From: Bacillota bacterium
Lineage (GTDB): Bacteria > Bacillota > Clostridia > Peptostreptococcales > Anaerovoracaceae
Assembly (NCBI GenBank): GCA_029006195.1
Contig: JAQXGH010000026.1
Coordinates: 1 to 32,623 of the forward strand
Direction of reading: 5' to 3'
DNA: 32,623 bases
The position numbers were made by a program, and so were the translations under genes. Under the pieces are notes generated by a model. That model had not been told where the DNA came from. It made no database searches and saw only the letters and a program-made list of their open reading frames with translations. Below, piece after piece: positions 1 through 32,623 of this stretch; positions within the stretch are counted from its first letter, which is position 1, and each line of letters opens with the position of its first letter.

Positions 1-108
1 CCGTCACTCACCTCCACGTGCTGTGTAGTATGCCAGTATTGCAGGAAAACTATAACAGGAAACAGATAAAAGCGAAAGGCCATCGGGTATTTTCATGACC
101 CCATTGGT

Positions 109-125
109 GTCTTTCGCAGAAAGAC
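109..125. repeat. Short inverted repeat in leader of first gene
   Basis: GTCTTTC at 109-115 and GAAAGAC at 119-125 are perfectly complementary with a GCA loop. The repeat sits 11 bases before the preferred start at 137 and inside the alternative N-terminal extension. It could be a leader hairpin or an operator. There is no U-run, so it is not a standard terminator. Confidence 0.4.
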
Positions 126-136
126 GGGTTATAATT

Positions 137-1159
137 ATGAGGAAAAAAGGATTAAATGTTTCAGAAAGTTTGTTTTTTGCAATACTTCTGGTGAGCATCG
201 TATTATTCGGAACAATATACAGAAACACTATATACATCGAAGTTGCCAGCAAGACTTTCTCTTTAGTGCTTTTCGCTATACTTACAATTGTAATTGGCCT
301 TGCAGGAACGCTGGTGCTTTCTAAGGATGAGAAAACGCGTTCCATTCCGATCGCAATAGCGCTTGGCATTTGTCCGCTGTCCATATACACATTCATTTCA
401 TATGTAGGCGAACGTCCAAAGGCTATAATCTTAGCAATAATCATTTGTCTGGTTCTGATCGCTCTTTATTTCGTTCTTATGTTAAAGAACCGCAAGGTTA
501 AGAATAAAATTAGCCGAATAGGTGCGATGGCCATTATAATAATTGCGATCGTCGGCCTCATTCCTATGGGAATGTTTACTGCAGAACTTAAGTCAGGCGA
601 TGGCCCGATCAAGAGAGCAGAAGTAAACTATAAGGACAACAGCGCAACGATCCAGAAGGAGCTTAAGACAATGAAGATGTTCACTCCGAAGAGATGGGCT
701 AAACTAAGTCTTGATGAGAAGAAGCTGGCTGTTGAAACTGCTAAGAAGATCGAAGTTAAGAATCTGGGACTTTCTGAAGATCCTAAGCTTGTAATTAAGT
801 CAATACCTGTTTATGAAAGCAACGGTTCAGTAGCAGGTCAGTATAACAGCAAAACTAAGACTATTTTCATTGACGAGGATTATCTGAACAGAGCGGATAA
901 GACTGGTGAAGATGTTCTGAAAACTGTATGTCACGAATGCTATCATTATTATCAGCAGCAGCTGGTAAAGGAATGGAAGAAGTCGGAACAGAAGAATCTG
1001 GTGTGCTATAGTGGTGCTGATATCTGGAACCAGGAATACAAGTCTATCGGTGAAAACGACGGAACTGTGTTTGGTCAGTACTCAGAACTTACAGCTACGG
1101 ATTATGCGGTAGCTGAAGCGGCTTCTATTATGAATATGATCGAAGCTCTTAGTAAATAA
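137..1159 (+). CDS. Polytopic membrane protein with C-terminal HExxH zinc-protease-like domain
   Basis: Not a family I can name. The first ~150 residues form about five hydrophobic segments (roughly 10-28, 37-57, 66-84, 93-112, 126-147). The soluble C-terminal half contains the motif HECYH, the HExxH signature of zincin metallopeptidases, with a later acidic stretch (SELTATDYA) that could supply a third ligand. The topology suggests a membrane-tethered peptidase, with the side of the membrane unresolved. The frame is open upstream to an ATG at 95. I prefer the ATG at 137 because the protein then begins MRKKGLNVSES and leads straight into the first helix; neither start has a good Shine-Dalgarno. 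The gene stands alone, ending at a bidirectional terminator shared with the convergent patatin gene. The substrate is unknown and activity is inferred only from the motif. Confidence 0.75.
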   Translation: MRKKGLNVSESLFFAILLVSIVLFGTIYRNTIYIEVASKTFSLVLFAILTIVIGLAGTLVLSKDEKTRSIPIAIALGICPLSIYTFISYVGERPKAIILAIIICLVLIALYFVLMLKNRKVKNKISRIGAMAIIIIAIVGLIPMGMFTAELKSGDGPIKRAEVNYKDNSATIQKELKTMKMFTPKRWAKLSLDEKKLAVETAKKIEVKNLGLSEDPKLVIKSIPVYESNGSVAGQYNSKTKTIFIDEDYLNRADKTGEDVLKTVCHECYHYYQQQLVKEWKKSEQKNLVCYSGADIWNQEYKSIGENDGTVFGQYSELTATDYAVAEAASIMNMIEALSK

Positions 1160-1171
1160 TATAGAAATAAA

Positions 1172-1201
1172 AAGTTCGCCGGGAAATTTCCTGGCGAACT
1201 T
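1172..1201. terminator. Bidirectional intrinsic terminator
   Basis: A 12-bp stem (AAGTTCGCCGGG at 1172-1183 with CCTGGCGAACTT at 1190-1201, one G-T wobble) encloses AAATTT. A-rich sequence lies on the left and T-rich sequence on the right. It lies between the convergent protease-like and patatin genes and can serve both. Confidence 0.85.
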
Positions 1202-1206
1202 AATTA

Positions 1207-2040
1207 TTATTTATTGATTTTGCCCAGGTAAGCTGTACCGTCTTTAATGCCTAGCTGGTAGAGAAGTTCCATTCTTTCAGGGTCTCTTTCTGTTTTTTTA
1301 ATATAAAGCGCCTCTGAAGGACGAATAACGTCAGCTACGCCTTCTGCCTGCAGTTTCATTAAATCTTCCATCTGCTTATTGTACATAGCATGTCTGTTAG
1401 CCAGACGCTGGGCAAATTCAGGGTGCTTTCGGCCATACATAAGTTTTATGAGTTTCGAGTTCATTGGCTTTTTGACATATTCAGCATCCTTTGTCAGGAC
1501 AACTACCAGTTTATCGTAGCCCATATCCAGCATGGCCTTAAAAGGAATACTGTCGGTAACTGCGCCGTCAAGATAGTATTCATTGCCGAGTTTTACAGGC
1601 TTTGAGAGAAACGGCATTGAACCGGAAGCTCTCAGAGTATCCATCTGGTCAAAAACACTCTTGATTTCTATGTATTCAGGAAGTCCTGTGCGTATATTTG
1701 TTACTACTGCATAGAATGGAACCGGATTTGCCTTAAATGTTTCATCGTCAAAAGGATCCAGATATCTAGGTACCATTCTGTATGCATAATCTGTGCTTAC
1801 AACGTTTCTTTCTTTAAGCAAAGGCACCAGGCCCATGTATTCCTTATCCGGATTGAATTTCTTGTTATATCTGATAACGCGGCCAGGCTGGTCTGAGAGA
1901 TAATTAACACCGAAGAGTGCACCGGCAGAAACTCCAATAATAGCGTCAAACTTAATTCCTGCCTTCATCATTACGTCAAGAACGCCTGCGGTATACATCC
2001 CCTGCATAGCACCGCCTTCTAATACTAAAGCTGTCTTCAT
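1207..2040 (-). CDS. Patatin-like phospholipase (YjjU type)
   Basis: Predicted cytoplasmic lipid acyl hydrolase. The patatin signature is complete. The glycine-rich oxyanion loop GGAMQG lies at residues 9-14, the nucleophile elbow GVSAG at 36-40 (Ser38), and the second dyad residue in DGA at 158-160 (Asp158). The 277-residue length and a C-terminal region beyond the patatin core resemble bacterial YjjU proteins, usually annotated as predicted patatin-like esterases. The natural substrate is not known. It is monocistronic: the convergent neighbour is separated by a terminator, and a 109-base gap separates it from the divergent aldo/keto reductase. Confidence 0.9.
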   Translation of the reverse strand: MKTALVLEGGAMQGMYTAGVLDVMMKAGIKFDAIIGVSAGALFGVNYLSDQPGRVIRYNKKFNPDKEYMGLVPLLKERNVVSTDYAYRMVPRYLDPFDDETFKANPVPFYAVVTNIRTGLPEYIEIKSVFDQMDTLRASGSMPFLSKPVKLGNEYYLDGAVTDSIPFKAMLDMGYDKLVVVLTKDAEYVKKPMNSKLIKLMYGRKHPEFAQRLANRHAMYNKQMEDLMKLQAEGVADVIRPSEALYIKKTERDPERMELLYQLGIKDGTAYLGKINK

Positions 2041-2149
2041 TTTATAACCCCTATAAAAACTTCTAACTTGAATGAGTCTTGTTTTAATAATACAATATTT
2101 ATAATATAACGATTATAACACATCGCAAAGCGATAGAAAGGGTCTATAA

Positions 2150-3175
2150 ATGGAATATAGAACATTAGGGAAAACAGAATTAAACATCTCACGTCTGGGT
2201 TTTGGTGGTATTCCTATCCAGAGAATCGACGCAGAAGGAACAAAGGTGCTTATGCATCAGCTTAAAGATGCAGGAATTAATTTCATAGATTCAGCCAGAG
2301 GTTATACAGTAAGTGAAGAATATCTGGGATATGCTCTCGAAGGCATCAGAGATTCATTTATTCTGGCTACTAAGAGCATGGCTAGAACTAAGGAAGCAAT
2401 GGCGGCTGATATCGAGAAGAGTCTTGCTAATTTCAGAACTGACTATATCGAACTTTATCAGGTTCACAATCCTAACATGGAACAGCTAGATGTTGTTACT
2501 GGTGAAGGCGGAGCTTTAGAAGCACTTATGGAAGCTAAGGAAGCTGGCAAGATCGGACATATCGGAATCACACTTCACAGTGCTGATGTATTCGAAAAGG
2601 CTATAGAACTCGACTGGGTAGAAACAGTCATGTTCCCATATAACATCGTAGAAGTTCAGGGTGAAGAACTCATCAGAAAATGTCAGGAAAAGAATATTGG
2701 GTTCATCGACATGAAGCCTATGGCTGGCGGTGCTATCGACGATAAGACTTTAGCGATGAAGTTTGTTTTAGCTAATGATGCTGTAACAACAGTTATACCG
2801 GGAATGGCAGATCCGGAAGAGCTCGTAGAAAATCTGGCTGCAGCTCAGGAAATGGAAGGAAAGGGTAAGGATTATGAATTCTCCGCTGAAGAAGCAGCAG
2901 CTATCGCTGCAGTACGTGAGAAGCTGGGTAACGCTTTCTGCAGAAGATGCGGTTACTGCAGTCCATGCAGTGTGGGAATCAATATTGCCAGCGTATTCAC
3001 ATTCGCTGGTTACCTTGAAAGATATGACCTGGCTGACTGGGCTAAGGATCGTTATTTCGCTATGCCTAAGAATGCAGGTGACTGCACTCAGTGCGGCAAG
3101 TGTGAACCTAGATGCCCATATGGCCTTCCTATCCGAGAGATGATGAAGACTGTGGCAGAAGAATTCAACAAATAG
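2150..3175 (+). CDS. Aldo/keto reductase with C-terminal 2x[4Fe-4S] ferredoxin domain
   Basis: The N-terminal TIM barrel (about residues 1-230) has the AKR catalytic tetrad: Asp47, Tyr52, Lys75 and His106. The C-terminal ~85 residues carry two cysteine clusters, C264/C267/C270/C273 and C312/C315/C318/C322 followed by Pro, as in a bacterial ferredoxin. This AKR-ferredoxin fusion is common in Clostridia and probably couples carbonyl or alcohol redox chemistry to iron-sulfur electron transfer; the substrate is unknown. A small hairpin (ATCGC/GCGAT, 2122-2134) sits just before the GAAAGGG ribosome binding site. The AEC transporter gene follows 22 bases downstream, so the two are probably cotranscribed. 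Confidence 0.93.
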   Translation: MEYRTLGKTELNISRLGFGGIPIQRIDAEGTKVLMHQLKDAGINFIDSARGYTVSEEYLGYALEGIRDSFILATKSMARTKEAMAADIEKSLANFRTDYIELYQVHNPNMEQLDVVTGEGGALEALMEAKEAGKIGHIGITLHSADVFEKAIELDWVETVMFPYNIVEVQGEELIRKCQEKNIGFIDMKPMAGGAIDDKTLAMKFVLANDAVTTVIPGMADPEELVENLAAAQEMEGKGKDYEFSAEEAAAIAAVREKLGNAFCRRCGYCSPCSVGINIASVFTFAGYLERYDLADWAKDRYFAMPKNAGDCTQCGKCEPRCPYGLPIREMMKTVAEEFNK

Positions 3176-3197
3176 AGACAACTAGTAGGGAAAGGGA

Positions 3198-4163
3198 ATG
3201 AATAATTCAGAGGTTATTATTGCCTTATTAAAGGTTTTTATAATGATTTTACCGGGCTTCATTTTAGGAAAAATGAAGCTCCTTAATGATACGCATACAG
3301 AGGGGATGTCAGGGCTACTAACTAACGTAACCTACCCCTGCATGGTTATAGCAGCTATGCAGATGGAATACTCAAGTCAGGTAATGCGAAACAGTATCTA
3401 CGTTGTTATCATATTCCTGGCTGTAGGACTGATAGCAATGGGTGTGTCCAAGGGCGTTGCTAAAACACTCAGACTAGGTTCTGATAAATCAGGTACGATG
3501 GCATTTATGATGGTGTTTGGTAATACGGGTTTTATGGGGCTTCCGGTCATCAATGGGCTTTATGGTCAGCAGGGCGTATTTTATGCAGCTATTTGTGATT
3601 CATCAATAGGCATACTGATGTTCACGCTGGGAATTATGCTTATCAAACAGGCAGCATCAGGGGACAGCAGGATGAGCGCATCGGATGTAATTAAAGGCTT
3701 TGCAAATCCATGCTTTATCTCAGTTATTATCGGATTTGCTTTCTACGCAGGACAGGCTTCTATTCCTGAAATAATTGCAGAGCCTTTGGGAATGATTGGT
3801 TCTGCTACAAGCCCGCTTGCTATGATAGTAGTAGGAGTTCACCTCTCTAAGTGCAAGTTTAAGGATATTTTCGCAGATAAGCTGGGATGGGTCGCGGCAG
3901 TACTGAAGCTTTTTATTACACCTTTAATAGCGCTGGTTATATTAAAAATAATATTTATGGTAAGCGGGGGAATGGATTCTTCACAGTTCCTTTTCGCTGC
4001 AGCCATAGTATTAGAATCAGCTATGCCATGTGCTATGTTTACTGTTATATTAAGTGAACAGTATAGAGCGGATACTTCACTTGCTACTCATGGTGTAATG
4101 CTTTCTACAATTCTCTCTGCAGTCACTATTCCGATTGTAGCGATGATTTTACAGATACTTTAA
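3198..4163 (+). CDS. AEC (auxin efflux carrier) family transporter
   Basis: A 321-residue, highly hydrophobic protein with about ten transmembrane segments. It has the two-half organisation of the AEC/malonate permease family (bile acid/arsenite/riboflavin transporter superfamily), including a conserved-looking GNTGFMGLPV segment around residues 109-118 in the first half. Bacterial members move organic anions such as malate or malonate; the substrate here is not deducible. It follows the AKR gene by 22 bases with a GGGAAAGGG Shine-Dalgarno and precedes the pyrophosphatase by 18 bases, which suggests one + strand transcript from 2150 to 5477. Its neighbour may therefore reduce a compound this carrier imports or exports; that link is inference only. 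Confidence 0.9.
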   Translation: MNNSEVIIALLKVFIMILPGFILGKMKLLNDTHTEGMSGLLTNVTYPCMVIAAMQMEYSSQVMRNSIYVVIIFLAVGLIAMGVSKGVAKTLRLGSDKSGTMAFMMVFGNTGFMGLPVINGLYGQQGVFYAAICDSSIGILMFTLGIMLIKQAASGDSRMSASDVIKGFANPCFISVIIGFAFYAGQASIPEIIAEPLGMIGSATSPLAMIVVGVHLSKCKFKDIFADKLGWVAAVLKLFITPLIALVILKIIFMVSGGMDSSQFLFAAAIVLESAMPCAMFTVILSEQYRADTSLATHGVMLSTILSAVTIPIVAMILQIL

Positions 4164-4181
4164 TGAATTAGGAGAATTTTT

Positions 4182-5477
4182 ATGGGAAATATATATATTA
4201 CCGGACATAGAAATCCGGATATAGATAGCCTTTGCAGTGCAATGGCATACGCTACGTTAAAAAATAAAATCGATCCGGAAAATACCTATATACCTGTAAG
4301 ATGCGGACATTTAAGCGATAATACTAAGACCATCTTTGAGTCGCTGGGTATTGAGGCACCTACATTTATGCCGGATGTTCTGCCTAAGGTAAGAAATGTT
4401 ATGATGAGCAGCAAGACAAGGATCGATGCTTCAGCCAAATTAAGCGATATGGCTGATTCATATACTGCATCAAATCCGCCTGTAATTCCTGTATATGACG
4501 GAGACGATTTCTATGGCCTTCTGAGCGTTGATGATATAACATTCTGGCTTATGAATGAGATCTCCACAAATGGATCGATAACAGAGTATCCTCTTATCCG
4601 TGACATTATGAAGGAACAGGAGGAGCCGCTGCTTGCAAACGATTTGATCGAAGACGGTCTTGCTTCGCTGAATATGTCAAAGAAGAGGGGACTAGCTGTA
4701 TTTGATGATGGTAAGTATGTTGGATACGTATCAAGAAGGTGTTTCCTCAACGTTCCTAAGTATGATGTAATTCTGGTTGACCACAATGAACCACGTCAGA
4801 GCATCAGGGGTATCGAGAAAGCTACTATTAGAGAAATCGTTGATCATCACAGAATCGACTCAGTTAGAACTGAAATGCCGATATTTATCGATGCTGAACC
4901 GGTTGGAAGTACATGCACTATTGTTCATCAGCTTTTCTTAAGAAATGGTCTTATGCCGGATAAGGAAACTGCTAAGCTCCTGCTTACAGGTATAATTTCA
5001 GATACTCTTATTTTGAGGAGCCCAACTACAACAACTATAGACGTTAGAACAGCGAATACCCTCAGCATTATCTGCGGTGTTGAACTTGAAAGCTATGGCC
5101 TTTCAATGTTCAGTAAAGTGGCAAGTCTTAAAAATAGCGATCCAGAAAAGTCTATCGGCGCAGACTTTAAGACATACGAAAAGAATAATGTTAAGGTGGG
5201 CATCGGTCAGTGCGAAGTTACTACATTAAGCGACCTGTATGATTACTCAGATAAATATCTTGATGCACTTGAATCTTTCAAGACAAAGAATGGTCTCTCA
5301 TGGGCTGTTCTCATGATTACAGATATCATTAAGGAGCACAGCGTTCTGCTCAGTACAGATTACAAGTATGCTGCAGATCTGCAGTATGAACATCTGTCAC
5401 GAGGCATTTTTGATATGCCTGGAGTAATGAGCCGAAAGAAGCAGCTTCTGCCAGAGGTATTAAGCGTTCTGGATTAA
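4182..5477 (+). CDS. ppaC: Manganese-dependent family II inorganic pyrophosphatase with CBS pair
   Basis: Hydrolyses pyrophosphate in the cytoplasm. The DHH domain begins with GHRNPDIDS (His9, Asp13, Asp15) and is then interrupted by two CBS domains (about residues 68-125 and 137-190). It resumes with DHN at 200-202 and the family motif DHH at 221-223, and a DHHA2 domain occupies the last ~120 residues. At 431 residues there is room for the CBS pair but not for the extra DRTGG domain found in some clostridial enzymes. In characterised CBS-PPases the CBS pair binds adenine nucleotides: AMP/ADP inhibit and ATP activates. Its ribosome binding site is TTAGGAGAA. It is the last gene of the probable three-gene operon and is followed by a strong terminator. 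Confidence 0.95.
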   Translation: MGNIYITGHRNPDIDSLCSAMAYATLKNKIDPENTYIPVRCGHLSDNTKTIFESLGIEAPTFMPDVLPKVRNVMMSSKTRIDASAKLSDMADSYTASNPPVIPVYDGDDFYGLLSVDDITFWLMNEISTNGSITEYPLIRDIMKEQEEPLLANDLIEDGLASLNMSKKRGLAVFDDGKYVGYVSRRCFLNVPKYDVILVDHNEPRQSIRGIEKATIREIVDHHRIDSVRTEMPIFIDAEPVGSTCTIVHQLFLRNGLMPDKETAKLLLTGIISDTLILRSPTTTTIDVRTANTLSIICGVELESYGLSMFSKVASLKNSDPEKSIGADFKTYEKNNVKVGIGQCEVTTLSDLYDYSDKYLDALESFKTKNGLSWAVLMITDIIKEHSVLLSTDYKYAADLQYEHLSRGIFDMPGVMSRKKQLLPEVLSVLD

Positions 5478-5493
5478 AAATAAGCAATAAAAT

Positions 5494-5523
5494 AGGACGA
5501 TTGCACAATCTAGCAGTCGTCCT
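5494..5523. terminator. Bidirectional intrinsic terminator
   Basis: The stem is AGGACGATTG (5494-5503) with CAGTCGTCCT (5514-5523), one G-T wobble and a 10-base loop. TGTTTTT follows on the + strand and T-rich sequence on the - strand. It ends both the pyrophosphatase operon and the convergent QueG-like gene. Confidence 0.85.
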
Positions 5524-5531
5524 TGTTTTTG

Positions 5532-6332
5532 TTAAAAACCCTTAAAGGCGCATGGCGCGCCAGTTACACATTTGCCGCAAACTTCACTTCCTACGCTGTT
5601 AGCCTCTCCGGAGCCGTTATCGTAGGAACTTCCATAGCTATTATGTACTAGAGCGTTCTCCTGGCATATGGCGTAGCATTTCTGCCTGTCGTAGCCGTTA
5701 GGTGAGAGGGCGCCGGCAGGGCACATCTCTACGCATTTCATGCAGGAACCGTTCTTCTTATAAAGACAGTGCTCTTCAGGAAGAGGGCCTGCGTGTGGAA
5801 CATCCATATCAGTTACTACTGAACTATATCTGCCGCAGCAACCCTGCGCAGTGATAAGCATATTGTTTAGGCCAAATGTGCCAAGACCTGCAGCGTAAGC
5901 GAAATGGCGCTGTGACCATAAACTTACAAGCTTCTTCTGATCGAAAGTTGTAGCCTGCTCTGTAACGGCAGCCTTAAAGCCGTTTTCGGTGAGAAAATCG
6001 ATAATCTCCTGGTTAAGCTGCGCGAAAAGTGCGTTAAGCTCTTCATAAGCCCTTGCCCACTGGGCTGAAGCAAGCCTGTCTTCAGGGTCGTTGGTTTTAG
6101 CCAGCTCCTTGGTAAAAGGAACAAAGTAACAAATGACCGTCTTAGCATCAGGGATAACATCCTGAGGAACCAGGTGTCTTTCATCGATGTGGTTTCTTAA
6201 ACTCTGAATAAAAGGGTGCCATGCATCTGCGAAGCCGACAATAGGTGTACCGAAAGTAGTGGCAATATCGTCGCGAGACATATAATCTTGAACAGAGTTA
6301 TTTATTAGATCTGTTAGTTTTTTTCTTAACAT
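5532..6332 (-). CDS. QueG-like (COG1600-type) 4Fe-4S double-cluster protein
   Basis: Resembles the iron-sulfur half of epoxyqueuosine reductase but has only 266 residues (true QueG is about 380) and is probably a paralogue with a different redox role. The cysteine-rich C-terminus has C189, then C197-x2-C200-x3-C204-Pro, C219-x3-C223 and a terminal group C252-x2-C255-x5-C261, enough for two clusters. The frame is open further upstream, but the ATG at 6332 is chosen because AAAAGGAAG lies 3-11 bases before it; the longer form would start with TTG at 6359. This start lies 35 bases inside the end of the metallophosphoesterase gene, so the two are translationally coupled. Confidence 0.85.
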   Translation of the reverse strand: MLRKKLTDLINNSVQDYMSRDDIATTFGTPIVGFADAWHPFIQSLRNHIDERHLVPQDVIPDAKTVICYFVPFTKELAKTNDPEDRLASAQWARAYEELNALFAQLNQEIIDFLTENGFKAAVTEQATTFDQKKLVSLWSQRHFAYAAGLGTFGLNNMLITAQGCCGRYSSVVTDMDVPHAGPLPEEHCLYKKNGSCMKCVEMCPAGALSPNGYDRQKCYAICQENALVHNSYGSSYDNGSGEANSVGSEVCGKCVTGAPCAFKGF

Positions 6333-7815
6333 TAGCTTCCTTTTCTTTTGAAAATTCAACGTTGATGATTACTACTTCATTATTTGTTGCAACTCTCATG
6401 GCAGGACCCCAAACGCCAACACCTGAGGTTACTATTGAATTGAATGAACCTATGCTCTTATGTCCATAGGAATTCGACCACATTGAGCGAAGGAGTATAT
6501 TGCCAGGAAAAATCTGACCATTATGAGTATGTCCACTTAAATCAAGATCAACTCCTGAAACTACTTTTGGTCCGAACTGATCTGGTTCGTGGTCGATATC
6601 GATAATGAATTTTTCCTGATCCAAGTCTGCAATAAGCTGGCTTATAGTTTGTCTTTCTACATTATTATTAGGCTTCTCGCCATCTATTCTGCCTATCAGC
6701 TGTATATCTTCACCAACTATAGCAGTTTCATCTTGAAGGATAGTGATATTGGCATCCTTCATCATCTGATCCAGGTTCTTAGGGATTTTGTTCTTTGGCG
6801 GGTCATATAAACTGAAGCCTGCAACCAGTTTTTCTTTGATATCGTGATTTCCGTAAACTCCGTAAACGCCGTATTTTGACTTTATCTTTGAGAGTGTTTT
6901 AGCAACTTTGTCAGGATCTTTAATAGCCCTGTAGTCGTTATCCATGATATCGCCAGCTACGCACACTAAATCGACATCTTCATCATTGATGATTTTTACC
7001 ATCTTCTTCATGTGCTTATCGCCAATTGTATATCCGAGGTGCATATCGCTTACTAAAGCGATTTTAATATTATCGTTTTCAGACATCTTGTCTGATTTGA
7101 TATTATAAGTTTTAACATCAATAGAGCCTGCATGAACAACGCCGTAGATACTGAATATTGCTACCATTAAAGCCACAAAGCAGGTTCTTGTAAGCATGAA
7201 TCTTCTGTGACCTTCGGGAGTTGGTGCCAAAGCTATAGCCAGTTTATCTGCAGCCTTGTGGTAAAGAGATTTTATTTTATTCAGACTTGCTGAAACCTGG
7301 TCTGGAAGCTTTATTTTCTTAACTGCATCGCCATCTTCTTCTTTTTTGATGCGAATTCTGGCCTTGCGAGCCTTTATTGAATTACGACGATCACGCTCTG
7401 GTTTACGAATTAGAATGATCCATCTGATGAGGGTTACGATTTCACCAATCAGCCAGAACATAATAGTATAGAGGAAGATGCCTATCCAGACATTGCTAAT
7501 GTATTTAAGTGTATGAGCCGTTCCGCTACCGTCAAACCATGTCCATGTAATAATGCTTGTCATAAGGAAAAGGTGAATCAGAGTGTAGGCACCGAGTATG
7601 GCAAGACATTTATTTCTCTGAATGGTTTCGGAACTTGTATCTTCATATGAAGGGGGTTCGCCGTTCTTAATGGAAATCAGAATATCTTTAACAAGTAACA
7701 GAAATTCCTTAAGAGTGGTATATCCGCAGATAGCGCATATTAATTGAGAGCTTCTGAACCAAAGAAACGCATTTATCGCTATGTAAACAATGGCAAGTAC
7801 GATTAAATAACCCAT
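6298..7815 (-). CDS. Membrane-anchored metallophosphoesterase (YkuE-like)
   Basis: The N-terminal ~230 residues contain about four hydrophobic segments (4-22, 70-92, 110-130, 208-228) with a basic cytoplasmic loop (about 138-200). The calcineurin-like phosphoesterase domain follows with all metal-ligand motifs: DMHLG (Asp257, His259), GDIMDND (Asp289), GNHD (Asn323, His324), His409 and GHTH (His429, His431). YkuE-type proteins are membrane-associated, and some relatives cleave UDP-diacylglucosamine or other pyrophosphates; the substrate here is unknown. The domain order places the catalytic part after the last helix, probably outside the membrane. It is the first gene of a two-gene operon with the overlapping QueG-like gene. 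Confidence 0.92.
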   Translation of the reverse strand: MGYLIVLAIVYIAINAFLWFRSSQLICAICGYTTLKEFLLLVKDILISIKNGEPPSYEDTSSETIQRNKCLAILGAYTLIHLFLMTSIITWTWFDGSGTAHTLKYISNVWIGIFLYTIMFWLIGEIVTLIRWIILIRKPERDRRNSIKARKARIRIKKEEDGDAVKKIKLPDQVSASLNKIKSLYHKAADKLAIALAPTPEGHRRFMLTRTCFVALMVAIFSIYGVVHAGSIDVKTYNIKSDKMSENDNIKIALVSDMHLGYTIGDKHMKKMVKIINDEDVDLVCVAGDIMDNDYRAIKDPDKVAKTLSKIKSKYGVYGVYGNHDIKEKLVAGFSLYDPPKNKIPKNLDQMMKDANITILQDETAIVGEDIQLIGRIDGEKPNNNVERQTISQLIADLDQEKFIIDIDHEPDQFGPKVVSGVDLDLSGHTHNGQIFPGNILLRSMWSNSYGHKSIGSFNSIVTSGVGVWGPAMRVATNNEVVIINVEFSKEKEANVKKKTNRSNK

Positions 7816-7951
7816 TTTTATTATTCTCCAAGTATGATTTGTTTTTTTTCATTGATAATTAGTTTACCACGATATGGTGGTTATTTCTATGTGTTCATAT
7901 CAAAGAAACACAATATATATGGCAAAAATTGTCAAAAAGTAAAATGTATAA

Positions 7952-7988
7952 AAAATCGGAACTCTTCTGAAAAATCGGAAATTTCTGA
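7952..7988 (+). promoter_or_regulatory. Tandem direct-repeat operator candidate
   Basis: Two adjacent units share AAAATCGGAA and TTCTGA with a 3- or 2-base spacer: unit one is 7952-7970 and unit two 7971-7988. They abut the predicted -35 hexamer at 7989 and would cover about -72 to -36 of the PhzF-like gene promoter, a position typical of activator binding. The repeat period of ~19 bases is close to two helical turns. The binding protein is unknown. Confidence 0.5.
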
Positions 7989-8017
7989 GTGACAATGGCA
8001 AATAAATGTAGTATATT
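7989..8017 (+). promoter_or_regulatory. Sigma-A-type promoter of PhzF-like gene
   Basis: GTGACA (7989-7994), a 17-base spacer, then TATATT (8012-8017). The expected start of transcription is near 8024, giving a short leader with the ribosome binding site GGAGGAA before the ATG at 8052. Confidence 0.55.
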
Positions 8018-8051
8018 TATGCCGTGATAGAATAAGAATGGAGGAAATGGT

Positions 8052-9050
8052 ATGAAGTTTTATATTGCCGATGCGTTTACAAGCGTTGAATTTAGTGGCC
8101 ATACTTCAGCGGTAGTAATTCCTAAAAGAAAGAATTTTTTACCTACTGAAGTGATGATGAAAACTGCAGACGAACTAAGATATTCAGTATCTGTTTTCGC
8201 TATCCCTTCACAGGAAAGACCACCAAAGGGTTATGACGGAATATGGGAGGCAAGATACTTTTCTGTAAACGAAGAGAGAGAATTTTGTTCATTTGCTACA
8301 GTTGCTTTATTCCAGAGCCTTATGGATGCCGGACTTGCTTGGCCTGGTAAGACATATCAGCTTAGAACAACAGAAAGAAAAATTCCTGTAACAATCGAAT
8401 CAGGTATCATTATGATGGATATCGATGATCCTACTTTAGAAGAAGTTATAGGAGAAGATGAGAAAATCGCTAAGATTTATCAAGCTTTAGGTCTTAATTA
8501 CTATCAGGAAAAGCAGATTTTTGAGATTCTGGGACAAGGTGCTCTGACACCGGAAGTTATATGTTCAGGTTCATCAAAGAATATCACAATTCCTGTAGCA
8601 ACAACAGAAGAACTTAATGGAATCAAACCAGACTATGACAAGGTAGCAGAATTATGTACTAAGTATGATGCGTTTGGATTCCACGTATTCGCTCTTGATA
8701 TGAATAAAGAAAAATCAGGAGACAAGGCTGTTACTTATATTCATGTTAGAAACTTCTCACCTCTCCATGGTGACTATGAAGAAGCTGCTGCAGGTGTAGC
8801 AAACTGCGAGCTGGCATTCTATCTTACAGAGCACAAGCTTATAAGAAAACCTGATTATAGAGATAAGAAAGATAAGACTTATATTACATGCATTCAGGGT
8901 GAAGTAATTGGAAGAACATCTAAAGTATATGTAGAAGTAACAAGCATGGGAGAAGAGTATATCGATGGAGACCCTAACATCAAGGTACGTATAGGCGGCA
9001 GGGGCGTTGTACTGGTTGATGGTAATATCGATATTTCAAACTACTTATAA
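8052..9050 (+). CDS. PhzF-family fold protein with degenerate active site
   Basis: The opening (DAFTSVEFSGHTSAVVIP, residues 7-24) matches the DxFT...GNxxAVV start of PhzF/YddE isomerases, and the two-half diaminopimelate-epimerase-like layout is recognisable. Key positions differ. Where PhzF has SET with its catalytic Glu45, this protein reads SVS (residues 45-47). The conserved GHAT of the first half is SFAT (80-83). The second-half DPxTGSA-like segment is EEAAAGVA (243-250). It is also longer than usual (332 versus about 280-300). I infer either a different chemistry or a non-catalytic, perhaps ligand-binding, role. It precedes the ion transporter gene by 36 bases and probably shares its transcript and the upstream repeat operator. 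Confidence 0.78.
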   Translation: MKFYIADAFTSVEFSGHTSAVVIPKRKNFLPTEVMMKTADELRYSVSVFAIPSQERPPKGYDGIWEARYFSVNEEREFCSFATVALFQSLMDAGLAWPGKTYQLRTTERKIPVTIESGIIMMDIDDPTLEEVIGEDEKIAKIYQALGLNYYQEKQIFEILGQGALTPEVICSGSSKNITIPVATTEELNGIKPDYDKVAELCTKYDAFGFHVFALDMNKEKSGDKAVTYIHVRNFSPLHGDYEEAAAGVANCELAFYLTEHKLIRKPDYRDKKDKTYITCIQGEVIGRTSKVYVEVTSMGEEYIDGDPNIKVRIGGRGVVLVDGNIDISNYL

Positions 9051-9086
9051 ATGATATATTTAATGTAATTATTTAGGGGGTCTTAA

Positions 9087-10367
9087 ATGACAACAGCACA
9101 AATAATTGCGATCGTGATTTTTGTCGGTGTAATCGCAGTAATAGTAACAGAAAAATTACATAGAGCAGCAGTAGCGCTGATAGGCGCAATGCTTCTCGTT
9201 TTAATCGGAATCCTCACTCCAGAGCAGGCTTTGGGTGCAGTGGATTTCAATACAATCGGCGTACTTATGGGTATGATGATGTTCGTAGCCGTAGTAAAAC
9301 ACTCGGGAATATTCGAATTCCTGGCTGTTAAGGCTGCTAAATTATCAAAGGGTGATCCGTGGAAAATTATGGTTTCATTCATGGTCATCACTGCTATCCT
9401 TTCCGCATTCCTGGATAATGTAACAACAGTACTTTTCATAGGTCCTATGACATTCTCTATCTGTGATAAGTTAAAAATCAATCCTGTTCCATTTATCCTC
9501 AGCCAGATTTTATCATCAAATATAGGCGGTACAGCTACACTTGTAGGTGACCCACCTAATATCATGATCGGCAGTTCAGCTGGTATCAGCTTCCTGCAGT
9601 TCATAATATATGACGGCCCTATCGTTCTGATTGCTATGGTTGCCATGGTATTCGCTTTCAAGTTTATGTACAAGAAATCACTTGTAGCAGAACCTGAAAG
9701 AATGAATGTAATTATGCAGATGAACGAGAAAGAAATGATCAGAGACGGCGTACTCTTTAAGAAGAGCATCGTAATGATCATTGTAGTAGCATGTGCATTC
9801 TCACTTCACGATATGCTGGAAATGAAGACTAGTATCATAGCTCTTTCATGTGCAGCTATAATGATTCTCATAGGTAAGCAGGATGTAGAAGAAACTATCA
9901 GAGACGTAGAATGGCCTACAATTGCATTCTTCGCATTCCTCTTTATGGTAGTAGGCGGACTTGAAGAAGTTGGAATCATCAGTATGCTTGCTAACGCTAT
10001 GATGAACGCTACAGGTACACACTATGTTGTACTTATGCTGGTAATACTTTGGGCTTCTGCTATCTGTTCAGCTGTACTGGACAACATTCCGTTCGTTGCA
10101 ACCCTGATTCCTATGATCTTAACGATGCAGTCACAGGGTATCGATGTATGGCCGCTTTGGTGGGCTGTTTCAATCGGTGCGTGCTTCGGAGGAAACGGTA
10201 CTCTGATCGGTGCATCAGCTAACGTTGTAATGACAGGTATTTCAGCACAGAGAGGTTATCAGATCACATTCATTGACTTTCTTAAGGTTGGTGGTCCTAT
10301 GATGATCATGTCTGTAATCCTGGCAACAGGATACATGCTTATCCTCTTTGGCGGATATTGGGGCTAA
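9087..10367 (+). CDS. ArsB/NhaD-type (ion transporter superfamily) membrane transporter
   Basis: A 426-residue protein with about 11-12 hydrophobic segments. The two inverted halves of the IT superfamily are visible from their re-entrant motifs: first LDNVTT (109-114) and GGTATLVGDPPN (147-158), then LDNIPF (331-336) and GGNGTLIGASAN (368-379). Such proteins exchange anions or Na+/H+ (arsenite, citrate, dicarboxylates, sodium), and the sequence does not decide between these. The AGGGGG ribosome binding site precedes the ATG. It follows the degenerate PhzF-like gene closely, so one may be accessory to the other; that is inference. It ends at a shared terminator. Confidence 0.88.
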   Translation: MTTAQIIAIVIFVGVIAVIVTEKLHRAAVALIGAMLLVLIGILTPEQALGAVDFNTIGVLMGMMMFVAVVKHSGIFEFLAVKAAKLSKGDPWKIMVSFMVITAILSAFLDNVTTVLFIGPMTFSICDKLKINPVPFILSQILSSNIGGTATLVGDPPNIMIGSSAGISFLQFIIYDGPIVLIAMVAMVFAFKFMYKKSLVAEPERMNVIMQMNEKEMIRDGVLFKKSIVMIIVVACAFSLHDMLEMKTSIIALSCAAIMILIGKQDVEETIRDVEWPTIAFFAFLFMVVGGLEEVGIISMLANAMMNATGTHYVVLMLVILWASAICSAVLDNIPFVATLIPMILTMQSQGIDVWPLWWAVSIGACFGGNGTLIGASANVVMTGISAQRGYQITFIDFLKVGGPMMIMSVILATGYMLILFGGYWG

Positions 10368-10401
10368 TAAACTTTTATGCTTATGCAAATACATATAATA
10401 A

Positions 10402-10428
10402 AAAAGCTGGCTTAAAAAGTCAGCTTTT
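10402..10428. terminator. Bidirectional intrinsic terminator
   Basis: An 11-bp stem, AAAAGCTGGCT (10402-10412) with AGTCAGCTTTT (10418-10428), has one G-T wobble and loop TAAAA. It lies between the convergent transporter and homoserine dehydrogenase genes. Confidence 0.85.
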
Positions 10429-10441
10429 AGTATGCGATCAA

Positions 10442-11728
10442 TTAATAAACTCTGATGATGCTGTTAATTTCATTTACTGAATCAAGAGCTTCGAGTTTAG
10501 CGATAGCGTCGTCAAAGTTTTTCTGACGAACATCATCAGTCATAATTACCAGATTAGCGATTCCGTCAACTGATGGAGTCTGAACTACCTGAGTGATACT
10601 GATATTGTGTTCTCCGAAGATGTTTGAAATCCCTGCCAGAACGCCTGCACGATCAGGGACTTCCATTCTAAGGAAGAACTTGCTCTCAACTTCTGATGCT
10701 GGCTTGATAGGAATGGTCTTGTAACATGAGCAGCCGATTCTGCCTGTGCATCCCATCATGATATTTCTTGATTCTTCGATGATGTCGCCCATTACAGCAC
10801 TAGCTGTTGGGAATTCACCTGCGCCTCTGCCGTAGAACATAGCATCATCAACAGCGTCACCGTGAACGAAGACTGCATTGAATGATTCTCTAACTGCAGC
10901 CAGTGGGTGAGTCTTATCGATTAAGATTGGATGTACGCTTGCTTCGATACCTTCTTCTGAATTTCTAGTGATACCTAAAAGCTTGATAACCTTACCGAAG
11001 TTTCTGGCAAATTCGATGTCCTGTGCTGTGATCTTAGTAATACCTTCAACATTAACATCTGAGAAAACAACTCTTGAGTTGAATGCCAGTGAAGCCATAA
11101 TAGCAACCTTTCTGCCTGCATCATAACCTTCGATGTCAGCAGTAGGGTCAGCTTCTGCGTAACCAAGTTCTGTAGCGAGTGCTAAAGCTTCGTCAAAGTC
11201 CATGCCGTCTTCATCCATCTTTGTCAAGATGTAGTTAGTTGTACCATTTACGATACCCATAACTTCTGTAATATTGTTGCCTGCCAGACATTCCTTGAAA
11301 GGACGAATGATCGGAATACCGCCTGCTACAGCAGCTTCGAATCTCAGATCTCTGCCAGCCTTAGCAGCTTCATCAAGAAGTTCGCCGCCGTGAACTGCGA
11401 TAAGGTCCTTGTTTGCAGTGACTACGCTCTTGCCTGCCTGAAGTGCGCGTGCGATTCTTTCTCTAGCGGGGTCGATGCCACCGGTTACTTCTACTACAAT
11501 ATCGATGCTTTCATCGTTAATAATATCTTCAAAACTATCTGTCAGAATTTCCTTAGGGATTCCAGGTCTGTCCTTGCTGGTATCTCTAACCAGGATTTTC
11601 TTAACTTCTAAATTAGCGTTGATCTTGTGTGGCAATTCGCTAGCCTGACGCTGAATCAGCTTGTAGACGCCGCCGCCTACAGTACCAACACCGAGAAGGG
11701 CCACGTTGATTGTTCTTAAATTTTCCAT
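10442..11728 (-). CDS. hom: Homoserine dehydrogenase
   Basis: Catalyses NAD(P)H-dependent reduction of aspartate semialdehyde to homoserine, the branch point to threonine and methionine. The N-terminal Rossmann motif is GVGTVGGG (residues 13-20), the central catalytic domain is full length, and a C-terminal ACT domain (about 350-428, with VPDRAGVLAGIS) probably mediates feedback by threonine. At 428 residues it is the standard monofunctional bacterial form. The ribosome binding site AGGGAG precedes the ATG, and a TATAAT lies about 35 bases upstream (11768-11773 on the - strand). No thrB, thrC or aspartokinase gene is adjacent. Confidence 0.97.
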   Translation of the reverse strand: MENLRTINVALLGVGTVGGGVYKLIQRQASELPHKINANLEVKKILVRDTSKDRPGIPKEILTDSFEDIINDESIDIVVEVTGGIDPARERIARALQAGKSVVTANKDLIAVHGGELLDEAAKAGRDLRFEAAVAGGIPIIRPFKECLAGNNITEVMGIVNGTTNYILTKMDEDGMDFDEALALATELGYAEADPTADIEGYDAGRKVAIMASLAFNSRVVFSDVNVEGITKITAQDIEFARNFGKVIKLLGITRNSEEGIEASVHPILIDKTHPLAAVRESFNAVFVHGDAVDDAMFYGRGAGEFPTASAVMGDIIEESRNIMMGCTGRIGCSCYKTIPIKPASEVESKFFLRMEVPDRAGVLAGISNIFGEHNISITQVVQTPSVDGIANLVIMTDDVRQKNFDDAIAKLEALDSVNEINSIIRVY

Positions 11729-11810
11729 AATATCTAATCTCCCTAATTTGTAAATATCGATAGATATTATACACCAGGATCACAGCTTTTGCATTAAAAA
11801 CACAAAAAAA

Positions 11811-11837
11811 TAGAGGCTCATTAGTTATGAACCTCTA
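11811..11837 (-). terminator. Intrinsic terminator of the 61-residue gene
   Basis: Stem TAGAGGCTCA (11811-11820) with TGAACCTCTA (11828-11837), loop 7 bases. Read on the - strand the single mismatch becomes a G-U pair and the stem is followed by seven U residues, so it terminates leftward transcription before the hom promoter. Confidence 0.8.
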
Positions 11838-11849
11838 AAAAATAAACTC

Positions 11850-12035
11850 TTATTTCTTGTCGTGATAAATCATTCTATCTGTAGCATCTTCGATTTCCTT
11901 TATTTTCTCTTTGACTACATCTACATCGTGCTTAAGAGCTTCACCAGCAGTGTGTTCATGTTCTGGAACCAGCATCTTGTCTGATGCGTCTTCTATTTCG
12001 TGGATTTTGTCTAGAACTTTATCTTTAATTGTCAT
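11850..12035 (-). CDS. Small charged protein with internally duplicated helix motif
   Basis: A real gene of 61 codons: GGAGAAAGGAG precedes the ATG and a terminator follows the stop. It is rich in Lys, Asp, Glu and His, with no membrane segment or signal. A 13-residue unit occurs twice: KIHEIEDASDKML (10-22) and KIKEIEDATDRMI (44-56). Nine positions are identical and the others conservative. A short His/Glu-rich linker (PEHEHT) lies between them. The codons of the two units differ at many silent sites, so the duplication is old. Two amphipathic helices that pair, or bind the same partner twice, are plausible. I do not recognise the family; function unknown. Confidence 0.75.
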   Translation of the reverse strand: MTIKDKVLDKIHEIEDASDKMLVPEHEHTAGEALKHDVDVVKEKIKEIEDATDRMIYHDKK

Positions 12036-12127
12036 AGGATTACTCCTTTCTCCTCACACAAATAATCTTTTTATCATTTTATCATACGAAAAGGCTACAA
12101 ACTACTTGTTTTTTCGCAAACATTTAA

Positions 12128-12157
12128 TTGCAAGGGTTAGTCAAAATATTGTATACT
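12128..12157 (+). promoter_or_regulatory. Promoter candidate for the DUF4003-like gene
   Basis: TTGCAA (12128-12133), an 18-base spacer and TATACT (12152-12157). The start would be near 12164, leaving a leader of about 33 bases with TTAGGAG as ribosome binding site. Confidence 0.5.
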
Positions 12158-12196
12158 GTAACTCAAGCGTTGAACTAATTTTATTAGGAGCAATCT

Positions 12197-13204
12197 ATGG
12201 ACGACAAAACTAAAAAGTATTGCGATTCACTCGTAGATATATGGAAAAAACTACAGAAGGTCTTTAGAAGAGACAATGACAAGATCGTTTTGGCTGGGAG
12301 CACCGTATTTGTATGTGCTGGTGTAGAGCCGGACATCGCTAAGATTCAGATGTGTGAGGACTTCGTCAAGAACAATACAGAGAAGAACTCACCGCTTAGA
12401 AGCATGTTCAGAATACCTTTCGTTTGTAAGATGTCATTGCAGGATAAGCCAGGCATTTATTTCGATAAGGTCAAGCATATATGTGAACTTCTGGGAACAT
12501 ATAAGTGGCTTACTGACGACAGCAAGATGGCATCAGCTATGATAATAGCGGATTGTTCAGACGGGGATGCGCATGATGATGCAAGTCTCAGGTACTACCT
12601 TAATGAAACTGATAAGGTTCTGAACGAGCTTAAAGAAAGATTTGGCAAGAAGCTTTCAGAAAAAGATTACCCATATGCAGCTATGCTGGCGGCATCAGAC
12701 TATGAAATCGAACCTCTGGTTGATGATGTAATGGGATGCTATGAAAGACTGGCGCCAACATTTAAGGACGGTGGCGTTTGCAAGGGCCTGTCATATATCC
12801 TGGCTCTTGGCGTTGATGATCCGGCTGCTAAGAAGAACAAGCTTATCGAACTGTTTGGCGGAATCGAACAGTCAGAGATGAGATTTGGACGAGGTCAGGA
12901 ACTCATTATTACTGCACCATTATCACTTCTTGAAACACCTGCTAATTTGCTGGCAGAAGATTTTCTGGAAACAGAAGTTTATATGAAGATGGATAAGCAC
13001 TGCAGGGGCTATACTATGAAGCCTAATATCCGAAACCTCTATACAGCGCTTATGATTTTCGAAGCGCACCGAAATGATTTCGAATCACTTGAGGATTTCG
13101 CATTTAGTGATATCGTATCAATTATGATTCAGCTTGAAGCGGCTGTAATCACTCCTTCATCTTCTTCAATACTTTCGTTTGGAGGAGCTAAAATCAGCAA
13201 TTAA
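12197..13204 (+). CDS. DUF4003-like protein
   Basis: A soluble, largely helical 335-residue protein without signal peptide or membrane segments. The layout fits what I remember of the Firmicutes DUF4003 family: an N-terminal region with FVCAG, a FVKNNTEKNSPLRSMFR segment, a repeated LL/AAMI helical region, and C-terminal helices. No characterised function is known to me. I see no catalytic motif. The stop codon lies only about 8 bases before a NiCo riboswitch aptamer, so transcription into the riboswitch either reads through from this gene or starts inside its 3' end. A metal-related role is possible from position but not shown by the sequence. Confidence 0.75.
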   Translation: MDDKTKKYCDSLVDIWKKLQKVFRRDNDKIVLAGSTVFVCAGVEPDIAKIQMCEDFVKNNTEKNSPLRSMFRIPFVCKMSLQDKPGIYFDKVKHICELLGTYKWLTDDSKMASAMIIADCSDGDAHDDASLRYYLNETDKVLNELKERFGKKLSEKDYPYAAMLAASDYEIEPLVDDVMGCYERLAPTFKDGGVCKGLSYILALGVDDPAAKKNKLIELFGGIEQSEMRFGRGQELIITAPLSLLETPANLLAEDFLETEVYMKMDKHCRGYTMKPNIRNLYTALMIFEAHRNDFESLEDFAFSDIVSIMIQLEAAVITPSSSSILSFGGAKISN

Positions 13205-13209
13205 TAGTT

Positions 13210-13292
13210 ACTACTGATCAGGCGACAGACTTTTAGTCGTGCGGCCGGGCTGGAAACAGCAGCAGAGTTAAGCACATCTGTGGGACAGTGAT
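13210..13292 (+). ncRNA. NiCo (czcD-type) riboswitch aptamer
   Basis: The four-way junction of NiCo riboswitches can be drawn. P1 pairs ACTG (13213-13216) with CAGT (13286-13289). P2 is an AC-GACT/AGTC-GT stem (13225-13240) with one bulged A. P3 is GCTG-GAAA-CAGC (13249-13260). P4 pairs CAGA (13263-13266) with TCTG (13277-13280). The conserved joining segments are present: ACTGATCAGGC before P2, GCGGCCGGGC after it, and TGTGGGACAGT at the 3' end. This class senses Ni2+ or Co2+, and the next gene is a cation diffusion facilitator, as expected. I identified it by recall of the consensus, not by a covariance search. Confidence 0.88.
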
Positions 13293-13314
13293 TTGTTCTA
13301 TAGGTGTGTTTTTT
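13273..13314 (+). terminator. Riboswitch expression platform: terminator overlapping the aptamer
   Basis: CACATCTGTGGGACA (13273-13287) can pair over all 15 positions, counting G-U pairs, with 13294-13308, leaving a 6-base loop followed by six U residues. The left arm contains the 3' strand of P4 and the conserved GGGACA of the aptamer. Terminator and aptamer are therefore mutually exclusive: metal binding should prevent termination and turn the transporter on. Confidence 0.85.
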
Positions 13315-13334
13315 ATTATAAAGAAAGGGTATAT

Positions 13335-14228
13335 ATGAGTTACACAAAAGATGAAATGCAGGCAGTAATATATAAGATGTCAGCGGTAGGCATAATAGGT
13401 AATGTTCTTTTGGCTGCGCTTAAATTTTATGCGGGGATAGTTGGAAAATCTAGCGCTATGGTGTCAGATGCGGTTCACTCGCTATCTGATGTTCTGGCTA
13501 CGGTTATAGCTTTTGCAGGAGTCAAAATCTCGAGCAAGATAGCGGATGAGAATCACCCTTACGGCCATGAGAAGTTCGAGTGCCTGGCATCACTTGTTTT
13601 GGGAGGTATTTTGGCCGCTACAGGAGTTGGCATAGGCTTAGCGGGAATCAAGAAGATTCTGGCAGGGGATTATGAGAATACTGAAATGCAGGCAGTGCTC
13701 CCGCTTGCGGCTGCAGTAATATCCATAGCGTCAAAAGAGGCCATGTATCACTACACAAAGTATTATGCTAAGAAATTGGACTCTGCTGCCTTTATGGCAG
13801 ATGCCTGGCATCACAGGTCAGACGCCATATCTTCGGTGGGAGCATTTGCGGGAATAGGAGCATCGATGCTTGGGTATCCTATAATGGACTCTGTTGCCAG
13901 CATACTTATATGCCTTATGATATTAAAGGTTGCATTTGATATAATAAAAGACTCTGTGGATAAACTCACTGACTCATCATGTGGCAGCGATTTGGAGGAA
14001 GAACTTGCCGGATGCATAATGGCTGTTGATGGAGTTTTAGGCATAGATGTATTGCAGACAAGAATGTTCAGCAATGTAATATATGTTGATGTAGAGATAG
14101 TGGCAAGCAGGGAAATATCGTTCCTCGAATCTCATGAAATTGCAGAACATGTTCATGATAAAATAGAGCAGGAATTTGAAAAGGTTAAACACGTTATGGT
14201 CCACGTAAACCCTAGTGATTTCAAGTAA
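13335..14228 (+). CDS. Cation diffusion facilitator (CzcD/FieF-type) metal efflux transporter
   Basis: Exports divalent metal ions across the membrane by proton antiport. The 297-residue protein has about six transmembrane segments. Metal-binding motifs are SDAVHSLSD in TM2 (Asp45, His48, Asp52) and DAWHHRSD in TM5 (Asp156, His159/His160, Asp163). A C-terminal cytoplasmic domain ends with the typical HVMVHVNP. The upstream NiCo riboswitch makes Ni2+ or Co2+ the likely substrate. The ATG at 13335 with GAAAGGG is chosen; the in-frame extension back to 13293 runs through the riboswitch terminator and has no ribosome binding site. It is monocistronic. Confidence 0.95.
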   Translation: MSYTKDEMQAVIYKMSAVGIIGNVLLAALKFYAGIVGKSSAMVSDAVHSLSDVLATVIAFAGVKISSKIADENHPYGHEKFECLASLVLGGILAATGVGIGLAGIKKILAGDYENTEMQAVLPLAAAVISIASKEAMYHYTKYYAKKLDSAAFMADAWHHRSDAISSVGAFAGIGASMLGYPIMDSVASILICLMILKVAFDIIKDSVDKLTDSSCGSDLEEELAGCIMAVDGVLGIDVLQTRMFSNVIYVDVEIVASREISFLESHEIAEHVHDKIEQEFEKVKHVMVHVNPSDFK

Positions 14229-14246
14229 TATTATAAACCAACTCTA

Positions 14247-14276
14247 TAGACACGGACTGCAAAAAAGTGGTATAAT
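14247..14276 (+). promoter_or_regulatory. ileS promoter
   Basis: TAGACA (14247-14252), an 18-base spacer, TATAAT (14271-14276). Transcription should start near 14283 and give a leader of about 75 bases. Confidence 0.7.
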
Positions 14277-14282
14277 GTCAAA

Positions 14283-14345
14283 CGTATGCAATGGTATACG
14301 AGCACTTTTTGTGCGCAAAGACATGTCAACGATACCATGAAAGGA
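14283..14345 (+). promoter_or_regulatory. Structured ileS leader, not a T-box
   Basis: ATGGTAT (14291-14297) can pair with ATACCAT (14332-14338), enclosing a GCAC-TTTTT-GTGC hairpin (14302-14314) and a GACATGTC palindrome. The outer right arm ends two bases before the GAAAGGA ribosome binding site. The alternative CGTAT/ATACG hairpin (around 14284-14300) competes for the outer left arm. The leader is too short for a T-box and lacks the conserved GGUGG-type T-box sequence and a terminator. Confidence 0.45.
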
Positions 14346-14356
14346 ATATATAGAAT

Positions 14357-17300
14357 ATGATCAAGAATTTATCAGACAAGCCGATTGCTGAGGTGCAGAC
14401 AGCGCAGGCTGAGAAATGGGACAAAGACAACCTTCTTGAAAAATGTGTTAAGTTAAGAGAAGGTCAGCCTAGTTTTGTATTTTATGAAGGACCTCCAACA
14501 GCTAATGGTAAGCCAGGTATCCACCATGTAATGGCTAGAACACTGAAGGACTCAGTTAACCGTTACAAGACAATGCAGGGCTTCAAGGTAAACAGAAAAG
14601 CTGGTTGGGATACTCACGGACTTCCAGTAGAAATCGAAGTTGAGAAGCAGCTGGGTATTGAAGGTAAGCAGGATATCGAGAAGTACGGAATTGCTGAATT
14701 CAACGAAAAGTGTAAGGCTTCAGTATTCACATACAAGGGTCTCTGGGAACAGATGACTCAGAGAATGGGCTACATGGTAGACATGGAAGACCCATACATC
14801 ACATTAGATAACAACTACATCGAAACAGGTTGGTGGATCATTAAGGAATTCCACAAGGCTGGACTTATTTATGAAGGCCACAAGATTCTGCCATACTGCC
14901 CAAGATGCGGAACTGGTCTTGCTTCACACGAAGTAGCTCAAGGGTATAAGGATGTTAAGGTTAACACACTGATCGCTAAGTTTAAGCGTAAGGATGCTGA
15001 GAACGAATACTTCCTGGCATGGACAACTACTCCTTGGACACTGGCATCAAACACAGTTCTGACAGTTGGTCCTGAAATCGATTATGTTAAGGTTAAGATG
15101 ACAGCTGAAGGCGACGAACAGGGTAATATTTTCTACCTGGCTAAGGGCCTGGCTGATAAGGTTCTGGGTGCTGAAAACTACGAAATCATTGAGGAAATGA
15201 AGGGTAAGGATCTGGAATACATCGAATACGAACAGCTTATGCCGTTTGTTAAAGCTGACAAGAAGGCATTCTTCGTTACATGCATGGATTATGTAAGTAC
15301 AGAAGATGGTACTGGTATCGTTCATACAGCACCTGCATTTGGTGAAGATGACTATCAGTGCGGCAGAAAGTATGATCTTCCTGTACTGCAGCCTGTTGAC
15401 GATAGAGGATGCTACACAGAAACACCTTGGAAGGGTCACTTCGTAATGGAAGAAGGCCTTGATATCGAAATCATCAAGTGGCTGGCAGAAGAAAATAAGA
15501 TTTATGCTAAGCAGAAGATCGAACATAACTATCCACACTGCTGGAGATGCGGAACACCACTTGTTTACTATGCTAAGCCAAGCTGGTACATCGAAATGAG
15601 CAAGCTTAAGGATGATCTGGTTGCTAACAACAAGACTGTTAACTGGTATCCTGATTTCGTTGGCGAAAAGAGATTCGGCAACTGGCTCGAAGAAGTTAAG
15701 GACTGGGCTATCTCAAGAAACAGATACTGGGGTACACCAATTCCTATCTGGAGATGCGAATGCGGTCATCTGGAATGCATCGGCAGCAGAGCTGAACTGG
15801 TTGAAAAGGCAAACGAAGCTATCGACGAAAGCATCGAACTGCATAGACCACATGTTGATAATGTAACTATCACATGTCCACACTGCGGCAAGGTAATGAA
15901 GAGAATCCCTGAAGTTATGGACTGCTGGTTCGACTCAGGTGCTATGCCATATGCTCAGTGGCACTATCCGTTTGAAAATAAAGAAAGATTTGATGATGAG
16001 CTCTTCCCTGCAGACTTCATCTGTGAAGGTATCGACCAGACTAGAGGTTGGTTCTATTCACTGATGGCGATCTCAACTTTCATCAAGGGCAAGGCTCCAT
16101 ACAGAAACGTACTTGTTAACGACCTCATCCTGGATAAGGAAGGTAAGAAGATGTCAAAGCACGTGGGCAACACAGTTAACCCATTCGAAATGCTTGACAA
16201 ATACGGTGCAGACGCAACCAGATGGTATCTGCTCCACACTTCACCTGCATGGTCACCAACAAAGTTCGACGAAGATGGTCTTATCGAAATCGTAAGCAAA
16301 TTCTTCGGTACACTTAAGAACGTATACAACTTCTTCGTGCTCTATTCAAATCAGGATGATATCGATCCTGCATTACTGGAAGTTCCTTACGAAAACAGAC
16401 CTGAACTTGACAGATGGATTATTTCTAAGTTCAACAAGCTGGTTAAAGGTGTAACTGAATCAATGGATAAGTACAACCACATGATCACTACTCGTCTCAT
16501 TCAGGATTTCGTAAACGAAGACCTTTCAAACTGGTACATCAGAAGAGCTAGAAGAAGATTCTGGGGTGAAGAATTAACTGAAGATAAGAAGGCAGTTTAC
16601 GCAACAACTTACGAAGTACTCGTAGGCATCGCTAAGCTGATCGCACCATTCGCTCCATTCATTTCAGATGAAATGTATCAGAACCTCACTGGTGAAGAAT
16701 CAGTACATCTCGCTGACTTCCCTAAGGCAGATGATGCACTCATCGATGAAAAGGCTGAAGAAAGAATGGATCTGGTTAGAGCTCTCGTTGCTCTGGGCAG
16801 AGGTACTAGAGAAAAAGAAAAGATCAAGGTTAGACAGCCACTGAGCGAAGTTCTCGTTGATGGTAAGTACGAAGCTGTTATCGGCGACTTAACTCCACTG
16901 ATCATGGAAGAACTGAACATTAAGAAGGTTGTATTCGAAAACAATCTTGATGAATATATGAACTACTCACTGAAGCCAAACTTCAAGGTAGCAGGTCCTG
17001 TACTTGGTAAGAACATTAAGGCATTCGGTGCTGCAATGGCTAAGGCAGATCCTAAGGAAACAGTTGCTAAACTGGAAGCTGAAGGCAAGATCACTTTAGA
17101 GCTGAACGGCGAAAATGTTGACATCACTAGCGAAATGGTAGACGTTAGAATCGATGCCAAGGAAGGTTTCGCAGTAGCAATGGAAAATAACGTATTTACT
17201 ATTCTGGATACAGCTATTACTCCAGAGCTCGAATCAGAAGGTCTGGCTAGAGAAATCATTTCAAAGATCCAGCAGATGAGAAAACAGAACGAATTCGAAA

Positions 17301-17476
17301 TGATGGATAAGATCGTGATTTCAGTTGAAGCTGATGAAGCTGTAAAGGCTGCAATCGACACTCACAGAGATTACATCATGACTGAAACTTTAGCTACAGC
17401 TATCGAAGAAAAGACTGGTCTTGATACAGTTAACCTTAACGGTCACAAGACAGGTCTCGCAGTTGCTAGAGTATAA
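14357..17476 (+). CDS. ileS: Isoleucyl-tRNA synthetase, type 2 (IleRS2), with GxHH signature
   Basis: Charges tRNA-Ile with isoleucine in the cytoplasm. The long 1039-residue form, with a long C-terminal extension and CPRCG/CPHCG-type cysteine pairs, is typical of type 2 (eukaryote-like) IleRS. The order is Rossmann core, CP1 editing domain (about 190-430), KMSKH loop (598-602), and helical anticodon-binding domain. The class I signature is altered: instead of HxGH it reads GIHH (residues 54-57), first and third positions swapped. Type 2 enzymes are known to be mupirocin-resistant, and this swapped motif has been reported in hyper-resistant members. It is preceded by its own promoter and structured leader, and followed by a GC-rich hairpin before rlmN. 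Confidence 0.97.
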   Translation: MIKNLSDKPIAEVQTAQAEKWDKDNLLEKCVKLREGQPSFVFYEGPPTANGKPGIHHVMARTLKDSVNRYKTMQGFKVNRKAGWDTHGLPVEIEVEKQLGIEGKQDIEKYGIAEFNEKCKASVFTYKGLWEQMTQRMGYMVDMEDPYITLDNNYIETGWWIIKEFHKAGLIYEGHKILPYCPRCGTGLASHEVAQGYKDVKVNTLIAKFKRKDAENEYFLAWTTTPWTLASNTVLTVGPEIDYVKVKMTAEGDEQGNIFYLAKGLADKVLGAENYEIIEEMKGKDLEYIEYEQLMPFVKADKKAFFVTCMDYVSTEDGTGIVHTAPAFGEDDYQCGRKYDLPVLQPVDDRGCYTETPWKGHFVMEEGLDIEIIKWLAEENKIYAKQKIEHNYPHCWRCGTPLVYYAKPSWYIEMSKLKDDLVANNKTVNWYPDFVGEKRFGNWLEEVKDWAISRNRYWGTPIPIWRCECGHLECIGSRAELVEKANEAIDESIELHRPHVDNVTITCPHCGKVMKRIPEVMDCWFDSGAMPYAQWHYPFENKERFDDELFPADFICEGIDQTRGWFYSLMAISTFIKGKAPYRNVLVNDLILDKEGKKMSKHVGNTVNPFEMLDKYGADATRWYLLHTSPAWSPTKFDEDGLIEIVSKFFGTLKNVYNFFVLYSNQDDIDPALLEVPYENRPELDRWIISKFNKLVKGVTESMDKYNHMITTRLIQDFVNEDLSNWYIRRARRRFWGEELTEDKKAVYATTYEVLVGIAKLIAPFAPFISDEMYQNLTGEESVHLADFPKADDALIDEKAEERMDLVRALVALGRGTREKEKIKVRQPLSEVLVDGKYEAVIGDLTPLIMEELNIKKVVFENNLDEYMNYSLKPNFKVAGPVLGKNIKAFGAAMAKADPKETVAKLEAEGKITLELNGENVDITSEMVDVRIDAKEGFAVAMENNVFTILDTAITPELESEGLAREIISKIQQMRKQNEFEMMDKIVISVEADEAVKAAIDTHRDYIMTETLATAIEEKTGLDTVNLNGHKTGLAVARV

Positions 17477-17499
17477 AATTAAACAAGTTTTTTAAGCAG

Positions 17500-17521
17500 T
17501 GCCGGCTGAAAAATGCCGGCA
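17500..17521 (+). terminator. GC-rich hairpin between ileS and rlmN
   Basis: TGCCGGC (17500-17506) pairs with GCCGGCA (17515-17521), loop 8 bases, followed by TTGTGTTT, a poor U-run. It probably acts as a partial terminator or processing site, allowing some read-through into rlmN. Confidence 0.6.
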
Positions 17522-17549
17522 TTGTGTTTATTACCGGGAAAAATCGACA

Positions 17550-18593
17550 ATGAGAAATTTACTAGGATGCACAACTAAAGAACTTTCGGAATTCGCAGTG
17601 GAGCTTGGCGAAAAGCCATTCAGAGGAAGGCAGCTCTTTAAGTGGATATACAGCGGTGAGAGAGACTTTGATAACATGACTGACCTGTCAGCTGCTTTCA
17701 GAGAAAAACTCAAAGAAAACGCATATTTAGGCGCTGTAAGCGTGAAGTATGTTCAGCGTGACCAAAAGGATGGCACTTGTAAGCTCCTTTATGGTCTCGA
17801 AGACGGAAATGCAGTTGAAGGCGTATTTATGAAGTATAAGTACGGTAATTCACTTTGCTTATCATCACAGGTGGGATGCAGAATGGGCTGCAGGTTTTGC
17901 GCATCAGCTCTTGGTGGATTCGTGAGAAATCTTACTTCGGCAGAAATGCTGGAACAGGTATATGCGGCTGAGAGATACACAGGTGAAGAGATAAACCATA
18001 TTGTAGTTATGGGAATGGGCGAACCCTTTGATAACTACGAGAACTTGTCAGGATTCCTGAATCTCATACACGATAAGAACGGCAAGAATTTAAGTTTTAG
18101 AAACATTACAGTTTCAACCAGCGGTTTGATCCCTATGATGAAACGTTTCTCAGAGGAATTTCCGCAGGTGAATCTGGCAATATCCCTTCATAGATTAACA
18201 AATGAAGGCAGAAGTGAAATTATGCCTATCAATAGGAAGTATCCGGTTGATGAACTTCTGGCGGCAGCTAGAGAGTATTCAGAGAATACTGGCAGGAGAA
18301 TCACTTTTGAATATACTTTAATTAAGGGCGAGAATGATTCGGCAGCTGATGTACAGCTTATGAAGAAGAAGCTCGCTGGAATGCTTTGTCATATCAACCT
18401 GATTCCGCTCAATAAAGTCGAGGAGACAGGATATGATGGATCAAGCAGAAAAAGGGCAGAAGAAATAGCCTTAGAACTAGAAAAGCATGGTATAGCAGCG
18501 ACTGTTAGAAGAGAGCTTGGAAGCGAGATAGACGGTGCCTGTGGACAGCTCAGGCTGCATATGAAAGATGAATTTGAGGTTGATGCTGACTAG
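17550..18593 (+). CDS. rlmN: Dual-specificity rRNA/tRNA adenine-C2 methyltransferase RlmN
   Basis: A radical-SAM enzyme that methylates C2 of A2503 in 23S rRNA and of A37 in some tRNAs. The [4Fe-4S] ligands are C110-x3-C114-x2-C117 (CRMGCRFC). The second catalytic cysteine is C331 in GACGQL near the C-terminus. An N-terminal helical domain (about 1-90) recognises RNA. At 347 residues it is full length. The ATG at 17550 is chosen because homologues begin about 20 residues before the FRGRQLF motif, which is at residues 24-30 here; the in-frame start at 17499 overlaps the hairpin. The ribosome binding site is weak (GGGAA), and translation may depend on transcript from ileS. Confidence 0.96.
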   Translation: MRNLLGCTTKELSEFAVELGEKPFRGRQLFKWIYSGERDFDNMTDLSAAFREKLKENAYLGAVSVKYVQRDQKDGTCKLLYGLEDGNAVEGVFMKYKYGNSLCLSSQVGCRMGCRFCASALGGFVRNLTSAEMLEQVYAAERYTGEEINHIVVMGMGEPFDNYENLSGFLNLIHDKNGKNLSFRNITVSTSGLIPMMKRFSEEFPQVNLAISLHRLTNEGRSEIMPINRKYPVDELLAAAREYSENTGRRITFEYTLIKGENDSAADVQLMKKKLAGMLCHINLIPLNKVEETGYDGSSRKRAEEIALELEKHGIAATVRRELGSEIDGACGQLRLHMKDEFEVDAD

Positions 18594-18608
18594 TTATTAG
18601 GTTATAAT
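18580..18608 (+). promoter_or_regulatory. Promoter of the small P-loop gene
   Basis: TTGATG (18580-18585), a 17-base spacer and TATAAT (18603-18608). The -35 element lies inside the 3' end of rlmN. The strong ribosome binding site GCAGGAGGA follows at 18631-18639. Confidence 0.7.
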
Positions 18609-18646
18609 GATAATACTAAATTTTATAGACGCAGGAGGATAAAACT

Positions 18647-19069
18647 ATGGTGAAGTTACTTATTGGTCACAAGGGAAGCGGTAAGACTAACAAGATGATC
18701 GATCTCGCCAATGACCGTGTAGAAAACAGTGATGGAAGCGTAATTTTTATAAATAAGAATCAGAGACTGATGTATGACTTAAAGTATCGTATTAGACTGA
18801 TTTGCATGGAGGAATACCAGGGCATCACTAATACTGACGAATACGTTGGATTCTTATATGGCATCATCAGTTCAGATCATGATATAGATATGATTTACAT
18901 CGACAGTATCATGAAGCACTCAGATGTAACACTGGGAGATCTCCCAGAATTCCTTGACAGACTGAAGAAGATTTCAGAACAGTTTGAAGTTGATTTCACA
19001 GTAAGCATCAGTGCTGAAAAGGAAGAAATGATCGGTGTTAACTTCGATGGTTTCGAAGTACTTAACTAA
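18647..19069 (+). CDS. Small P-loop NTPase of unknown function
   Basis: The 140-residue single-domain protein opens with a strand and a Walker A motif, GHKGSGKT (residues 7-14). The segment IDMIYID (about 80-86) fits a Walker B strand. There is no helicase, ABC or PilT signature. Short clostridial proteins of this type are sometimes annotated as twitching motility protein PilT on the basis of the P-loop alone, and I would not carry that name over. It has its own promoter and a strong terminator, so it is a single-gene unit. Possible roles are a nucleotide-dependent switch or a nucleotide kinase-like protein. Confidence 0.85.
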   Translation: MVKLLIGHKGSGKTNKMIDLANDRVENSDGSVIFINKNQRLMYDLKYRIRLICMEEYQGITNTDEYVGFLYGIISSDHDIDMIYIDSIMKHSDVTLGDLPEFLDRLKKISEQFEVDFTVSISAEKEEMIGVNFDGFEVLN

Positions 19070-19080
19070 AATCAAGTAAT

Positions 19081-19109
19081 AAAAGGCGGTGAGTACACCG
19101 CCTTTTTTT
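19081..19109 (+). terminator. Strong intrinsic terminator
   Basis: AAAAGGCGGTG (19081-19091) pairs with CACCGCCTTTT (19096-19106) around an AGTA loop, followed by more T residues. Confidence 0.92.
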
Positions 19110-19158
19110 AAGGGGAATTGAGAATAAGAGGTTACAAAACAGAAAAGAGGCGATTATT

Positions 19159-20046
19159 TTGAGAAAAGCATATGTGTTTATAGTATTGACAGCGTTCCTG
19201 TTTGGAACCATGGAAGTTGCGTGTAAGATTGCGGGAAATGGCCTTGATCCATTTCAGCTTACGTTCATCAGATTCGCTATTGGCGGACTGATTCTCCTTC
19301 CGTTTGCTATAAGGGATTTAAGAAAGAATCACATTGTGCTGACAGCTAAAGATTTTGTTATTCTGGCCTTCACCGGCTTACTTGGCGTAACTATCAGCAT
19401 GGTACTTTTCCAGATAGCAGTTGTAGATTCGAATGCATCAACAGTATCTGTGCTGATTTGTGTAAACCCATTCTTCACAATGATATTTGCTCATATGTTT
19501 ACAGATGAGAAGATGACAAAGATAAAGGGTCTTGTGCTATTTATTGCCATAGTAGGCATTCTGTTTATGATGAGACCTTGGGATATTCAGGCAGGAAACT
19601 CTGCATTTGGAATGATAATGATGCTGCTTTCTGCTCTCTTCTTCGGAGCTTACACTGTTGTGGGTAAGGTCAGCGTTAAGAAAATGGGACCTTTCGCACA
19701 GACAAGCATCAGTTTTATTGCGGGATCGATCCTGCTTTTGGTAATTATACTCTTTATGGGTAAGCCTGTTATTGCAGGTGTTGCTGATAATATTCCTATC
19801 GTGCTTTATACAGGTATCGTCGTTACAGGAATCGGTTATTTCTGTTATTTCAAAGGCATCGAGCTTTCAGATGCATCGACTGGTTCTATCGCATTCTTCT
19901 TAAAGCCGGCGATTGCACCTGTTATTGCAGTAATCATTCTTGGTGAAAGTGTAATGTGGAATACTGTTGTAGGAATCATTCTGATTCTTACAGCTTCATT
20001 TATAAATATGACAGCTTCTAAGAAGGCAGCTACGCTTAGGGGATAG
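19159..20046 (+). CDS. EamA/DMT-family transporter
   Basis: A 295-residue protein with ten predicted transmembrane segments in two EamA repeats (about 5-135 and 150-285). The loop motif before TM4 and TM9 and the second-half ELSDASTGSIAFFLKPAIAP region (about 235-254) are typical of drug/metabolite transporters that export amino acids or other metabolites. The start is TTG at 19159, eight bases after AAAGAGG; no ATG fits better. It is the first gene of a four-gene operon, with the Nudix start only two bases after its stop. Confidence 0.92.
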   Translation: MRKAYVFIVLTAFLFGTMEVACKIAGNGLDPFQLTFIRFAIGGLILLPFAIRDLRKNHIVLTAKDFVILAFTGLLGVTISMVLFQIAVVDSNASTVSVLICVNPFFTMIFAHMFTDEKMTKIKGLVLFIAIVGILFMMRPWDIQAGNSAFGMIMMLLSALFFGAYTVVGKVSVKKMGPFAQTSISFIAGSILLLVIILFMGKPVIAGVADNIPIVLYTGIVVTGIGYFCYFKGIELSDASTGSIAFFLKPAIAPVIAVIILGESVMWNTVVGIILILTASFINMTASKKAATLRG

Positions 20047-20048
20047 AC

Positions 20049-20687
20049 ATGAGTATATTAAAGTCACAGGATATTATAGATATATTTGACGGATACGACC
20101 CGCAGGGAGAAGATGGCTACTCTCATTTTTCTGTAATTGTTCCACTTGTCAGGACCGGGGATGATGAGAGCTTGAGGGTTTTGTACGAAGTTAGATCAAA
20201 TAAAATAGATAGGCAGCCTGGAGAAATTTGTTTTCCGGGAGGTTTTCTTGAGGAGGGCGAGGGACCTCTTGAAGGCGGTCTTCGCGAGATGGAAGAAGAA
20301 ACCGGAATTCCCGCAAGCAGCGTACAAATAATTACTAAACTTCCGTCATTATTTATTGGAGGATGTTCACAGTTGCATGCATTTCTTGGTATTATAGATG
20401 AGGAGGATTTAGATGAGGCTTCTCCAAGCGAATTTGAAGTAGCTGAGCTCTTCACAGTACCTCTTTCCTGGCTTCTTGAAAATGAGCCGGAGCTTTATAG
20501 GTGTAAGTATATCCCCAGCCCAGATGAGGATTTTCCGACAAAGAAAGTAACGGGCAAAGATAGCTATCCGTGGCGTGGGGGTTTTTATAAGATTCCTGTA
20601 TATCCTGAATATGAAGGACATATAATTTGGGGACTTACAGGAAGAATCACGTTACAGTTTGTAAGGGATATCATTAAGAGGGTTTAA
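20049..20687 (+). CDS. Nudix hydrolase, CoA pyrophosphatase (NudL)-like
   Basis: A cytoplasmic hydrolase of nucleoside diphosphate-X compounds. The Nudix box is intact at about residues 65-87, with the pattern G-x5-E-x7-REM-x-EE-x-G-I. The preceding PGEICFPGG segment resembles the NuCoA/UPF0035 motif (H-GE-FPGG) of CoA pyrophosphatases, which split CoA or acyl-CoA into phosphopantetheine and 3',5'-ADP. At 212 residues the size fits. AGGGGATAG provides the ribosome binding site within the end of the EamA gene, so the two are translationally linked. Confidence 0.9.
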   Translation: MSILKSQDIIDIFDGYDPQGEDGYSHFSVIVPLVRTGDDESLRVLYEVRSNKIDRQPGEICFPGGFLEEGEGPLEGGLREMEEETGIPASSVQIITKLPSLFIGGCSQLHAFLGIIDEEDLDEASPSEFEVAELFTVPLSWLLENEPELYRCKYIPSPDEDFPTKKVTGKDSYPWRGGFYKIPVYPEYEGHIIWGLTGRITLQFVRDIIKRV

Positions 20688-20702
20688 TGTTAGGAGGCGC
20701 TT

Positions 20703-21506
20703 ATGTTCAAAATAGCATTATGTCAGATCGCTGGGTCAGCGGATAAGGAGCTTAATAAGGCTAAGGCAGAGAAGTTTATCAGAGAAGCTGCTGAAGGTGG
20801 TGCTCAGATTGTGTGCCTGCCTGAAATGTGGAATTGCCCATACTCAAATGATTATTTCAGGAAGTTTGCAGAGCCAGAAAACGGCGAGACTGTAGCTTTC
20901 ATGTCAAAGATTGCTAAGAATCTAGGCATATATCTTATCGGCGGAACTATCGCTGAAATTGATGACGATAAAGTGTATAACACTGCTTACTGCTTTGATA
21001 GAGAAGGAAAGCTTATCGGTAAGCACAGAAAAGTTCACCTGTTTGATATAGATGTTAAGGGTAAAATCAGATTTATGGAATCAGATACTTTAACAGCAGG
21101 TGACAGTCTGACTGTTATAGATACTGAATTCTGCAAGGTTGGCGTGGCTATATGCTATGATGTTAGATTCCCTGACTGGTTTAAGAATATGGTCCTTGCT
21201 GGTGCTAAGCTTATGTTCCTGCCTGCAGCTTTTAATACGACTACTGGACCTGCACACTGGGACCTGCTTATGCGCACAAGAGCAATGGATAATCAGGTTT
21301 ATTTCGCAGCATGTGCACCTGCCAGAGATGATAACGGCATATTCAAGGCTTACGGCAACTCATGTGTTGCTGGTCCTTGGGCAGAGTTTGTAGCACACGC
21401 TGATGAGAAGGAATGTGTACTTTTCGCAGATATAGATTTGGATCATGTAGACAGCATTAGAGAGCAGCTTCCGCTGCTTAAGCATAGAAGGGAGGAACTT
21501 TATTAG
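20703..21506 (+). CDS. Carbon-nitrogen hydrolase (nitrilase superfamily, omega-amidase/Nit2-like)
   Basis: A cytoplasmic amidase. The Glu-Lys-Cys triad is Glu41 (LPEMWNCPY), Lys110 (KHRKVHLFD) and Cys151 (ICYDVRFPD). The MWNCPYS motif and the MRTRAMDNQ segment are most like omega-amidase/Nit2, which hydrolyses alpha-ketoglutaramate and similar monoamides of dicarboxylates. Deaminated glutathione amidase (Nit1) is the main alternative. The 267-residue length is typical. GGAGG lies before the ATG, and the BMP lipoprotein starts two bases after its stop, with a Shine-Dalgarno (GGGAGG) inside this gene. Confidence 0.92.
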   Translation: MFKIALCQIAGSADKELNKAKAEKFIREAAEGGAQIVCLPEMWNCPYSNDYFRKFAEPENGETVAFMSKIAKNLGIYLIGGTIAEIDDDKVYNTAYCFDREGKLIGKHRKVHLFDIDVKGKIRFMESDTLTAGDSLTVIDTEFCKVGVAICYDVRFPDWFKNMVLAGAKLMFLPAAFNTTTGPAHWDLLMRTRAMDNQVYFAACAPARDDNGIFKAYGNSCVAGPWAEFVAHADEKECVLFADIDLDHVDSIREQLPLLKHRREELY

Positions 21507-21508
21507 AA

Positions 21509-22606
21509 ATGAAAAAAAGTGGATTATTTAAAACTGTGTTGATTTTAGCCATGACAGGCCTTTTGGCTTTTGTTTTGACTTCATGTGTATCAGATGCTTC
21601 CCCTGAAGCGGTCCAGCCTGAAGAACAAATCGATTATGAAGTTGCTCTTATTACAGATGACAGCCTTATTATGGATGGCGGTCACAGCGAGATGGAATGG
21701 ACTGCTATAAGCGTTTATTGCGCTGAAAACGGCTTATCACATAAGTACTATAAGGCAACAGACAATACTAAAAGAGCTTATGATAAAGCTATGGATATGG
21801 CTGTCCAGAAAGGCGCTAAGATAGTTATTGCTGATAATGACAAAGTAAGCGATGCTGTATACGATGCTGAAGAAAAGTACAAGGATATTAAGTTTATCAT
21901 CCTGAATTCTTCTCCGGTAGATGAAGAGAATGGCGATATCAGAATTTCCAGCAATACTGTTGCCGTAGTCTTTGCGTCAGAAGAGGCTGGATATTTGGCT
22001 GGATATGCTGCTGTTAAAGACGGGTATGAAAATTTAGGATTTATAGGACAGACTCCTGATAAGGAATATAAGTCATACGGATATGGCTTTGTTATGGGTG
22101 CTGATAAAGCGGCTGTGGAGATGGATGCGGATGTTACTGTGAAGTTCTATAGCGTTAAGCCAGAGGACAAGAAGAGCATAGCTTATGAGAAGGCTTCCGA
22201 GTGGTTTGCTGATGGAACTCAGGTCATTATGGCATCAGGTAATAACATTGACACAGATGTGATCAGAGCTGCTGAGGCGGAAGGTGGCAAGGTTATCTGC
22301 TGTCAGGCTGATAAGAGTATGCTTTCTGATACTATTCTCACTACAGCTGAGGTTAAGGTAGATAAGGCGTTAAATGATCTTTTAGGCCTTTACTCAAAGG
22401 ACAAGTTCCCATGTGGAGAAATAGTAAGTTATGACGCCGCTAATGATGGCGTGGGACTGGCTCTTAAGGTCAATGGATTCAAAAATCTGACACAGAAAGA
22501 CTACAAAGATATTTACCAGAAGCTTGCAAGTGGTAAGATAAAGGTGGACATCGAGGAATTGGAAAAAGCTCATGACATTAAGTTAAAAAGAGCGCAGTTA
22601 GATTAA
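21509..22606 (+). CDS. BMP-family substrate-binding lipoprotein
   Basis: A surface-anchored periplasmic-binding-fold protein. It has a signal peptide with a lipobox ending LTSC (Cys26). The BMP (PnrA-like) domain includes the family-typical segment ASEEAGYLAGYAAV, followed by GFIG. Relatives bind purine nucleosides as the receptor of an ABC importer. No permease or ATPase gene of that importer is nearby. The first ~60 mature residues and the last ~40 diverge from typical members, so the ligand may differ. It is the last gene of the EamA-Nudix-amidase operon and is followed by a bidirectional terminator. Confidence 0.9.
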   Translation: MKKSGLFKTVLILAMTGLLAFVLTSCVSDASPEAVQPEEQIDYEVALITDDSLIMDGGHSEMEWTAISVYCAENGLSHKYYKATDNTKRAYDKAMDMAVQKGAKIVIADNDKVSDAVYDAEEKYKDIKFIILNSSPVDEENGDIRISSNTVAVVFASEEAGYLAGYAAVKDGYENLGFIGQTPDKEYKSYGYGFVMGADKAAVEMDADVTVKFYSVKPEDKKSIAYEKASEWFADGTQVIMASGNNIDTDVIRAAEAEGGKVICCQADKSMLSDTILTTAEVKVDKALNDLLGLYSKDKFPCGEIVSYDAANDGVGLALKVNGFKNLTQKDYKDIYQKLASGKIKVDIEELEKAHDIKLKRAQLD

Positions 22607-22621
22607 TAATAAGCATAATAA

Positions 22622-22646
22622 AACCGGCTGGATGATTCAGCCGGTT
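22622..22646. terminator. Bidirectional intrinsic terminator
   Basis: AACCGGCTG (22622-22630) pairs with CAGCCGGTT (22638-22646). Both flanks are A/T-rich, so it ends the + operon and the converging citrate synthase/pilus operon. Confidence 0.9.
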
Positions 22647-22652
22647 ATATTT

Positions 22653-24068
22653 TTATTTGATAAAGATATTTGGTCTTTCGTCAATTGGGATGTATTCATG
22701 GTGATCCTGAACATTTACATATGCAGGTCTCATCAGCTTAGCTCCGCCAACAAGTTCTTCGAGGCGGTGTGCGCACCAGCCTGAAAGTCTAGCTGTAGCG
22801 AAAAGCGGTGTTGCGATATCCATAGGGATATCCAGTGCTGAATATACGAAACCTGAATAGAGGTCGACATTAGCAGGCATAAGAACTTCCTTGCCGTGAA
22901 CTTCTGCAAATAACTCTGGAACACGTTTTTCAATGTAATCGCAGAGAAGGAAGTCTTCAATCTTATTGTTGCTGTTCGCCAGCTTCTTAGCCATTCCCTT
23001 GAGGATTTTAGCTCTAGGATCGCTCATTGTATAAATGGCATGGCCTACACCGTAAACAAGGCCTGTTCTATCATGAGCTTCTTTACGGAGAATCTTAACA
23101 AGGTAGTCATCCAGCTTAGCGTGGTTGCCAAGATCAGGAACGTGTGCCTTGATGTCATCCATCATTTTGATTACAGCGATATTAGCACCGCCGTGCTTAG
23201 GGCCCTTAAGTGAACCTACAGCAGCAGCGATAGCTGAGTATGTATCAGTACCTGTTGATGAAATAAGGTGAGTTGTAAATGATGAGTTGTTACCACCACC
23301 GTGTTCAGCATGAAGAATCATGCAAACGTCAAGAAGCTTAGCTTCCAGATCAGTATATTCACCTGTTGGTCTAATCATTCTCAGGATATTTTCTGATGTG
23401 CTCAGTTCTGGAATAGGGTTGTGCAGGTGAAGGCTTTTGTTATCATAAAATGTACTCTTTGCCTGATATGCGTATGAAATCAGAGCAGGGAAGTAGCCGA
23501 TGAGGCTGATTGACTGACGAAGTACATTTGAAATTGAAATGTCATCTGGATTATTGTCGTAGCAATAAAGAGCCAGAACGCTTCTTGCCAGCTTATTCAT
23601 AATGTTGTTTGAAGGTGCAGTCAGAATCATGTCACGTGCAAATCCGTGAGGAAGTGAACGGTGCTTTCCGATTTCCTGATTGAATACTTCAAGTTCTCTT
23701 GTTGTAGGCAACGTACCCATGAGGAGCAAGAATGTTGCTTCTTCAAATCCGAAACGGTTCTCTGCGACAGCATGGTTAACGATGTCTTCGATGCTATAGC
23801 CTCTGTAATAAAGTTTGCCTTCGCATGGGATTTTATTTCCCTGTTCATCTGTATCATAGCCCTTAACTTCACCGATGTTTGTGAGTCCAACGACAACACC
23901 AGTACCGTTTGAATTTCTAAGGCCACGCTTTACATCGTACTTGGAGTAAAGTGTGTTATCGATAGTATTTGTTTCTGCAATAAACTTTGCGCCTGCTTCA
24001 AAAGGGTTATTTACTAAATGTTTATTGCTTTTCGTTGGTTTTGATAATCCTTTCAATTTTTCGAGCAT
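22653..24068 (-). CDS. gltA: Citrate synthase
   Basis: Condenses oxaloacetate and acetyl-CoA to citrate. The catalytic residues are recognisable: His256 in HAEHGGGN, His343 in GVGHAIY and Asp402 in NVDLYSG, plus the arginine-containing ARLSGWCAHRLEE near the C-terminus. At 471 residues it is longer than the ~380-430 of most bacterial enzymes because of an N-terminal extension of about 50 residues, as in other clostridial citrate/2-methylcitrate synthases. A perfect AAGGAGG precedes the ATG. It lies only 29 bases after the PilT-type gene with no terminator between, so it is either the last gene of the pilus operon or has a promoter inside pilT. No aconitase or isocitrate dehydrogenase gene is next to it. 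Confidence 0.97.
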   Translation of the reverse strand: MLEKLKGLSKPTKSNKHLVNNPFEAGAKFIAETNTIDNTLYSKYDVKRGLRNSNGTGVVVGLTNIGEVKGYDTDEQGNKIPCEGKLYYRGYSIEDIVNHAVAENRFGFEEATFLLLMGTLPTTRELEVFNQEIGKHRSLPHGFARDMILTAPSNNIMNKLARSVLALYCYDNNPDDISISNVLRQSISLIGYFPALISYAYQAKSTFYDNKSLHLHNPIPELSTSENILRMIRPTGEYTDLEAKLLDVCMILHAEHGGGNNSSFTTHLISSTGTDTYSAIAAAVGSLKGPKHGGANIAVIKMMDDIKAHVPDLGNHAKLDDYLVKILRKEAHDRTGLVYGVGHAIYTMSDPRAKILKGMAKKLANSNNKIEDFLLCDYIEKRVPELFAEVHGKEVLMPANVDLYSGFVYSALDIPMDIATPLFATARLSGWCAHRLEELVGGAKLMRPAYVNVQDHHEYIPIDERPNIFIK

Positions 24069-24097
24069 TTATACCTCCTTGCAATCTTTTTCCCAAA

Positions 24098-25156
24098 TCA
24101 TCCTAATTTTTTGCCCAGCATTTCTGGGTTTGTAGAATATATCAACGCTGTATTACGCGTAATACGTCCTTCTTTATACAATTTCAAAAGGCTTTGATCC
24201 ATTGAAATCATGTCTGGTGTTTGTGAAGAGTAGATAAGACCCTCTATTTGAGGAACTTTATCACTTCTAATCATATTTCTGATGGCAGGTGTAACTGTCA
24301 TCACTTCAAAAGCAGGAACGATCTCGCCATCTACAGTAGGAACCAGCTGCTGTGAGATAACTGAGTTCAGTGCCATTGATAATTGAACAGCGACTTGTCT
24401 CTGCTGATTAGCAGGGAATACGTCGATGATTCGGTCTATTGTATTGGCTGCGCCTATTGTGTGCAGCGTTGAGAAGAGAAGGTGACCTGTTTCAGCTGCA
24501 GTCATTGCTACGCTGATTGTCTCATAGTCACGCATTTCTCCAAGTAAAATAACGTCAGGGCTCTGACGAAGTGCAGCCCTTAAAGCTGTAACATAATCAT
24601 CAGTATCCACATTAACTTCTCTTTGGCTAACGATACTGCTCTGGTGTTTATGAAGATGTTCAAGCGGATCCTCAAGCGTAATAATATGCTTTTTCTGAGT
24701 TTTATTTATTCTATCTATTATGCAGGCAAGTGTAGTTGACTTGCCGCTGCCTGCAGGTCCAGTAACGAGAACCATACCGTTATTTGACTCGGCCAGACTC
24801 ATTATGGATTCCGGAATACCTAGATCATCTGGGTGAGGCAGGTTGAAATTGATGATTCTGATTACAGCAGAAAGAGTGCCTCTCTGCTTATAAGCGCTTA
24901 CTCTGAATCTGGAAAGTCCAGGGATGGCAAATGAGAAGTCATCATCACCGCAAGTCTTAAGCTGCTCCATATCACGGCTGCCTGCCAGTGTATATATTTC
25001 ATGAAGAAACTGGCTGGTATCTTCAGGAAGAAGGCGTGTATCGCCTACATTTTCTATTTTATTATTCTTTCTTATTGAAATCGGCAGTCCGGCTACGATG
25101 AATACATCTGATGCGTGTTCTTCAACGGATTTCTGCAATATTTCTCTGATGTTCAT
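24098..25156 (-). CDS. pilT: PilT-type type IV pilus ATPase
   Basis: A hexameric secretion ATPase, in classic systems the retraction motor of type IV pili. The N-terminal PAS-like domain covers about 1-105. The motor domain has Walker A GPAGSGKS (133-140), an Asp box (ITLEDPLEH, 159-167), Walker B VILLGEMRD (202-210) and a His box (STLHTIGA, 229-236). The segment AIRNMIR (291-297) matches the PilT-specific AIRNLIRE signature, and at 352 residues it lacks the long N-terminal domain and zinc-binding cysteines of PilB/GspE. It is the only motor ATPase in the cluster. GGAGG precedes the ATG, 22 bases after the 117-residue gene. Confidence 0.95.
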   Translation of the reverse strand: MNIREILQKSVEEHASDVFIVAGLPISIRKNNKIENVGDTRLLPEDTSQFLHEIYTLAGSRDMEQLKTCGDDDFSFAIPGLSRFRVSAYKQRGTLSAVIRIINFNLPHPDDLGIPESIMSLAESNNGMVLVTGPAGSGKSTTLACIIDRINKTQKKHIITLEDPLEHLHKHQSSIVSQREVNVDTDDYVTALRAALRQSPDVILLGEMRDYETISVAMTAAETGHLLFSTLHTIGAANTIDRIIDVFPANQQRQVAVQLSMALNSVISQQLVPTVDGEIVPAFEVMTVTPAIRNMIRSDKVPQIEGLIYSSQTPDMISMDQSLLKLYKEGRITRNTALIYSTNPEMLGKKLG

Positions 25157-25178
25157 AAGAATTTGCCTCCAGCAGTTT

Positions 25179-25532
25179 CTACTGTAATAAATTCAATTTC
25201 TGGTTGTAATTTCTATCGGCAGTATTAACTACCATCCATTTAATTATTTTGTAACCACAGCCCTCTTTAGGAGACTTTGCAATCTCCACATCAAGGATCT
25301 GATCATCATTTATCTTAATGAGCCATGAATTTTCATCAGTCTCTTGGTGTCTAAATTTATTAATTTCTTGTTCAGCCTGGTTGCAAGCTTCGTAATAAAG
25401 AGTTTTATGGTCAGCTGCTTTCTCTGCCATATTCATATCGCTTTTAGCTGTGGATAGCGAAAGCGATGCGAAACTGATAAGGACTAAAGTGACCAGTATT
25501 ACGAGAAGGGAAGAAATGCCTAAACTTTTCAT
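25179..25532 (-). CDS. Small single-pass pilus-locus protein (PilX-like candidate)
   Basis: 117 residues: a short N-terminus, one hydrophobic helix (about 8-29), a charged amphipathic helix continuing it, then a soluble domain ending NLLQ. This is the layout of a minor pilin or of PilX/GspK-type proteins, but there is no canonical G|xxxxE prepilin cleavage site. Its ATG overlaps the TAA of the preceding gene by one base (TAATG), with GGGGAGG in that gene's end, so the two are translationally coupled. I do not recognise a family; the assignment rests on topology and position. Confidence 0.75.
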   Translation of the reverse strand: MKSLGISSLLVILVTLVLISFASLSLSTAKSDMNMAEKAADHKTLYYEACNQAEQEINKFRHQETDENSWLIKINDDQILDVEIAKSPKEGCGYKIIKWMVVNTADRNYNQKLNLLQ

Positions 25533-25951
25533 TATTTGACCTCCCCTCTGACATTGTGGGTTATATCAAGGGAATAAATTTCTCCTTTAGGCGCAGAATA
25601 TGCAAAAGCTGCAATCTCCGCCTCTATCATCCCTTTATCCGCATCTTTTACCGAAGTTTTAACTACATACATAGCCTTGCTTTTGTCGCATTCACTAAAC
25701 CTTTCATCAAAGTAAATGTCGCCTGCCAGGTCATATGCAGCCTTAGAAGTGTCGCATCCTGATATTGTTTCTGCTACACTCGAGCACTCTCTTACTGCGA
25801 AGGAGAGTGCATTGGCATCTCTTGAGATGTCATGTGCTTTAACAAACATCTGAACACAAACAGCGCTTGCCAGTGCGAAAAACAGTATTGCTATTATTAA
25901 TTCCAGCATGAGAAGACTGGAGTTTCTGGGCGTTTTAGCTTTGTTCATCAC
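25532..25951 (-). CDS. Prepilin-like protein with atypical cleavage site
   Basis: 139 residues. A basic leader (MMNKAKTPRNSS) precedes a hydrophobic helix, LLMLELIIAILFFALASAV. A glutamate sits at +5 if cleavage falls after the second Ser, as in type IV prepilins and pseudopilins, but the -1 residue is Ser rather than Gly and the +1 is Leu rather than Phe. The long first helix and small beta-rich C-terminus resemble PilV/GspI-type minor pilins. It contains two cysteines in the ectodomain (SGCDTSK and SECDKSK) that may form a disulfide. It lies 20 bases after the DUF4860 gene. Confidence 0.82.
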   Translation of the reverse strand: MMNKAKTPRNSSLLMLELIIAILFFALASAVCVQMFVKAHDISRDANALSFAVRECSSVAETISGCDTSKAAYDLAGDIYFDERFSECDKSKAMYVVKTSVKDADKGMIEAEIAAFAYSAPKGEIYSLDITHNVRGEVK

Positions 25952-25971
25952 AGAATTCTCCGTTTATAATG

Positions 25972-26448
25972 TTAATCGCATCTGTAAAGTACATTGGATT
26001 TTTCGGTAGTACCGTCATTTCCTGTACACTGGATGTGAATGATGCCGTCAGATTTGCTGCTGCTAAAATCTTTAAGATCTACAATATCTATGCCGCTGGC
26101 AGCTGTAGCACCCGAACCAGATTTGGCATAGAGTTCTTTCAGTGCGCCATCGGCGATATATATATAAGTAACATAACCTTTTTCACTATTATCCTTAATG
26201 ATTAAGGCCTGACATCCATCGAAGGAACCTACTGATATGCAGCCTTTGGAATCATTTGCGTGAATTTTCTCAGTTACATACAAAACAGCGGTGCTGCATG
26301 AATTGTTTCTGACTGAAGTCTTCGCTTTATCCTCATAAGAATCAGCTGCAAACAGCATAATCATTAAAGCTAGGATAGCGAAGGTAAAAAACAGCACAAT
26401 TGGAAAAATGAAATCGATTGTGTGTGTCTTTCTGTTAATAATCTTCAA
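25972..26448 (-). CDS. DUF4860-type membrane-anchored pilus-locus protein
   Basis: 158 residues: a basic N-terminus with RKTHTIDFIFPIVLFF leading into a single helix (about 12-34), then an extracytoplasmic domain. The RxHTIDxIFxxxLF opening and the KIHANDSKG segment fit DUF4860, which I know mainly from clostridial pilus/competence-like loci. Its role is uncharacterised and probably that of a minor pilin. The start is TTG at 26448, because GGAG lies nine bases upstream inside the last codons of the preceding gene, four bases away; the next Met is well into the helix. Two ectodomain cysteine pairs are present. Confidence 0.8.
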   Translation of the reverse strand: MKIINRKTHTIDFIFPIVLFFTFAILALMIMLFAADSYEDKAKTSVRNNSCSTAVLYVTEKIHANDSKGCISVGSFDGCQALIIKDNSEKGYVTYIYIADGALKELYAKSGSGATAASGIDIVDLKDFSSSKSDGIIHIQCTGNDGTTEKSNVLYRCD

Positions 26449-26452
26449 GGGG

Positions 26453-26749
26453 TTACTCCTTAATTTCGATTATTGTAACGCCAGGCATCATGTTTGAGCC
26501 TGATGCACGGTAATCCACGTAGAATTTATCTTCATCGTAGACGAGGCCGTAGTTTTCTTTTATGTAATCCAGGCTTTCGGGATATGAACCTTCCAGCGCA
26601 TAGCAGTTAGCTATGCTTCGCATAATGGAATTTTCGAGATTTTCCTTTTGTCTTTTGCTCTGGCCACTGGAAACAGATGAAATGCACCAGCAGAATATTG
26701 CTATAATCAGAACAAAAAGTAGTATACTGGATATCTTGATCTTAGCCAT
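26453..26749 (-). CDS. Small pseudopilin-like protein
   Basis: 98 residues: a short basic N-terminus, a hydrophobic helix (about 7-27), and an ectodomain containing NCYALEGSYPESLDYIKENYGL-type sequence. That YALEGSYP..LxxIKExYG pattern resembles the segment after the first helix in ComGC/GspG pseudopilins. There is no glutamate at the usual +5 position and no prepilin peptidase site. It may be anchored without cleavage. The ribosome binding site is GGAGGGG. It lies 22 bases after the PilC/GspF gene and is coupled to the next gene. Confidence 0.75.
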   Translation of the reverse strand: MAKIKISSILLFVLIIAIFCWCISSVSSGQSKRQKENLENSIMRSIANCYALEGSYPESLDYIKENYGLVYDEDKFYVDYRASGSNMMPGVTIIEIKE

Positions 26750-26771
26750 AAGGACCCCTCCTGATAAAGGT

Positions 26772-27827
26772 CTAAAGCGTAGACATAATACCCATAAGAG
26801 GGAGCATTACAGAAAGCAGTACTATGCCAACAATGACTGAAAGTATTATTACAAGCGATGGTTCAAGAAGCCCGATGAATCTGTTGATTCTGTCGTCAAT
26901 TTCTTCCTGATATAGAACTGCTATGTCTTCCATGGCTTTATCCTGTGACCCTGTCAGGCTTCCGATGCTTGCCATACGTGCATGCTGACCTGAGAAGATG
27001 TTTACTTCTTTAAGAGCGGAGGTGAATTCTGTGCCTCCATCCATAAGGCGTGTGCATTCACTTAATTTCTCAGCGAACGTACTGTCCTCATTAAGTTCTT
27101 TGGCTAGCTCAATGCTCCTGTCAAGAGCCTGGCCGCTTGAAAGGGATATTGCCATTGAGCTGGCAAATCTACATGCTGCTGTACATTCAAAGATGCGAGC
27201 AATAGATTTGAATTTATAACCTATTCTTTTGATTTGCTGCCTGCCTGATGCTGTTACTATTGAAAGGGTAACAAGTGCGGCAATTATGAGCAGGATCACT
27301 ACAATGAAGCAGGCAGACCTGCTTATTATTTGCCCTGCGTTCATCAAAAATGCAGAAAACCCTGTAAGTTCTGATCCAAGCTGAATCAAAACCTGGTTGA
27401 ATACAGGCATTACCTTTACCATCAAAACGATGATTACAATTGCAATCATACCTGTCATTATGAGCGGATATGTTACAGCATTTTTTATGCCCTTGGCAAT
27501 GGATTCTTCTCTTTCGTAATGAAGTGCCAGATGATGGAGCACATCGTCGAGACGTCCTGTTTCAGAACCGATTTCTATCATTTTGACAGCGTAATGCGGA
27601 AACAGACCATCCTTTGAAAGTGCGGAAGAGAAGTCGCCGGTTTCGATATAGTTATCTATAATTTGCTGGAGGACAGTTTGCTCTTCATTTGATTCAGCAG
27701 ATTCCACCATAAGAGATAGACCTTCTATAAGTGAGATGCCAGACTTAAGGATAATCTCAAGCTGCGAGCAAAATGAGGCTATTTCTACATTTGTAAATTG
27801 CTTTCCGGCTTGTCTGGAGTTTGCCAT
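26772..27827 (-). CDS. PilC/GspF-type inner-membrane platform protein
   Basis: Platform protein on which the motor ATPase acts in type IV pili and type II secretion. Two T2SSF domains are visible (about residues 15-140 and 210-340), each with the paired-helix cytoplasmic part and membrane segments (about 115-137, 165-190, 320-345). Typical motifs are SGISLIEGL, ETGRLDDVL, and in the second half SIGSLTGSQDKAMEDIA followed by the EPSLVIILSVIVGIVLLSVMLP region. At 351 residues it is slightly shorter than the usual ~400, having a short N-terminus. GGAGG precedes the ATG. Confidence 0.93.
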   Translation of the reverse strand: MANSRQAGKQFTNVEIASFCSQLEIILKSGISLIEGLSLMVESAESNEEQTVLQQIIDNYIETGDFSSALSKDGLFPHYAVKMIEIGSETGRLDDVLHHLALHYEREESIAKGIKNAVTYPLIMTGMIAIVIIVLMVKVMPVFNQVLIQLGSELTGFSAFLMNAGQIISRSACFIVVILLIIAALVTLSIVTASGRQQIKRIGYKFKSIARIFECTAACRFASSMAISLSSGQALDRSIELAKELNEDSTFAEKLSECTRLMDGGTEFTSALKEVNIFSGQHARMASIGSLTGSQDKAMEDIAVLYQEEIDDRINRFIGLLEPSLVIILSVIVGIVLLSVMLPLMGIMSTL

Positions 27828-27845
27828 GTAAGTCCTCCGTTTTTG

Positions 27846-28763
27846 TCAATAGTTATATTTAACTGTGTAGTTTGAACCGTCTCCAACGTAGTTTTTAACA
27901 CTCTTTTGTCCATTGCTGGCAGCTAGAGTCGGATCCATCAGAGACCAGTGCTTGCCATCAAATTCTATTACATTGTCTACCCATCCGGTTTCCTCTGTGT
28001 AAACGCTTATCCATGCGTGATATACAGAACCTGAATATCCCACAACCAGCTTTGTTGGAACTCCTTGTGAGCGGAGTAATGCTGTCATCAGTGATGCGTA
28101 GTCAAAACATATTCCTGATTTAGATTTTAAGGTAGAGTCGATATCTGGAATATAGTCTGCAGTTATATTCTTGGCTTTCTCATAATCATATTGGATGTTT
28201 GTGGTTACATATTCGTATACATTCTCCACGAACTTGAGGTCTGTGGTAGAACTTTCTGAAAGCTCCTTGCCTAAATCCATTGCTTCCATGCCTTTCTCGT
28301 ACCACGCATACTGGTTAGGGTAGAGGAAAGGTGTGAAATCATCATCAAGTTTGACATCGATAGTATCTGTTAAGCTCATAACATACATGTCATCTCTAAT
28401 GTTCTCAAAAACCTGTATTTCATACGAACCATCCCCTGTAGTGAGGGGATATGTTTCGTATTCTTCACTGTGCTGAGTGTATGAATATGTTTCGCCATCA
28501 GTACCTATGATCTGGACCTTGATTTTGTTTGAAAGTCCGCTCTTCACCATCAGGTAACCCTTAGATGTGTTTGAAACATCGATATTAATGCCGTTGCCCG
28601 AAATGGTCTTATCGCCTGATGCTTCAGGTTTTAAGAATTTATCTGTGCTTCCTCGGCTGTTTTGTTCATCTGTTGCAGCTTCATTTGTACCGCATGATAC
28701 AAATAAAAAGACTGCACATACTATGATGAGAAAAACATTTAAGCAACGAATTGTTCTTTTCAT
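27846..28763 (-). CDS. Transglutaminase-like lipoprotein
   Basis: A 305-residue surface lipoprotein: the signal peptide ends in FVSC (Cys24), followed by a Ser/Asp/Asn-rich linker, a beta-rich domain (about 60-140) and a transglutaminase-like core (about 170-300). The catalytic triad is Cys219 (KSGICFDYASL), His249 (YHAWISV) and Asp277 (LMDPTL), complete as in active transglutaminase/protease family members. It may crosslink, cleave or deamidate cell-surface proteins, possibly the pilins encoded next to it. It lies between the candidate anti-sigma and the PilC gene with 27- and 18-base gaps and a good GGAGG. Confidence 0.92.
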   Translation of the reverse strand: MKRTIRCLNVFLIIVCAVFLFVSCGTNEAATDEQNSRGSTDKFLKPEASGDKTISGNGINIDVSNTSKGYLMVKSGLSNKIKVQIIGTDGETYSYTQHSEEYETYPLTTGDGSYEIQVFENIRDDMYVMSLTDTIDVKLDDDFTPFLYPNQYAWYEKGMEAMDLGKELSESSTTDLKFVENVYEYVTTNIQYDYEKAKNITADYIPDIDSTLKSKSGICFDYASLMTALLRSQGVPTKLVVGYSGSVYHAWISVYTEETGWVDNVIEFDGKHWSLMDPTLAASNGQKSVKNYVGDGSNYTVKYNY

Positions 28764-28790
28764 ATATCTGCAGCCTCCTGAATTTAATAA

Positions 28791-29513
28791 TTATTGAGCT
28801 GTTAAAACAAGCTGTAGTGTATTGCCTGCTTTGTCAGGTAAAAAGATGTTTAAACTTTCATTGTTGTATTCAAATGCTATTTTTCCCTTTTTTGGATTAT
28901 CATCAAGCACCTCAGGCTTAGTTTTGTCTCCTGTAATACTTTCAGCATATATGCCGCTATAGTCTATTCCGGATTTTTCGTCGCTGAGATTTATGATGAG
29001 CTTGCCATCTAATTTCTCGTAGCTGTCCAGAACAGGAGTATCGTAATCTGCGTCAACTGTTGTTACCTGTGTTGAGATGCTGTCATACTGTTTATTTAGG
29101 AGAGAAACCTTAATTAACAGTTCTCCATTTGCATCTGGTTCAATTGAATAAATTCCCTCGTCTGTCTGGTATACAGGCACTTTGTTGCCATTTAACTCTG
29201 CTGATACATTTGAAATTGGTATGAGTGAGTTTACTGATAAGTTATATGAAATGCCATTGCTGTCATTCTGTACCGGATTAAGCGAGAGTACAGGTGCAAC
29301 AAAGAGGGCAGGGACAAGAAGGAAAATGACAATGATAACTGCGATTGCCACCTTCTGAATTGTAAATTTATCCCTTCTGTAATTGCTGTATGATTCCAGA
29401 TCTTCTAGCGGTACTGTGTTTGGCTCAACATCACATGCTTCGAAGATGTTTTGAAGCATATGGCCAGCTGAATCTGGTGATAGTAATTCTTCTTTCTTTC
29501 TCTTAAATATCAT
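28791..29513 (-). CDS. Single-pass membrane protein, candidate anti-sigma factor
   Basis: 240 residues. An N-terminal cytoplasmic part (1-53) includes a helix (AGHMLQNIFEACDV), one transmembrane helix spans about 54-76, and the rest is an extracytoplasmic beta-rich domain with repeated strands resembling a bacterial Ig-like fold (for example DTPVLDSYEKLDGKLIINLSD, then a DKAGN motif common in such folds). It starts 15 bases after the sigma-factor gene. Position and topology fit a transmembrane anti-sigma factor, but the cytoplasmic part has no zinc-binding HxxxCxxC motif and no family I recognise, so this is inference. Confidence 0.8.
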   Translation of the reverse strand: MIFKRKKEELLSPDSAGHMLQNIFEACDVEPNTVPLEDLESYSNYRRDKFTIQKVAIAVIIVIFLLVPALFVAPVLSLNPVQNDSNGISYNLSVNSLIPISNVSAELNGNKVPVYQTDEGIYSIEPDANGELLIKVSLLNKQYDSISTQVTTVDADYDTPVLDSYEKLDGKLIINLSDEKSGIDYSGIYAESITGDKTKPEVLDDNPKKGKIAFEYNNESLNIFLPDKAGNTLQLVLTAQ

Positions 29514-29528
29514 ATCGTTTGGCTCCGT

Positions 29529-30098
29529 TTAACTTGGCTGTGTCGTTTTCAAAATGTCCTTGAGGTGTTCCTGACCGTTTCTTAAGTATCGTTTGACCGT
29601 ACTCTTGCTGACATCCATTATGTCAGCTACCTCGTCAATTTTCATCTCATGGTAAAAACGCAATGTGATTGCTTGAGCTTCGGAAAACGGAAGCTTCATT
29701 ATTTGATTGAGTATGTACTCACCTTCATCGGTTTTAACGACCTGGCTTTCAGGACTGACACCCGAAGATGAGTTGTCTGCTATTACATCTGCTTCTATAG
29801 GGTTCATCTCATCGTGATATTTCTTTTGTTTCTGATAAATCTTAAAGCAGACTCTAAAGCATATCTGATTCAGCCATGCTACAAACAGCTGTGGATCGTT
29901 GATATTCTGTATTCCTTTGAGCGCTAAAATATAAGTCTCCTGCAGGGCATCCTGCGCCAGAAACTCATCTTTTAAATAACTGTACGCAAAACGATACTGC
30001 TTCCTGTAGGTTGCAGCGTATAGCTCTGCGAACGCGTTACTGTCGCCTTGTTGTGCACTTAATACAAGTGATTTTAAGTACTGATAATCTAATGCCAT
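29529..30098 (-). CDS. ECF-type RNA polymerase sigma factor
   Basis: 189 residues with the two-domain structure of extracytoplasmic-function sigma factors. Region 2 covers about 14-80 (FAELYAATYRKQYRFAYSYL, then AQDALQETYILALKGI). Region 4 covers about 130-185 (LPFSEAQAITLRFYHEMKIDEVADIMDVSKSTVKRYL, a helix-turn-helix). Region 3 is absent. It probably directs transcription of its own operon (membrane protein, transglutaminase, pilus genes). The ATG has no Shine-Dalgarno: the 15 bases before it read CGACATTATAGTATT. The start is nonetheless supported, because region 2 begins right after it. See the promoter entry. Confidence 0.93.
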   Translation of the reverse strand: MALDYQYLKSLVLSAQQGDSNAFAELYAATYRKQYRFAYSYLKDEFLAQDALQETYILALKGIQNINDPQLFVAWLNQICFRVCFKIYQKQKKYHDEMNPIEADVIADNSSSGVSPESQVVKTDEGEYILNQIMKLPFSEAQAITLRFYHEMKIDEVADIMDVSKSTVKRYLRNGQEHLKDILKTTQPS

Positions 30099-30101
30099 AA
30101 T

Positions 30102-30130
30102 ACTATAATGTCGATTTAATAAACGTAAAC
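30102..30130 (-). promoter_or_regulatory. Promoter candidate at the sigma-factor start, possibly leaderless
   Basis: On the - strand GTTTAC (30130-30125), a 17-base spacer, and TATAGT (30107-30102). The -10 element ends only three bases before the ATG, so the transcript would begin at or within the start codon. No Shine-Dalgarno is present. An upstream promoter through the GGDEF gene is the alternative. Confidence 0.4.
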
Positions 30131-30140
30131 ACTATTTTTT

Positions 30141-30818
30141 CTAGATTCTTCTGTCGCTGAGTGCGATCAGTTCTGTTATAGAGCTTGCCTTGTCATACTT
30201 CTGAGCAGAAATGCCATATTTGTATTCGACAGGCATCTTGTCTGTATCAGAATTATGAGTTCTAACTTTCTGAGCAATTCTAAGAAGGAACTGTTCAAGC
30301 TTATCCTCGGCACCTTCTTCAAAGATAGCGAGATACTTGTTTCCGCCGTTACGAGCAACAAAGCAAAGGTTTACAGATGCCATTCTAAGAATGTTTGCGA
30401 AATCTCTAATCAGGCCATTACCTTCAACGTGACCGTAAAGCTGATTGATTTCTCTTATATTAGAAAGCTCAAACATAATGCAGTACATTTTTTCTGGAAC
30501 TTCTCTATCAACATATTTGTCGATAAGAGCATCTGAACTGAATCTGTTGGCGATTCCTGCTACAGGGTCAGAATGAATAACATAGTCCAGTTCCTTGTAG
30601 TCATGTTTGAACTTAGTAAACAGATGGAAGTCGAGGAAAATGAACATGAATGAAATGGCTAAAGCGAGCCAAAGCATTGCACACATTAACTTAACATTAC
30701 TGTCAACTGCGATAGTATGGAAGAGTTCCTTGTTAAGGAACACTATAAGTGCACATATAACAGTAAATACAATGAAAACTATTAGCTGAATTGTCTTGAG
30801 TAGGTCAAATTTTTTCAT
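30141..30818 (-). CDS. Membrane protein with degenerate GGDEF domain
   Basis: 225 residues: two transmembrane helices (about 8-29 and 44-63), then a GGDEF-fold domain beginning DPVAGIANR (84-92). The family pattern is recognisable (NQLYGH..GNGLI), but the catalytic signature is GGNKY (158-162) instead of GGDEF, the first metal-ligand aspartate is replaced (FELSN for DxDxFK), and there is no RxxD inhibitory site. The C-terminus stops at about the usual last helix. It should not make c-di-GMP and may act as a receptor or scaffold. It lies 42 bases upstream of the sigma-factor gene in the same direction, hence possibly a regulator of the pilus. GAGGA precedes the ATG. Confidence 0.85.
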   Translation of the reverse strand: MKKFDLLKTIQLIVFIVFTVICALIVFLNKELFHTIAVDSNVKLMCAMLWLALAISFMFIFLDFHLFTKFKHDYKELDYVIHSDPVAGIANRFSSDALIDKYVDREVPEKMYCIMFELSNIREINQLYGHVEGNGLIRDFANILRMASVNLCFVARNGGNKYLAIFEEGAEDKLEQFLLRIAQKVRTHNSDTDKMPVEYKYGISAQKYDKASSITELIALSDRRI

Positions 30819-30933
30819 TTTTTATTGTCCTCACTAATAATAACTATAAGTATACAAAGTAATAATACCATAATGTCGGACAAAATGAAACTGCTTTGGG
30901 AATGTATACGATTTGACTTAAAGCAAAGAAAAA

Positions 30934-30957
30934 CGCCTGCCACTTCAGTGACAGGTG
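30934..30957 (-). terminator. Intrinsic terminator of the GtrA-YhbY-HMA run
   Basis: The main stem is CCTGCCAC (30936-30943) with GTGACAGG (30948-30955), TTCA loop, one G-U on the - strand, extended outward with one mismatch. On the - strand it is followed by five U residues just after the HMA stop codon. Confidence 0.8.
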
Positions 30958-30968
30958 CCTTATTAATA

Positions 30969-31193
30969 TTAGATTGTTTCTTCGCTAATGCCCTTGAATT
31001 CGAAACCTGTATCGGCAACGATCTGCTTAACCTTGTCTGAATCAAGAGAGCCTTCGGAAATTACAACTGTCTGATTCTCTTCACGTGAAGAAGTAACTTC
31101 CTGAACTGTAAATCCTTCTGAGATTGCGTCATTCATGTGTTTTTCGCACATACCGCACATCATACCTTCGATATTAATAGTTGTTTTGATCAT
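30969..31193 (-). CDS. Heavy-metal-associated (HMA) domain protein, CopZ-like
   Basis: 74 residues forming one ferredoxin-like HMA domain. The metal-binding loop is GMMCGMCEKH with Cys13 and Cys16 (CxxC), as in copper chaperones. It is preceded by the characteristic strand TTINIE. The Met residues around the CxxC suggest a soft-metal ligand environment. No copper P-type ATPase or CsoR is adjacent. It is probably cotranscribed with yhbY, 18 bases upstream. GGAGG precedes the ATG. Copper(I) is the likely ligand by family, not proven. Confidence 0.92.
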   Translation of the reverse strand: MIKTTINIEGMMCGMCEKHMNDAISEGFTVQEVTSSREENQTVVISEGSLDSDKVKQIVADTGFEFKGISEETI

Positions 31194-31211
31194 TTGACTT
31201 TGCCTCCTAAT

Positions 31212-31511
31212 CTATCTAGGAAGGATGATCTTACGATCTTCCTTGTTCTTAGCTGGTCTATAGAGAACGAATCTTCTGCCGATTGCCTGTACGAATTCAG
31301 CGTTTAAGATTTCAGCAGCTTCATTAGCTGCGTCCTTGGCATCAAGAAGGCTGCCTTCCTGAAGCTTAACCTTAATGAGTTCGCGTGAAGACAGAAGTAT
31401 ATCCATTTCTTTAATTACATTCTCAGTCATATCGTTCTTGCCGATATAAACAACTGGCTCGAGGCTCTGGCCGAGCTTTCTTAAATAGCTTCTCTGCTTT
31501 CCTGTGATCAT
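31212..31511 (-). CDS. yhbY: YhbY-family RNA-binding protein (CRM domain)
   Basis: 99 residues covering one CRM (chloroplast RNA splicing and ribosome maturation) domain. Diagnostic features are the opening TGKQRSYLRKLGQSL, the GxxG-type loop IGKNDMTENV (24-33) and the end AIGRRFVLYRPAK. Bacterial YhbY associates with pre-50S ribosomal particles. Clostridial yhbY often lies near obg and nadD, which are not seen here. The ribosome binding site is AGGAGAAA. Confidence 0.95.
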   Translation of the reverse strand: MITGKQRSYLRKLGQSLEPVVYIGKNDMTENVIKEMDILLSSRELIKVKLQEGSLLDAKDAANEAAEILNAEFVQAIGRRFVLYRPAKNKEDRKIILPR

Positions 31512-31557
31512 TTATGTTTCTCCTAATAATTCTTAATCCAAACTATTATAGCACACA

Positions 31558-31971
31558 CTATTTCTTTCTAAAAGCAAATAGTCTTTGCCCAGAGTAATTT
31601 AATACAACGAATAGAACCATGCCAACACACATAGCAATGTTTTCCTGCAAAACCTGCGAGCCCTGAACAAGGTAAAGCGTAAGCGGTTTAGCTATGCCAT
31701 AGGCAAGCAGATAGCAGAGAGCTATGTTGATAGCAAATCGGATGGCACTGCCAAGGATATCGCCTCTGTGCTTAAACGTGTAGTACTTGTTGAGAAAAAA
31801 GCTGAGTATGCTTGTTAGCCCGTAATTGAGAGCAGAAGACACCCAGTAAGAGCAGCCTGCCAGATTGTAAAGGCCGAACATAAGGGCAGTTCCAACAAGT
31901 GTATTTATTATTCCAACGATTATGAACCTGGAAACGCTGGAATTCTGCATTTTAGTAATCATATCTTTCAT
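31558..31971 (-). CDS. GtrA-family membrane protein
   Basis: 137 residues with four transmembrane segments (about 13-32, 42-61, 76-97, 109-130). The GtrA-family pattern includes RFIIVGIINTLVGTAL, the LNYGLTSILSFFLNKYYTF helix-turn with its conserved FxxNKxxTF, and a C-terminal basic RLFAFRKK. Such proteins are implicated in flipping polyprenyl-linked sugars for cell-wall or surface polysaccharides. There is no good Shine-Dalgarno before the ATG at 31971, and a TATAAT lies only nine bases upstream, so translation could start at Met4 or Met8. Confidence 0.9.
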   Translation of the reverse strand: MKDMITKMQNSSVSRFIIVGIINTLVGTALMFGLYNLAGCSYWVSSALNYGLTSILSFFLNKYYTFKHRGDILGSAIRFAINIALCYLLAYGIAKPLTLYLVQGSQVLQENIAMCVGMVLFVVLNYSGQRLFAFRKK

Positions 31972-32011
31972 GAAAATAATTATACAGGATTAAAGAAAAA
32001 TTTTAAATGAG

Positions 32012-32040
32012 TTGACAAAAGCCTAAATGCACAATATTAT
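32012..32040 (+). promoter_or_regulatory. Promoter of the GntR-ABC operon
   Basis: Consensus TTGACA (32012-32017), a 17-base spacer and TATTAT (32035-32040). Start expected near 32047, inside the palindromic operator. Confidence 0.8.
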
Positions 32041-32044
32041 ATCA

Positions 32045-32066
32045 TTGTACTAAGCGCTTAGGACAA
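32045..32066. promoter_or_regulatory. 22-bp palindromic operator candidate for the GntR regulator
   Basis: TTGTACTAAGC followed by GCTTAGGACAA: ten of eleven positions are symmetric. It covers the expected transcription start. A second inverted repeat, CAATAC/GTATTG with a 7-base spacer, follows at 32067-32085. Binding of the regulator here would block its own promoter. Confidence 0.7.
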
Positions 32067-32121
32067 CAATACACCGGTAGTATTGTAAGGAAAAAGAATC
32101 TTGTTTCAAAGAGGTGATTTG

Positions 32122-32487
32122 ATGGAATGGAATTTTGATGACAGCAGACCGATCTGGCCGCAGATAAAGGATAAACTCACGCGTGAAATAGTATCTGGCG
32201 GTTTCGAAAAGGGCTCTTCTTTTCCGACAGTAAGAGAGCTTGCTGAGGATGCCAAAGTTAATAGAAATACTATGCAGAGAGCACTCAGTGAACTTGAAAA
32301 TGACGGTCTGGTAATAACAAACAGGACAGTTGGAAGAACGGTAACTGAAGATGAAGAATTGATAGGAAAAAAGAAAATGGAAATCGCAAATGCCTGCATA
32401 GATTCATTTATCGAAGAAATGAAATCTATGGGATACTCAGTCAGTGAAGTAATCGATATGATGAAGGAGAAAGAAGGTAATAAGTAA
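32122..32487 (+). CDS. GntR-family transcriptional regulator (YtrA subfamily)
   Basis: 121 residues: an N-terminal winged helix-turn-helix (about 1-75, with PIWPQIKDKLTREIVSGGF and the recognition region VRELAEDAKVNRNTMQRALSELENDGL) and a short helical C-terminus of about 45 residues with no large effector domain. That short tail defines the YtrA subfamily, usually autorepressors of adjacent ABC transporter operons. The ATG at 32122 with AGAGGTGAT is chosen; the frame is open back to TTG at 32101, which has no ribosome binding site. Its stop overlaps the ABC gene start (TAATG). Confidence 0.93.
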   Translation: MEWNFDDSRPIWPQIKDKLTREIVSGGFEKGSSFPTVRELAEDAKVNRNTMQRALSELENDGLVITNRTVGRTVTEDEELIGKKKMEIANACIDSFIEEMKSMGYSVSEVIDMMKEKEGNK

Positions 32488-32623
32488 TGAATGCTCAGGA
32501 ATTAGTTAGATGCCAGGGCCTGACTAAGAATTATTCGGGAGTTAAGGCACTGGATAATATCGACCTTACTATCGGCAGAGGTAAGGTGATAGGTCTTTTG
32601 GGACCAAATGGAAGTGGCAAGAC
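32487..32623 (+). CDS. ABC transporter ATP-binding protein (partial, cut by window end)
   Basis: Only the first 45 codons are in the window. The ATG at 32487 shares its A with the TAA stop of the GntR gene. The visible part has the N-terminal strand LVRCQGLTKNY, the A-loop tyrosine (Tyr16), GVKALDNIDL and a Walker A motif GPNGSGK (39-45). With a YtrA-type regulator upstream, a BcrA/YtrB-type export or stress-response ABC operon is expected, its permease probably lying downstream. Confidence 0.9.
   Translation, partial: MNAQELVRCQGLTKNYSGVKALDNIDLTIGRGKVIGLLGPNGSGK

Follow-up and report, generated by a model that had tools for sequence, protein, structure and literature searches.

How does a type IV filament assemble when its locus encodes only a PilT-type ATPase, and what is the role of a transglutaminase-like lipoprotein and a sigma factor in the same operon? 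These questions are raised by a compact and apparently undescribed surface-filament machine of gut Clostridia, encoded in a 32,623-nucleotide stretch of an Anaerovoracaceae genome (contig JAQXGH010000026.1; the window). The PilT-type ATPase without a PilB partner is the most unusual feature of the locus, and one that a preliminary description of this DNA had missed.

Two modules in one operon

Nine open reading frames (ORFs), all on the minus strand and separated by 4 to 27 bases or overlapping by 1 base, lie where the preliminary description had placed them, and its assignment of PilC/GspF, DUF4860 and PilT agrees with the Pfam and NCBIfam matches (Table 1). An additional gene, encoding a GGDEF-like protein, was found 42 bases upstream of the sigma factor gene and is the probable first gene of the operon. 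It is preceded by a terminator-like hairpin and by CGACATTATGGTATTAT, which resembles an extended -10 element and is perhaps part of a housekeeping promoter. The next intergenic terminator-like match on the minus strand (22646-22622) lies past a gene that we read as citrate synthase, and the scan found none between this gene and pilT; five further matches in the operon are all intragenic. We infer that these genes are probably transcribed as one unit spanning 30818 to 24098 or, with the citrate synthase-like gene as a possible passenger at the transcript end, extending to 22653.

Table 1. Positions of the features discussed, in window coordinates
Feature	Position	Strand	Basis
Terminator-like hairpin, 5' of GGDEF gene	30936..30955 (30955-30936)	-	terminator scan
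CGACATTATGGTATTAT, upstream of GGDEF gene	30862..30878	-	read from sequence
Degenerate GGDEF membrane protein	30141..30818	-	PF00990, 51.9 bits
ECF-type sigma factor	29529..30098	-	PF04542, PF08281, PF04545 above cut-off
Single-pass membrane partner of sigma, 240 aa, putative anti-sigma	28791..29513	-	hydropathy, alignment, fusions
Transglutaminase-like lipoprotein (TG)	27846..28763	-	PF01841 Transglut_core, 74.5 bits
PilC/GspF platform protein (pilC)	26772..27827	-	PF00482 in two stretches, TIGR02120
Pilin-like protein 1 (ps98)	26453..26749	-	without significant Pfam family
Pilin-like protein 2 (DUF4860)	25972..26448	-	PF16152, 89.4 bits
Pilin-like protein 3 (ps139)	25532..25951	-	Glu5 equivalent, relatives' signals
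Pilin-like protein 4 (ps117)	25179..25532	-	without Pfam family
PilT-type ATPase (pilT), sole ATPase of locus	24098..25156	-	TIGR01420, trees
Gene read as citrate synthase	22653..24068	-	by eye; 29 bases downstream of pilT

The same gene order recurs in many genomes, so the arrangement is not a matter of chance, and the earlier proposal of one filament operon is supported. Judged from these comparisons, the operon is two modules joined: a seven-gene core (TG, pilC, four pilin-like genes and pilT) and a GGDEF-sigma-membrane protein module. The core recurs across Clostridia with its order kept across families. TG adjoins pilC in 28 of the 29 genus genomes that have a PilC match; at the class level, 17 of 31 genomes, from 11 families, have it at the DUF4860 locus and 14 do not, and TG relatives that share its domain make-up were found in 16 of 291 genomes without DUF4860. 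On a tree of these enzymes, the pilus-adjacent ones cluster (3 label changes versus 25.5 in shuffles). The synteny comparison proposed earlier thus reveals TG as a regular companion of the filament across Clostridia.

The sigma factor had been counted as part of the same set, but most TG-filament loci lack a sigma gene. It is present at 8 of the 28 loci of the genus, and the GGDEF-sigma-membrane protein module adjoins the core in 28 of the 95 loci examined. Of the 15 genus genomes that carry the module, 7 have it at a distance from the pilus, and three of these seven (79 to 81% complete) showed no PilC match. The sigma/membrane pair is not required for the filament, because two close relatives (G036, 96% complete, and G002, 89%) keep TG and the filament while their genomes gave no match for the membrane protein. 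The sigma label is clustered on the TG tree, with 9 changes versus 23.6 to 23.8 in shuffles.

A PilT-type ATPase as probable sole motor

As far as its sequences tell, the system belongs to the type IV filament superfamily as a variant with a PilT-branch ATPase only. Both a VirB11/PilT-type ATPase and a platform protein are encoded in the window. The ATPase scored 415 bits against TIGR01420 (cut-off, 319) and 157 bits against PF00437, versus 144 bits against ComGA (cut-off, 300), 129.7 bits against GspE of type II secretion (cut-off, 630), 119 bits against the PilB model and 49 bits against the TadA-family model (cut-off, 373). A Walker A and an AIRNMIR motif can be read in its sequence, and a pattern search found an AIRN[LM]IR-type motif in 31 of 50 ATPases of the system. 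A tree with 24 core sequences groups these ATPases in a single clade (100/100), which falls on the PilT side of a PilB/PilT split with the same support, and a second tree with 42 sequences returned this clade (SH-aLRT, 100). The window ATPase is placed apart from Tad-like sequences; nearest to the system (89/81) are three ordinary PilTs with no PilB in view beside them.

In two genomes rated 100% complete, one a single contig (G205) and the other in 120 contigs (G300), the system ATPase is the only T2SSE match above cut-off, and on this basis it probably drives assembly alone. Among the 22 genomes searched, 14 had no PilB-like match and 8 encode PilB elsewhere; the window's own genome is one of the 14 and is 85% complete, so that the absence there could be a gap.

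The platform protein matches PF00482 with 135 bits and covers positions 54 to 399 of the GspF model, about 50 N-terminal residues being missing. None of the four small proteins of the window gave a Pfam match for the class III signal. Of 10 small proteins scanned, four from relatives carry N_methyl above cut-off, three related to ps139 (L101, L109 and L106) and one to the DUF4860 protein (L082). In ps139, the equivalent of Glu5 is found in all 130 sequences aligned, and the prepilin signal, canonical in some relatives, reads SSLLMLE in the window. For ps98 we looked for a class III signal and saw none; the protein contains the motif CYALEGSYP, with the Cys kept in 127 of 131 sequences. A Gly of ps117 is conserved in 128 of 129 sequences, and its N terminus is, by eye, presumably PilX/GspK-like. 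Gly-1, the residue that precedes the prepilin cleavage site, is absent from both ps139 and the DUF4860 protein of the window, and its loss in two pilins of the window lineage leaves it uncertain whether a true filament is made. The genome does encode one A24 prepilin peptidase (C2:28526; 46.3 bits; cut-off, 26.5), which has no NCBIfam match.

Type IVa pili resemble this machine in the PilC platform, the PilT-type ATPase, the class III pilin signals of relatives and an A24 peptidase encoded elsewhere. However, a Pfam scan of the locus found no PilM, PilN or PilO, the dedicated assembly ATPase PilB that typifies these pili is not encoded there, the PilT-branch ATPase stands alone and TG is part of the core. 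An excerpt of Denise et al. 2019 (PMC6668835) describes PilB as the assembly ATPase, whose function every family requires, and PilT as an ATPase that is frequently lost. The ComG (ComM) pseudopilus likewise combines one ATPase, one platform and a row of small pilins in a single operon, but the window ATPase is far closer to PilT than to ComGA and is accompanied by TG and sigma genes. In the Tad pilus, a single ATPase is expected to serve both extension and retraction, with CpaF as the precedent in an excerpt of PMC11300603, but neither the ATPase nor the pilins of the window are Tad proteins, and there is one PilC instead of TadB/TadC. A separate Tad-like locus is present in the same genome, on C44. 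The MSHA pilus of Vibrio cholerae is similar in that PilT contributes to extension, for which it is needed according to an excerpt of PMC9815625, but the same excerpt presents MSHA as a type IVa pilus with a dedicated extension ATPase.

The transglutaminase-like enzyme, the sigma module and giant surface proteins

TG consists of a signal peptide with a Cys, a conserved N-terminal domain and the transglutaminase core. The C219-H249-D277 triad, previously described as intact, is indeed present in the window and invariant in all 46 aligned pilus-locus homologues, which, with the PF01841 match, places the protein in the transglutaminase-like superfamily. A lipobox pattern is found in 30 of the 46, the window protein among them; the lipoprotein Cys is absent, by eye, from the enzymes of f5, f10, f50 and L162. 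Over the core (positions 165 to 268), the TG profile matches the putative cysteine protease 3isr (E = 6.7e-9), a match that leaves out the N-terminal domain, and more weakly 6g49, a protein-glutamine gamma-glutamyltransferase. Isopeptide crosslinking of pilins, the activity proposed earlier, is unsupported, because none of the four pilin families (129 to 132 sequences each) has a Gln or Lys that is at least 90% conserved.

The GGDEF protein has two N-terminal hydrophobic stretches by hydropathy and carries GGNKY in place of GGDEF. Among 44 sequences, 26 have GGNKF and the rest other degenerate forms, and none has the GGDEF or GGEEF signature of an active diguanylate cyclase. The gene is retained upstream of sigma in relatives. 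The sigma factor is full length against the family HMM and contains both regions expected of the ECF type (region 2, 31.6 bits; region 4, 42.1 bits). Its neighbor has a cytoplasmic part of about 50 residues, a hydrophobic stretch within residues ~48 to 82 and an extracytoplasmic domain; it matches no Pfam family and hence no known anti-sigma domain. The two proteins are nevertheless likely partners, as suggested previously, because they are adjacent in many genomes and fused in one polypeptide in seven ORFs. At six pilus-linked loci, the fusions lack space for region 4 in their sigma part, which therefore cannot be an ordinary sigma factor there. RsgI proteins are one-pass membrane anti-sigma factors with an outside domain. 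The clostridial SigI/RsgI pairs are thus comparable in architecture and in their control of surface proteins (an excerpt of PMC6056542), but the window pair differs in its ECF-type sigma, a partner without Pfam family, a degenerate GGDEF protein as third member and another target motif.

Giant surface proteins with repeats adjoin the sigma module, whether or not a pilus is present. Giant-type proteins lie beside it in 12 of the 28 module-plus-pilus loci; in the other 16, some of which end at a contig edge, no giant was recognised. A candidate promoter motif, TGRRCC-N18-CWCWTTATWTA, was first noticed in genus loci and then looked for upstream of giants elsewhere. In two families, giants of pilus-linked lineages are preceded by it, and among these is the giant of the window's own genome, which is unlinked to the operon. 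With 0 to 3 mismatches, it occurs before giants in this genome and in L292, L294, L297, L299 and L322, whereas 60 shuffles of each gave at least 4 mismatches throughout. Perfect sites number 10. They come from 7 of the 25 genomes, and every one of these seven has sigma beside the pilus; 9 sites precede ORFs whose N termini look by eye like signal peptides, and the tenth is at the end of a contig. Six sites with one mismatch precede secreted-type ORFs (three), a DNA-binding-like ORF (one) or no ORF in view (two). The window has no site within 3 mismatches, and the four stretches tested upstream of the GGDEF, sigma, TG and pilC genes match no better than shuffles. Since sites of the motif lie before giants and the window has none, sigma more likely switches on the giant surface proteins than the filament, contrary to what had been proposed. 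The motif was also absent upstream of the giants of standalone modules (6 of 6 tested), from the giant of L296 and from G016, where sigma is present but only 285 bases of contig precede the GGDEF gene. For these reasons, the sigma-motif link is correlative and partly reflects kinship.

Alternative readings and a proposed mechanism

Of the preliminary interpretation, the operon, the TG companion and the sigma pair stand, whereas sigma control of the filament is disfavored and pilin crosslinking lacks support. A pair that turns on the filament operon, with TG joining pilins by isopeptide bonds, would suit the co-directional, closely spaced genes of the window and relatives, the intact triad and the room left for an autoregulatory promoter of another type. 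It appears improbable, however, given the lack of a motif site in the window, the shuffle-like upstream stretches, the many filament loci without sigma and the lack of conserved pilin Gln or Lys residues. Unlikely, though somewhat less so, is a T2SS/ComG-like pseudopilus that serves secretion or DNA uptake instead of a surface pilus, with TG or the giants as cargo: the gene content is ComG-like, ps98 shows no signal that could be cleaved, other pilins of the window lineage have lost Gly-1, ps117 looks GspK-like, and giants adjoin the module in 12 loci. Yet the ATPase falls far under the ComGA, GspE and PilB cut-offs, 16 loci (some cut by contig ends) show no recognised giant, and such a machine is not obviously needed by TG, with a lipoprotein signal of its own, or by the giants, with N termini of Sec type (by eye).

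Possibly, PilT here only retracts, and another ATPase, such as TadA or the PilB of a second pilus, extends the filament in trans. The Tad-like locus on C44, the 8 genomes with PilB elsewhere and the AIRN[LM]IR-type motif are consistent with such a division of labor, but G205 and G300, both rated 100% complete and without another T2SSE ATPase above cut-off, make it quite improbable. Finally, the sigma module, TG and filament might be functionally unlinked, as chance neighbors or hitch-hikers. The module does occur alone, and TG relatives exist without DUF4860, but the gene order kept across families and the clustering of both the TG and the sigma labels on the TG tree leave this explanation very little credit.

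We favor, with about even confidence, a reading in which this operon links a surface-sensing switch with a minimal type IV filament machine. The PilT-descended ATPase would both assemble and disassemble a short filament crossing the cell wall, as CpaF does for Tad. TG, at the outer face of the membrane, would cut or join an amide bond in an envelope partner, which may be a wall peptide or a surface protein rather than the pilins. The membrane protein would keep sigma membrane-bound until a cue from outside frees it, and the released sigma would transcribe the giants via the TGRRCC-N18-CWCWTT promoter. A housekeeping promoter probably drives the filament operon, so that filament and switch would be made together and the switch would turn on the adhesin-like giants. 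More broadly, the chances seem evenly balanced that this is a separate, unnoticed class of type IV filament common in gut Clostridia, which has lost PilB, uses a PilT descendant as sole two-way motor, has a TG lipoprotein in its core and is, in part of its range, wired via a degenerate cyclase, sigma and its membrane partner to giants as a contact-sensing adhesin switch.

If the PilT-only lineage is real, a retraction motor can become an assembly motor, and a comparison of sister ATPases within one tree would offer a direct test of what sets motor direction. The defined, recurring gene set would represent a surface machine found in common gut Clostridia, among them Lachnospiraceae, Christensenella and Anaerovoracaceae, linking a transglutaminase-like enzyme to pili and offering a concrete promoter motif that predicts the targets of the sigma factor.

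Layout and conservation of the filament locus

The nine genes that the preliminary description placed on the minus strand were recovered at their coordinates, separated by gaps of 4 to 27 bases or overlapping by 1 base, and family profile searches bore out the families that it had named (PilT-family ATPase, T2SSF/PilC, Transglut_core, DUF4860, and ECF-type sigma factor). The 240-residue membrane protein matched no Pfam family. One more gene, encoding a GGDEF-like membrane protein, extends the operon upstream and is preceded by a terminator-like hairpin; the next between-gene hairpin of this kind on the same strand follows a gene read as citrate synthase, which itself lies 29 bases after pilT (see the table). 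Genes read as citrate synthase and as a BMP-type lipoprotein are found near the pilus in loci L071 and L143 as well. Of a pair of near-identical 17-mers, CGACATTATRGTATTAT, one lies upstream of the GGDEF gene; the other, at the sigma gene start, overlaps the ATG.

Coordinates of features in the window and in related loci
Feature	Sequence	Coordinates	Remark
GGDEF-like membrane protein gene	window	30141-30818	extends operon by one gene upstream
Terminator-like hairpin	window	30955-30936	5' of GGDEF-like gene
Terminator-like hairpin	window	22646-22622	3' of gene read as citrate synthase
Gene read as citrate synthase	window	22653-24068	
Gene read as BMP-type lipoprotein	window	21509-22606	
17-mer, first copy	window	30862-30878	
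17-mer, second copy	window	30097-30113	
ps98 gene	window	26453-26749	
TG-PilC open frame	L165 (genome G014)	6170-7807	546 aa
Tad-like pilus locus	own-genome contig C44 (L154)	6000-14000	
Giant surface protein	own-genome contig C53 (L289, L373)	972-11417	3481 aa
Sigma-partner fusion	L360	1061-2134	
Sigma-partner fusion	L302	6863-7867	
Sigma-partner fusion	L310	3459-4493	
Sigma-partner fusion	L341	1743-2816	
Sigma-partner fusion	L314	3435-4502	
Sigma-partner fusion	L311	1134-2033	
Sigma-partner fusion	L138	6981-8216	no pilus

Conserved synteny was checked with HMMs built from the window proteins, by scoring loci fetched from other genomes (40, then 30 more, some of which served other questions). 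The order TG-pilC-ps98-DUF4860-ps139-ps117-pilT, in which TG denotes the transglutaminase-like protein and the four central genes encode small pilin-like proteins, recurs in relatives. Among 62 pilus-type loci, the window included, PilC was present in 61, all six filament genes in 47, and TG in 45, directly before pilC in 38. Within the genus, 29 of 49 genomes had a PilC match, and TG lay beside it in 28 of these; the exception (G034) carries an ordinary PilB-plus-PilT set (L153). Across the class, DUF4860 was detected at E <= 0.001 in 31 of 291 genomes (29 over the cut-off), and TG shared its locus in 17 of the 31, representing 11 families. The 14 genomes without TG in the locus belong to families f17 (eight), f50 (three), f34 (two, both with PilB-bearing loci), and f66 (one, G177). 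A TG hidden in small ORFs beside the f17 loci was ruled out for the ORFs scanned.

The TG gene mostly lies upstream of pilC, with other positions after pilT (f5 and f10), after the pilin genes (f50), beside pilB (the single locus L162), or in divergent orientation (L096). For the best 80 named TG relatives, every one of the 78 loci that extend as far as pilC had TG directly before that gene, and the other two end short of it; this count is biased toward the window's TG clade because it covers the best 80 relatives only. These relatives include Faecalicatena contorta, Dorea sp. D27, Christensenella hongkongensis, Pseudobutyrivibrio, Mogibacterium sp., and Candidatus Crickella caballi, and the window TG groups in a set of ten with the proteins of the last two (SH-aLRT, 96), so that the window probably comes from an Anaerovoracaceae gut genome. 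In L165, which belongs to one of the 28 genus genomes with TG beside PilC, a single open frame joins TG to the last two thirds of a PilC, which may reflect a deletion, a fusion, or an assembly error. This locus and others from another branch of the genus (L145 to L151, L088, and L089) have between one and three GGDEF genes on the downstream side of pilT, at distances ranging from immediate adjacency to a few kilobases.

The transglutaminase-like and pilin-like proteins

The triad of TG is invariant in all 46 pilus-adjacent homologues, and a lipobox pattern fits 30 of them; by eye, no lipoprotein Cys was found in the TGs of f5, f10, f50, and L162. The N-terminal domain is particular to the family. 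Two solved structures match TG: 3isr (E, 6.7e-9), a putative cysteine protease, and 6g49 (E, 1.3e-6), which bears the name protein-glutamine gamma-glutamyltransferase. In the TG tree, pilus-adjacent proteins form a clade of 39 rows (support, 89/76), 38 of which hold together at 99/96; there are also a second set in f5, f10, and f50 (90/91) and the single row of L162. The pilus-adjacency label changes 3 times on this tree versus a mean of 25.5 after shuffling, and since the starred branches force just 1 change, the pilus-adjacent TGs may have a single origin.

Relatives of TG without an adjoining pilus are present in other genomes. At thresholds of at least 149 bits for TG and E <= 0.001 for DUF4860, 29 of the 291 genomes contained both, 2 DUF4860 only, 16 TG only, and 244 neither. 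Twelve of the 14 DUF4860 genomes without an adjacent TG have one elsewhere, but the idea that TG is a constant partner acting in trans was rejected, and these distant TGs are not counted as pilus parts, because they group with TGs of genomes devoid of DUF4860. In genome G216, the TG gene adjoins an ordinary set of PilB, PilT, and PilC (L162), which suggests that TG enzymes are linked more widely with type IV pili.

The four small proteins are most likely pilins or pseudopilins, judging from the prepilin signals of relatives and from conserved Glu5, Gly, and Cys residues. An N_methyl prepilin signal scored above the cut-off in the ps139 proteins of L101, L109, and L106 and in one DUF4860 protein (L082). 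All of the 130 ps139 rows retain the Glu5 equivalent. The Gly of ps117 is conserved in 128 of 129 rows and the Cys of ps98, part of the motif CYAxEGxYP, in 127 of 131; these counts include a few duplicates (contigs L290/L076, L291/L071, L293/L073, and L298/L074 look identical). The window ps139 and DUF4860 proteins lack the Gly before the cut site, and ps98 had no significant family match. The proposal that TG cross-links these pilins found no support, because no Gln or Lys reaches 90% conservation in any pilin family; the highest are K54 (105/132) and Q57 (94/132) of DUF4860.

A PilT-side ATPase and the question of the motor

The window ATPase scored 415 bits with the PilT model, compared with 119 for PilB and 144 for ComGA. 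A careful tree built from 57 rows unites the 24 ATPases of the system in one clade (100/100) and places it on the PilT side of a PilB/PilT split that itself has 100/100 support; a larger, quick tree agrees (42 rows; SH-aLRT, 100). Nearest to the clade, with weaker support (89/81), are three ordinary PilTs that have no PilB in view beside them, PilB being in view beside ordinary PilT rows in only about ten loci. A T2SSE search of 22 genomes returned a PilB-like match (at least 427 bits) in 8 and none in 14. In G205 (a single contig, 100% complete) and in G300 (120 contigs, 100% complete), the ATPase of the system was the only T2SSE match above the cut-off. Because of its place in a PilT-side clade and the outcome of this search, the PilT-descended ATPase is probably the sole motor of the filament.

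In the genome containing the window, the T2SSE ATPases are that of the system and a TadA-like one; a distinct Tad-like pilus locus, which includes TadA-like and TadB-like genes, lies on contig C44. The loci of G279 and G086 lack pilT, and a PilT-like gene some 40 kb away on the same contig may be the partner of the locus. Six filament loci of f50 (L105 to L109 and L159) also bear PilT and have no PilB at the locus itself; they fall on a different branch of the PilT tree and have the gene order pilT-pilC-pilins.

In the parts of the literature consulted, CpaF is the single-motor case on record (PMC11300603), and extension of the MSHA pilus requires PilT (PMC9815625). Denise et al. 2019 treat PilB as the assembly ATPase and PilT as the one frequently lost (PMC6668835); because PilB has that role there, a PilT-only arrangement falls outside the classes of that study as far as consulted.

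The regulatory module, the giant surface proteins, and the standing of the system

The degenerate GGDEF protein, the sigma factor, and the 240-residue membrane protein, a putative anti-sigma factor, form a unit. The membrane protein occurs in 15 of 49 genus genomes, beside the pilus in 8 and apart from it in 7; G036 and G002 gave no match to it, though each has a close pilus that includes TG. Outside the genus, the module lies beside a TG-containing pilus in several families, and the idea that the sigma link is confined to one genus was wrong, as Lachnospiraceae loci have it too. Among 95 loci, 28 have both sigma factor and partner and 56 neither, with 11 uncounted for too little upstream sequence or for having one of the two genes only. 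The GGDEF signature reads GGNKF in 26 of 44 rows (the window and 43 further ones, a few of them from duplicate contigs) and GGDEF or GGEEF in none; an active cyclase was rejected on this ground. The family consists of small proteins with two transmembrane segments encoded beside the sigma gene, mostly with GGNKF or GGNRF; in L091 and L164 (f37), a GGNEF form directly precedes TG and the sigma gene is absent.

In seven ORFs, sigma factor and partner are fused. In the six beside a pilus, HMM alignment places the start of the partner part before the expected region 4, whereas L138 keeps both sigma regions. Since their sigma part leaves no room for region 4, the six may be membrane-bound pseudo-sigma proteins. 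Their loci come mostly from metagenome assemblies.

Giant surface proteins adjoin the module; they carry InlB-type repeats and, in some cases, MBG or Big_2 domains. A giant-type N terminus was found in 12 of 28 module-plus-pilus loci, in 10 of them in divergent orientation; contig ends truncate some of the remaining loci. Of the 7 standalone module loci, 6 have such an N terminus, and the seventh (G033) has a giant by separate evidence; signal peptides were judged by eye. The window locus has no giant. Contig C53 of the same genome encodes one, which has a hydrophobic stretch at its C terminus and lacks LPxTG; after it come two small single-pass proteins and an ORF that by eye is signal-peptidase-like.

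Upstream of the giants lies the candidate promoter TGRRCC-N18-CWCWTTATWTA, first seen in six loci of the genus, among which L071 has a 19-base spacer. Its -35-like TGAACC resembles ECF -35 boxes. The motif was found again with the same spacing at the unlinked C53 giant (no mismatch, ending 146 bases before the start), at L292 and L294 (one mismatch), at L297 and L299 (two), and at L322 of Dorea sp. D27 (three). Shuffles of each region (single-letter, 60 per region, one strand) gave at least 4 mismatches; giant starts were set by eye, and several of the 12 loci in the motif listing are overlapping copies of one place. Across 25 genomes, the motif occurred without mismatch 10 times, in 7 genomes that all have the sigma gene beside the pilus; 9 of these sites precede secreted-looking ORFs and 1 lies at a contig end. 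The six one-mismatch sites precede secreted-type ORFs (three), a DNA-binding-like ORF (one), or no ORF in view (two). With up to two mismatches, 26 matches were obtained versus 3 for a reversed control. Weak matches also occur in module-less genomes (four in G023 and one in G036), and the motif is absent at the six standalone giants tested and at L296.

The preliminary description had the sigma factor, controlled by its partner, switching on the filament. This is probably wrong: the window contains no site of the giants' motif within 3 mismatches, and action on the pilus through an operon promoter was dropped as a lead for that reason. Because the motif precedes the giants and is absent from the window, the sigma factor would most likely drive the giants, a correlative link in which the trees leave kinship in. 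The operon may carry another kind of sigma site.

In the open-access literature, no mention was found of DUF4860, nor of TG in connection with the type IV pilus genes pilT and pilC of Clostridia, which is weak evidence of absence. Among the papers found, those that touch on both transglutaminase-like proteins and type IV pilins concern Vibrio and Caulobacter, and there is some literature on type IV pili and pilT in Lachnospiraceae. The preliminary description was right to associate the sigma module, TG, and the filament genes. The system is real and conserved and represents an apparently undescribed form within the type IV filament superfamily, to which the regulatory switch is an add-on in the lineage of the window.
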